From Hysterium pulicare CBS 123377 (Eukaryota; Ascomycota; Dothideomycetes; Hysteriales; Hysteriaceae): 64,000 nt of DNA. Location of the stretch: assembly GCA_000467715.1 (NCBI GenBank), contig AJFK01000462.1:62001-126000 (forward strand). The letters are read 5' to 3'. The notes under the pieces are model-generated. The model made no database searches. It was not told the DNA's origin and saw only the letters and a list, made by a program, of their open reading frames with translations. Shown here in pieces: positions 1 to 64,000 of this stretch (positions are counted from its first letter, which is position 1; every line of letters begins with the position of its first letter). The translations under genes were made by a program, and so were the position numbers.

Positions 1-1671
1 CTTCGGGCGAGGGGGTGTCTCAATGTACCTTTGCCCACACCAGATACGGTGTTACCCAGTGTATCCGTTGTACCTTTCACGCCTGCGCCCACCTATTTCG
101 AGTGGTTAATACACGATCGAGAAGGTTTGAGCGGCAGTAATGAGCAAATGAGTACCGTATTGGTTACGCCGCCCGCAATGTTGCCTGGTTCGAGTAGTTA
201 ATTCATGATCGCAGAATACTGAACGGCAGCAAAGAAAAAAAAAGTACCTAAACCGCTGCCTGCAGTGCCGAAGAAGCCTTTGGTTCCTTTAGTTCGATTA
301 CAGGAAAGCGATGGAAAGAAGAATATGCCGTACCTTTCTGTTCCTTGTTTTGGTCGGCCATTGTGGATGTAGTTTGGTTTCGAAGATTGAATGTGGATTT
401 GGTTTGGTTTGGTATATGCGTTGTGGAATTGTTGACGGCGAAGAGGTCTTGTCTACAATATATGTATCATGATCTCCACCTATGACGTCTTCCCAAATAT
501 CACCCCTTCCTTCCTGAGCCCCTCCTTCCTGGACCCCCTTCCGCGCTTCCTGCAGGAAGAGAGGCGGAAGCAAACACCGACCAATCTGGGACATCGATGC
601 CATCATTCCGCTCGCGGTTAGCAGGGAAGTGCGCCATCTGTACATGCGGGATGTGTGTAGTAATGGAAAAGTGAAGTTGGAATCTTTGGAATTATGACAC
701 CTATTTATTGTGCATGGCTAGTTGGATAGTTTGACAAATCACGACATTTCGCACGCCAGGCATGTACTACATATAAATGTAAATCGCAGTTTCCGGTGGC
801 GTGCATGTCATCTCGTACTAGAACAATGTCGATTAGATATCTCTTTGATGTTTTCTTAGAGGGCTTTAACGGGGCCTACTCTTGTGTCATGGTCCATGCA
901 GAGGGAAGATTAAATGCCACTGGAACTACCGCTTTCACATGTCAACTCAAAGTCACCACATATTCACAGTATTCGAAATTATCATAGGAATTATACACAA
1001 ATGTGTTAAGGGCAAGTCTACCAGACACTACCTCGACCACCCACCCGCCATCCTTGCCCCTCGCAGACAAACACATAAATTAAAGAAAAGGCCGCAGACC
1101 AGTCAAGAGGAGCTAAAGTGAAGTACCGAAGTCTTCAATTCCCCATGTATCTGTCTCGCCCATATCCCGAAGATTGTAGAAAATAAGGCCCGGTCGAAGG
1201 AGTAGTGGTGTATAAGTGAGAAAAGCAGAAAGGCACACCGGGGTCCTTATTGTTGGAGACTGAGAACACACAATACAATGAAGAAGAAAAGAGTAGGAGG
1301 CCCGAATCCTACCAAGCCGCCTCAAATGGATTGGCGCGGTCGGGTAGGGGCAGGAGTGGCGCGAGCACAGCGGAAATCCGTCTACTCAGAAGGACGAACA
1401 GGCCGAAATGCGACGAGCGATAGGAAAATAACCCATGCCTCCAACGCCGTAACCAGCGAGTGTAACGCAGAAGTAACAGTGAAAAGAGAATGCCAGTAGT
1501 TGAGCCGCCCACCGCCAATCTTTGGTAGCTCGCTTGACCGACAAGAGGAAAAAAACACTTTTCTAAGACATGGATGAATGTGAAACCCGCGATATGCTAC
1601 AATGCGTGCAGAATGCCCCGTCTATGCAAACAGAGAGAGATTAGAGTAGAAGTATTTATTAGAAACCTTAA
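1..1671. other. Left-edge non-coding stretch
   Basis: No convincing gene is visible. Short open frames occur on both strands, but they lack domain-like composition and plausible splice partners. The right part should hold the 3' UTR and terminator of the leftward eIF4G gene, whose stop lies at 1672. The far left holds a degenerate tandem duplication (separate entry). If a gene is cut by the left edge, I cannot see coding signal for it. Confidence 0.5.
70..243. repeat. Degenerate tandem duplication, two units of about 82 and 92 bp
   Basis: Two diverged copies lie head to tail, each opening with GTACC (70, 152; a third GTACC opens at 244). Within each copy the order of blocks is the same: TTCGAGT(G/A)GTTAAT, then a C(A/G)(C/T)GATCG-like block, then (T/C)TGA(G/A)CGGCAG(T/C)A. 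Identity is partial, so this is an old duplication or minisatellite remnant rather than a fresh repeat. No coding role is apparent. Confidence 0.45.
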
Positions 1672-4600
1672 TCAAGACTCGGAAGGCTTGGCTCCGTCCT
1701 CCTTCTTGACAGCCGGTGATTTCGGCCGCACTGCTGGAGACGAGGCTGTCGAAGGTGGAGAACCAACATCGCCAGCGCCTTCGCCTGATGCATCGAGGGC
1801 TGCAAGCGCACTGTTCGCCGTTAGTACTCTGTAAGTGCATTATGCGGAGCACTGATATTACCTGAATGAGTTCACATGGGTTGTGGATTCTTTCTCCTTC
1901 TGAGGTGGTGTAGCAGTCCGGGATGAAGCTCCCGACTCTTCACCTCCTTTCATCATGCCAGGACCGAGACCTTTTCGACCACTGCCACTACGGCCTCCAA
2001 ACAAAGATGATGGACCGAGTTGTGCAGGGCTGTTGCTTAAGTTACGCCCTGAAGCGCCCTTCGTCAGCTTACGGAGGTCGTCCATCCCGACGCGGTTGCG
2101 ATCATAGTCCACTGGAGGCATCATGCCACCGCCAGAGAAGGAGCGAACATCACCACGTCCCATTTGAGGTCGTGGGCCACCACCTCGCTGATTAGATCGC
2201 GATCTCTCCATTTCTGCTTGCTGCTGGGCAGCCAATGCCTCTGCATGGATCTCCTGGATAGTCTTCGGCCCCTTAGCATCGTCCTTGGACTTCCAACCCT
2301 TCTTTCGCAGATCGACTGTATCCAGCAACATGAAATGTAAGCGGCTTGGGAGCCCTTCCATAGCCATGATCTTGCCTATCCGCTCAAAGTACATGCCGAT
2401 CATCTTAGGGCCAGCATCAGTGTTCTCCATAGTGTATCCGACTGTCCTGAGTAATTTGACCAAGCTCTCAATAGCCGACTCATCTGGCATACCTTCGAAG
2501 TCAAGGAGCTTCAAGACGCATTCGTGCATGATGCGGAGAGTCAACATGCCAAGCTTGTAGAGTTCACCAATGAATTGAATCAAACCAAGGCCCTTTCGCT
2601 TGGCTGCGGCAGCGATGTAGTATTCATCGGAGAGCATTACAGCTTCGTTGGTGGAATCTGCAGGCTTTTCAGGAAGATTGACTTCCCAGCCGCGCTCGAA
2701 CTCTTCTTGGCACCTGTTGAGCAAGTATTTTCGGAAGAGAGCACCACCAACGACAGGGTTTCCGGCCTTGTCTCGAACATTCTCGTCCTTGACATCGGTG
2801 CTCATTGTTTCCAACATGCGCTTGCAGAATTTGGCGTACATAGAAGCCCAGTGAGCTTCGTCACAAGCTTTCTCAAAGGTGAGCTGGATGACCTGGCGAA
2901 GGGTGACTCCATCGGTCTCATCCCGGGATTGGGCGGCAATTTCAAGAACTTGATCAGCAATCTTGTCGAACTTCTCTGGAGTCATCTTGTTCAGGGCGGC
3001 CTTGACCTTACGCTGGACCATGTCCGGTGGCATATGTCCTGCAGGCTGTTGAGCCTGGTTGTTGCCAATGTTGATTGGTTTCCAACCGGTCTGGGACCTC
3101 TCTAAGGGTTTGAGATCCAGACCGGCCGTGAGTGGCATGGCCTTTGCTGCAGCCTCTTCCTCACGCTTGCCACCCTGCTTACCACCATCACCACGCCTGC
3201 TGCCTTTACCGCGAGAGCTCGCGTTACGAGGAGAATTCGGACCACCAGCCTGTGCCATATTGGCGAATGAGCTGGTACGGGTCATTTGCGCTGGAGGACC
3301 CATTGGGAAGCCGCCTGGTCGGTTGGCAAATTGTGCGAGAGGATTGGTCATAGTCGGGGCACGAGCGCCAACGTTGGATGCCTGAAATCGCTCTTCTGAA
3401 GTCGTACCGGGGCGAAGTGTCCTTCCAGGTGCAGCCGAAGAGAACATACCCATAGTGCCCCCAGACATACCAGGAGCAGGCACGCCAGTTCGTGATGGTT
3501 GTCTTCCTCCCATGCCCATTGAAGGAGTGCGCGCGGATTGGGGTCGAGCAGAGTCTGAGGAATCGCCAACAGTCTCCTTCAACTTCAGATCCCAGTCGAT
3601 CGATGGTTTCTCTTTGAACACCTCCTGGAATTGTAGCAAGAAGTCCTTGTCGTACTGGCGTCCCTTACTCTTGCCACCTTGGTTCAATGCAGGATTTGGC
3701 GACTTGATGCCATCAGGATAGTTGATCAGCTCGTTCCGGACCTGAAGGAAGCGAGCAGATTTGAGGGCCTGCATACCTGCAGTAGGTTGGGCTGGTTCCA
3801 CGGGTTTTGTAGTCTCGAGCTTAAGAGCGGCTGGGTTAGGCTTGCCTGCATTTGTGACTCTAGGCTGTGCTGGTTGGGATGCAGGAATGGCAGGTTCGGT
3901 AGGAGTCGATGCACCACTCTCAGTATCAGCCACAGTAGTAGCGGGACCGAACTGGGTATTCTTCTTCAAGGATGCGAAGAGAGCCTCATTCTCGGCCTTC
4001 TGCTCGGCGGTCTCCTCACTGGCGCCACCCTTGGCCTTTTCTCGAGCTTCTTCACGCTCTTCAGCCTCTCGTTCAGCACGACGCAATTCCTCTTCGGCAT
4101 TCTTAGCAGCCTCGGCTTCCTTCTTAGCCTTTTCTTCGGCCTCCTTCTTCTTCTTCTCCTGGAAAGCCCGCTCTCGCTCTTCTTCCAGGCGCTCCAGTTC
4201 CTCCATCTCGGCAATCATCCGTTCTTCTTCCTCCTTGGCCAGTCTCTCTTTCTCTTCATCTGCCTTAGCCTTCTCTGCAGCTTCTTTCTCCTTCTCAGCC
4301 TGCTCGGCTTGTTCCTTGTCTTTAGCAGCTTTCAACTCGGCTTCTTCCTTCTCCTTGGCGGCTTTAGCTTCGGCCTCGACCTTAGCTTTGGCTTCCTTCT
4401 CCTCAGCAGCCTTCTTCTCTACCTCTTCCCGCTCCTTTTCAGCCTGGAGATTTTTCTGGAATTGCTCCAAAAACTCCTGCTTTTTCTCGGCAGCACTCTT
4501 GTCGACGCTGCTTTCCGCGCGACTATGCAAAGAATCGGTAGCGCTTGGGGCACGAGGCGGAGGAGTCGGCGTAGAGGCAATTGCAGGAGATCGGGGCTGG

Positions 4601-6567
4601 GCGGGTGGCGCTGGTGAGGCTGATTTCTTGTCAAACTTCAACACTTCGCCGTCAGCATTCTTGATGACGATGGCTTTGCTCTTCGATTTCGGGGGGATTG
4701 TGAAATTGGAAGAGCTTGGAGCAGGGCTGGCCGAGCTTGCACTGGGAGTATGAGTGTGTGAAACATGGTTGACGTTCGACATGGCGGGCGTTTGCGGTTG
4801 TGCAAGAGTCGAGGGAGGTCGTTCTGATACTTGCGATGGACTGCGTGACATGCCCTGTGCATGAGGTGGGTTACCATAACCACCAGGCATGAATGGCTGT
4901 GCCATCTGAGGAGGATAGTTGGGACGTGGGCTGGGAGGAGCAGCGCCTGCATAATGCATTTGTTGATGCATCTGGAACTGATGCGGATAGTAAGGGAAAT
5001 TTGGATCATACGATGGTTGCGGAGGCATCCCGTACATCCCCTGAGATTTGAGCATTGTCAGATACTGGTCGAAACCGCCATTTGCAGGCGAGAGATCAGG
5101 AAATTGAACATTTCGAAGGAAAGAGTTATGTTGAGGAGTAGGTAAACGAAATGGAACTGTCGTCGAAGCTGAGGAAAGTGAAGTATTCTGAGAGCTGCCG
5201 GAAGAAAGAAAATTGCTGGATCCTCCAGCGATTGGAGTAGATGAAAGAGAGGGTGAACCAACGGGTTGGTGATTCAGATGCTGTGGATGTCCGTAAGGAC
5301 CATATTGCATCTGAGGGTTATTAGCAAGATGAGCCTGCGACTGCATCGTTGCTGGTGTGATATGAGGACTTCGGGTACCCCGATATGGAGAATTCGGTTG
5401 CGGTCCCATAGGACCCTGTGTCTGGAAATGTGGTGGCATGTTCTGGCCGGCCCGCTGCTGGTTAGGGAGGGGACGATATGCCGGACCTGGTGAATGACCC
5501 ATCTGAGCGCTGTAAGCTGCATTATAGCCTCGACCTCGACCGCCTTGCGGCGGGTATCCTCGATTCACGTTGTTCATGTTTGGATTACTAATATCACCGT
5601 GGGAAGACTGAGAAGACTCTCGTCGCAGGTGTTGCGCTTGCGGGATAGGGTTAGATTGTGGAGGCATCGAAAGTGGTCGTGACTATTTAGTATGTTAGAA
5701 TTTGCAACAAGCGTCGTTGGGAATATTTAAACTGTAGTATGGGAGAAAGTAAGGGAAGAAAATGATTGTTCAACTCCACAAGCAACCGATTTTACGAGCG
5801 GATAACCATAGGATTCATTGGTCACCATCACATACTGGTGCTCCGCAAAACGGCAAAATAAATTTTTGAGAAGAGAATAAACTTACGTTGGGTTCTCCGC
5901 CTTCACCGCTCATACCTCCAAATGTAATACCTTGGCCTCTGAGTTCAGAGGGCGGTCGACCGCCGCTTGATGCTGGCGGCGGAATAGGAGAGGGGGAAGT
6001 TGCCGGCGAAGTAACTCTAGGATTGTTCAAGGCTGGCGTTCCCAGGTTTGATGCCTGAGGATGTTGTGGAGCGCTGTTAGAATTCGCGGGCGATCCGCCA
6101 GCTGCGATACTTCCGAAAGTTAAATTTGGAGCTCTGCTGCTTGACACAACAGGGCCGCCGTTGGGCAAGTATCCACTGGGGCCTGTCGCTGAGATTGTGA
6201 CCGAAGATTTGCGGCTGTGATCTCCTTGCAAAGGCGCACCATTCGCGATTCCACTGCTACTGACGATTGTTGGCGGCCCTACGGAAGGGACAGCAGGCTG
6301 TATGGGATTTTTGCCATTCACCGGCGAAATCGAGCTGCTCTTGCCATGTTGTGAATGTGCCGGGCCTCCCACTGCCACTGGGCTGGACGCGATCGGAGGA
6401 GACGCAAGAGGTTTCTTGGTCGCGTTGGCGTACGAGCGGGCAGTGGGTTGAGCCGAACCAGCGGCCACGGTGGACGACGATCCTGGAGCAGGAGAGGTCG
6501 AGGCGTTGGCGTTCTGGACGGCGTTGATCGTGTTGGGGTTGGGCGCGGTCGAAATGGAAGCACTCAT
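1672..6567 (-). CDS. TIF4631: Translation initiation factor eIF4G
   Basis: Scaffold subunit of cytoplasmic cap-binding complex eIF4F; it bridges eIF4E, eIF4A and poly(A)-binding protein. Model: complement(join(1672..1810,1862..5682,5887..6567)), 1546 aa. The long Gln/Pro/Ser-rich N-terminus is low complexity. A Lys/Glu/Ala-rich helical stretch covers about residues 620-785. The eIF4E-binding motif YDKDFLL (YxxxxL-hydrophobic) is at about 904-910, and a MIF4G HEAT domain spans about 1110-1355. The last intron (51 bp, TACTAAC branch) moves the C-terminus from a stop right after HVNSFR to a 46-residue Pro/Ser-rich tail, giving HVNSFSALAALD. The 204-bp first intron joins phase-0 codons (EPN/SRPLS). 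The chosen ATG is the first in frame; only a TTG lies upstream. Domain assignment is firm; the N-terminal start is slightly less so. Confidence 0.93.
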
Positions 6568-8586
6568 TAGAAACCTGTCGGGGGTGGTGTGCGGTTCGTG
6601 CTTTTTTTTTTCGGACGTAGGTGTAGCCGGGTTTGTTTCTCGGGTGACGTCGTCGAATGTCAAATTCGAGCAAGTCGGGTGGTATTAAGAAGTCGCTGAA
6701 GAGCGGAGATGCGGTAGAAAAGAGTGTATGAGGGAAAGGAAGGGAAGAAAAAAGGTGTGCGCTCGTAAAAGTAGCGCAATCGAGGCTGTCAGAGCGACCC
6801 CTTCACGGCGAAGTGAAAAGTGCCTGTCAGGATGCCACGAGGCAGGTGATTTCAACAGAGAAATCTGTGAAATCAGCAACAGGCTCGTGTGAACAAAACA
6901 CAGAGCCGTTGAGAGGGGTTCTTGATGTTCGGTCTTCGTGATGAAGAGAGGATGAGGGAGAAGAAGTGAGGCGGCGTCGCGAGACGACTTCAACATAATT
7001 TTCGCTCTAGCCGAGACTAAGCAAACGACCCCCTGGTTCGCCCATTCACAGCAACCACAGCAACCACAGTTAGGGGATTCACTCAGCACAGCCTTTTGCT
7101 TATTACTCGTCTTGGTTGGGTTGCCTCCAGCTGCTTGCTTTTCGCACTTTGCACGCCGTGACTGTTCGCTCGCCGTCTATGGAACGGCCCTCTTGGGAAG
7201 ATGACGGCGCGATTCTGCCTCACGGCCTCTCGTTGCGCTCCACTACTGCACAAGGGAGAGAGGCTGAGAAGGCGTACGTTGGATTATCTGCATCGCGGTC
7301 GAACTAGTAATCCCTTCCGGAATCCCTCCCTACCGCCAATCTTATGTGCCTTAGTTAGGTGCAAAAATAGCAAGGCTCACGGTGTATATGGACATGTGCA
7401 TGTAGCTCGACCGAAGAAACGGAGTTCACCTCTACTGCGCATTGCGAGTGCTGTCGCACGACGGAGATATAAGTAGGAATCAAACACCGTCGCAGTTCAA
7501 TATCTGTTTTACTCCCACAGCCTCATCCAAAGCATGATCGGATCCTGCTGGATAGTGAATCGACAAATTCAGTCCGGCGTATTACTATTTGGCCCCGATA
7601 CTACAAAGTACAACGAATTACAGAGTTCAATGAGCGCCGCAGTCTGATCTGTCTAGTCCTCCACAACCAGGGCGATTTCCAGCATCCTAGACAGATCTTA
7701 AATGTGTCCTAACAGATGTAAAGCTGCAAGGCAAATACCGAGGCGCAGAGGTGAGCCATGAATTTTGTCACCCACTGTGCGAGGTGTACTGTACAATGCG
7801 AATGCCTAACCATTATTGGCGCAGAGATGCAAAGAATTTGCAAGATTATTGTCCTTGACATCGCACACAAAGAATGGCTACTTGGCAATGCGCTTTCACG
7901 GCGACGTCGCTCGCAACAAGGCTTCCCACGCTTTGATGTAGCAGAACAATACGAAGGACTGATATCGAATGGCGAAGGCAGCCGTTATCTGACGTTTGAT
8001 ATGGTGCTTTAAGGACTGCTCATGTCGGCAAGTCATTATGCGAGTATAGATATGCATAGTGACGAAATACTGAGAGCAGCTTTCAATCACCACCATTCAC
8101 CCCGTCCGCTTAAGTCCGAGCTTCGCCTTATTTCGCTAGGGCAACTAGTGCTATCCCCTTTCTTGGGCAACGGCAGCAAAACGTCAGACCATCATGTTGC
8201 CATGGCCAGTGGCTAATCCAGAATAATGTACGACAGGCTTCGGGGGCACTCTTCCGTCTGAGCTGCTTCTCGTCGCTCGTGAAGGGGGCAAAAGTACGGA
8301 GAAGCAAGCAGAAACAGTAGCACTCAGCTCATCAGCCAATGCCGTGTCCTTCTGCGCCTGACTCACTGTTCAGACGAGAAACGCTGCAGCTGCCTGCTTT
8401 CGCACTGGGACATGCCGTGACTCTCAATTGACACCAGTGCCGCATGCCGCCTTATTGGTGCAAGGCTGGTGCTAGAGAGGTAGGCTGAGACTCGTGCGAG
8501 GAAACAATCCCATCCTGTAGGAGCACGAGAGACCAGTGCGCAAGTCTCCGAGCCCAACGAGAGGGTTGAAACAGCTGCGTACGTCA

Positions 8587-8605
8587 GTATGTATGTATGT
8601 ATGTA
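8587..8605. repeat. (GTAT)n microsatellite
   Basis: About 4.75 perfect GTAT units in intergenic DNA. A second short repeat of GCGATA/GCGACA type follows at 8651-8671. Confidence 0.85.
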
Positions 8606-8820
8606 GAGAAGAGTTGGGGTTGATAACGAATATGCGTGCGGTGCCTAAGAGCGATAGCGATAGCGACAGCGACTCTCTCACCTCCTCATTCCGTTTAGAG
8701 TGGAAGAAAGAAGGGCAGGTCAGCGATGCATGAAGATGCCAAAAATGCCGACCACGGCAACTATTGATATTTAGGGCTCTCAAGTCCCGACCAACAGCGA
8801 GTGCAGCTCATCATCCCACC

Positions 8821-9414
8821 ATGGTGCTGTTCTCGAAGCTCGCCCGTGCTGCTTCTCTGCAAGCCGCCCCAACACTTCACACAAGCCCCTCTCGCTCATC
8901 GTGCTGCATCTGGCATGTGAAGAAACGGGCAAAACACGTTGTTTCGAGGCCGATCCTTCCGACTCCACGTGATCCTTGCTGCATGTCCGGACGTGTCGCG
9001 TATGAATGGATGGACGATGGAAAAAGCTCAGCAACAATTTGCACCACTGTTTTGCCAAAAGGGAGCCGTCGGAATCCTAAATTCTCCGTCAAACCTGCCA
9101 TTACCCACCACACACCGTCGCTCCACTTCCCGAGCAGCCAAGTGCATCGGCGTGTTTTCCCAACGCCCCAAAATCGGGGTGTTTCGAAGACCAGCCACCC
9201 CTCCGCTCCCTGTCCGGCGACCAGCTCGAAAGCGCCGTGGTGTTGTGATGGCATGCAAGGTAATTCCGATGTCGACTTACATAATAACCAGCCATGGCAG
9301 AAGACGGTTAAGGACGCCCGCTGCGGCAAGCCTTCTCGCCGATCCGCCCACCAGCCAGTCCAGCTTCTCGAAGTCTGGCAGAAGCAGCGTGACGGCACTA
9401 ACGCTGCCGCCTAA
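8821..9414 (+). CDS. Doubtful open frame, possible small hypothetical protein
   Basis: A 197-codon frame starts at an ATG in a strong context (CCACCATGG). It opens with MVLFSKLARAASLQAAP, which resembles a mitochondrial presequence (Arg, Ala, Leu, no acids). The rest is rich in Arg/Pro/Ser/Cys and looks like chance translation. A canonical-looking intron (donor after GCATGCAAG at about 9259, acceptor GCAG at 9300) lies within it. The sequence after that acceptor stays open for about 37 codons in the same frame as the unspliced reading. No family is recognised and it may well not be a gene. Confidence 0.15.
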   Translation: MVLFSKLARAASLQAAPTLHTSPSRSSCCIWHVKKRAKHVVSRPILPTPRDPCCMSGRVAYEWMDDGKSSATICTTVLPKGSRRNPKFSVKPAITHHTPSLHFPSSQVHRRVFPTPQNRGVSKTSHPSAPCPATSSKAPWCCDGMQGNSDVDLHNNQPWQKTVKDARCGKPSRRSAHQPVQLLEVWQKQRDGTNAAA

Positions 9415-9716
9415 GCCCTACCGAGACAGCGTCGCAGCGCCTCAATCTGCCTTTTAATCTATCCCATCTACTTTGCAGATGGCGTTAATAACTCAATCCC
9501 CGCATGATGCAACAGCGCAAAGGTTAAAGAGATCGGCCCCATGTCCAATAACCCACATATCCTATCGACTATAGAAGCATGCACGGAATCTGGTTCCTGA
9601 AATTCGAAGCTTGCTGGAAGCCTGGCCGTGAGGGGTCGGCAGATATTGTAGATTGACGTCTAGGGAGATTGATTGACCTGGCACGCGCATGGAATATTCT
9701 GCGCTTTGGCTTGGCT

Positions 9717-9736
9717 GGCTGCTGCTGCTGCTGCTG
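9717..9736. repeat. (GCT)n trinucleotide run
   Basis: Six to seven GCT units in the non-coding stretch between eIF4G and the homeobox gene; no open frame of interest surrounds it. Confidence 0.8.
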
Positions 9737-10580
9737 TGCCTTGATCACATCACACAGACACAGGGGGAGGATGCCCGCCCCGCGTTCTCGTACACGGTGA
9801 GAAGGCTTTTCAACCTTGCTAACGTCCAAGGTTTGCATTTAAGCTTGTTCTTGCTGCTTGTCCCTTAAGATCGCTTGGGTATAATGGCTGGCGACTAAGA
9901 CATATTTGCCGGAGCCGAAAGACAAGAAAGCGGCTACACATAAGCGCTGAGGAGTGGTCTTAGCAGTAGTCATGAATTCATATCGATATTGAATTTCTAC
10001 ATCGAAGTACAGAGTCCGTGGGGCTGGTATATCAAGTAGAAACAAATAAAGTTGAACAAATGTAGTCCACAGCTACAGAGAAGGTCAAAGTGGAAAAGAA
10101 ATGGCTCAAGTACATACAAGAAGGGTATATAGAAGTTTCGCACACGCGCCGTCCAAATTGCTTCGATACCAGGCCAAAGCTTGAGAAGAAAACCCCGGAC
10201 AAGTGTACGAGAAGCCCCAAGCCGGCCGGCCAGCCAAGTCAAGAACAGAACAAAAAAGGCCCTCAGGAGACTCACAGCGACAAAAGGACGACGCCGTAGA
10301 TAGAAGTTGAAGTTGAAACGAACACAGATTGAAGTTTAAATAGAAATCAACTTTGTTCAGCCATTGTTTAGTCCAATTGCGAAAGACACAACTCGTTCAT
10401 TTCATATAGAAATGGATTTTCAGCATATCCAAGGCCCGTCCATTTTCCATTCCCGTGTCCGTAATTCATAAAGTATGATTCTTTTGTCGTTTTATATCAA
10501 GGAGAAGAGACAGCCGTGCTTCGACCATTGTTAGTGCCGCGTAATCGCCTAGTCCAACGCAGTGATGAACTTCAAGTCGT

Positions 10581-12474
10581 TTAGTAAGACTGCTGAAGTT
10601 GCACGGAGTTCTCGTTCGTATCATCATTTTCGTGGTTGGATCCTTCAACAACTTCTCCTAAAACCGTTCCAACCTGCGGATACTGCTCGTTCTGCCCTAC
10701 GTTCCGGAGATAGGAGTTTTGGAATGAGGTGATATGGTGAGGCGCGCTCATGTGTGGCATATCAAAGCTCTGTGGTGTAACAAGAGGTGAGCTCGTGTAA
10801 GTAGGGAACGTCGCCGTTTGGGGTGTTGTTGCACTGCGGCTTGGTGTATAGTGAGTGCTAAGTTCAATCCGTCTGGGCACTCCACTTGAGAACGAGCGCA
10901 TCCTTGTCGTTGAACCAGCTTGGAAACCTGGGATAGGAGAGTCTGTATGGATCAGCGGAATGCTCTAATGTGAATAGCGCCTTGTTACTCACAGGAATAT
11001 CCAAGGCCGTATGGCATCATCGAGCTAGAGTACGACCTTTGAGATCCGTGATCGCCGTTCATTTGAGAGTTGTCCATATGCTGTGAAGAGTCGTTAGAAG
11101 CGCTGAGACTCGTGTCGCTCCCGTTGGTATAGCTCATGCTCGTTCTTAGGGGGGATGATAGTGAATCCGCACGGCTTCTTCCGAGACGATCGGCATGAAG
11201 TTGGAGGCGAGGTATACTGTGGTGTGCTGCATAAGCTGGGGAAGAACTAACAGATAAAGATCCAATGAAAGGATTTGATCTTCTTGGGCTACCTTCGAGC
11301 TGACTCGAAGAGTATCCAAACGGTGAAGCATCATGACCAGCAGAAACGGGCGACAACGTATCGGTCGCTGACTGGGGTGGTGTAAAAGTAAAACCACCGA
11401 ATGCTGGACTAATACCGGTCGGAGACATGTGCGACTCCATTGGCCCTCGTCTAAGGGTGTCGATGCTAAGTGGCCGCATCATGTTTCCCTCAGGGAAACC
11501 AGGAGTGAATGACCCTGGAGAAGTCAATGGTGTGCCAATACCATGAGTATTTCCAAAAGGAGAGTGAAGTGCTTGAGTCATGTCAAAGTCGTCAGGCAAT
11601 GCCCTCGACCTCATCATACGTTCACGGTCATCGCTTGTTAAGCGTTTCAATTTCGCTCTCCTTGATTTATAGGTTAGCTATGTCTGTAGGCCAAGCCGAA
11701 GCTTTCCTTGAATGGCTGCTTACCTGTTCTGGAACCAGACTTGAACTTGTCGAGGACTCAACCCAGGGATTTCTCGAGCAAGTCGTTCCCGGTGTGCAGC
11801 ATCGGGATGCGCTTGACGGGTGAACTCGCTCATTAGGAAGCGAGTTTGGTTATGTGTGAGCCTAAGCGTCCGAGAATTAGTCCACTATTTAACGCCATGA
11901 GACGCAGATTGACTTACCTAAATCGCTTCATCTTTCGCTTTTGCGCACGTAATTCGGCCGCGGAGATTGGCTTGTCCTCTTCTTGGCCTTGATCCCCACA
12001 GATCTTGTCTTCCTCATGGCCCTCATCTTGCTGCCCCTCAGTCTTCTCACCGTTGGCCCCAGTGGGTGATGGAGGGGTCAACCTAGAAATAGGACTTGCA
12101 GGAGCAGATCCACCAAACGTTACGTTGGGGATCTCGTTAGAGTCCAAGTCTTCCAGGTTGCTGATAGTTATGCGGTCCCTGTGGGATCCAGGCGATGTAG
12201 ATCCATTTGGCTGGTGAAGTGAGTGTTCTGTGGGCCTGATAGAGTAGGGGAAGCTCTTGTGAGTTCGTAGCATGGGGCGCTTTTGCAGATCGAAGCTGTG
12301 CCCAGATACTTCTGCATGCAGCAGCGCCATATCGCTGTCCGAGTGTGCTGAGGTGGGGTCCAAAGCCTTGATATCTTGGTTTTGCCAATCGTTCTCTCCG
12401 GGAGTCGTGCTATATGCAGACATACGCGGCGAGCTAGGCGGAGAGAGTGGAATAAAAAGGTTTCCGTCCACCAT
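10581..12474 (-). CDS. htf1: Homeobox transcription factor (Htf1/HbxA/Hoy1 type)
   Basis: Nuclear DNA-binding regulator; homologues control conidiation and development in filamentous ascomycetes. Model: complement(join(10581..10927,10993..11660,11724..11861,11918..12474)), 569 aa. The homeodomain (about residues 178-238) is split over three exons. It ends in helix 3 QVQVWFQNRRAKLKRL with the canonical WFQNRR. The block RMMRSRALPDDFDMTQALHSP directly after it is, from memory, the signature of the Htf1/HbxA group. Flanks are Ser/Pro-rich and probably disordered. The three introns are 56-65 bp and in phase. The first ATG (12474) is preceded in frame only by GTG. A consensus intron upstream (12534-12585) joins to a segment with an in-frame stop, so it is taken as a 5' UTR intron. 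The family is firm, the subgroup likely. Confidence 0.85.
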
Positions 12475-15400
12475 TTGCACCTTTCCCGATGGATTTGGGA
12501 GCTGGGGTTTGGTTGGCTGTGGGGCTGAACCACCTAAGATATTGGAGTCAGCATGGCTGATGCCTCAAACAAGAAATACACTTACGTTGTCAAAGAGCCT
12601 CTAAGTAACCGTCGTTCCTCGAAACCTTGACGGCTAAGAAGTCACCGCCAGCTACAGTTCCTTGACGAGAGAAAGCGAGCGCAACTTGATGATTGAGGGC
12701 TAAGTCGAGAAGAACACGGAGTCCCCACGGATCTAGCTGCAGAGGGAAAGGAATCCGATATCTTGTCGTAAACACTTTTGATCGGTCTCCAAACCCAATG
12801 CGGGGTACGATGCGGGTGATCGGCGACGATGGAGAAGGTCTTCGCGATGCTTTAAAGACTGACCAAGAGCATATACAGCTCAATGCGTTCTGGTCGCAGG
12901 TCTGTCACGAAAAAACAGATCTGGGGTTCGGGTCTCGGAGTGGTTTTGGATTGCTGATATGCAGGACCAAGGCTGAATGGCTGATGTCGCACCCCCAGGA
13001 TTGGATTGGGGCGCAGATTCTCCGTGTAACCTTCTGCTTGAAATAGAAACTGGCAAGTGGGTGATACGGTAGACCAAATGAAGAATGACGGTGACCGACA
13101 GTAGGATGGTAGACTGTGAGATGAGCAGACGTCTAGCACCAAATATCTGAATTGCCCAGAGTTGGTCGACGATACAAGAGGTCTTTGTAATTTGTGTTCT
13201 GCAACAGCACGGAGGCTATATCAGCGATAACGAACAAGGAAGCATAGAAACGGATCGATCATACAAAGAAGGCTTGACAGCACTATAAACTTGACGATCC
13301 GGATAAATCGAGGTTAACTGGACGTCAACAGATGGGGTCAGACCACTGCCAGGGCTTTCAGTCCACCTTAGGTCGACATGATATCCTTCGAGGATCTGGA
13401 AGCAGTTTGTTACACGACGAGAGGCGTGACTGCCCTCGAGCGCCGGCAACCCCCAGAGCAAGATCGAAGGCCGGCAGGGGTGCGGTACCTCGGGACGTGA
13501 CCCTAGAGAGACGGAGGGACAACGGAGTGAAAGCTGGCGAATCGAATGTCACCAGGATCGAGTGTGCGAGAGGGCCCAGGATGCTTCTCGATAGAGACTG
13601 AGGACTGCCCCATGGAGGGCTTCCCAGACCGCAGAGAGCAGGGAGGATGTGGAATAACGCCGACAGCAAGGCCTCATCCGTGGCGTTCAGCATCGAGAGT
13701 CGACACAGAGGGGCCGCTATTGGCAGGCGGCCGGCCATGGCACAACGGGAGCTCCAGGGGCCGGCAAGGATTGTGGCAGGGCTCGGCAACGCTTGTTGCG
13801 GGGTCTGGCTGCTGAGCAGATGGAGGTGGGCGTGAAGGAGTGCTGGCTGGCTGCTGCCCACCCTCCGATGCTCCTCCATTCATTTCCTTCCTCATCCGGG
13901 TGAGCGTGCCTATCAGAGCGCGTCCCCACGGCCTGCTGTGGCTTGAATGCAATCCTCTGCAGGCCTGTCGTAACGGCTATGGCTGGCGAAATTGCGTCAG
14001 GAACATGCTGCATCATCAGCCTTGTTGCTGGACTAGAGCCGCCCAAGGCGCCCGCCTACGCTGCATGAAATTGGAAGCAGACATTCAGCGGTCGGCGAAC
14101 TTAAGCTTGCTGTTCGCGAGTCCCTGCTGGTGCGCATGCACGATCGGTCGAGTTGAGCGCCTAGCGGAGACGTGCTGGCAGCAGCCAATGGTGAGGTTTG
14201 CGGCCGAGTGACCTTCAGATCTGAGCGATGAGATCCAAACGGTGGTGAACGCTCGGCCCGCTCCGGGAAAATGCTGCTTCTGGAAGACTGCAATGTTGCG
14301 TCTGCAGCTTGACAGCGGTAACGTTCTACGAGAACGTGACCACATGCTTTGGTCCCACGGGCTCTGCGCCCACACAGCGTGCTCAGGCACTTGGTCGACG
14401 TCCTGTTTGGCCCGGGACGAAGCGGTTATAATTTCCCTTAATCCACGACGCAGGGGCGATGAGCTCTCGCCATGATCGCTGCACCTGGGCCATGGCAGCA
14501 TGCACTCCCTTGGAGGGCGTTTCTCTCGATGTCTTTGCGCTCTGATCAGCAGCCGGGTATACAGCGCAACCGCTGAGAGAGGAAGCCGACCCGTGCCAGA
14601 AAGAGACGTTCACCCGAGCGCCGTGAGGCAGATTGCAACAGGTAGACGCGAAACACGCAGTTGTAGACGGCCAGAAGGCACGCAGAACGGCGAGAAATTG
14701 AATCAATCAAAAACAGCGCGAGGACGTGGGAACAATGCGCTGTGAAGCAGACGGGAGACGCTGGTGGTTTCGCAGGGCAAACACGTTTACTCGCGGCCTG
14801 GCGAGCTCAATGCCGACGAGAGAGTGTGTCCAAACAGCGCCAAGCAGCTGGGCGTGTGGCTCAACTGGCTCAACGGCTGCATCCCAACAAGCTACAGCAA
14901 TAACGGTGGTGGACAGAAGCCAGGGGAAATGAGAGGGCCGGCGGATATTCAGACGGGTCATTGGCTGGTGGGCGGGACTGTCGCGGAGGTTTGATGGAGA
15001 GCATGGATGCATCTCGCTTGGTGGACGTGTGGGTGTCGACCTTCTCAGCGAGGCCGCAGAGGCGAGGAGGCACAAAACCCTTTCATTTCGGGACGCTGCA
15101 GAATCTCCCACGACTGCGGATCGATGCTGACAGCGCACACAATGAGCCTGAACTCGGCCAATATTTCGATCGCGCCCCAGTCCTTGTGCCCATCGCGCAT
15201 CACTTCACCATGCGGTGCCTGCTGCTGTTGCAAAAGTGCTGTGCCGGGCTGTCCTTCGTTGGTAGCCAGGGACAGCACGCCGGACTTCTCGGGACATGGC
15301 AAAGTGACTGAGGCATTGTACCCGGCTCGTGCTCGCCCAGCTTCCGCAATCAAGTCGAGGCGAAGAACAGCCTCCATTCTTCAGCATGTCGCCGCACATC

Positions 15401-15826
15401 GTGGCGGTTGCAGGTTGAGTGGCACAGTCTGGCAGTCGGGATGCTGGTGATCGTGTCGTGGGGGGTGGCCACGATGGATCGCTCGGCGGACATTGCATAC
15501 TAAGATTCTCCCTCGCCTGCACCCCATGCTTCCGATTGCTGATGTGAAGCGCCACATCCTATCGTCCTGCACATCATCCTGAGGAGAAAGCTTCACAGTA
15601 GTGGGTGCAATCATTTGTTGCCCCGCAAGCCCAACCCTTTCCCGCCCTCTCAAGATAGGACATGCGCTCACTGTGCTGCTTTCCGCATCGGCTTCAGCAT
15701 GCATTGCTTTTGGGGGTTCCAAATCATCTATGTAGACAGCAGCACCGAATTTGGCAAGGGCGGCACGATTTCGCATTGCCCTCGACAATTGATTCCTATC
15801 TTGCGGGCGCTTACTCGACCCTGTTC
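12475..15826. other. Long upstream region of the homeobox gene
   Basis: A 3.4-kb spacer between the homeobox start and the hpr1 stop. The segment about 13400-15600 is GC-richer than its flanks, so frames stay open on both strands, but none shows domain-like or family-like protein. Long upstream regions are common for fungal developmental regulators. I read this as promoter plus leader, with the 3' UTR of hpr1 at the right end. Confidence 0.5.
12534..12585 (-). other. 5' UTR intron of homeobox gene
   Basis: Consensus donor GTAAGTGT, branch-like GCTGAC and acceptor ATCTTAG on the minus strand give a 52-bp intron ending 59 nt before the start codon. Reading upstream in the coding phase meets TGA within the preceding exon, so the intron is best placed in the leader. 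Confidence 0.55.
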
Positions 15827-18033
15827 TCACTCCGCCGCCGTCTCCGCCATCACTTGACTTCGTTGGTCGGCCCGTTGACCCTCCTCGACGCTTTGATGCT
15901 GTTGCGGAACTATATCCCTGCCTTCCGGGGCGGTCGCCGCATTGTCTTCACCTGCTCCCTCACTGTTGACTGCATCCGGCTGAAAGAGCCTCTCCAGAGA
16001 TTTACCATCCTCGATCCTGTCAAATAAGCTCAGCTTGTCCCTTGACGCTATCCGAAGCGCTCTCCATGTTTTGCTAGCTTTAGCCTCCCCTAGATCGCGC
16101 TTTTCCTGATCTGAGAAGGTCATTTCCAAGTCCAGCTCTATGCCTTCTACATCCTTAGCATATGACTCCGCGCTTGGCACAGCATATCTGATTTCTCGTG
16201 AGCATGTCGCAGAGAATATGCTATTCGGGCGACCGGAACGTACCTGTCAGCTTGCTTCAGCCTTTCGAGCCCCTTCTCGCTCTGCGTGTCCGAGAGAAAG
16301 CTCAGATTCAGGTTTATGTGCCTTGGTCTTATGACTGTCCTGCTTTTGCACGCTCTCTGTGCCCCGGATTTCGCATCCAGGAAATCATTTGTGGATACTC
16401 TATCACGAGTGAAAGGCTGACAACTCTCCATCTTCCAACGGACCCAGTTCTTGTCGCGGGAAAGTACCGTGTCCACCATTCGATAGTAGAATTTGCCGTC
16501 TGGACCATCCTGCAGGTAATTTGCAATAGTATTCTTGATGCCCAACGCCCACTCGGCCTGTGCTCCACAGTCAGCCGAAGGGACGATCATGGTCGCACGG
16601 TGAGGAGCAACGACCAGCAGGGAGAGCATAGACTTACATCCTGTTCACGTAGTGTGAAGTTGTACTGCATAGCTTTTTGCGCATTTAGATAGTACGGCTT
16701 CTTTTTCGACTTTTCGGTCAGTGAGAAAAGAAAGTCGATTAGAATCAATGCTTGGACTAGGATGTGCCTTTGAAAGGCGAGATCGCTCAGCTGCAGGCAA
16801 TCAGCAATGGTGGCAACCTTGCTAAAACAGCGGGATTTACGTACCTCAAGCTTGAATAAATCGCGGCTAGTGAGATACTTGGGGTTAAAGGTGCTAGCGA
16901 ATTCTTCGTAATCCTCATCCAACTTCCGCTTCACGCCTCGTTTGCCCTCTGGGTTGGCGGCTTGGATGACTTTTGGGACCTTCTTGAACTTTGCAAGCGT
17001 TGCCTCTAAACCCTTCTTGAATGCGTCGAAGTGCTCTTCATTGAAAAGCCGAACGGGATTGGAGAATGCGTGCTGCAATGACCAAAAGACTGGGTAAAGA
17101 GCTTCTATGTCGAACGTACTGGATTTGTCCTTGGTAGTTGGCTCTGACTCCGCTATCTTCACGCTTTTGTCTTCTGCCTTCGTCTCATCGAAAGGCTTGA
17201 TAGAATCATCTACCTGAGCGCCATCGACCTCCATATTCTCATCGTCCTGAGCTGACTCCTGCAAGAACTCATCGAAAGTAGTCACATTCTCAACATGAAA
17301 GTCTCCACGCAGGTTCACAGAACTCTTGTCGCCGAGAGGGAAGCTCTGGAACAGAAAAATGTAAACGCGACCGCAAAATACTGCATCTTCGGCACGAGAA
17401 AGGCGACGAAGGAGTTCGTTACAAGAGCGTAAAATTACCAGGTCTTTATTCTTCGAGTTGGTCTATACGGGGATCGTCAGCAATCATGGGTCATAAATGG
17501 GAGGGGAGGTACACTCACTGCAATGAGTACCTCACGGCGAGACTCCAGGAAGTTGAAAACAGTCCGACAGCCATCGGTGCTCTGGCTGTCAAGGAGCTCT
17601 TCAATCAGTAGCAAGACGAGTTGCGGAGAGCATTGATCTACTACAGTTAGCATAACTAAATTATGTACATAGGAGGAACTTTCCTCGATCTCCACAGTAT
17701 TGCAGAATATCAAGCAAATTCCAGATCTGAACAAACGCAAGATCTTCAATGGGGGTCGACGCCTGTTCCATGGTTAGATGACAGTGAGAATTGTGTATTC
17801 GGTTCACTTACCAGAACAGTGTAGAACACATTTTTCGCGGCCCTTTCGATTACAGTCCTATACATTTCTTTGTCCCCAGGAGCTTCTCCAAGAAGGGGCT
17901 CGTCGTTGGTAGTAAGCTTAGACACCTGCAGAGGCGGGTCGATGGATGTTTGCTTTTTGACATGGCTGGCTCGCTGGAGTAACTCTTCAAGCTTCATTGT
18001 CATAGCATGGGCAGGCTCAACATCAATGGCCAT
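15827..18033 (-). CDS. HPR1: THO complex subunit Hpr1/THOC1
   Basis: Subunit of the nuclear THO/TREX complex, which couples transcription to mRNP assembly and export. Model: complement(join(15827..16187,16244..16557,16638..16790,16845..17462,17519..17637,17684..17762,17812..18033)), 621 aa. THOC1-like blocks are IEDLAFVQIWNLLDILQYCG, LVLLLIEELLDSQSTDGC, the FLFQSFPLGDKSSVNLRG region, LEEFASTFNPKYL-like text and LSDLAFQRHILVQALILIDF. Length fits human THOC1 (657 aa). Intron 2 (17638-17683) begins GAAAGT, not GTAAGT, if the conserved CGDRDQCSPQ reading is right. Intron 4 (54 bp) is a multiple of three without a stop. It diverges from csm3 across 475 bp. Confidence 0.88.
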
Positions 18034-18508
18034 TGTGCAGCGATGATACTCAAGAGTTGAGTATACTCTAGGTTGTTAGATGAGTCTTGTTGCTTTGTTG
18101 GCGCAAGATTACTAAGTTGTAGCAGGAAGAAGAAAAATTGTGCAGGCTATAACAACCCGCCGTTTGAGACTTTCACTGATAGCCACCACTGTCGATATTA
18201 TTTTTAGCTCAGTACTCGTAAGTTATTCCGGTATGTGGCATGTTCTGATGCTCTTCGTGTGATTCCAGTGATCATAAAGAAATTTATGAAACCTTGAGGT
18301 TTAGAATAAGTTCACTATCGGCCCGAGATCCTGGCCCGTGCTTATGTAATGCATCACCATCTCACGCGTTTGGCGCCGACGCGTTCACGCCTGGGCATGT
18401 AATTGTATATCTCAACGTATCCTATGTCACGCACGTTGCAAAAGACTTTCCCAGCCTCAACAAAAGTACCACACTTTCAATTCGACATTTCTTGCCCAGA
18501 CCAGTCCA
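18034..18508. promoter_or_regulatory. Divergent promoter hpr1/csm3
   Basis: A 475-bp spacer between two outward-facing start codons must carry both promoters and leaders. I recognise no specific operator or TATA element. Confidence 0.5.
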
Positions 18509-19422
18509 ATGGCCTCCAAATCTCCGCCAGCAAACAATTTGCCGGCAGACGATGATCTCGATGATTTATTCAACATGGATGATGCTGAGCTTTTCAATAC
18601 GAGCACGTCTATACCTTCGCGACCGGAGTTAAATAATCAACACAAAATGAGCAGCGCCAGTGCGAATTTAGGAATTGACGACGAGATCAAAATCACGAAG
18701 AAAAGACAACCGATTCCCAAACTTGATGCGCCTAGGTGAGCTTATGTAACACCGGATACTGCGATGCCATGCTCATTATCGAATAGGCTACTCTCACCTG
18801 CTGGAATCCCTAAGCTGCGGAGGATTTCCAGAGACCACCTCAAATTCAAAGGCAAGGGCCACGAGGTACGACTCCCTAGAATTTGACCTTATCCTCTTCA
18901 CTAACTATCATTACGCTTCAGTATTCCGATATCGCTCGGTTCTTGAATATGTATCAACTTTGGCTGGACGACCTGTATCCTCGAGCTAAATTCGCGGATG
19001 GCCTTACTATTATCGAGAAATTGGGCCACACGAAACGCATGCAGATAATGAGGAAGGAATGGATCCAAGAGGGAAAACCCAAAACGGTTGAGGTTGAATC
19101 GGACGACGACGATGGTCTCTTTGGCCCCGATGACACGAACCACCAGGCTGAGGAGGATCTAACGAGGCCGAAAGTGCCGGAGGAAACGATAAGGAATCAG
19201 ACAGAGGATCTTGATGGATCTCCGCACGGAGCAAACCAACTACCCCATGAAGAGGAGGGAGTGGAGCCGGACGAAGATGAGTTGGACGCCCTACTTGCAG
19301 AAGCTAGCGGACATGCAGATGGTGAAACCATGCAATCAATTGCCCCGAAAGCTCCAAGACCAGCGGAAGAGGACTTTGCGGACGAACTGGAGGCTATGGC
19401 TGGGATGGAAGACATGTGGTGA
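18509..19422 (+). CDS. csm3: Replication fork protection subunit Csm3/Swi3
   Basis: Partner of Tof1/Swi1; the nuclear heterodimer stabilises paused forks and mediates the S-phase checkpoint and cohesion. Model: join(18509..18735,18787..18865,18922..19422), 268 aa. An acidic N-terminus (DDDLDDLFNMDDAELF) precedes the Swi3 domain, about residues 68-155. Diagnostic blocks are RQPIPKLDAPRLLSPAGIP, HLKFKGKGHEYSDIARFLN, YQLWLDDLYPRAKFADG and EKLGHTKRMQIMRKEW. An acidic C-terminal tail ends in MAGMEDMW. The two introns are 51 and 56 bp and both fall inside the Swi3 domain. Length is normal for fungal Csm3. Confidence 0.92.
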
Positions 19423-19706
19423 CAATCCGTTTATTAGTTTTGCATAGCGACGCGTTCCTCAAGGGGTTCCGGATATGACTCTCTAATGATATTATTTATA
19501 AGAAATGCACGTCATAAAAGTCTAATCGAGGCAATGCCACCAGATCTGTGAGCCAAAGGAAGTGAATTAGGTATGTAAGCAAGCGGTGAATGGCAAAGTG
19601 AGAAAGCATTTCTTATCGATAAGGAAACGTCACACTTTACCTAGGCTAGGTACCACCGACTTGTCAACGGCATAATAGACACTGACTTACCTCACATCCG
19701 CATGCA

Positions 19707-22700
19707 ATGATGGAAGGCCTCACCAATGCCCTCAGAAAAACACATCTAGCAGCACAGACTATCGGCTCAGACGATCCAGGTTGGATAGACACTATTCTCC
19801 ATGAGCAGAGACCTAGCAAACGGTCAAAACAGACCAAGGAGGCGTTGAAGGAAGACCTCGAAAAGGAATTCCTTTCTCCCTCGACATCGTTCAACACGCA
19901 ATGGCTAAATGAGTTGCAACAACGATGGGACTCGCCCACCAATTACTCTGACCTTTTTGAAATTGCTCCGACCCAGACCCGCACAATAATTCGCTTCACT
20001 CGAGAAGGTCTTGAAGGTCGCGTAACTGGTTACAAAGAAGTCACGGTCCCAGCTAATTCTGCCACTGCCAAAAATTCTACTTCTTTGCTTCGAAAGCCAG
20101 CCAACAGAGCTGAATTTGTTCGCGGGGCCGCTGGATTCTTCCCGTTCGCGCCAGGTGGTTTGGATGGTGTAGAAGCTATAGCAGCGATCGAGGACGAGGC
20201 AATCTTGCGACAAGAGACGGAGAGAACAAAAAAGCTAGGGGGATTGGATAGGGTGATAGATTTTGGTGCCGAGGGTGGACTGCTGGAAGTTCCTCCTGGC
20301 TTCACTAGAGGCCTTGTCTTCCAAAAGAAGCCTGCAGGAGACTCGACAGTTGAAAAAGACGTTGAAAGAACTCTGCGTGAAGACCCAGCGCCTTCTACTC
20401 TTTCTTCTGAGTCCGATGAAGAAGCGACTGATGGGCTCAGCGGTACTATCGACGTACGGACTCCAGACAACGAGAATGAGGCACAGGGCGACGAAGAAAT
20501 CGACTCTCTACTTCCTGTAGAATTCCCAGCTTTGGCTCCTCATGGTCCGCTCGCAATGGCTGCATCCCGAAAGGGAGGAAGAGAGTGGGCCCATATGGTC
20601 GACATCAAACGAGAGATCACCAATTTCCGAGAACTGGTTCCTGATATGGCAAGAGAATGGCCTTTCGAATTGGACACTTTCCAAAAGGAAGCGGTATATC
20701 ATCTAGAAAATGGTGATTCTGTTTTTGTTGCAGCTCATACATCCGCTGGCAAAACCGTTGTTGCAGAATATGCTATCGCACTGGCTGCAAAGCACATGAC
20801 AAAGGCTATCTATACATCGCCGATCAAGGCCTTAAGTAACCAGAAGTTTCGTGACTTCCGCAATACATTCGATGATGTGGGCATCCTCACTGGCGATGTT
20901 CAAATTCGACCCGAAGCTAGTTGTTTAATTATGACCACCGAGATCCTGCGAAGCATGCTCTATCGTGGGGCCGACCTTATTAGGGATGTCGAATTTGTTA
21001 TATTTGACGAAGTTCACTATGTGAACGACATCGAACGTGGAGTAGTCTGGGAGGAAGTCATTATCATGCTTCCAGAGCATGTTACTCTCATCTTACTTTC
21101 CGCCACAGTCCCTAATACTTACGAATTTGCATCCTGGGTTGGCAGAACGAAGAAGAAAGACATTTACGTTATATCTACGCCGAAACGTCCTGTTCCTCTA
21201 GAGCACTTCCTCTGGGCCAACAAGACTATGCACAAGATCGTGACCGCCGACAAAAAATTCATCGAGAGCGGATGGAAAGATGCAAATGATGCTCTTTCAG
21301 GGAAAGAAAAAACCAAAGCTACCGCATCCAAACCCGAACCGACGAGTTCAAGAGGTGGGAATAATTCAAGAGCCAGCAACAAAGGACAAGGTCCACGCGG
21401 CGGTCAACAGCGAGGAGGCGGTTCTCAACGAGGCGGTCCGCAACAACGCGGAGTTAGTCAACCCTCTCAGCGTGGCCGTGGCAACATTGCCAGAACTGGA
21501 CGCGGTGGTGGTAGAACAACAGCTGCTCAAGACCGAAACATATGGGTACATCTCGTTTCGCATCTTCGCAACAAAGAACTCCTTCCAGCCTGTATTTTTG
21601 TTTTCTCGAAGAAACGGTGTGAGGAGAACGCTGATGCTCTCTCAAATCTCGATTATTGTACCGCAATGGAGAAGAGTGCGATACATATGACCATTGAAAA
21701 GTCCCTAGCACGTCTCAAACCAGAAGATCGCGTCCTGCCGCAAATTAGACGTCTAAGGGAGCTACTTGGCCGAGGAATAGCCGTTCACCATGGTGGCATG
21801 TTACCGATCGTCAAAGAGGTTGTGGAGATACTCTTTGCCAAAACTTTAGTCAAGGTACTGTTTGCGACGGAGACTTTCGCCATGGGCCTCAATCTTCCCA
21901 CTAGAACAGTGGTCTTCTCTGGCTTCCGCAAACACGATGGCCGTAGTTTCAGGGATCTTCTTCCAGGGGAGTATACCCAGATGGCAGGAAGAGCCGGTCG
22001 CAGAGGATTGGATCCTGTTGGTTCAGTCATAATCGTAACTCCGGGAGCGGAGGAAGCTCCACCGGTTGCAAGACTGAGACAGATGATTTTGGGAGACCCA
22101 ACAAAGTTGAGGTCGCAATTCCGACTCACATACAACATGATTCTGAATCTTCTTCGAGTAGAAGCATTGAAGATTGAGGAGATGATCAAGCGAAGCTTCA
22201 GCGAGAATGCCACTCAGGCGCTTTTGCCTGAGCACGAGAAAAAAGTGAAGCTCTCAGAAGCTGATCTCGAAAAGGTGAAGCGAGAAGCTTGCGACATATG
22301 CGATACTGATCTCGAGTTGTGCCACCAAGCTTGCATGAGCTACCAACGGCTGACGAATGAAATGCATCTGGCATTGCTGGCTAATCCAGTAGGTAGACGA
22401 GTGTTTGGGCCAAAGCGTTTAGTTGTATATAAAAAGGTATTTGTTCTGTTCTAGCAATCATCTGCTATGTCTAATATTTCCAGAACGGCATAAGGGCCGT
22501 AGGAATGCTCCTCCGTGAAGGCATCAGCAAGGGGACCGAGCCAACCGTTCAACTACTCGAGATTACTGCCAACGAGAAGAGACAGTCAAGCGATTTGCTG
22601 CCATATCTACCTGAATTCGCCAAGTACTTCGCAATTTTACCGAAGAAAGAGTCGGACCTGATCTTGAAACCGGCTTTTGTACCGTTGAGCGATATCGAAT

Positions 22701-23848
22701 GCTTAACGAGAACAGTCATTGACTTTCCTGAAACCGTCCAGAATGTCAATAAAAGAAAAGGTAACGTAGTCCAGTGACCAAGAGGCCAATCTCAAGAGAC
22801 TGATGAGTAAACTTGCAGACGCGCTTATGTTAGCGCGCGACCAGTTCATTCCCCTTTGTAGATCCTGGAATTACAAAGATTGGGACGAATACGACTGGAG
22901 CAGAATCAAAAATCTCCAATTTCGTGAGACCGTTGAGGCAAGACAGAAAGAAGGAGAAACTGCACAGTCTCGAGCTTGCTTAAAATGTCCCAAATTGCTG
23001 GACCATGTAAGATGGGCTGTAACTTGATCCCTTTTGAACTTGAACTGATTGTGCCAGTTTGCCATGGAGCATGACGAGTGGATCATTAAGGAAAACATAG
23101 TGCAGCTGCGACAGCTCATGTCAGATCAGAACCTACAACTGTTGCCGGATTACGAGCAGAGAATATCCGTGCTTAAAGATTTAGGGTTCATCGATGAAAA
23201 CTCTAGGGTTGAGCTCAAAGGCAAGGTTGCTTGCGAGGTACGATGATTCACCCGAACTACATACCTTTCAATGAGCTCATCAAATTTACTTAGATACACT
23301 CTGCAGATGAGCTTGTGCTCACCGAGCTTATCCTGGAGAATGTTTTGGCAGACTACGAACCAGAGGAGATTGTTGCACTGCTCTCCGCTTTCGTATTTCA
23401 AGAAAAGACAGATGTTAACCCAACTCTGACTGCAGCTTTGGACAGGGGAATGGCAAAGATCATTGAGATCTCGGAGAAAGTCAATCATATCCAGACCGTT
23501 CATCAAGTCATTCTCTCCGCCGAAGATTCGAATGATTTTGTCAGTAGACCACGTTTTGGAATGGTCGAGGTAGTATATGAATGGGCCAGAGGAATGTCGT
23601 TCAACCGCATCACGGACCTGACGGATGTCATGGAGGGTACTATCGTCCGAACCATCACTCGGCTAGATGAGACGTGCAGAGAGGTGAAGAATGCTGCCAG
23701 GATTATTGGCGATCCGACATTATTCCAGAAGATGGGAACCTGCCAGGAACTTATTAAGAGGTAAGAATCAAGATGTGTTGAGGACCCTTTCAAAATACTA
23801 ATGCTCTTGGGTAGGGACATTTGCAATTGTGCGAGCTTGTACCTATAG
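19707..23848 (+). CDS. SKI2: Antiviral/exosome RNA helicase Ski2
   Basis: DExH helicase of the cytoplasmic Ski complex; it threads mRNA into the exosome for 3'-5' decay. Model: join(19707..22436,22484..22760,22819..23006,23058..23237,23294..23760,23815..23848), 1291 aa, close to yeast Ski2 (1287). Walker A AHTSAGKT is at 343-350, DEVH at 434-437, motif III SATVPN follows. A linker at about 548-609 is packed with RGG/QRGG repeats. Then come RecA2 blocks ([31 protein letters not shown]) and the long insertion and helical C-terminus (rRNA_proc-arch and DSHCT). The last 34-nt exon gives the family-like ending [14 protein letters not shown]. Introns are 46-58 bp and cluster in the last third. Confidence 0.95.
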
Positions 23849-24879
23849 ACGGGCCAGCATTTCGGAGGCGTCGACTGAGCGTGTCCTTGGATATATTTAA
23901 TGCATTATAGTCGGCAGTGTTGGACAACAGCACATGTAGGTACCTAAGATAGCCACGCGAGAACGGTCTTTTGTGAGCTAAGGGAGGCTGCAGGAGCAGG
24001 GTGTACATCCACGATTCAAAGCATGAGTACAGCAAGGAAGCTGCTCCCAACATCTGGGTAAGCAAAGTGGAATCTACTGTGATTGGTTCGATGTGAAGGT
24101 TAGCTCAATTTGTTATTAAAGCGTCTTACATCGGACAGATTGCTTATTGCTTGGTATGAGTACCCGACGCATGAATCATAATCTTATTACGGTAGAAGGA
24201 GTATTGCTGTATTCGGATGTTGTGCCCAGGAGCGTCGTCGGTGCTTGAAACCGACGTTGATGGTCGATGTATACACGCAATTGAAGTGGTATTCATGAGT
24301 AGCGGCAAATGAAAACGGAAGAAGATGTGACTGTATTTATTGCGCAGGTTTAAGTCTCTTCATGCAGACTTAAGCCCGACCATCACATGCGCCGACGGTT
24401 AGGGAAGCCCGCAGAAGAAAAAGGCGGTATCGTTAGTGAAGATGGCTATTCCAGCACGGCCAGTGCAGTTGAAAGACGGGCGTTGAGTATGCCATGATGA
24501 ATTACGGCGATAGAAACAGTGAATGGCAGAGTTCGGCAGTACATGTACACACTGTAGCATGCACAAAGATGGTGAATCTGAGGGCCTCGTTAAACTGCAG
24601 GCTACACTGCAGCCAGGTGGGTTGTGTGTGGTTGTTCAAGCACGACCAAACGAAAACTGGACCCCTCCATACCCAACAAGTAGGGCTGGCTGCGACTATT
24701 TTGCATCCCTTGGCCCAATACTTTGCTGCTATTATATCCTCTGCGCACACTGATTCTTCAGTGCTGCTCCTCTGTTTACACTTAGTCACTCCATCCTCAT
24801 CTCCATCCACGACCCCTACAACTGAGCTCGTTCTTGCGCAGGCACAACACGCTGGACTCGACACTCCCCATCTCCCACC
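23849..24879. other. Spacer between ski2 and importin gene
   Basis: One kilobase with no supported gene. Open frames of up to 176 codons occur on both strands immediately before the importin start, but they mirror each other and look like translations of its pyrimidine-rich promoter. Confidence 0.5.
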
Positions 24880-27800
24880 ATGGACGTCGCCGGCCTGCGA
24901 GACCGTATTCAGGCTACGCTTGATACCAACGCTGCAATTCGACAGCAGGCTGAGCTGGACCTCAAATTTGTGCGTGACAGGCGGAGCTCTTGCGCTCCCT
25001 ACCATTCCACTCACTCATTACTGACTTGCACTCATCTCCAGGCCGAGGACCAACCAGGCTTTACCGACGCGTTATTGAACATTCTCGAGGCAGAGCAGGA
25101 TAACGGGGTGCGGTTGTCAAGTATGGGAGACACTCCTTTAAGTGACCCTTGGCTGACATGTTGCCCACAGCTGTTGTTTATCTGAAGAACCGCGTCACCA
25201 AGGGCTGGTCTCCCGCCGAAGAATTCAGTCAAGCCAAGCCAATCCCAGAGAATGAAAAGGCCTCTTTCCGAGAGCGGCTCGTTCCTATACTCGCTGCATC
25301 GCAAACTTCGGTTCGGGTCCAGCTCATTCCCACCCTTCAGAAAATTCTTGCCTTCGATTTCCCCCAGAAATGGCCCAATTTCCTCGATATAACTATACAA
25401 CTCCTCAATGCGGGAGACGCGAACTCGGTATTTGCCGGTGTGCAGTGTCTGCTGGCTATTTGCAAGATATACCGTTTCAAAGCGGGGGAAAATCGGGCAG
25501 ACTTCGATAAGATCGTGGCACTATCTTTTCCACTGTTGCTCAACATCGGCAACCGGCTCGTGGGCGAAACAAGTCTGGAAGCAGGGGAGATGCTACGAAC
25601 TGTCCTGAAAGTCTACAAACATGCCATATATGTCGGTTCTTCTGTGAACATTTTCAATTCGAGCGAATAGGAGCTAACTACGATGCAGTTCGACCTTCCG
25701 CAGTCTCTTCGAGAACAGCAGGTCATGGTCGGTTGGTGTACTCTGTTCCTGACAGTTGTAGCCAAGGAGCCTCCAGAATCTTCTCTTCCGGAAGACCTTG
25801 ATGAGCGAGAAATAAACCATTGGTGGAAATCTAAGAAGTGGGCCTATGCGAACCTGAACCGCCTATACGTGAGGTACGTCAACCGCAGCATACAATGAGA
25901 CTCTCTGCTAATTTCCAATTTAGATATGGCAATCCGGCAACTCTTGGTAAAAACAACGAGGTCGATTACACTGAGGTTGCAAAATACTTCATTACCCATT
26001 TTGCCCCCGAGATTCTCAAAGGATACCTAACTCAAGTCGAAAAGTGGGTGGCAAAGACAATATGGCTGAGCAAAGCTTGTTTGTACTACACACTTAATTT
26101 CCTGGATGAATGCATAAAGCCGAAATCTATGTGGAATCTTCTAAAACCACACACGGAGAACCTGATCTCACATCTTTTGTTCCCTGTACTCTGCCAATCG
26201 GATGAAGATATTGAACTATTCGAGGCGGAACCCCAGGAGTACCTGCATCGTAAACTCAATTTTTACGAGGAAGTGACGGCCCCGGACGTGGCCGCCACAA
26301 ATTTCTTGGTCACGCTCACCAAGAGCCGCCGGAAACAAACATTTACGGTCTTAAACTTCGTCAACGGTATCGTCAACAAGTATGAATCGGTCCCCGATGA
26401 CCAGAAGAGTCCAAGAGAAAAGGAGGGTGCCCTACGAATGATCGGAACTCTTTCGGGAGTCATCCTTGGAAAGAAGAGTCCAATTGCTGATCAGGTCGAG
26501 TACTTCTTCGTTCGCCATGTCTTCCCGGAGTTTCGCAGCCCACATGGGTTTCTTCGCGCCCGTGCATGCGACACGCTGGAAAAATTTGAACAGCTCGACT
26601 TCAAAGACCCCAACAACTTAATCATCATCTACCGAAACATCCTTGAATCAATGGCGGACCCCGAATTACCTGTCAGAGTCGAAGCTGCCCTCGCCCTTCA
26701 ACCGCTCATTCGTCATGAGATCATCCGGACAAATATGCAGCAAAACATTCCACAAGTCATGCAACAATTGTTGAAGCTAGCCAATGAAGTTGATGTGGAC
26801 GCATTAGCCAACGTGATGGAGGATTTCGTTGAGGTGTTTGCACAAGAACTCACACCATTCGCTGTTGCTCTTAGTGAACAGTTACGAGACACTTATCTGA
26901 GGATCGTTCGCGAGTTATTAGAGCGGAACCAATCGAAGGATCCAGATGATGATAACTACGGAGACTTCTTAGATGATAAGAGCATCACTGCATTAGGCGT
27001 GCTTCAGACCATTGGCACGTTGATTCTCACACTGGAAAGCACTCCCGATGTGCTGCTACACCTTGAAACAATTCTCATGCCTGTCATAACTATCACGTTG
27101 GAGAATAAACTATATGGTAGGTCTCTCCATCTTTTACTCACTGCGGCATACATTGATAAGCAAATGTACAGATCTCTACAACGAGGTTTTCGAAATCATC
27201 GACAGCTGCACTTTCGCCGCGAAGAGCATTTCTCCAACAATGTGGCAAGCTTTTGAATTGATTCATCGGACATTCAAAGCTGGAGCAGAGCTTTATCTTG
27301 AAGGTACGTGTCTTCTAAGGCCGTGAAAACGAGCGCACTGACATAATCTAGACATGCTACCGGCATTGGAGAACTTTGTCAATTATGGATCTCACACCCT
27401 TATACAGAACCGTCCTTACTTGGACGCAATGGTGGACATGGTCCGTACAATCTTCAAAGATGATAAGGTAGGAGGAGTTGACCGGATATGCGGCTGCAAA
27501 CTAGCAGAAATCATCATGCTCAACATGCGTGGTCATGTGGATGACTATGTACCGGAATTTATTTCGCTCGCAATGCTCGTTCTCACGAACGACGAGTCAA
27601 AGGTAAAGTCACTGAAGATACATCTTATGGAAGCTGTCGTCAACGGCATCTACTACAACCCACGTCTTGCGCTTCATGTTCTCGAAAGCAATGGGTGGAC
27701 GAACAAGTTCTTCAGTCTCTGGTTCTCGAGTATCGACAGTTTTACTCGGGTGCATGATAAGAAGCTTTGCATCTCTGCAATCTGCGCTCTCCTCACACTG

Positions 27801-28497
27801 AGAGCGGAAGATGTGCCTGTCAGTGTACAGCAGGGTTGGCCTCGTCTTCTCCAGGGAATCGTTCGACTTTTCCAGACTCTCCCGGCGGCAATGAAGAGTA
27901 AGCTTTCATTCCCCAACCTAAAGACTTTAATTGACTAATCATTTGTAGACCGGGAAGAGGCCAAGAAGGAAGACAATTTTGATTTTGCAAACGAGTACGA
28001 TGAAGAGGATGAAGAGGAGTGGGAAGGTGATAATGACTGGAACAATGATGCCGACGAAACTGAAGACGTCAAAGATGAAAGCGCAGCCTACTTGGAGTTC
28101 TTGAACGAAGAGGTAATGCCTAATCCTATTGCTTTGCACTCGGCAATACTAACATACAACAGGCCCAGAAGTTCACCGCTGTAAGCGATGAAGATGACGA
28201 TGAACTCGAGGAGGAAAGCCTACTAGAAACTCCTCTTGATAAAGTGGAACCATACGGCATGTTCAAGACCGCCTTAATGAGTATGTTGTTGATCTCGTCG
28301 TTACCATCTCGAAACTAACATAGTCAAAAGCGCTTCAACAAGAACAACTGCAACTTTACGAGAACCTCACAAAGAATCTCAACCCTGAAGAACAGCAGGT
28401 TGTCCAAGCCGCAGTCCATCAAGCCGACGTCATCGCGCAGCAAGTTGTTCAGGCACAACACGCTAATGGCAACGCTGTACCTGTCCCCTCCGAGTAG
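24880..28497 (+). CDS. NMD5: Importin-beta family karyopherin Nmd5/Sxm1 (importin-7/8 type)
   Basis: Nuclear import receptor that would bind Ran-GTP and carry proteins such as ribosomal proteins or TFIIS through pores. Model: join(24880..24969,25042..25120,25171..25631,25689..25873,25924..27116,27172..27303,27352..27897,27949..28112,28163..28280,28331..28497), 1044 aa; yeast Nmd5 is 1048. The N-terminal importin-beta domain (about 20-100) contains VVYLKNRVTKGW. HEAT repeats follow, with importin-7-like blocks WAYANLNRLYVRYGNP, YVPEFISLAML and EDMLPALENFVNYG-like text. A very acidic loop (EYDEEDEEEWEGDNDW) at about residue 905-920 matches the acidic loop of this subfamily. Ten exons, nine introns of 47-72 bp, all in phase. 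I cannot separate Nmd5 from Sxm1. Confidence 0.92.
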
Positions 28498-29342
28498 ATA
28501 GATCCTCCCATTCCGGGGTTCGGGCTCGGGCCTCAACCGGACCACATCTCTTTCACAAGTTCACAAACCACCCTGCCGATCCGTACGCTTTCCCTGTTAC
28601 TTCATCTTTCGATTCGCAGCGTTGCATGTCACCATACCTATCGGCGTTGATGTTCCTTCCTTTCCTTGGTGGCTGGCGTAAAGACCGTGGGGGCGGCTAT
28701 GATGGAAAAGAAGAGGAGGGGCATTCTGGGCCCCCCTTCTCACGATACAGCTGTGTTGGGCGACCAAAGGGATCACACTTTGTAGTTAGAGACCTTGACA
28801 TTCCCCCTCTTTTCCCCTGATGTTTATTTTTTGGGCTTCGACACCACAATCACGTAGGTAGCTTGATTACAACAATTCTGTAGGTGGGATGAAACTCTTT
28901 TTAAAAGCTGCAAATTACCCCTTTTCCTTGTTAGATTAGGAATAGAGTGGTAGTTTTCTGGTCTGCGTTGAGACATGTACAATCAGTCGCAGTCATCCGC
29001 AACGCTGTTCAGGTCGGCCTGGCTATTTACAATGAGGTGTTGGCTTTTGCAAGAATATATCAAACCTATTGTGACGAGCTTTCTAGGATTACTCTACTTG
29101 TTAAATACCCCGGAGTAGCTTCGATATACAAGAGAAAACATTCCAGGAACGCATTATGCCATGCTAATAAGATATCTGCATAGCTCGCCCAATCAGTCGA
29201 ACATACGACGACGAAAATCTTTTGAGTTCCCCACCCCCAAAAAAAGCTCGCCTTGTGGCTTTTCTTTTTGCGCCGAATTTATTCCGAACTGCCAAAGGTT
29301 GGGCGCAGCTTCACATACGTCAATTGTTGAAACTACACAATC
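28498..29342. other. Spacer between importin and dehydrogenase genes
   Basis: 845 bp containing the importin 3' UTR and the promoter of the next rightward gene. Nothing else is supported. Confidence 0.5.
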
Positions 29343-30431
29343 ATGTCTCAGTCGGCAGGGAAAGTCATCATTGTGACCGGTGCATCCAGAGGTAGGATAC
29401 TATGTGCCAAGTAATCAATAACTCCTAGCAAACATCGTTCACGTCTCCGCGTCATCTGGTATATCCAGACTTCCCTTTGCAAATATCACAGAGTAGGATC
29501 AAATATGAATAGGCCTTGTCGAACCATTTCTAGACCTCATACTCTCTTATTATTCGATGCAATGTCATGAACCCCCTAAAGCCAGTCTCTCGTTGCTAAT
29601 CAACGCCAGGAATTGGACTCGCAATCTCACACTACCTGCTAGAACAACAGTGCAAGCTCATTGTTCTAGCGCGCAATGAAGATGCTCTCAAAAGCATCCG
29701 CTCGAAAGCGCCGGACCGTGTGCAGGTATTAGCAGGCGACCTCTCCGATATGTCCTTAGGAGAAAAAGCCGTGCAACTCGCAACGAGCACTTGGAATCAA
29801 CTCGACGGTCTCATAGTCAATCATGGGGTCCTCGATCCCGTGAAGAGGATCAGCGATGTCGAGGTAGAGGATTGGAAAAAGGGGTTTGATGTTAATGTCT
29901 TCTCCGCCGTTTCCATTGTAAGGCCTTGCCATTATTTGGTCTATGAACCCTTTATGCTGATGTCACAACAGGTGAAAGCTGCTCTACCCGCTCTTCGCTC
30001 TTCCCATGGACGCATCATCTTCACTTCCTCAGGCGCTGCCGTAAATGCCTACACTGGTTGGGGCGCCTATGGAGCCTCAAAAGCCGTCTTGAACCATCTT
30101 GCCCTTACCTTGGCGACTGAGGAGCCAGATGTGACGACCGTATCGATCCGTCCTGGGACCGTTGATACGGAGATGCAGCGCGAGATCAGGGAAGTACATC
30201 ACGAAAGCATGGATGAGAAAGATGCTGCGAAATTTGCGTCTTTAAAGTCTACAGGCACGCTTTTGAAGCCTGAACTACCTGGGCATGTTATTGCGAAGTT
30301 GGCTCTGCGCGCACCCAAGGAACTGAGCGGAAAATTTCTGAAGTAAGTTGTGGGTTCTTGAGGCAAATCAGTGTGTTCTAACTTGCAACAGCTGGAATGA
30401 TAAGGAACTCAAGGATTTCGAAGCAGCTTAA
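29343..30431 (+). CDS. Short-chain dehydrogenase/reductase (IRC24/YIR036C-like)
   Basis: Classical SDR, probably a cytosolic NADP(H)-dependent oxidoreductase; substrate unknown. Model: join(29343..29391,29610..29917,29972..30342,30392..30431), 255 aa. The Rossmann motif TGASRGIG lies at residues 12-19 and is split by the first intron. Further motifs are NHG near residue 89, catalytic Ser in TSSGAAVNAY, and YGASK with Tyr152 and Lys156. The motif RPGTVDTEMQ fits the benzil-reductase/sepiapterin-reductase-like fungal group; this is recollection rather than a search. The first intron (218 bp) is long for the region, the other two are 54 and 49 bp. The final exon is only 13 codons. Confidence 0.88.
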
Positions 30432-31777
30432 AGTATCGTGTATATTGTGTATTCAAGCTGGTTGAAACCTATTAGGCCTTTCACCCTCGCTCTACGTGTC
30501 TAAAAATGTCATGCGCTCCTCTAATTAAGTGACTGTGTTAGGTACAGGATGCCCCAACAAATAGACCATTCGAATCAACCGTAAGCAGAGCCATCATGCT
30601 CCACGAGCATCGTTGAAGAGGCTCCAAGGCCTTTAATGTTCGCTATGAGTTCTACCTGTGGAATGTGCTTAGTCGGTATTGTGCTGGGGATAGTACGCAG
30701 TAGAATATTGATGAAACACGGTTCAGTCGAAAGATGAAAAGCTCAAATTTTAACACCATAAGGCCCGAAAGCCTTCAGTCTTAGCATGGAATATGATTTT
30801 GTCGTCATTGTGGGAAAACGTGAAGATAGAGATTGTATGCATACCGGATCAGCAGAATGGACATTCAGGGAGGGACACCTAAACAAGGATAGCGGGGCCC
30901 CGAGTATCGGATGTCCGAGGTGGCTATAAAAACTTGTGAGAGATTGCTATACAATCGAACACGTAGAGAAGCCGGCGACGTTGAATCTAATATAACGAGA
31001 CGTTCTGAAGCAATGTCAATTTTTGTCCCAGTATAATGAGGAAATTGATTGGAGTAGGAAGGGCAGAATCAGATAATCGAACTTAGTTTTGACTCGTCAA
31101 TGAACATCGGTATTTGAAAGTACATTAGTTTATTCATCACAACGTGTAAAATAAAGATTGGGAAAAGTCGACTGAACTGACCATAATGTTATATACGCTA
31201 TGGCGATGTAGCCATGGCAATTCCACTATTCCGTGAACATCTGCTATTCTAGTCAGTACGCGGCACCACTGCAACATTCTTGCCAGGATGCGAAGGAATC
31301 AAGCAGATCAGAAATTCCGTTTGGCTTTGGGAAGGTCAATCACCATGGGAGTAAATACTCAATGGTCTGATAGGGGCGACACAGATGCTCATCATAGGAT
31401 CTAGAGGAAAGCAGAAGCGAAAATGAGAAACTCACAGAGAGTACGAGATAGAGCAGCACCTCATGGGCTGCTCGCATCAGCGTCCCATGGTGCAGCCTAG
31501 ACATCTTCCATGAGTCTCCATAGAGTGGCGCAAACCGAATGGCGCTGGGTCCTGGTTGAAGGTTTGGGGAGGTGATTGTTAGAGTTCACCGCGCCGTAAT
31601 TTTTCTGATTTATTCGCGGGTAGTAGCGAGCCTTACCTAAGAGGTCTGTGCGTTCTGCTAGGCACGTGCTAGGCTAGGTACAAACGGCATTCATTCATTC
31701 ACGCTCCACTGAGAACTACTTCAAGCTTGCCATTCCATTCCGCCACCTTTCCCCACCACCACACCAGCTTATCAGTC
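30432..31777. other. ORF-poor spacer
   Basis: About 1.3 kb in which almost no frame stays open for 60 codons on either strand. It contains TATA-like CTATAAAAAC near 30923. The right end is the promoter and leader of the RRM gene. I see no tRNA-like B box or recognised snRNA. Confidence 0.5.
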
Positions 31778-32785
31778 ATGGCAGCTCAGAATCTCTCCTT
31801 CAATGACTTCATTCAAGCAGATCGCAAAAGGAAAAAGAACGAAGAGCTATGGAACGAGATCAGAGGGCGGAAGAAGATTACACCTGGAGCGGGTTCAGTT
31901 GCCAACACCCGCAAAAATGTACCTCAAACGCCTTCCCTTGCCAGCCGAATGGGCGTCACAAAGAGGTCCTCCTCTGCGAAGCCAAATATCAACGGCAAAT
32001 GGGGTCATGATCTCCACCCTCTTAACAATCCTCGCGCTGCTCGCGTCAGCAATCTCCAACGGACGGCATCTGCTTCACGCGTTGAACGTGGAAATCGAAC
32101 CTTATCCGAGACCCAAACAGATCAGTCCCCTACCGTCAAGTTGCAAGCTTCCTCCCAAAGAACCGACCCGCAAAGCGGAATGAGCGGTATAAACATTCGT
32201 GGAATGGGTGCTACAGGTCCCTTCACGGTAATTGCTAGCAATTTCGCCCCTGGAACTACAGCTGCAGATATCGAAGCTGTCATGGCGCCAGTAGGGGGGG
32301 AGATGACGAGTTGCAGACTCGTTAGTGCTCATCCTACGGTCATAGCAGAAATGCACTTCGTAGACAAGGAGGGCGCGGACAATGTCATTGCAACGTTCAA
32401 CAACAAGAAGGTGAGTGCATTCCACCCCCGGAAGACCCCAAACAGTCCTGACCTGGCTGATTTAAATTCACAGGCGGACGGCAGACTCCTTTATGTCTAT
32501 CTAAAAAATCTCCCTACACCGCGGTTCCCGAAAGCCCATTCCCGGCCAGAAGTACCCCCTTCGAGTTACTTACGCGACCGCGAACAAGATGGCATGGAAA
32601 TCGATAACGATGAGCGGGGTCAGGCGCGCTTCGCAAACGAGACTGCCAGTTATCAGGATGGCAGGTATGGGTTCAACGAGTCTGGGAATGGGTGGAATAA
32701 AGACAACCGGAGGACTAGGGGTGGCCCAGGCCGCTTTTCGGACGGCTTCAGGCGTCAGGACCGCGATGGCGCTTACCGCCGCTGA
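31778..32785 (+). CDS. RRM-domain RNA-binding protein, unnamed
   Basis: Putative nuclear RNA-binding protein, 314 aa; join(31778..32410,32474..32785). A basic N-terminus (SFNDFIQADRKRKKNEELWN) and Ser/Pro/Arg-rich segment precede a single RRM-like fold at about 145-225: FTVIASNFAPGTTAADIEAV, then GGEMTSCRLVSAHPTVIAEM, then ADNVIATFNNKKADGRLLYV. The C-terminus is Arg/Gly-rich (RRTRGGPGRFSDGF), as in ALY/REF-like export adaptors, but I cannot prove that link. The 63-bp intron splits the RRM, is divisible by three and has no in-frame stop. Splicing restores the RRM strand order (NNKK/ADGRLLYVYL), so removal is favoured. The start chosen is the MAAQNLSF ATG rather than one 17 codons upstream. Confidence 0.75.
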   Translation: MAAQNLSFNDFIQADRKRKKNEELWNEIRGRKKITPGAGSVANTRKNVPQTPSLASRMGVTKRSSSAKPNINGKWGHDLHPLNNPRAARVSNLQRTASASRVERGNRTLSETQTDQSPTVKLQASSQRTDPQSGMSGINIRGMGATGPFTVIASNFAPGTTAADIEAVMAPVGGEMTSCRLVSAHPTVIAEMHFVDKEGADNVIATFNNKKVSAFHPRKTPNSPDLADLNSQADGRLLYVYLKNLPTPRFPKAHSRPEVPPSSYLRDREQDGMEIDNDERGQARFANETASYQDGRYGFNESGNGWNKDNRRTRGGPGRFSDGFRRQDRDGAYRR

Positions 32786-33434
32786 TCGTCGGCTCCAACA
32801 TGGATACTGTGCCTGTTTTGACCAAAATAGCAGGATAATTCTAGACGCTTTACCGTCCAAAAAGACGCCAGCAATCCCCGCGATGGTATAATAATCGCGA
32901 GACGGGAAGGGTCTTTCTGAGCAGGAGTGACTACCCATACGTACGAAATGGAGGGTGAAATGCGATAGAGAATTGATGCTCACGAATGTAGTAATCTACT
33001 TCCATCTATTTTGCATGCCTGTAACGTCAGAAGACTCCAGCCTTGCAGTGTGCAATGCAAAGAAATGGAAAGCTACCTGTGACGGTTCAACAGAACTTTT
33101 TACGAAAATGATGGGTCCGCATCATCTTGGTCTGGACTCAAGTCCCAACTATGAGGAGGGAGGATTGTTCACTTTCATGTACACTAAAAAGTCATGGCTG
33201 TGTACTACTTGAATTCTTTGACTAACAGGCCACAGCTCTTCCGGCGCGAAGGAAGCCTTATCTTCCTTCTTGATTTTGAAACAGCGCATCATACCGTTTC
33301 TAGCGGTTACGACTGCATTAGGGCGACTCGTTGGAGGGTGTCCGGGATGGTAACAGGCAGGCGACCGTAGGTAATCATGCAGGTCGTGGTCCCTCTGCTT
33401 GTCTTTCACTAGTGAAGTTCCACGTCTATCCTGC
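32786..33434. other. Convergent 3' spacer, RRM gene / EMC10-like gene
   Basis: 650 bp between two facing stop codons; expected to contain both 3' UTRs and terminators. Nothing else is supported. Confidence 0.5.
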
Positions 33435-34084
33435 TCACTTATCCCCACCACCACCTGCAAGTAATTGAACAGCGATGAATAGAAGCAAAGCCCACCAGTA
33501 CCTATGTACATCTCAGTCAGCCACAGCCTATCTAAACCGATTATAGAGTTCAATTGATACGGGCGGTGGTGAACTTACTTTTGTAAAAATGTTTTCTCCG
33601 GCTCCTTCCCATCTAATTTACCTTCCGCATTCAATACCACAGGTTTATTCAAGGCCGGTTGAGGTCCCTTCGCTCGGGGCGCAATTTCGATATCAACATC
33701 ATTTCCTTCCGTGCTTGATTTGCCTCGTCCGCTCGCTCCGAAGCCTACGTGATAGACTTCGCCTTTCTCATCCACGTGCAATACGAATTTCTTTTTGTAC
33801 TCGTTCGCAAAGCTCGCCGAAGATGTTACCACTCCTTTCCACTCGTTTGTGGCCGAATCATACAGGCCGATCCGAAGGAGGTGCTGTGGAGTATAGGCGC
33901 CGGTAGGGGGGTGGTAGGAAGTTAAAGATGCCGCAGACGTGCTTGCATCGTAGTCTATTTGGACTATGGGCGTGGGCGCTGGAAGAGCTGCGGAAGAGTG
34001 CTCGTCGGAAGGCAGGGATTGGGTGTATATCGTAACGGTAGAGGCGACTGCTAAAGGTAGAAGCAGAAGCCACGGCAGTAGCAT
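33435..34084 (-). CDS. emc10: EMC10-like ER membrane protein complex subunit
   Basis: Candidate subunit 10 of the ER membrane complex, which inserts tail-anchored and multipass proteins. Model: complement(join(33435..33501,33579..34084)), 190 aa. A signal peptide (MLLPWLLLLPLAVAS) precedes a luminal beta-rich domain with RIGLYDSATNEWKGVVTS and KKFVLHVDEKGEVYHVGFG. The conserved tail NKPVVLNAEGKLDGKEPEKT leads into TFLQKYWWALLLFIAVQLL, one C-terminal membrane helix. The 77-bp intron falls just before that helix (LQ-K/YWW). Architecture and length resemble yeast YDR056C/Emc10. Assignment rests on layout and remembered motifs, so it is moderate. An in-frame earlier start would bury the signal peptide and was not chosen. 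Confidence 0.65.
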
Positions 34085-34912
34085 TTTGAAATTCGGGTTG
34101 AAAGTAGGACCACAGAAATGCCTCACAGCTCCCTCGGTGGGTCTGAGGATTGCTGAGACTATCAGTCGGCCGGGAATACCGTTGATGGAAGGCGAATCTG
34201 AAATCCAATCCAATGAGGTTTGGACGCGATGAGATGGTGGTAGGGCTGACGGGCTCCGGAGAAGGTAATCTTCCGAGAGCTCCGTTAATTTAGTTCCCTA
34301 CCACGGCGGTCATTTCGAAGGAAATACTATGCAGGGTGCCGACGGCGTCCCCAAGTTCCTCTCAGCGAGCCATCCGTGCCATCTGTCTGCTTTGTTCGGC
34401 AGAAGCCCTCCAAGAGCGCCCAAGTCACCCTCTTTCTTCACTGCGGAAGAGAACAAGTCACTGTCATGCTCGGCGCTCAACTGCTCTTCCGGGTCCCCCA
34501 ACCAAGCCGTGTCCGCACTGTACAAGTCCGTAGTAACTCTCTAGTCGAGCCTTACGATGATTGCCACATAGTCAGTCGTTAGCCAATTGGTATCGGAGTA
34601 CGTGAAAAAGCATTCCTGCCATCGATAAGCTGTCCTACTAAGCCCCTTTGCCCCACCTATCGCGGGGTATGAGCTCATGTCGCAGCTCATAGGCGTTGTG
34701 CTCATTCTCAACAACTAAGTTAGGAGCTCTGAAATTTCCTCCCTCCCTCACTTTCCACTTTTCAACAACCTGTTCACCGCCAGCTCATACACGCAGGCGC
34801 TTCCACTCCCAAAGTCTATTACAATTGCAAATCTTCAGCATTTCAACTCCATCTTTAGAGGTCATTGCCCTTGCACATTTGACATTTCTCTTCTCACAGC
34901 TATCGTCCAACC
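34085..34912. promoter_or_regulatory. Divergent promoter emc10/FGGY kinase
   Basis: 828 bp between outward-facing starts. The half before 34912 is pyrimidine-rich, as is usual upstream of fungal start sites. No specific factor site is recognised. Confidence 0.45.
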
Positions 34913-36869
34913 ATGGCTTCCCAAGTACCTTTCAGGCAGCCCTACCGCCAACCTTCTCGCCAACTATCCACAGATCCCCATAATGAGCTTCGTCCCCATG
35001 TGGCCCATTATATTGGAATCGATGTCGGAACCGGCAGTGCCAGAGCTTGCATCATGAATGATCAAGGGGACATTGTTGGCTTAGCTTCGGAGAATATTGG
35101 TCTATGGCAACCCCAAACTGGCTACTATGTGCGTAGGCCGTAATGTGCCCTGCCGTATTCTCTAACTCTTCACGTGTAGGAGCAATCCACTACCGATATT
35201 TGGCGTTGCATCTGTTCATCGATCAGGCGAGCAATGGCCCAACACAACATAGACAGCACGACGATCAAAGGCATAGGCTTCGATGCTACGTGCTCTCTCG
35301 CTGTCTTCGCGGAAGATACGGATGAGCCCGTCTGCGTCACCGGACCCAATTTCGAGAACAAAGATGGCAATGATCGCAATGTCATACTATGGCTAGATCA
35401 TCGACCCGTGGACGAAACCAACAAGATCAATGCTACAAAACACAATCTGCTTCGCTATGTCGGCGGCAAGATGTCTATTGAGATGGAAATTCCAAAAGTT
35501 CTTTGGCTTAAGAATAACATGCCAAAGGAACTGTTTGGTCGTTGCAAATTTTACGACTTGGCTGATGCTCTCACCCATTTGGCTACAGGAAGCGAGACGA
35601 GGAGTTTCTGCAGTGTGGTTTGCAAGCAGGGATTCGTGCCTGTAGGAGTAGACGGAAGTGTCAAAGGTTGGCAGGAAGACTTTCTCACCGAGATTGGCCT
35701 TGAGGATCTGTGTGAAGATAATTTCAAGCGTATGGGTGGCGTTGACTCCGTGGTGAAGCCCACTTTTCTCTTTTACAACCACATTTTCACTGACTGTGCA
35801 AATGTAGAATGGTAGATATCTCACCGCCGGAGAGTTGGTGGGGACTCTGAGTGAAAAGGCTGCCGCCGACATGGGTCTCCCACCGGGTATTGCAGTTGGC
35901 AGTGGCGTCATTGACGCTTACGCTGGCTGGATCGGTACTGTCGGTGCGAAGGTCAAGCTTGACGGAGAAACTTTGAACGCAGATGTCGCTAAGAACGATG
36001 TTTCTCAAGCGTTTACGCGCCTGGCCGCCGTGGCGGGCACATCTACATGCCACTTAGCTATGTCCCGAGAGCCCGTATTTGTGAATGGTGTTTGGGGACC
36101 ATATCGGGATGTTCTCCTACCCGAATATTGGATGGCTGAGGGAGGGCAAAGTGCAACCGGAGAGCTTCTCAAACATGTTATAGAGACCCATCCGGCATTC
36201 CACGAGGCACACTCTGTAGCCGAGACGTATAACGCGAATATCTACGACTATCTCAACGAACACTTACGGGAAATGGCGGAGAAAGAAGATGCGCCAAACG
36301 TGAGCTGGCTGGGCCGCCATTTCTTCTTCTACGGCGACCTCTTCGGCAATCGATCTCCCGTCGCAGACCCTAACATGAAGGGCTCTATCATCGGATTGAG
36401 CTCGGACAAGAGCATGGATGGGCTGGCTCTTTATTACTATGCGACAATGGAGTTCATTGCACTACAGACACACCAAATCGTGGAGACCATGAACAAATCC
36501 GGTCACATCATTTCGTCCATCTTTATGTCAGGTTCTCAATGCCAGAACGACATACTGATGAAGCTGATTGCTGCCGCTTGCGACATGCCTGTCTTGATTC
36601 CACGGTACGTCCATGCCGCCGTAGTGCACGGTGCAGCCATGCTAGGAGCGAAGGCTGCGAGTACGGGCAAGGACGGCAAAAGTGAACCTCTGTGGGATAT
36701 TATGGACAGGTTCAGCAAAGCAGGAAAGATGGTGAAGCCCTCGACAGATTCGGTTCTTAAGAAGTTGCTTGCCACAAAGTACAAGGTCTTCTTAGAGCAG
36801 TGCGAGAGTCAGCAGAAGTATCGAAACGAGGTGGACGAGGCGATTGCTGGATGGACAACCAAACCATAA
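34913..36869 (+). CDS. FGGY-family carbohydrate kinase (ribulokinase-like)
   Basis: Cytosolic ATP-dependent sugar kinase of the FGGY/YDR109C type, likely acting on D-ribulose or a similar pentulose or pentitol. Model: join(34913..35128,35180..35752,35808..36869), 616 aa. The N-terminal ATPase fold opens with YIGIDVGTGSARACI at about 33-47. WLDHRPVDE, KMSIEMEIPKVLWLK and FYDLADALTH follow the FGGY N-domain. The C-domain has SGVIDAYAGWIGT, AGTSTCHLAMS, WMAEGGQSATGELL and SGSQCQNDILM (FGGY signature 2 area), then VHAAVVHGAAMLG. Both introns (51 and 55 bp) are in phase 0. Length is slightly above bacterial AraB/FGGY enzymes. Substrate is inferred from family only. Confidence 0.9.
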
Positions 36870-37158
36870 TCAATTGGTGACGTTGATGTGTGCGAGACTC
36901 GGTGCCGAAGAAAAGCATGTAGACTCAGATAGGCCTACTATAATGCCAACGTGAGAAGAACGTCTTCACTAAATAAAGGGGTACCGTCGACATGTGAAGT
37001 TTGCGGAGTGAAATACCGGAGAAAGATAGCCGAGGCCCCACGAGCTCCACCACCCACGTCCACCATAGACAAGCCAAAGTACACAAGAGGCCGACAAGAT
37101 TACACGACCACTGTGGTCCCCGAGCCCATCCTCCTTCAATCGCACAGGTGGCGCCATC

Positions 37159-39016
37159 ATGTCCTCTGCTGCCGCTCCATCATCTTCGCCTACGCGCAAG
37201 CCGGAAACAATCGACCCTATCCTGCGTAATGCTCTAAGGTACACAGTGAGCGCGAAAGAGTACAAGCTTTTGCATCAGTACCTCCTCTCTCGTGCACCTC
37301 CCGTTCGCAGAAGGACTCCAGCCCCCCAACGGTATGATGCCATTGTGAAGTCCGCAGATGACTACAATGCAGCAGCTATCCGCGATTCACTCCGTATAGC
37401 TCTCGTGTCCTTCTCAGGTCTCGAGGCGTGGGACTTCGTCAGTTCCAGGTTCTTGGCCCGCAAGAGCTCTTCTCCGTACGTTTCGTTCACTGCGTTTCGA
37501 TAGCTTTGCTCCATGTTGCTGACTGCGCGTAATCAGAGTTCCGCGTAAAACTTCAGTTTGGAAATCGCCTAATGCCCGTTTATCTTCGTCCCTTGCTCTC
37601 ATTCTCCTCTTCCACCGCCTCCTTCATCGTTTCTTTAATCGCCTTCGTCAGAGCCTTGTCGCCGATGAAGCCAAACCCTTCAGACAGCGGAATCCTCGCG
37701 TTTCCAAGTCCCTCACTGCTAAAATCGCGCCTGCTATCGGCGCTAGTCTGGCCGGATTCTTCCTCGCTGTCTACCCGGCCGATCAACTGCGAGTCACAAT
37801 TGCCATATACGTGTTCACACGCTCGTTAGAGTTCCTATACAATGCGCTCGAGGACCGAGGGTGGTTTCAGAACCGCCCGTGGTGGTTTGGCTCGTGGCTG
37901 CTCATGCCTGTTGCGAGTGGACAGCTACTCCACGCATTTGTGTTTGATAGAGATTGCTTCCCTGAAGCGTATGGGAAGACCATTCTACAGAACTCTCCAG
38001 AGTATATTCAAGAGAGACCAGCGGGATATTCCGAAGCCTTAAAGTGGCCAGGGACTTTTGAGATCGTGGATAGTCTTGCGGAAATTTCCAGAATGCGTTG
38101 GCCGTAAGTCATATGTTATTTCCTTATTACCAGAAGCATTGTTTTGGGCCCTAGACGCCACTTTAGGGATTCTTCTCTTAATCGCATTACATTTGTATGT
38201 TGACGGGATAGGAGTCATGAGGCTAACGATTATAGACCGTTCACATCACCAATCCTATTTCCTACGATAGAAACTCTACCCAAGAGCCTCACCGCCATTT
38301 CTCCAATCACGTCGCCAGCGCACCCAGCTATTAAAAATCTATCCTGTGCTTTGCTGCACCCAAATGATCCTTCTTGCCTACGCACCTATATAACGTTCTA
38401 TATCCGGGCGTTTCCTCCAATCGCCCGTTTCTTCACTATGGTCTTTGCAGCTTTTAGTGTGTTCCAATACAAAACATTCATTGCTTCACCTATATCATCA
38501 ATCAATGGCCTCGCGAAAAGCATTCTTCGAATGAGTCTGTTCCTTACGGGTGCAATCGGCACCAGCTGGGGTTCCATCTGTCTGTTTCAACACATCTTCC
38601 CGCGCAACTTCCTCCCAACTCAGCGTTGGTTCCTTGGTGGACTTTTGGGGGGGTCGTTTGCTTTCCTCGAACGCAAGACAGGACGCAGTAATTTCTTGTA
38701 CTCGGTACGCTTATCTATTGACTCTTTGTGGAAGGTTGGAGTTAAGCATAGATGGTGGCGTGGAATCAAGAACGGCGATGTCCTAATATTTGCGCTGAGT
38801 TTGGCACTAGTCAATACTATCTATGAGGTTGACCCGAAAGCTGTCGATAGTTCGTTTGTACGTAAGGGCTTAGGGGTTATGAGGGGGGAGGGTTGGGTTG
38901 ATAGGGCGGATGCCGCTGGGGGAGAGAAGAAATTGGTCGAGAGAGATCAAAAGGCTCTAGGTGTTGAAGTGGTTGAAGGGGAGCTGGAGGAAAAGGAGAA
39001 GAAAGCCGACAAATGA
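37159..39016 (+). CDS. TMEM135-like integral membrane protein
   Basis: Fungal relative of TMEM135, a protein of mitochondria/peroxisomes in animals; molecular function unsettled. Model: join(37159..37475,37537..38103,38236..39016), 554 aa. Several hydrophobic segments are visible, for example IAPAIGASLAGFFLAVYP, PWWFGSWLLMPVASGQLL, ILRMSLFLTGAIGTSWGSI and GDVLIFALSLALVNTIYEV. RRWFLGGLLGGSFAFLERK-like text resembles the Tim17-like core of the family. The charged C-terminus (KKLVERDQ...EEKEKKADK) is probably cytosolic. The first intron is 61 bp. The second (132 bp) is long and holds a cassette-like segment, but only the direct join keeps the conserved WPPFTSPILFPT in frame. Confidence 0.78.
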
Positions 39017-39315
39017 GTTACCTCCATGCTCTCTGCGCCGGATGCACATGTACTTAATGATCCTTGTTCTGCTCCTTTCGGCGCTCTTGTTTTTGGTAAT
39101 GACTAGCCACTTATAATTAACTACACTTTACAATCCTGATACATGTCCGACAAGTCCGACCGTATTCGGACACTGCAATATCACGTGGTTCTTGGTATTA
39201 TATTATCTGTGCGTCTTATCTCCAATTCGGCCCAGTCCGCGCCGGCCGAACCATCTCCACAAGATACATTTTGATCCCGTTTGTGCGCTTTTGTTTTCTA
39301 CTCCCGCAAGTTAAC

Positions 39316-40434
39316 ATGTCAAGTGCAGAGGAAAGTCCAGCTAAACAATCTGCAGTTGAAATGACTGCAGAGCCTGTAGTTGGAGAGCCAACGTCCTCTG
39401 TGCCTGGAGCAACTGAGCCGACGTCTGAGATGAAAGCGACCCATCCAGTCGAAGAAACCAAAATTGCTGAATCAGCTACCCCTACTAAGGCCACAGATGC
39501 AGTATCACCGTCCGGGCCCGTCTGGCCCGAACTAAAAGAGGACCATCCGCTTGCCGTTCTACTCTCTGAACTACCCGCCCTTCTCCAAGATGCGGAATAC
39601 GATGAAGTATACGGAATCCAGCTTGACATCAACAACAACTCGTTTCTCACCAAACTCATTCTTCAAAAGTTTCTCCGAGCCAATTCAAATGACCTTGCCA
39701 AAGCTAAGGCCCAGCTTCTAGCTACGCTAAAATGGAGGAAGGATTTTCAGCCTATGAAAGCAAAGGGTGAGACGTTTGAGAAGGATCGGTTTGGGGGTCT
39801 AGGATATGTTACCAGTCTCAAAAATGTGCCAGAGAGTGGTAATGAGGTTGATATAGTTACTTTCAATATTTATGGTGCCGTCAAAGATAACAAGAAGGCT
39901 TTTGGGGATTTAGATGGGTATGTATGCTTCTTTGATCAAGACTCTCATCCAACGCCTGTGCTAATCTACTGAAGAAATATTTATGCTAATTGAAAACCCA
40001 GATTCATTCGCTGGAGAGTTGCTTTAATGGAACTTGGTATCGAAAAGCTCGAGCTCGCGAAGGCTACAAAGCCCATTCCAAATTTCGGAGAAGGCCCGGA
40101 TCCATATCAGGGTATCCAAATCCACGACTATCTCAATGTCAGCTTCTTACGGATGGACCCCGATGCTAAGGCTGCATCGAAGAAGACAATTGAGACGTTG
40201 CAGAGCTATTACCCAGAGACCCTCAGCCGCAAATTCTTTGTCAATGTCCCACTGATTATGGGATGGCTTTTTAGTGCCATGAAGCTTGTCGTGGCCAAAG
40301 AAACGGTGAAGAAGTTCACCGTACTAAGCTATGGCAACCAGCTTGCTAAGGAGTTGGGCTCTGGGGTTCCCAAGGTTTATGGGGGTGAAGGAGAGGATTT
40401 GGAGAATATGGCGGAGAGTTTGAAGATGGAGTAG
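39316..40434 (+). CDS. sfh5: Phosphatidylinositol transfer protein Sfh5 (Sec14-like)
   Basis: Sec14-superfamily protein of the ER/microsomes, moving phosphatidylinositol or, as shown for yeast Sfh5, binding heme. Model: join(39316..39917,40002..40434), 344 aa. A Thr/Pro/Glu-rich disordered N-terminus (about 1-75) precedes a CRAL-TRIO-N helix bundle (LTKLILQKFLRANSNDLAKA, LLATLKWRKDF) and a lipid-binding lobe: GGLGYVTSLKNV, then after the 84-bp intron FIRWRVALMELGIEKLELA, IQIHDYLNVSFLRMDP, TLSRKFFVNVPLIMGWLFSA, and ELGSGVPKVYGGEGEDLE. The spliced join GDLDG/FIRWRV falls within the CRAL-TRIO domain. Length agrees with fungal Sfh5. Confidence 0.93.
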
Positions 40435-40953
40435 TGCTTGGACTTGTCGAATGACATTATTTTTAAAGGAACAAGCGATTAGTTGGGAACTGAAAGTAAG
40501 CAGGACTGAACATAGCGATACCTTTAATATTGTCATATTTGGTTGTTCCCCCACCCGTTTGATTATCTGGAAGTCCATCAGGTGCCAATCAGTTCCTCGT
40601 ACAAGGGCCTTGCACGATACAACAACTCTGGAGCTAATTCAAAAAATACCTTATACACAGAATTTACACTGTGTTACATCTATATACATTGTATTTACAG
40701 TAAAGACTCATGTCCATGACATCGGCTTACGACCTTAAGGCCAAGAGCCCTCAAACATCTCCTCATGCAATAATGAGGTGTTTCATCAACTAGTAACAGT
40801 TCATTCCCCGATATCGCAAGCCTAGGTACGCAAATCTACCTGTCAAAGACACGTGGCTCGAGGTATTTGTTACCTCCGAGTGAGTGTAAGACTTGGGGCA
40901 ATATCTTCCATTCTAAACGGTCCATACTTCCCAACTGCTTGAGCCCTCCACCA
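40435..40953. other. Convergent 3' spacer, sfh5 / dam1
   Basis: 519 bp of AT-rich sequence between two facing stop codons; expected 3' UTRs only. It marks the left border of the GlcNAc cluster. Confidence 0.5.
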
Positions 40954-42307
40954 CTAGCCACTCAATGGGGCAACCCTCGCACCCATTCGAAGGAACGGCA
41001 TATCTTCATTCTCAGCTCCTTTGACCATCGAATTCGATGCATCCTCTGGCATTCGAGACGCCATCCTGTCCGGTACCAGCTCAGGAGTCACAGAACGAGC
41101 GATTTCCGGCTTCGGTACTCCGAGATTAACGCCATTGCTTTGTGACCCTTCGGGAGTTGTTGGACTTTTTGGGCTGTGCAATCCTTCAACAATAGCCGCA
41201 CGCTTTTCTCCCGTACGGGCTTCACATGGAAGCATTTGGTGGAAACCGAGTTCGTTGGCGACCATCTCGATGCTCTTGAAATACTACTCTAGGTGAGCTT
41301 ATATGGTACGAACGGGCGCGCGAATCGTTACCTTGACGGTCTTAACTTGAAGTTCCAGAGTTGCGTCCTCGTCTACAACGATGAGTGGGTGTTCATGAAG
41401 TTGAAGACACGACAGTGTCCACATATGGTTCACGCCGCCTTCGAGTGCTTTTTGAAGTGCAAGTGCTTTGTGTGCACCAGTGATGATAATCACAACTTCC
41501 CTAGCCTATCTTGGTCGTTAACTATTTGTCATCTACGTTGACACACACACACATGCTCACCTCCAACACAGTCTGCACTCCTACAGTGAGTGCCATCCTG
41601 GGGACTTGTTTCAGGTCATTGCCGAAAAATCTAGAATTGGCAAGAATGGTGTCATATGCGAGCGTCTTGACTCTAGTCCTCGATTTGAGGCTTGAACCGG
41701 GTTCGTTGAAGGCAATATGCCCATCCGGGCCAATGCCACCCAGAAATAACTCGATTCCGCCAGCTTTCTTTATCTTTTCCTCATATGCAATACACTCGGC
41801 TTCGAGATCAGAGGCGTTGCCATTGAGAATGTTGATATTCTCGGGGTCTACGTCCACATGGGAGAAGAAATGCTTATACATGAAGCTGTGGTAGCTCTCT
41901 GGGTGTTCTCGGGGTATGCCCACGTACTCGTCCTGCTGGCGTTTTAGCCAACCTATCAAAAAGATCTGTACCACGACTATATGCAAGGGAGCAACCGCTA
42001 GTACGCAGCGGCGATAATTCGAGCGCATCTTACCATATTGAAGGTAACCACATTTCGGAAAGAGATGTCACCGGCTTTATGCCTCTCAACGAGATTCTCG
42101 TAGATGAGCACGGGGCTGCTGCCGGTGGGAAGGCCAAGCACAAATGGTTTCTCTGGACTGGGCTCGAATGCTTGGATGCGTTCTATCTCCAACTTAGCCA
42201 CAAGGTAACCAATAAGGCTACTGATTCGGGAATGTACCAATAATGTAGTCAGAGATATATTTGGAGGCGGTCTGCGAGTCCTCTCTAACGATTAGTCTCC
42301 TGCGCAT
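40954..42307 (-). CDS. dam1: Glucosamine-6-phosphate deaminase
   Basis: Converts GlcN-6-P to fructose-6-P and ammonium, the last step of GlcNAc catabolism, in the cytosol. Model: complement(join(40954..41283,41332..41505,41561..41932,42034..42182,42238..42307)), 364 aa. NagB motifs are clear: [38 protein letters not shown] with general base Asp74, and [18 protein letters not shown] with Asp143 and His145. Intron 1 uses acceptor ATAG to restore [18 protein letters not shown]. coli NagB has 266 residues; the extra C-terminal 90 or so are Ser/Pro-rich with [14 protein letters not shown], usual in fungal orthologues as I recall. An alternative upstream mini-exon (ATGTATGGGGCCATCCC spliced at 42299) also stays in frame. 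Divergent from ngt1. Confidence 0.93.
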
Positions 42308-43547
42308 TGTCAGCATGCGCCACAGTGTCTGATATACGGGATGGCCCCATACATGATGACTGTCACTTGATGGTGATTAATCTAGCTGGACTGTAGCGAG
42401 AGATCGTGTTTGAGTGAGACGACCGAACCACGCAGTGCTTTAGGCCCTCTAATAACTATTTACGGCCACCAAAACTGCGCTCACTCACGTCACTACTGTC
42501 AGAGCAGAACGGCAGGCTTTTTTGTCAGAACTACATTATTTGCTCCAAGGCAAAGAGCAACCTTGTTGTGCGTGGCATCGGCCTGTTACGGCTGTTACCC
42601 AACCAGCGGATCATGAACTGACAATGTGCTGCGACGCCGGGTCGTGAGTGGCGGCATGCGTGCACCTTGTGTTACCACGCGGCTATTAGAATGCTGTATA
42701 TGCTGCTACATGGCTATCTCGACAAGGCGTTAGTCGGATTGCGAAGACGAGTGACGGTACGGCTGTTATCAATTGTGGACATGAGCGGGAGTGGGCTGGC
42801 GCGGCGATGGCTCCATGGCTTCACGGGCGACTTCACGATGCTGTCTCGGTCACGATGCGGATCACGATAAAGCATCGCGGAGAGTTGCTAGCGCGCGATG
42901 AGAGGGTTACATTCCAGCAGCTCTAGTGCCCGGGCGACCGTTGCACCTGGCTTGGAGAGTGGCTGCTGGGCCAGTCATGAACAGCCCTTTTCCTCTCGAT
43001 TGGATTGCCTAAAGGACGCAAGTTCACGGCAGCCCCCCGGCCCCCCAACGCCCGAGTTTGCTCGCCTTTCCGGGGCATGAGGCCGCCACGCTGCTCTCAC
43101 TGGCCCAGCGTCCATGGCGTCGATAAGACGCCCAACCACGGCCTGCCAGTGTTTCGTTACTCGCAGCCGGCGCGCTGCAGAAGGATGCTGGCGTGGAGCT
43201 TTGGCTGTCGTCCTTTTGGTGTCGCGTGCAGCAGCTGCCAGCCCGTGGTGTGTGTTCTTTTGGTGTGTGCATCTTAAGGACCCTGAACTTCCTTCTATAT
43301 CTATTCCATGACCCTGCCCTCATCCTGTAATATCTCCTCTCCTTTCCCTCACCACCAGGGGTCGCCAACTATCTCACCAATCTTTCTCCGACGTGCTCCT
43401 TCTCGACGTCGTGATCGCAATCGCAACCTTACCCGGTTCCTGATAAATAGGCTCACCGAGGGCCGACTATCTGGGTTGCCAACCCCCCCGCTCAATCCTC
43501 ACCACCAATTTGTTTAGCGGTGTGCTCCACCTCCAACTCTCACCACA
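42308..43547. promoter_or_regulatory. Shared divergent promoter dam1/ngt1
   Basis: 1.24 kb between the deaminase and transporter starts. Such an arrangement suits joint induction by GlcNAc. I looked by eye for an Ndt80-type site (GNCRCAAAW) and found no full match I would defend. Confidence 0.5.
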
Positions 43548-45225
43548 ATGGCCAATACATCAGAGCCTCCAGCCTACGGAGGCAAACCGACCGCGGCGCA
43601 CGAGGTTGCGGCGTCAACGGACGCCTCGCAGACGTATTCCGCCGAGGAGACTGGCTCTGCCCACCGTCCAACCGGATGGATGTACAAGCGACTCAAGATT
43701 GGCAGCTTCAGATTTCCGTGGTACGCCTCGCCGCCTGTGCAATTGGTCATTGTCTCCCTGGTGTGCTTCCTGTGCCCAGGTATGTTCAACGCATTGACCG
43801 GAATGGGTGGCGGTGGTCAAGTCGACCAATCTGCAAATGACAAGGCCAATGTTGCACTGTACTCGACGTTCGCCGTGGTAGGTTTTTTCGCTGGAACAAT
43901 CACCAACAAGCTTGGCATCCGAACTGCGCTTTCCTTTGGAGGCATTGGCTACTCCATCTACGTTGCCTCTTTTCTCAGCTTCAGTCACGAGCACAACTAT
44001 GGCTTCACAATCTTTGCAGGTGCTCTCCTCGGTACTTGTGCGGGAGTTTTATGGTGCGCCCAAGGAGCCATCATGATGTCTTATCCCCCAGAAGCTTCCA
44101 AAGGACGCTATATCTCGTGGTTTTGGATGATTTTTAATCTCGGTGCAGTCATTGGTAGCTTGGTATGTCACACAAGCTTGGAAGGTCTCTTTGGGACCTC
44201 TTTAAGCTAACGCCTTATACAGATTCCTCTGGGTCAGAACATTCACACAAAGGAAAAAGCCACCGTTAGCGATGGCACATACATTGGCTTCCTGGTCCTC
44301 ACTCTCCTTGGTGCTTTCTTGGCCTGGACGCTGGTTGATGCCAAACATGTCATTCGTAACGATGGCTCTAAGATCATTGTCATGAAGCATCCATCTTGGA
44401 AGTCTGAGCTCCTTGGCCTTTACGAGACGATCCAGACTGATCCTTATATCATTGCCCTCTTTCCCATGTTCTTAGCATCAAACTGGTTTTATACTTACCA
44501 TTTTAACGAGATCAACGGTACCTACTTCAACACCCGTACTCGAGCCTTGAACGGCGTGCTCTACTACGTTATGCAGATCATTGGCGCCTTCATTTTCGGC
44601 TATGCTTTGGATCGACCGCAGTTCCGCCGTTCTACTCGGGCCAAGGCTGCTTGGGTTGCGCTTTTCGTTCTTATCATGGCTATCTGGGGCGGTGGCTACG
44701 CTTTTCAAAAGACATACACCCGCGCAACTTTTGCAAGTAAGGATGCAGTATTGAAGGATTGGTCCGACCCTGGATACGCTGGCCCAGTGGTCTTGTACAT
44801 GTTCTACGGATTTTCTGATGCGGCTTGGCAGACTTGTGTCTACTGGTGCGTACATTCTCATGATTCCATCAGCGTTGTTAAGGGAATGCTAACTATTTTG
44901 CAGGTTCATGGGCGCCTTGACGAACAACGGCCGGAAACTTGCCAACTTCGCCGGTTTCTACAAGGGTATCCAGTCCGCAGGCTCTGCCATTACCTGGCGA
45001 TTGGATGACCTCGGGACGCCATATATGAGAATGTTCGGATCCACTTGGGGCCTACTTTGCGGAAGCTTGATCGTTGCGCTTCCCGTCATCCTCTGGAAAG
45101 TCGAAGACTCGGTCTCTCTTGAGAGGGATGTCGCATTCACCGATGAGACTATCGAAGAAGTCGCTCCAACAGTCGTCCGCGCACCCGAAATCCATGATGA
45201 AAAAGTCGCCGGCGAAAAGGCTTAG
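43548..45225 (+). CDS. ngt1: N-acetylglucosamine transporter, NGT1/UNC93-like MFS
   Basis: Plasma-membrane major-facilitator protein expected to import GlcNAc. Model: join(43548..44162,44223..44845,44904..45225), 519 aa. About 10-12 hydrophobic segments follow a 70-residue hydrophilic N-terminus, beginning with PPVQLVIVSLVCFLCPGMFN and LYSTFAVVGFFAGTITNKLG (first MFS loop region). TCAGVLWCAQGAIMMSYP, YISWFWMIFNLGAVIGSL and YFNTRTRALNGVLYYVMQI are typical of the DUF895/UNC93 branch, to which Candida Ngt1 and Trichoderma ngt1 belong. The C-terminal tail is acidic. Introns are 60 and 58 bp. The substrate is inferred from family plus position between dam1 and hxk3, and that context is strong. Confidence 0.87.
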
Positions 45226-47921
45226 ATGGCCCTTAGTAGTTACCCTTCATTTCTTGTTCTTCTAATTTCAAATGGGAAAAGGAATTTTGTGCGCGGCGCA
45301 TCGCTGGCTTGACTTTTGCCCAAGAGTCGTTAGCGAAGTGCCCTCACGGAAGTTTCTTGTGCAGGGAACCCAATTTTGTTGATGTGAGTTTTTTAGCGGC
45401 ACAATTGTCGACTGTTTCTTCCTCTGAGTGGCTCTTTCAAGCCTGTCATATATATTGGTGTTACGTGGTACCATCAGTTGAATGGAGTCAATGGTGACTT
45501 GTGCAGTACTTAATCCAGCAGTAGCATGGGCTCAAATAAAACCTCAATATTCTCACTGCATAATACTTTCACTATTGACGCAACATCGACGTAGACCTTT
45601 CGTTTATCGTGGGTCATTCTGGCAGGGTACTAAAGGCTCTGAGGGCTTGACTTTTTGTGCGAGGTTGCTAAGGAGCCTATCAACTTCAGTTTGCGGTACT
45701 GGGCTCTGTCGATTTAGGTATGCAAAGGAATGGAGTATTGACCTTGCATTCCTGAGCCATTCTACAGTGTTATTACATTCCTTCTGACATCGTCAAATTT
45801 GGCATTCCAATAACACCTTAGAATTGATGGTTACGTCCCAAGTAGTACCCGGTAGAGATTGTATGCAGGGCTCATGGCGGTTCGGAGACTCCGTGTTCCA
45901 ATTTCCTCAAATGCGTGCATCTACCATCTCTCCACCACAACGTTAATGATTCAGCTAACAATATGTAAATGCAATAACAAGGAGCTTTTCTATATACTAG
46001 GACTATTTAGAAAACTTTTGATGGCGTTGAATGAATCTCGAAACGTAACCTCAGTATGCAAGTGCAAACTCGGAGCCGTTTCCTTTCCCGCCTCATGTAC
46101 CACATTTCATGAGTACAATTTCTCGATGTTCTTTCTCATCTGCTCATCTAGCTTATTTAGAAGCCGAAATTGAAGAGGAAAGCCAAGAGTCTTCCCATTC
46201 CTTCCTTTTTGACTTAGTAGCAGTCAGTAAGGTGAGATTGCACCGTAGTATGGTATTTGGTAATAGTTTATTGGTAGAGAATGAACGTCGGTTATTGCCG
46301 TTCTTCTGTGAATATGTAGTAAATGGGAATGGATCGATGAAAAGTAGGTAAGCTTCCGTTACCACTCGGGTGCAACGTGCTAGAATGAGCGACTGCTACC
46401 TGGTTGAAGGTGCTAAGCTTCGTTGGTGGCGTCGACTCGTGGTCTTAGCTGCATTGAGAGGCACAGTAGTCACCAGCCTTATCAAGAGAGGTGGCGTCTA
46501 AATCGACAGCACGCTGCGAAACAGGCGAGAGGCAATGTTTCAACGGAATGCGTCGTTGCGGCTCGTATTGAAGCGCTCCTCGCATGGCCACTGGCGCGGA
46601 GCTGCCCTGAGAGACGAAACTGACAGAGTGCAATGCTGCTCCAGCTCTGCAGCCACTCGTCCATCCATCTGGCCTCTTCGGAGCCCGGAATACCTCGTAG
46701 ATTGCAGATTGCAGATTCTCTTGGCGGTGGTACACTGTCGTTGCACTCAGCGCCTTCTGCGGGGTTGTTCCTGTACACGCGGGGTGCGTTTCGTTTCGCA
46801 TGCACGAGGGGCACAGGCAGCCAGAGGTTTGGGGAGCAGGAGTATAGTATGAGGTCGTTCTATGTAGATGTCCTTGACGCTGTCCCTAGGAAGTCCGATA
46901 GTATGGGCGAGGCGGTGAATGTGGGCATGTATTTTGGAGATAGCACGATGGGTGTGATAATTTGTTAGATTCCAGGTCCACTATGCCGCCATATAGCACA
47001 ATAGAAGACTATGCGCACGACAGTTCTGATGTCCGCTGAGGGCTAGATACCCCTCCAGGACCATATCACCAAGGTCAAACAGCGTATGCAGACAGTAAGG
47101 AGAGCCGTCCAGAGGCTGAAGCGCAACCTAGATTCCAACGGATTATGACACCCATTGTGATAGTGGTAGATCGGCGGCTGGGAGATCTGGTGCGCGTAAC
47201 CTCTGTAAGATGCTTGTAAGTTCTCAACAGGGACGAGCAGGTAATAGAGTAAGTCTTATACCGTCAACAATTAATCGCGAAAGGCGCAATCTACCTGCCC
47301 CTATCAGCTCCAAGGCTCGGGGCACGCATGGATGATGGGGATTGGGTGAAGGCCATCTAAGCCAATTGCCTTCATCAAGACTGTCCAGAGGGTGCTTTGA
47401 TACGTGCAGGTATTGTTTGCGGAGGTTTAGCGCACCCGATCTGCCAGGGGCTTGAGCTGAGCCTGGCGATGAAACGGTAACTTCACAGCACAACCCCCCA
47501 TAATACCTAGGCCACCTGTGTCAATTATGCCCCCGTCAACCCAGGCCTGCGTGCCCGCTGCCCAGGAGCCCCGCCCGTCATAGAGTAGCGGATGTGACCT
47601 TCCTCGCAATCCTCATACTTTCTCTTACATAGGAAACCTCCTCCATCCGTACAACCGCCATGCATAAGAGCCGTTTGCGACATCGGTCGAATCACACAGG
47701 CTGGCCTAAAATTTCTCTGCATTGCCGCGCTCCAGAGTCCTTCTGTCGTTACAGACTTACGAGTACCACTTGGTAGTCCACCCCGCTGTCGCCATCCAAT
47801 ATCTGGGTGCCTTGCGAATGCTGGACCGACATTGAATATCCTCCGCATGACCCTCGTTTTCCTCCTGCATACTCCTTCGAATCCCTCGCTGTGACAGCAT
47901 ACCGAGAGCGTCAGATCCCAC
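45226..47921. other. Gene-free interval inside the GlcNAc cluster
   Basis: 2.7 kb between ngt1 and hxk3. Open frames exist (for example 46535-46968) but are Arg/Ser/Cys-rich and paired with equally long antisense frames. The left part is the ngt1 3' UTR and the right part the hxk3 promoter. I find no extra cluster gene, such as a chitinase or a second regulator. Confidence 0.5.
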
Positions 47922-49622
47922 ATGTTCGACTTTTGGCAGAGCTTGTTGGCTGCTCTCGAGCGCATCATCATGCTGCCTTCGCTTATACAGGCCGTGTTCC
48001 CCTCGTTATCCTCCCCCAAGCGCGTACGAGATGCAGTCCGGACGTACGATCGCACCATGGACGATTTCTTGCGGGAGGTACAGAGACTCTTTGAAAGCCC
48101 GCTCAGCCCAGCGAGTCTACTGGGAATGTCTGGCAAGATGCAGGACCAGTTTCAACAAAAGCTTCAAGCGAGCAACATCTGCATGCTCCCTTCATACAAC
48201 CATAAACTCCCGACGGGCGACGAACAAGGGACCTATTTGGCTTTGGACGTTGGTGGCTCGACCTTTCGGGTGGCTTTGGTGGAATTGAATGGGAAGAAGA
48301 TCGGGTCCAAGGGCATGCGGATAGTGAATATGAAGAGTTATGTCATAGATAATTCGGTTAGGACATTAAGGGGTCACGCATTTTTCGACTGGATGGCCGA
48401 GAAGATTGAGGCCGCGATCTCAGACTCACAAGTCAAGAAACTGAATGGTGATTCTACGTTGCCCATGGGTCTCGCATGGTCTTTCCCTGTTGAGTAGGCT
48501 TGCACTTTTCTCAACTGCAACTTTGAGCCTCTGACTGACTGTTGCGCAGGCAGACATCAATCCGTAGCGGCATGTTGTTAACCATGGGGAAGGGCTTTCT
48601 GGCCACAGAGGGAACTATTGGGCAGGACCTTAGCGAATTGATTATGGAGCCGTGTAGAAGACGGGTAAGTTCTTCACCCGACTTCACAAAGGCAGTCTGG
48701 AACTGAGAAATAATTCAGGAGATCAACGTTCGTCTGGATTGCGTTGTCAACGACGGATCGGCGACGCTGTTATCAAGGGCGTATGAAGACACCTCCACAC
48801 GACTTGCCCTGATTCTTGGGACGGGCATGAATGCAGCAGTTCATCTTCCAGTATCCGCTCTGGCCCCTTCAAAGTTTGGAAGCAGGCCGCAAAAGTGGCA
48901 TGATGAGGCTGATCACGTTCTCGTCAACACCGAGCTCAGCATGTTTGGCAAAAATGTCCTCCCTACCACAAGGTGGGATGAATTTCTCAACGAAACACAT
49001 ATACGACCGGATTTCCAGCCCTTCGAGCACATGGCTAGTGGTCGTTACCTTGGTGAAGTCGTGCGGTTAGTTCTCGTCGAAGCCATCCGAACTGCAGGCT
49101 TGTTTGGAGGCGAGATGCCCGAGAAGCTCGCAGAGCCGTATTCGTTAGATACTGGGACAATCGCAGTAATAGAAGCGTGAGTACATCCCATTCTTATGCG
49201 CTCACTCTGAAGTTGACTTGTCATTCAGTGACGAAACGAAATCGCTTTCACATGCTTCCTCCATCTTTCATGCGAAGCACCCACTATCAAGGCCTCCGAC
49301 CACTTCCGATCTTGGTTTCATCCGCCAGGTTTCGCGGCTTGTTTCGCACCGCGCCGCCGCCTACCTGGCAACTGGCATTCACGCCCTCTGGTCACTTCGA
49401 GCGGTTTCCGAGGGCCTAACTCCAGCCGAAATGGGCCACATCGCAATTGGCTGCAACGGTTCAGTCATCGAGAAATATCCTTATTTTAGAGAGCTATGCC
49501 AGTCCTATTTAGACGAGCTGACTACTCTGTCGGGGGCAGGCCCCAAATCCGTCGTACTTGAAATCGCAGTCGAGTCCGCCATCTTTGGCGCCGCAGTCGC
49601 CGTATCTTGTCTTGAGGAGTAG
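47922..49622 (+). CDS. hxk3: Hexokinase-family GlcNAc kinase
   Basis: Expected to phosphorylate GlcNAc to GlcNAc-6-P in the cytosol. Model: join(47922..48493,48550..48664,48719..49176,49229..49622), 512 aa. The ATPase phosphate-1 motif [17 protein letters not shown] begins at about residue 106. The sugar-binding motif reads [17 protein letters not shown] (glucokinases usually GFTFSFP). Connect/phosphate-2 reads [10 protein letters not shown] and [13 protein letters not shown] instead of VNDTVGTM and [25 protein letters not shown] is the adenosine-side motif. These departures agree with the group of fungal hexokinases that use GlcNAc rather than glucose, such as Trichoderma hxk3 and Candida Hxk1. 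The three introns (52-56 bp) are in phase. Context with dam1, dac1 and ngt1 decides the call. Confidence 0.9.
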
Positions 49623-51708
49623 ATCCATCCAGTGATCAACATTCGCATTTGTCTATATGTTGTTGTGCATTTCTGGGCGTTTTACATGGTGCAATCTAAA
49701 GAGCAGATCACCGACGGCGCGACAGCATCTACCATCTATTGTATATTTTGAAGAGCCATTCATCGCCATTTCACAATGTTTGGAAGATGTCTCAGATTTA
49801 CGATATCGTGCTGCATTTACCAGTTCACTTGCATTTCCTTGGACTTGGGTTAATTTCAGGTGTTGTTGCTGGACGAGTTGATGCATATCTGGGCGGATCG
49901 AAACTGCCCCGGCCGCTGTGGCACTAATGCTGTACCGGTGTTTGGCGCGTAATCCTAGGAAGAGAAGAGATGGGTAAAAAGGGATGGCCATGTGGATCTC
50001 TTTTGGATACATTTATTTTTCTTTAATCGACTGAGATGTCATCACAAAGACGACGCTACGGCGTGTATCTAAGAAGAAATTATTAAGAAATCCCTCGCCT
50101 ATGCTTGTGCACACCACTAGGAATGTACTAAGGTGACACTGTTTCTAGCCTTTTGAACCCATACCTACACTACTTACGAGAATGACTGGAAGAAAAGCAA
50201 CCCATTCTTGGGTTCAATAAACCCTCTAACCTCAACAGGATCGCGGACTTCGCCGGAACAGTGGATGGGAGGCATTGCCAGCAAGTGTTTTTCTGCACGC
50301 CTGCAGGCTGCATACGAACGCCGCTTCAAAACCAAACGTCTTGGTTGCGGCGAAGGGGGAAAAGCACAGCTGTTGGAGGCGAGGTTGCATCGCGGCGGTC
50401 CATCCAATCCATATGTTGCGCACACACTTCCTTCAATTACCTTTCCCTCCAATCTGTTGCCAGGAGACTGTTAAAGAAAATAACTGGATAGCTAGATCTG
50501 GAATGTGATCCCGCTAGTGTATCTATTATACGAAACGAAAATATCTAAATCTTCAGGAAATGATGTGTGTTCACGTTTCTGGGTTCGTATTGGGAAAACG
50601 GGAAAGCCCTGATTATTTACCGCCCTGCTGCTACTTGTTGTGAAGACGGTGAGCCCGATGCTGCTCTGTTCTCTTGTTGCAGTTACGGCGCAGGGGGGTC
50701 GTGTGAGCGCTAAGTAGAAGGAGTGGTTGGCATAAGGACCTACCAAGGTGGCAGAGTCCGGTCCTGACATTGTATATGATGTGAGCTCCGTCTAGCAACA
50801 AGACAGAGGGGTTTATAATTATAGACCTCAAAAGTTGATACTTGTCATTATACGTTGGAGGGAGGAAGAGCCACCAGGACTGAGGTAGAATCTTTGGTAA
50901 CGGTCAGGAGAAAGCAAAGGTTGGGATATATTGCTGCCGAAAAAGGTATAGGTATAGTGATATCAAATACATTCATTCATCCGTAGAATTCTCCAAAAGA
51001 GCCAAAATCTCTACGCATTGGTATTTCCCCTCCCACTAAAACCCATTGACACCACGACAAGAATAAAAATTAATAGTTTATAGGTTGCTGGTGCTGATGC
51101 TGACGCGGCAAATGGCGTGTTCGCTCCCAAGCCATTCGAAAGGTGCATTGAAGAGTTGCTATATGCATCGTCCATATGATGGTGATGCCGTGTTGCAGAC
51201 TACACCGTCATCTGTCGATAAGGATCCGCGCGACCGATCTACATCAAATGTTGGAGAAGAGACGTATGAATTTGGACGTGGTCTAGGTTGATCCGGGGGA
51301 AATACAATGCACACGTGGCCTTGTACTGGCGGTCTATTCAACCCATAGCTTGTCGAACGAACTTCTCTAGGCGCAAGAGATTGCGCTGGATCGTAGCAAG
51401 ACCCCGGATACTGTTGATCCCCTTCTCCTCAATCCAGCCCCAGGTGGCAACAAAGTCGTTCTCCAGCTTTTGTGCATCGTGCTGCTCGAAGCCTGGTCTT
51501 TGCGTCGAGCCTGGAATTCGATCCCACCCTGGTACCTTCTGATCACGATGCTATGTCATCTTCATCCAAGACATTGGATATCTCTAGCGACTAACTGGAA
51601 AGACCACTCCTAATCGCTCGGTTCCTTTTCATCGTTCTGAAGCTACTTTGGAGCTACATAGAAGATTCGTATCAAATTTCAGCAAAAAAAGGTATCTGAA
51701 TGACACGA
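49623..51708. other. Convergent spacer hxk3/ron1
   Basis: 2.1 kb between facing stop codons, longer than two 3' UTRs should need. The stretch 51338-51550 is coding-like on the minus strand (separate entry). Nothing else here is supported. Confidence 0.5.
51338..51550 (-). other. Unassigned 70-codon coding-like segment downstream of ron1
   Basis: Read leftward from an ATAG acceptor-like site, the frame runs 70 codons to TGA at 51338. The text looks protein-like: HRDQKVPGWDRIPG, RPGFEQHDAQKLENDFVATW, WIEEKGINSIRG, then RNLLRLEKFVRQAMG, with amphipathic helices and no low complexity. It could be a 3' exon of ron1, reached from a phase-0 donor near the end of that gene (for example GTAAAG after PKALA), or the end of a small separate gene. 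No ATG-led exon is evident. I do not recognise a family. Confidence 0.35.
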
Positions 51709-53346
51709 TTACCAAACATCAGAGAAATACCGCTTCGATCGGCTCTTTACAGCAAGTGCTTTAGGATCCTGCGGAAGATTTGTGTGGTGTACGACGTGTG
51801 GGCGATAGACTGCATCAACCGGTGGCATCCAGTCGTCCAGTCCAAGTGGAAAATATTCGTACAGAAGGTCAGCACTCTCATCCGGGCTGCTAATAACATT
51901 GAGTGAAAAAGATGGTGGCCGGGCCGGAGTCAATCTGGCGTGTTTCTTCGCTGGATCGGAAGGCGAGGCTAACTTTTTAGGCTCCTCGTCAGTTAGAGAA
52001 AGCGTGACAGGCGCCATAGGCGGTCGCTGTGCTTGAGAGTTTCTCGATATTTCGGGTGTAGACTGTGCATACGGAGGTACTGATGGTACTTGATAAGCTG
52101 ATGGGTCGGGCGGTATAGCAGTCATTGCCCCCGCTTGGCCGGTGGGTATCTTCCAGTCAAACATATCAGGAGACACGGGAAGGTCGTTCGGGTCGAATTG
52201 GAACGGCAGCTGAAGCACGTCAATTGGTTTGCTATTGGCTCGTTCCCCTTGGATGTTATTGTGACTCGAGTCACCTGTCGAATTCCGGGTGGGCTGTGCA
52301 GGGAGATGCGAAGCCTTTCGAGCCGTGCTACCTCCCCCGCTGATAGGGAAATCTTTTCGCGATTGGAAGTTTCTTGGACTCCGCCCCCGTACGATAATAG
52401 CACCTGAATGGACTTCACAAATTGGAATTCGTGCCCCAGTTGCGAGGGTTGCCATAACCTTCAATCTCACGACAAAGTGCTGTTGCAACTCCTTCCTTCG
52501 TCCATTATTCGCAGTGGCTATCCGGAACTGGAGTCTCTTCCAAGCGATGGGAAAATTAACATACTCCGAATCCATGTCCTGCCCATTTGAAAGATCCAAG
52601 GGGTACGAGGGCGGTTCCTTCTCGGTCTTGTCTTCCACTACGGTCGTACTACTTGCGGGAGTCTTCCACGGGACCGATATAATCTTCACTGGGTTCCCTT
52701 CGAGGGACTCTGTGGCAGATATGGTGAGCTCTTGAGCTAAGATAGGAATCTGCTCCCCTTGCTCGGTGAGAATGAATTGAAGTGCGCGTGGTAGGGTGGC
52801 TGTGCCTGTTATCTGAAATAGATTCCGCCTGTAGCATGTCAACTCCGTTGGTGTTGCAGACACATCGCCGGCAGTAGCCCAGGGCGACTCGGCCAGGAAG
52901 AACATGCCATGGAGCTGGGCTGATATCGATATCGTCGTCCTCCGACAAGCATAGTCAAGAAGGGTATAGGCGTAGTTTGGTAGTGAGAAGCTGAGAAGCT
53001 TATTGTCCCGCTCGATTGATGGGCTCTCTGGTCCATTTTGGTCCTGATGTGTTGGATGTTCGTAGGCACTGAGGACGTCTGAGAAAGGGTCCTCGTATGT
53101 GCTGTAGCTTCGCTTCAACTGCGGAGGAGGTTGGATCGAATGAGGTCCGAATGTGGCATCGTCACTCCTTAGTAGTGTCAGCATAGCAGTGGTAGTTGTT
53201 ATCCGAGCACTTGCTTACCCAACGAAGGTCTCTGCGTCGTAATTAGAGTGATGATCGAGAGCGTCAAGCGGCAGCAACGGCACGGATAGCTGCTGGTCTG
53301 GCGCCGTTACGTTTTGAAGTGACATTGGGGCCGCCAAGTAGGACAT
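51709..53346 (-). CDS. ron1: Ndt80-like transcription factor RON1, regulator of GlcNAc use
   Basis: Nuclear activator with an Ndt80/PhoG p53-like DNA-binding fold; in Trichoderma reesei RON1 is needed for expression of the GlcNAc genes. Model: complement(join(51709..53167,53219..53346)), 528 aa. The fold lies in the first 60%: ISISAQLHGMFFLAESPW, PTELTCYRRNLFQITGTA, SEYVNFPIAWKRLQFRIA, QHFVVRLKVMATLATGARIP, EVHSGAIIVRGRSPRNFQSR. The C-terminal half is Ser/Pro-rich with a YEYFPLGLDDWMPP block and ends KSRSKRYFSDVW. The first ATG gives MSYLAAPMSLQNV; the 51-bp intron has GCTGAC and CTACTAAG. A downstream coding-like segment (51338-51550) could extend the C-terminus. Confidence 0.87.
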
Positions 53347-54425
53347 GGTGAGCGTATCGAAGCCCTCCATTGTTGGTTACGGACAGGGCCGGACAAGAAG
53401 GAAGGTCGGTTGCGTGAGAGCGCATGCGATCCTAAGAGAGGTGGCGGCGCCAGCAGACGGGAGAGCGGAGGGCCTTCGCTGTGCGGACAAGAAGGAGGAT
53501 GCGCGCACCACGAGCAGCCTGTGGTGGAGAATCAGTCGCGATGGGGAGAAGGATCACTTGAGGAGGTGAGGGCTGGTGGGTTTGGCGAGTGGCCAGTAGT
53601 GAGCGTTGGCGGCAATCTAATCGAGCTACCTAGGTACCTGGCCCAAAAGGAAGGGCTAAGAATAAACGACGGCCGGGAAGAAGACGCCGGCGAAGCAATA
53701 CTTCTGCATCAGTCGCTCGGATTGCGGTCGCAGTTGAATGCTGCCAGCGTGTGCGACGGGAAAGGCCCCGAACGACCCCGAACGGTCACATGCAGAACGC
53801 CAAGCTCGCTGGACTGGAAGCTCGGGGAGCATTTGCGCAAAGGAAGGGTGGAAGGGTGGGGGAGGGGGCAGCGCAATGCACAATCTCCATACTGTCTGTA
53901 CATGTACCTAGAGCCAAGGTCGCACTGGACAAGCTAACACCAGCACACTCCATTCCCGTCGGTGCCCCAGTGCCAGAGACATGCATGGAGCTTCGCTGGC
54001 TGGTTTGGGCAATCTTCGAGAAACTGTTTCGCCGTTAGATCGACGCTGGCGAGATGGGGCGCTGGGTTGGCTCCCGCTGCTGAGATGAACGGCGCGAAAA
54101 CGCCATCGGCATCCGCCAGCCGACTCGGCCGGCCAACTGCTCCACAAACCAGCGCGCAATCACTCCCCGTGTGGCGCTTTGGAGGCTGCTTGCCACGACA
54201 GCCGAAGGGTGCTTCAGTTCATGCGACTGGTGCTGGCTCAATGAAAGGTAGTCCCATTTAGAATCAACTTTCCGCTTCCTATCAACTCCCGCTCCCAAAA
54301 GTATATCCAGAAGAATATCAGAGGTATCCCAGAAAACTCCAATCCGGTCCATCGTTAACTTGATCGTACAACACCAATACGTGCAGTCTACTAGATTACT
54401 CCTCGTTGTTACACTTCTTTGTCTC
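53347..54425. promoter_or_regulatory. ron1 promoter / nag3 terminator region
   Basis: 1.08 kb between the nag3 stop and the ron1 start on the same strand. The part near ron1 is GC-rich and keeps frames open on both strands without protein-like text. It should hold the nag3 3' UTR and ron1 promoter. Confidence 0.45.
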
Positions 54426-57400
54426 TCAAGATGGCGGGATCATCGTCCATGTTGCCGCGTCACAACTCACTTCCTCAAAGTTATGCAGTACATCGAATCC
54501 CATCGCCGAGAAGCCGTCAAAGTTACCGTCGCCATCCATCTATATCCACATTAGCCTCGGTATCGATCATTAACGAGCATCATACTTACATAGTCGAGAA
54601 GACAGGCATTACAGCCCTGAGCCTTGATCTGCCTCATGCCCAACAGGATCAGCCCCTGGAGGAGGGTGGAATATTCCCCTACAGCAGGAGAGATGACTGG
54701 AGACGAAATGCCCCCAGCCATCTCGTTCAGATCTTTCAATGGAGGGACGTATTCCGCTAAGCGTGAGTGCATGTTATAGAGTACAACTGTGCCCACCAGC
54801 GCTCCGTCCTCGGGTCGTTTGGCGCGGATAATGCCGCAAGATGATGGATCGGAAAGGGCAAGCTTATAGACTTCTGCCAATCCCTGCCGGTTGCTGGTTT
54901 TGATGTGGTCTAGAATGGGGCTCGCATATTCCCATCCATACACCAGGTCAAACTCGGCTCCAGCACTCGCCAAGCTCTTCGCCATGCCTTCTGGGGGTGT
55001 CCAGGTTAATAGACTTCGAGCAACCATGCTACAAACCGGTCGAGACAGTGCGGCATTCCACCCCAGATTAGCAAACCAGGATCGCAGGCGCTTCCTTTCG
55101 GTGCCATGACCTGTAGGGATGCCCAGGAAGATGCTCGGCAATCGAGAGCCTAATTGGAATCGTTTGATACCCTCTCTTTGCAGGAGCGTTCGAATCGCTC
55201 GGTTGTGTAGTGAGTGGCCGATGGAAAGTTTCCTCCGAGATGGGTCGACGAACAGAGCGCCAATGACGCCGGTGCCAGTAGTTCTGAAGAAATAAGTTGA
55301 GCAGAAGCCATACAATGCTTGTGTACTACTATTTCGGACGACGAAATGCGCTTCTTCAACCTCGGCATGGTGTAGGATGAATGAATTCGAAGTCGCACTC
55401 GAGAGCTCGGATCGCTGGTTTGGTGGTGACCCTTCCATCACGGCCACAATCAGACTGTCCAACGCGCGAGCATCGCGTTCCTCATTGAAAGCCTCCACGA
55501 GCCAATGCTGCCTAGAGTGGTGAAGCTTTTGGCTTTTGCTTATTGTACCTGGCAAGGTTCCGGTAGGTGAAAGCTCGCCGTACAGCACTCTGACTAAAGA
55601 ATTCAAGGCCGTTTCAGTGAAGTCATAGGTACAGATATATGTCCCTATGCTTGTGTCCATCGCAAAGTCATACGGAGAGCTAACGGCAACGACAATGAGT
55701 GGCTTCTCGCGCTTTTCGCCACCAGTCGTGTATTGCATGTTGCAAATCATTGAAACATGCTTAGTAAAACCATGTTGATAGAGGTTACGATTTGCGTCCG
55801 CAGTGAGAACGACAATTGCACTTGCACGATTTATGAGGTTTTCGTGAACCGGTCGAACCCCATTGGCCGTATAGGAAGTATGGAGAACACGACCACTTCG
55901 TTGTCTTGCAAGGGATCTTCCGAGTTCTCTGAATACACGCTCTCCGCTCATGACGGATGCGCTTCGCTCCCAAACTTGCGGTTCTGGTGATCCTGACGCA
56001 GCGGTTTCTGAGAGCGCTCGAGAAGCGGCAGATGCAGCCAGCGGTTTGACGAGAGGGGTCAAGAGAAGCAACTCTTCTTCACTATCGAGCACATTTGTTA
56101 GGGGAAGTAGTCGGTTCTTGTCTCGAACAACCGTGATGGAGGAATTGTACGCCTTTGTAGACAATGCAGTATGTGACGGTTGTAATGATTCCAGGAAGTT
56201 TATACCGGGAGGATTTAGAGCTTTCTCCCACGTCGTGCATTTCTTCTTCAGCTCCAACACGCGGCGTAGTGAATTGTAAATCCGGTCTTTGGAGATCATT
56301 GAGTTCTCTATCCCGGTTTTTAAGCCTTTAAGGGCTTCTTGCTGGACTGAATACAATCGACAGAGGAGCACAACATCACATCCTGCATTGACGGCCATGA
56401 CAGTGCCGCCGCCGACACCTATATTGTGACTGAGAGCGTCCATCTCAAGGCATTCAGACACGACCACGCCGTCGAATTTGAGATCAGACCTGAGTAGCCC
56501 GTCCACCACCTGTTCAGAAAGACATGCGTGCATGGCATTGAGGCCAGCGGACGACATTGCGCAGCCGCCAACCATCATTGAATCAAGGCCTTGGTTGATG
56601 GCATTCCGAAACGGTATCAAGGCACTCAAACTCAACTGTTCTAGTGATTCCGTAATGATTGGGACGTCGAGAGTAGAGCCTAAGAACTCGAGGTTTCCGT
56701 AAGATGGGAAGTGCTTTCCTAGAGTGACGAGACCGGCTTCTTTGAAGCCTTTCATGAAAGCAACTCCGTACGCGGATACTTCTTGCGGATCGTCACCAGC
56801 CGTTCTCACACCCAGGGGTTGGTTGCGAGCATTGGTCAGTACATCCAAACAAGGAGCGAAGATCCAGTTGATGCCACAAGCAGAGAGTTCTTGCGCCGTT
56901 GCTTTTGCGACTTTGAATGCCAATTCAGTTGAACCAGTAGCAGCAACACCCATGTTACTAGGGTATTGTCTGATGTAGATTTCATCGAAGAGGCTGTTGA
57001 CTCCGCCATTTTCTTGATCGACGCCAATGGCCAATGGGACTGGATGGCCGGCATCATGCGCGATTCTTTGAAGTTCATAACATAACTTGGTTGTCTCGTC
57101 GGCGGCTTCATTACATCAGCGTCCGCTCACATACATCTAAAAAAAATTCGGCAAAGTCATCATTTCAGACGCGATTACGCTCACATTTTAAATTCTTGGC
57201 TGTCAGGAGAATACAGCCCAGGTGATGTTTCTCAATGAGCGTTCGAATCTGCGGCGTGACAGAAGTCCCATCGAAGCCCATCATAAACAATTGCCCCTTC
57301 AAGGATTAGCTTGATCGCCACATTATCGCATCCGGAGAAGCGCACCATAGTCCTGCAAGTGCAGTCAGCAAGCGGAGCTGTTTTGCAGGAGAGGATATAC

Positions 57401-57457
57401 CCATACGCACCTATCCAGATCATCCCATACGGGATCCAACTTCTCTTTGGCCGCCAT
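54426..57457 (-). CDS. nag3: GH3 beta-N-acetylglucosaminidase with C-terminal GNAT domains
   Basis: Releases GlcNAc from chito-oligosaccharides or GlcNAc conjugates; no signal peptide, so probably intracellular. Model: complement(join(54426..54539,54590..57105,57185..57296,57346..57352,57411..57457)), 931 aa. The 7-nt second exon gives LDRTMGQLFMMGFDGTSVTP. GH3 barrel motifs: LAIGVDQENGGVNSLFDE, KHFPSYGNLEFLGSTLDVP (His187), VVVSECLEMDALSHNIGVGG (Glu273), TTWEKALNPPG. A C-terminal alpha/beta domain with TVVRDK-like and IVVLTADANRNLYQHGFTK follows. Residues about 630-740 are GNAT-like (VDPSRRKLSIGHSLHNRA), and 750-931 a second GNAT-like half ending DYMDGDGNFDGFSAMGFDVL. This GH3-GNAT fusion is the fungal NAG3 type. 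It shares a promoter with dac1. Confidence 0.9.
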
Positions 57458-58279
57458 GTCGGATGTAAACCGAGCATACAGCGATGCGGGCCGAGTTAGT
57501 GAGAGTCAGCCCTTGGAAGCCTCAGCGTGGTCGTGCGTTAAGCGGCTTAAGCGTGAACCAGTGGGCAGATAGCGCCGGCGGCAGCAGGCATCGTGGGGTT
57601 ACAGTGAGGAGCAGCAGTCAGGTAGTGATCCCTTGCGGGCGTTCAAAGACGAGAGAGGAGTGGAGCGGAGAAGGTTGAGGTTGCATCGTATACAACTTCG
57701 GAGCAACACCCCGGAAGCCTGCAAGCGAGTATCATGCCGCTAGGCAAAGAAAGGGAACAGGTACAGCATGTATCTGGTCGACATCTCTACCACGCAAAGT
57801 TGTCACCACTGCGGGTATGGAGGCAGATCCGATAAAGACGGGTTGATACCGTCGATGCTACTGCTACTAATGCTACACCTCCTCACTCTTAGTACCTACT
57901 GTGTCCTTTTGATCCTTCTCTGACATATTTGCCCGCTGATAACCTTATCTGCTACTGGCCATCTACAATGCTACCCAGCACCCCGAAGCCATTCAGAGCC
58001 TCCACAATTAACACGCCCTGGCTTCTAGGGCTGCTGACTCGAGCAATTTTGGAAGTCGAAAAGATTTTCTTCGCGTCCGATGACGAAGTTGCCATGCGAT
58101 GGATTTGATTAAAACAATAGTGATTCCAGTAATATGTTTCATTGTTGAGGTTCCCTCAACCACAATTTCCTAGCTCGATTCTCTCATTGTGTCTCTCTTC
58201 TTCTTTATCATCATTCCCTGTTTAGTCGCGTGGTACAGTACATATCTTCCTCTTCGTCGATAGAACAAAACCTCGGAAC
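57458..58279. promoter_or_regulatory. Shared divergent promoter nag3/dac1
   Basis: 822 bp between two outward-facing start codons, with pyrimidine-rich sequence directly before dac1. As with dam1/ngt1, the layout suggests co-induction. I do not claim a specific factor site. Confidence 0.5.
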
Positions 58280-59685
58280 ATGCCATCTGCCATCTCTAAT
58301 CCAGAGAGCCACCGAGGAAATGGCATCATTAAGTTCACAAACTGCCTGCTAGTGAAGGGCAATGACCTCGTAAAAGAAGACCTGTGGACAAGTTCCATCA
58401 CTGGAAAAATACTCCATGGCCAAGAAGTGTTCTTCGGCCAGCGCGCCGCTCCCGATCGCATCATCGACTTGGGCGGTCGCATCCTCAGCCCCGGCCTCAT
58501 GGATGTTCAGATCAACGGCGCTTACGATGTCGACTTTTCCATCATCCCAGAGGAGGGCCCAGCCGCCTACGGAAAGGAAATAATGCGAGTTAACAAGAAT
58601 ATGATTCGGACTGGTGTCACATCCTATCTTCCGACTCTTCCAAGTCAAAAGGCGGAAGTGTATCATGAGGTGAGCGATTGCCGAAGGAGAGCCTTCCGTA
58701 ATTAGTATCACTCGCGGATGGGGGTTGATCTCAGTTATCTTCTCCAAATTGTCCTAATCGAAATTTCCAGGCTCTGCCATACCTCGCACCCTCAGGCAAG
58801 CAGCGCGATGCCTCAGCGGGCTCCGAAGTTCTCGGCGCACACTGTGAAGGGCCCTTTATCAGTCCAAACAAAAATGGAATTCACAGCAAATCTGTCCTAC
58901 GAACCCCTCTCAACGGGATCTCTGATCTAGAGGAGTGCTACGGAACTTCAAACATCAGCAATAACAGTCCAATCAAAATGCTCACCATCGCTCCGGAGCT
59001 CTCAGGCGCTCTCGAATGCATAAAATCTCTATCAAAACTCGGCATCACGGTATCCATTGGCCATAGCGAAGCATCATACGAAGAAGCAAGTGCGGGGATC
59101 AATGCGGGAGCAAAGATGATAACTCATCTCTTCAACGCCATGCAGCCTTTACACCACCGAAACCCTGGCATTTTCGGATTACTAGGCGTTCCATCGACAA
59201 ATCCCTCTACACCAAAACCCTTCTTTGGAATCATAGCCGATGGAATACACTTACATCCGACCTCGATCAAGATTGCCTGGAATGCACACCCCGATGGCCT
59301 CGTTCTCGTCACGGACGCCATGCGATTGACGGGTATGCCGGATGGGGTGTACGACTGGACGAACGGGTCGCGGTTCGTGAAGAAGGGTCCCTTACTCACT
59401 CTCGAAGAGAATGGAAAGATTGCAGGATCCTCTATCACGCTCATCGAGTGTGTGACGAACTTTCTGAACTGGACGGGAGCGAGCGTACCGGAAGGACTGC
59501 AAGCAGTGACGTCGACGCCTGCGAAGATGCTTGGCATTGAAGACGCGAAAGGTTCGCTGCAAGCTGGGGCTGATGCAGACTTGGTTGTGCTCGATCTGGA
59601 GAACCTTGAGGGAGGGGAGAGAAGGCTGGTGGTTGATCAAGTCTGGAAATTTGGACAGTTGGTGTTTGAGCAAGAGAGGGCATGA
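58280..59685 (+). CDS. dac1: N-acetylglucosamine-6-phosphate deacetylase
   Basis: Cytosolic amidohydrolase turning GlcNAc-6-P into GlcN-6-P plus acetate, between hxk3 and dam1 in the pathway. Model: join(58280..58669,58771..59685), 434 aa. NagA motifs occur in order: ILSPGLMDVQINGAYDVDF, VLGAHCEGPFISPNKNGIH with metal ligand Glu156, TVSIGHSEASYEEASAGI with His228, MITHLFNAMQPLHHR with His249, IIADGIHLHPTSIKIAW, and LVLVTDAMRLTGMPDG with catalytic Asp312. The C-terminal strand SLQAGADADLVVLDLENL closes the composite sheet. The single 101-bp intron is phase 0 (EVYHE/ALPYLAPSG). Length fits Candida Dac1 (about 413). This is the right border of the GlcNAc cluster. Confidence 0.95.
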
Positions 59686-60118
59686 GAATTATGATTTAGG
59701 TGTAGTTTGAGGGTTTTGGTGATTAATCTTGAAAGCTCAACATAAAGGAGTCTTGCGAGTTATGATCGTTTCCGGGTTTGAGCTGATATTGAAATGGCTT
59801 CGTTGTACAAAGGGATACATTGCATGCACAGTACAAAATATGTACATGAATAGCATGCTGAACAGGAGTTGAGAATAGCAACCGTCAAATTTGACTTACG
59901 TCTAGAAGGGAGTGTGTTTGTCTGTATATATGATAAAGCCTATTTAGATACCATCACCATATGTATACTTCAGTTTGTGACGTTGCTTAAGTATGCACTT
60001 GTGCATGTGAGAATTCTAATTAACCTTACATAGCCTACATAGAAAGATAAGATGGATACTCCTAAAGTCCGGTGCTTGAGATGATGAGACATATTTTATT
60101 GCATTATATATAGTATGT
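59686..60118. other. Convergent 3' spacer, dac1 / lactate dehydrogenase
   Basis: 433 bp of AT-rich sequence between two facing stops; expected 3' UTRs. Nothing else is seen. Confidence 0.5.
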
Positions 60119-61742
60119 TTATAACTTCGACTTCTCCTTCGGTCCAGCAAGCGGATCATAAACATTTAGTCCCAACGTGTCCGACGGAACCATGGCGGTA
60201 TGCATGCTCAACCCTCTTGTGTCTACCAACGTCGGGTTCAACTCTGAGATATTCGCACACCCGATTAGTCGCATATTCATTGCAAGCTCTTCTTTGAGTA
60301 ACTATAATTTATCAGCTTTGATGAGTAAAAGTGGGCCAGAGGGACAAAGTGCATACCTGCATCGCTCGATCTACGCCTGGCAGACCATACGCCGACATTG
60401 CATATAAAAACGGTCGACCAATACCCACTCCCTTCGCACCAAGGCAAAGGGCCTTAAGAATATCGGTAGCACGACGAACGCCACCATCCACGTAGATTTC
60501 GATGCGATCTTGCCAGCCACGCTCACGTAGAACTGGCATCACCTCAGACAGTACCTCAATACCGGACCGTGCAAAGTCGAGCTGTCGGCCGCCGTGATTA
60601 GACAGAACGACACCATGAACACCAACCTCAATGGCGCGGATGACGTCTTCTACACGTTGAACACCCTTTAGAATGATAGGCATCTTTGTAATGCTTAAGA
60701 ACCAGGGTATGTCATTCCAGTTTAGGCTTGGGTCTATGAAGGAGGAAATAGCGCGCGCAGCGCCCTGACTCCGGTCGACATCGTCGCCGCCTGTTGACTG
60801 GACGTTCGAACCCACGTCCGAGAACTTGGAACGCATATCTTTTTCCCTGCGGCCGAGTTGTGGTGCATCAACAGTGATAAAGAGACCTTTGCAGCCGCGC
60901 TTTTCGGCATGCTGCACAATACGCTTTGTGATATCCCGGTTTTTGTTGACGTAAAGCTGGAGCCATTGAACCTGGCCCGGTTCTGCGGCGTCCATGATCT
61001 CGTCGAAAGAGCAGGAAGCTAGTGTCGGAATCATCTGGATCACATTGTGTTTTTTAGCACCTCTTGTCAGAATCACTTCGCCCTCTGGATTGCCCAATTT
61101 CCCAAGCGCAGTTGCAGTAACGTAGAATGGCATATCGACCTTGGTGCCAAGCATCGTTGTAGAGGTATCTATATTCTCGACATCCTGGAGTATCCGTGGA
61201 CGGAACCAGATCTTGTGGTAGGCATTGTGGTTTTCTCGCATCGTCTGTTATGCCTATGAGCTAACATACGTAGAATTATGAGGGTGTTTTGTTCTTACAA
61301 TCTCGTCATCGGCACCACTTGAGTAATAAGCCCAAGCCGTCTTTTTCATGACAGTCCTGGCCACAGCCTCGAAGTCCATTAAATTATAACATTGTTCCAA
61401 AATTGGCATTCTCTTTATCCTCTCTTGCCTGTCTTTCTCGTCGGGATCCTCCTCCTTCTGCTCTTTCTCGACGGTGTTCATGTCCACCTCGCCTAGATGC
61501 TTTGACTTGTCCAAGTACTTTTCAAGTGTGTCCGGAGGATGAATTGGCTCATATTCTTCGGTGGCATCTTTGCCAGCGTACTTCAGGATGATCTTGGGAC
61601 CTCCTGGATGCTCTGGCAGAAATTCGGTGACGTCGTATGCGCGGCCATGGATGATGACCCAACATGATTCGCGCGAGTTATGCTTTGCGACTTCTTCCCC
61701 CTTCAGTTTGTTCCGCTGGGTGTCATTACTCTGGTGGTTCAT
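60119..61742 (-). CDS. CYB2: FMN-dependent L-lactate dehydrogenase (flavocytochrome b2 type)
   Basis: Oxidises L-lactate (or another L-2-hydroxy acid) with FMN and passes electrons to cytochrome c through its b5-type heme. Model: complement(join(60119..60301,60357..61244,61299..61742)), 504 aa. Cytochrome b5 domain: heme ligands His45 in FLPEHPGGPK and His68 in EPIHPPDTL. The FMN barrel follows: AYYSSGADDEITMRENHNAY, FYVTATALGKLGNPEGEV, LQLYVNKNRDI, GLFITVDAPQLGRREKDMR, GVVLSNHGGRQLDFARS with catalytic His365, and YVDGGVRRATDILKAL, VGIGRPFLYAMSAYG. Introns are 54 and 55 bp. Yeast Cyb2 has a bipartite mitochondrial presequence of about 80 residues; this protein starts almost at the b5 domain, so its location is uncertain. 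Confidence 0.92.
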
Positions 61743-62797
61743 GTTGGGTTTGAGCAGAGCTCAAAGATAAGGTAGCAAGAAGAGGGGAGGGGAATGATAT
61801 AAAATGGAAAAAGAGGCGCGAGACGGAATAACAGGTAGTCGGCGACCTCTTCAGTTATTATACAAATACCAGAGAAGAGGAATCGGCCACCTTCTGCTGT
61901 ATGCAAGTGGTATTTCTAGGATAGAAGCGGAAATAGGTCGTCGTCAATTGGTCTATGACGGTGAAAACATGGCCCGGCAGACCTCGGTCCAATTAGCGGC
62001 GAGTCAAGAACAATCCCCGCATCCGATGAAGAGCACAGAAGGTGAAGCTTGGAGTCCATGTTTTTGTTGCGGCTCGGCAGATGCAAACTCACATAAGCGC
62101 CCCCTATGAGATGAATGTATAAGGATTGTCGCTGGTAAGTTAGCTACGTAGGTACCTGGCCTGGATGGATGTTCGGACGGAGGACAGGCTGCTGGGAAAC
62201 CTCAGCGTGCATATGCGGGGTTGGCCAATGACGATGCACCAGCTAGACAAAAAAAGATCAAACTACTCTGGTGCAACCCTTTTCTTGGAGGCTTTTCACA
62301 GCTTCTGTCCCTCTCTCTATGCGACGACCACCATTATTGTTTCCAGTCGCCAGATATGAGCACCTGCGCCTTCATCATGTCCTGCCGCTCTCGCGTCGCT
62401 GACAGGCCCGTCACATGCGCCCCCAAGCCAAGCCCACCGTTTCGGGCTCCGGCCTAAGTGCTTTCACTGCCATCCATGGTCCATGGAGGTCAGTCGCTTC
62501 TCACCAGCAATCGTGCAACCAACTCTTTCCTCCCGCTACACAATCCCACTCCGCTTTCACCACGAGCCATGCCACTGGTTATCCGTGGTGCGCCAACACA
62601 ACTATTCCTCTGCCTCTGCCTCTGCCACTGCCGTATTGCTATCAGGCCGTCGTAGCCTCTTCCACCCTATTCTCAGCCTCTTCCTAGAATATTTGGCCGC
62701 ACACTACGACACCTATCCGTTATACAAACATTCGTACGCCACCTAAGCATAGTGTACTTCCACAGAATCGCAGCCAATTCGTGTGGGCGCCACCGCC
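61743..62797. promoter_or_regulatory. Divergent promoter CYB2-like/Rab gene
   Basis: 1.06 kb between outward-facing starts. It contains a (CCTCTG)n run at 62607-62632 near the Rab gene. No further gene is supported. Confidence 0.45.
62607..62632. repeat. (CCTCTG)n short tandem repeat
   Basis: About four hexamer units, the last imperfect (CCACTG), in the pyrimidine-rich leader or promoter of the Rab gene. Confidence 0.8.
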
Positions 62798-63857
62798 ATG
62801 TCTAATAGTCTCGAAGCTAAGATAGTCGTCCTTGGGTCGCAAGGTGTCGGCAAAACTTCCCTCGTCCATCGCTATGTCAGGAACGCGTTTACTCCTCCGA
62901 CAACTACCTCGACTATAGGCGCTTCATTCCTGACCAAGAGGGTGGTAGATATAGACACGTCGACAGTGGTGCGCTTGCAGATATGGGATACCGCTGGCCA
63001 AGAGAGGTTTCGCTCGATATCTAAGCTTTACTACAGAGGTATGCTTGGATCCTCTTTGATTGCAGTAGCACAAGCCCGGCCAAATACACGGCCAAGCCAT
63101 AAGCTTACCTTCAGCCTTCGGGCCTGTGATTTCGAACAAACTTGGCTGACCGCTCCACTTGTTTTTTCTAGGCGCCAACGCTGCTGTTCTCTGCTACGAT
63201 ATTACCGATCCGAAGTCCTTCGAAGAAATGGGTCGATGGCTTCAAGAACTCAAACAGAATCTTGGAGATGATATAATCCTTCACGTCGTGGGGACCAAAT
63301 CCGACGTCGTTGCCGAAGATCCGTCGAAGCGTAAAGTTCCTTTTGAACGCTGTATAGCCTACGTTGCCGAAAACTTGTACCCTTCACAGACTACAACACC
63401 CGCTTGGGGCAGTGCATCCGGCACAGGAAGTGGAGGTGCAGCAAACAGCGGTGGCATGGCTTCTCCACAGAGCAACCGATCGAGCGGCTTTTGGGGTCAA
63501 GACATTGGCTGGGACTGCTGTCATGAGATTAGTGCTAAGGATGGAGAGGGCGTGGAGGAGGTCTTCAGAGTCATTACCCGGAAACTGGTCGAACAACGGA
63601 ACAAGAAGTTGGAAGAGGAGCACCGGGCTTTGCTAGCACAAGGAGGCATTACGCCAGGGCTCAACAACGGAGAGGGCGCTAATGGATATTTTGACTATCC
63701 CGGAGGAAATCCCAATGGAAGCTTTAGAGTCGGCGTGGGTGACAAGAGACGGAGTTGGCTTGGCTTTCCCTCAACCCCACTGCCTGGAGGCGAACACCAG
63801 GAATGGGAAACAGATGTTGCGAGGATCCGGAAGAGCAAGGGTGGGCGATGCTGTTAA
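62798..63857 (+). CDS. Rab-family small GTPase with glycine/serine insertion
   Basis: Membrane-trafficking GTPase. Model: join(62798..63038,63172..63857), 308 aa, well above the usual 200-220. G1 GSQGVGKTS at 13-21, switch I with TTTSTIGASFLTK, G3 WDTAGQERFRSISKLYYRG, G4 GTKSD and G5 EISAKDGEG are all present. Between G4 and G5 lies a Gly/Ser-rich insert of about 45 residues (ASGTGSGGAANSGGMASPQS and neighbours). A long Gly/Asn/Pro-rich hypervariable tail ends in GGRCC, a double-cysteine geranylgeranylation site. The 133-bp intron sits right after switch II (YYRG/ANAAVLCYDITD). The start is the ATG of MSNSLEAKIVVLG; only GTG lies upstream in frame. The Rab5/Rab22-like character is a guess. 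Confidence 0.88.
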
Positions 63858-64000
63858 GAATGAGGGTATTCGGTTGATGGTGAACTCCGCACCATTCGGA
63901 AGATATACATGTCTTCTATATGGGGGTCCTTGTTGTAAGCCGAGCCTTCAGAGCTCCAAAAGCCTCCAAGTTGCCTTCCGTCTATGATGATCGCCTCCTT

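Follow-up and report, generated by a model that had tools for sequence, protein, structure and literature searches.

The region from 40954 to 59685 very probably represents the ascomycete GlcNAc catabolic cluster in a version that includes ngt1, with import by NGT1, a switch made of NGS1 and RON1, and catabolism by HXK3, DAC1 and DAM1 taken jointly. It lies in a 64,000-nt window, the whole stretch of Hysterium pulicare DNA that was analysed. The analysis itself gave the content and order of the genes, their intactness, the identity of their domains and the altered residues of NGS1, and sensing, recruitment, induction and substrate specificities are drawn from T. reesei and C. albicans.

Organization of the cluster

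Six intact genes fill the region in the order dam1(-), ngt1(+), hxk3(+), ron1(-), ngs1(-), dac1(+), and its 18,732 bp have the dam1 stop and the dac1 stop as their exact ends. Gene models were spliced with GT..AG introns and gave six uninterrupted proteins. The features are as follows.

40954..42307, minus strand: dam1, glucosamine-6-phosphate deaminase; 364 aa, 5 exons (42307-42238, 42182-42034, 41932-41561, 41505-41332, 41283-40954)
42308..43547, no strand: common divergent promoter region of dam1 and ngt1; 1240 bp, 7 HGATAR sites, no MSE core
43548..45225, plus strand: ngt1, UNC93/MFS-type GlcNAc transporter; 519 aa, 3 exons (43548-44162, 44223-44845, 44904-45225)
47922..49622, plus strand: hxk3, divergent hexokinase, predicted GlcNAc kinase; 512 aa, 4 exons (47922-48493, 48550-48664, 48719-49176, 49229-49622)
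51338..53370, minus strand: ron1, Ndt80/PhoG-type transcription factor; 600 aa, 3 exons (53370-53219, 53167-51718, 51538-51338)
54426..57457, minus strand: ngs1 (formerly nag3), GH3-like plus GNAT, predicted GlcNAc sensor/acetyltransferase; 930 aa, 4 exons (57457-57407, 57296-57185, 57105-54590, 54539-54426)
57458..58279, no strand: common divergent promoter region of ngs1 and dac1; 822 bp, 6 HGATAR sites, no MSE core
58280..59685, plus strand: dac1, GlcNAc-6-phosphate deacetylase; 434 aa, 2 exons (58280-58669, 58771-59685)

The last intron of ron1 is uncertain, the unspliced alternative being a protein of 536 aa ending at 51709, and the first intron of ngs1 is the least certain splice. Both genes flanking the cluster are oriented towards it. 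The expected Pfam domain was found above cut-off in all six proteins and, with the six intact models, bears out the first-pass annotation, which had described a cluster for GlcNAc catabolism that includes an Ndt80-like gene. The predicted orthology of the cluster genes rests on family and linkage.

The intervals between the genes were examined with a codon score applied to stop-to-stop frames of at least 70 codons, and no recognisable gene was found in the five gaps. The best of the 43 gap frames scored 0.044 as against 0.078-0.140 for the six genes, a score that was trained on the same six genes versus the same gaps and is thus biased towards gene-free gaps. A hidden gene was considered for the gaps, of which the largest measure 2,696 bp (between ngt1 and hxk3) and 1,715 bp (between hxk3 and ron1), and no coding-like frame was found. 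No tRNA and no Rfam match at the gathering score were found in the 64,000-nt window, where RNA genes that Rfam does not cover, or genes of very small size, may remain. The earlier claim that no unrelated gene separates the six holds for recognisable genes, all 43 gap frames scoring below the cluster genes.

The presence of a second, unlinked ngt1 relative on contig C289 (three aligned pieces with 60, 71 and 44% identity) could be taken to mean that the grouping is accidental or that some members are decayed copies. This is extremely improbable: all six models are open, dam1, ron1 and ngs1 each lacked a close second copy in a genome search, and ascomycetes show the association repeatedly, in more or less complete form (PMC4950302).

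Transporter and catabolic enzymes

GlcNAc would be imported by NGT1, which belongs to the MFS/UNC-93 family (Pfam MFS_1 5.8e-21, UNC-93 4.2e-14). A simple hydropathy scan of the protein gave 8 segments over threshold against the 12 transmembrane helices expected. HXK3 would then convert GlcNAc to GlcNAc-6-P, DAC1 would remove acetate from it, and DAM1 would yield fructose-6-P and ammonium. Genes for the predicted transporter, kinase, deacetylase and deaminase are all present, in agreement with the earlier proposal that the route from uptake to fructose-6-P is covered.

DAM1 matches Pfam Glucosamine_iso (5.9e-22), passes the TIGR00502 nagB cut-off (1.8e-121) and has the GlcN6P deaminase 1ne7 as its closest PDB sequence (1.7e-116). 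Two motifs are kept, DEYVG starting at residue 74 and [13 protein letters not shown] starting at 141. DAC1 matches Amidohydro_1 (9.1e-19), passes the TIGR00221 nagA cut-off (1.5e-73) and is closest to the GlcNAc-6-P deacetylase 7nut (1.1e-85). The matches of both proteins to the longer PRK models of deaminase and deacetylase fall below the PRK cut-offs. Two PF01182 loci were found in the genome. The other one was considered as a second deaminase and set aside; dam1 looks like the only deaminase gene in the genome, because that locus shares 21.6% identity with dam1 and resembles a 6-phosphogluconolactonase.

HXK3 is predicted to be the GlcNAc kinase (Pfam Hexokinase_1 1.2e-48, Hexokinase_2 2.9e-63). 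It is divergent, with 30-34% identity to four other hexokinase-type loci of the genome in aligned pieces and 25-31% in longer alignments. Its NDT motif reads NDG, and the usual C-terminal GSG-type loop, present as AEDGSGVGSA or AKDGSGVGAA in two of the four paralogues, is replaced by [11 protein letters not shown]. These features would suit a non-catalytic, regulatory hexokinase rather than a GlcNAc kinase, a reading that appears unlikely. The Asp of VVND, catalytic in hexokinases, is retained (motif from residue 238), as are the glutamates of NTE and PFEHM. Moreover, the hxk3 gene of T. reesei, which has been called orthologous to A. nidulans HxkC, is required for biomass formation in liquid GlcNAc culture, and its loss leaves sparse outgrowth on GlcNAc plates.

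The GH3-GNAT protein, RON1 and the upstream regions

The protein encoded by ngs1 combines an N-terminal Glyco_hydro_3 domain (3.9e-61) with a C-terminal GNAT domain (Acetyltransf_1 7.9e-7). The first-pass annotation had taken it for a glycosidase that releases GlcNAc from oligomers, so that the cluster would cover degradation as well as catabolism. The similarity to GH3 is strong, and the two best PDB matches, 4zm6 (2.3e-89; named N-acetyl-beta-D-glucosaminidase in its record) and 6k5j (1.1e-69), are both named N-acetylglucosaminidases. Both retain the Asp at the nucleophile position and the D-S-H dyad. In the alignment to 4zm6, however, D-S-H corresponds to G197-S198-T199 and the D of TDCLEMDA to E272, so that the NagZ-type Asp nucleophile and the Asp-His dyad are absent from NGS1, and oligomer release is for this reason unsupported. 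In the GNAT motif, R/QxxGxG, a serine stands in place of the first glycine.

The GlcNAc-binding motifs are retained (VDQENG from 83, GVRTAG from 153, KHF from 185); their equivalence to D74, R145 and K175-H176, the GlcNAc-binding residues of C. albicans Ngs1 (PMC5063960), was assigned by motif and not by alignment to the C. albicans sequence. Their presence would also fit an active enzyme, and Su et al. considered that NGS1 of Pezizomycotina 'may retain the hydrolase activity' (PMC5063960). The T. reesei counterpart has been renamed NGS1 and proposed as a sensor; its cleavage residues are described as absent and its variant residues are Gly206, Asp208 and Glu282 (PMC12176254). The H. pulicare protein agrees with it in the Gly and the Glu, and differs at the third position, which is Thr199 in place of Asp208. 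The T. reesei ngs1 deletion strain shows basically no growth on monomer GlcNAc on plates. GH20 genes occur elsewhere in the H. pulicare genome (on five contigs, with one of the genes split into two exon pieces), and these are likelier sources of GlcNAc from oligomers. Taken with the lost nucleophile and dyad, this makes an active glycosidase very unlikely, and the GH3-GNAT protein is predicted to match the GlcNAc sensor NGS1. By analogy, free GlcNAc would be bound by the probably non-hydrolytic GH3 domain, RON1, of the Ndt80 type, would bring NGS1 to the promoters, and histone acetylation by NGS1 would turn on the cluster genes.

RON1 carries the NDT80_PhoG DNA-binding domain (PF05224, 4e-40), and the best match in a PDB search reached only E = 0.53. 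The only other NDT80 locus found in the genome is distant from ron1 (41% over 77 residues, 25% over 231 aligned columns), and no VIB-1-type paralogue was found there. Placement of ron1 in the RON1/XprG clade was by linkage only.

Motifs were counted in four cluster upstream regions, that of hxk3 being limited to the adjacent 1.5 kb. The full MSE, the yeast Ndt80 site, was found 0 times against 0.52 expected, and the MSE core once against 2.06 expected, at least one core appearing in 171 of 200 shuffles. The Ndt80 MSE was rejected as a common promoter signal, being below the shuffle means; the consensus is that of yeast Ndt80, and the site read by RON1 may differ. CreA-type SYGGRG sites were likewise discarded (26 against 23.4 expected, a count equalled or exceeded in 61 of 200 shuffles), and no exact 8-, 9- or 10-mer is common to all four regions. 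The GATA-rich divergent promoters, with a single XprG/RON1-type factor in an intact six-gene cluster whose promoters lack yeast Ndt80 sites, could mean that GlcNAc use is wired to nitrogen and carbon status. RON1 would then recognise some other site or act via NGS1 and a partner. This is regarded as rather doubtful, since 5 or 6 GATA sites also occur in several other 1-kb bins of the window and few are present upstream of ron1.

Comparison with other GlcNAc clusters

The defining set is present: hxk3, dac1 and dam1 in linkage with nag3/ngs1 and with a gene for an Ndt80-like factor. The same five genes, with the same domain types, are linked in the T. reesei RON1 cluster (PMC4950302, PMC12176254), for which joint GlcNAc induction dependent on RON1 has been reported. 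The match of gene sets asserted earlier fails for the transporter: T. reesei ngt1 lies on chromosome 7 and the GlcNAc cluster on chromosome 6 (PMC12176254), whereas H. pulicare ngt1 lies inside the cluster, between dam1 and hxk3. In this it resembles H. capsulatum, where NGT1, HXK1, DAC1, NAG1 and GIT7 are clustered and NGT2 is unlinked, and B. dermatitidis, where NGT1 is also near other GlcNAc genes (PMC3778022). The unlinked ngt1 relative on C289 may correspond to NGT2. GIT7 is the NGS1 counterpart (PMC5063960). The H. capsulatum genes are spread over 75 kb (PMC3778022), as against 18.7 kb in H. pulicare.

As in the xprG region of A. nidulans, the XprG/RON1-type gene adjoins the nag3/ngs1 orthologue; in A. 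nidulans an inversion has divided the cluster into two parts (PMC4950302), whereas that of H. pulicare is in one piece. The NAG1-DAC1-HXK1 cluster of C. albicans has the same enzymes, and the same types of sensor (Ngs1) and regulator (Rep1) occur; REP1 is linked to NGS1. Unlike in H. pulicare, clustering there is confined to the three enzyme genes, with NGS1 and NGT1 elsewhere. The available portions of PMC4683649 contain no mention of GlcNAc.

The locus had also been put forward as a second arrangement for comparison. Layouts for 18 ascomycetes were already drawn by Kappel et al. in 2015, with interposed genes and an inversion mentioned (PMC4950302), and the H. pulicare locus is a tidy further case of a cluster type known from such fungi. 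For annotation, it carries the warning that the GH3-GNAT gene encodes a predicted sensor and not a chitin-degrading enzyme. As one more compact and uninterrupted cluster that includes both transporter and sensor, the locus is of use in reconstructing the assembly and break-up of the primary-metabolism GlcNAc cluster.

Organisation of the GlcNAc cluster

Spliced models of the six N-acetylglucosamine (GlcNAc) utilisation genes, which lie in a genome of 596 contigs (37.2 Mb), were assembled manually after translating the respective strand in all three frames. The genes are arranged as dam1(-) ngt1(+) hxk3(+) ron1(-) ngs1(-) dac1(+). All introns are GT..AG and all frames are open; the six models are intact, the expected Pfam domain lies above cut-off in all six proteins, and the span 40954-59685 is exact, as the first-pass annotation had proposed. 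The cluster is real, complete, intact and of a known kind. It is compact, with the transporter gene inside. Splicing is uncertain at the first intron of ngs1 and the last intron of ron1, the latter being 179 bp long with a weak donor (GTTTGG); the unspliced RON1 protein stops after 536 residues, at 51709. An apparent third exon of ron1 downstream of this intron (51338-51717) encodes 66 residues (KVPGWDRIPG...FVRQAMG).

The five intergenic gaps hold 43 stop-to-stop frames of at least 70 codons, which were judged by codon score. Their top codon-model score was 0.044, as against 0.078-0.140 for the six genes, in a comparison biased toward finding no extra gene, since the training contrast was between the six genes and the same gaps. 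Within these limits, the result agrees with the earlier statement that no unrelated gene separates the members. No Rfam match at gathering score and no tRNA was found in the window. The flanking genes on both sides are oriented toward the cluster. The neighbouring features are as follows.

Genes outside the cluster
Frame end ~40434 (read by eye), + strand: CRAL_TRIO_N-domain gene, neighbour on the dam1 side, by domain match
Frames 60312-61760, - strand: cytochrome b5/FMN dehydrogenase gene, adjoining dac1 and convergent with it; L-lactate dehydrogenase-like, below NCBIfam cut-offs
35180-36869, + strand: sugar kinase of the FGGY family, spread over two frames, ~4 kb away from the cluster, by domain match

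Published layouts were compared through their descriptions in the text of each source. Kappel et al. described the cluster in 18 ascomycetes, with interposed genes in some and an inversion in A. nidulans, and reported strongly reduced biomass on GlcNAc for all six T. reesei deletion strains (PMC4950302). In T. reesei, ngt1 and the cluster are placed on different chromosomes, 7 and 6 respectively (PMC12176254), whereas ngt1 of H. pulicare lies within the cluster. Thus, the gene set is not that of the T. reesei RON1 cluster, with which it had been equated. NGT1 is described as close to the other GlcNAc genes in H. capsulatum, B. dermatitidis and A. fumigatus (PMC3778022). For A. fumigatus A1163, a 2025 paper terms dacA, nagA and ronA 'non-clustered', yet their locus numbers are close (PMC12584764).

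Enzymes and transporters

DAM1 and DAC1 score above the cut-offs of TIGR00502 (nagB) and TIGR00221 (nagA) respectively; PRK models of the same enzymes match them below their cut-offs. The nearest solved relatives are the GlcN6P deaminase 1ne7 (1.7e-116) for DAM1 and the GlcNAc-6-P deacetylase 7nut (1.1e-85) for DAC1. DAM1 extends ~97 residues at its C-terminus past the 1ne7-aligned part (40954-41247, - strand), a stretch with no Pfam match.

HXK3 is a full-length hexokinase-type protein. Four more loci of this type were found in the genome; HXK3 is 30-34% identical to them in pieces and 25-31% when longer stretches are aligned. It retains VVND as well as the NTE and PFEHM glutamates, whose roles are established in hexokinases; the GSG-type C-terminal loop is absent.

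NGT1 is an MFS/UNC-93-type protein (Pfam) with eight segments above threshold in a simple hydropathy scan. A second Ngt-like gene lies off-cluster on another contig (C289, 3195-4851; three aligned pieces of 60, 71 and 44% identity) and is possibly NGT2, which is likewise reported as unlinked in H. capsulatum (PMC3778022).

RON1 and promoter sites

Besides RON1, which carries an NDT80_PhoG domain, a single NDT80-domain locus was found in the genome search (C338, ~44328-44957), perhaps of Ndt80/FSD-1 type; as it is distant from RON1, no VIB-1-type paralogue was found in this search. The mechanism by which RON1 would act on the cluster promoters is that proposed from work on T. reesei and C. albicans.

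Motifs were counted, against 200 shuffles, in four upstream regions, that of hxk3 being limited to the nearest 1.5 kb. The yeast Ndt80 site was not enriched there (full site 0 vs 0.52, core 1 vs 2.06). HGATAR (GATA-type), one of five motifs tried, occurred 20 times against 9.9 expected, a count reached in 0 of 200 shuffles. The excess lies mainly in the divergent promoters dam1/ngt1 (42308-43547; 7 vs 2.0) and ngs1/dac1 (57458-58279; 6 vs 2.1), at 5.6/kb and 7.3/kb vs 2.4/kb window-wide. Counts of 5 or 6 sites also occur in several 1-kb bins elsewhere in the window. Upstream of ron1 there was no excess (1 vs 1.5 expected).

Sensor or glycosidase: the GH3-GNAT protein

The first-pass annotation took the GH3-GNAT protein as a glycosidase releasing GlcNAc from oligomers. 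In alignment with 4zm6, a structure recorded as N-acetyl-beta-D-glucosaminidase, NGS1 has LGSTLDVP where the dyad stretch of 4zm6 is TDSHLDVP, and SECLEMDA where its nucleophile stretch is TDCLEMDA; a second structure, 6k5j, is the same as 4zm6 at both places. NGS1 thus has Gly197/Thr199 for the Asp-His dyad and Glu272 for the nucleophile. VDQENG, GVR and KHF, motifs holding the GlcNAc-binding residues of C. albicans Ngs1, are present, matched by motif and not by alignment to Ngs1.

Among reports on its counterparts, Ullah et al. 2025 give Gly206, Asp208 and Glu282 as the T. reesei variant residues, rename nag3 as ngs1 and propose it as a sensor (PMC12176254). Su et al. 2016 report that C. albicans Ngs1 binds GlcNAc and has acetyltransferase activity, and leave open hydrolysis by Pezizomycotina counterparts (PMC5063960). 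Given the replaced catalytic residues and these sensor reports, the evidence does not support release of GlcNAc from oligomers by NGS1, nor does it disprove it. Fungal N-acetylglucosaminidases had been described from family GH20 (PMC4950302), which gave six matches on five other contigs, two of the six being parts of a single gene.

Little in the cluster itself is new; the useful correction concerns its GH3-GNAT gene, which matches NGS1, a proposed sensor.
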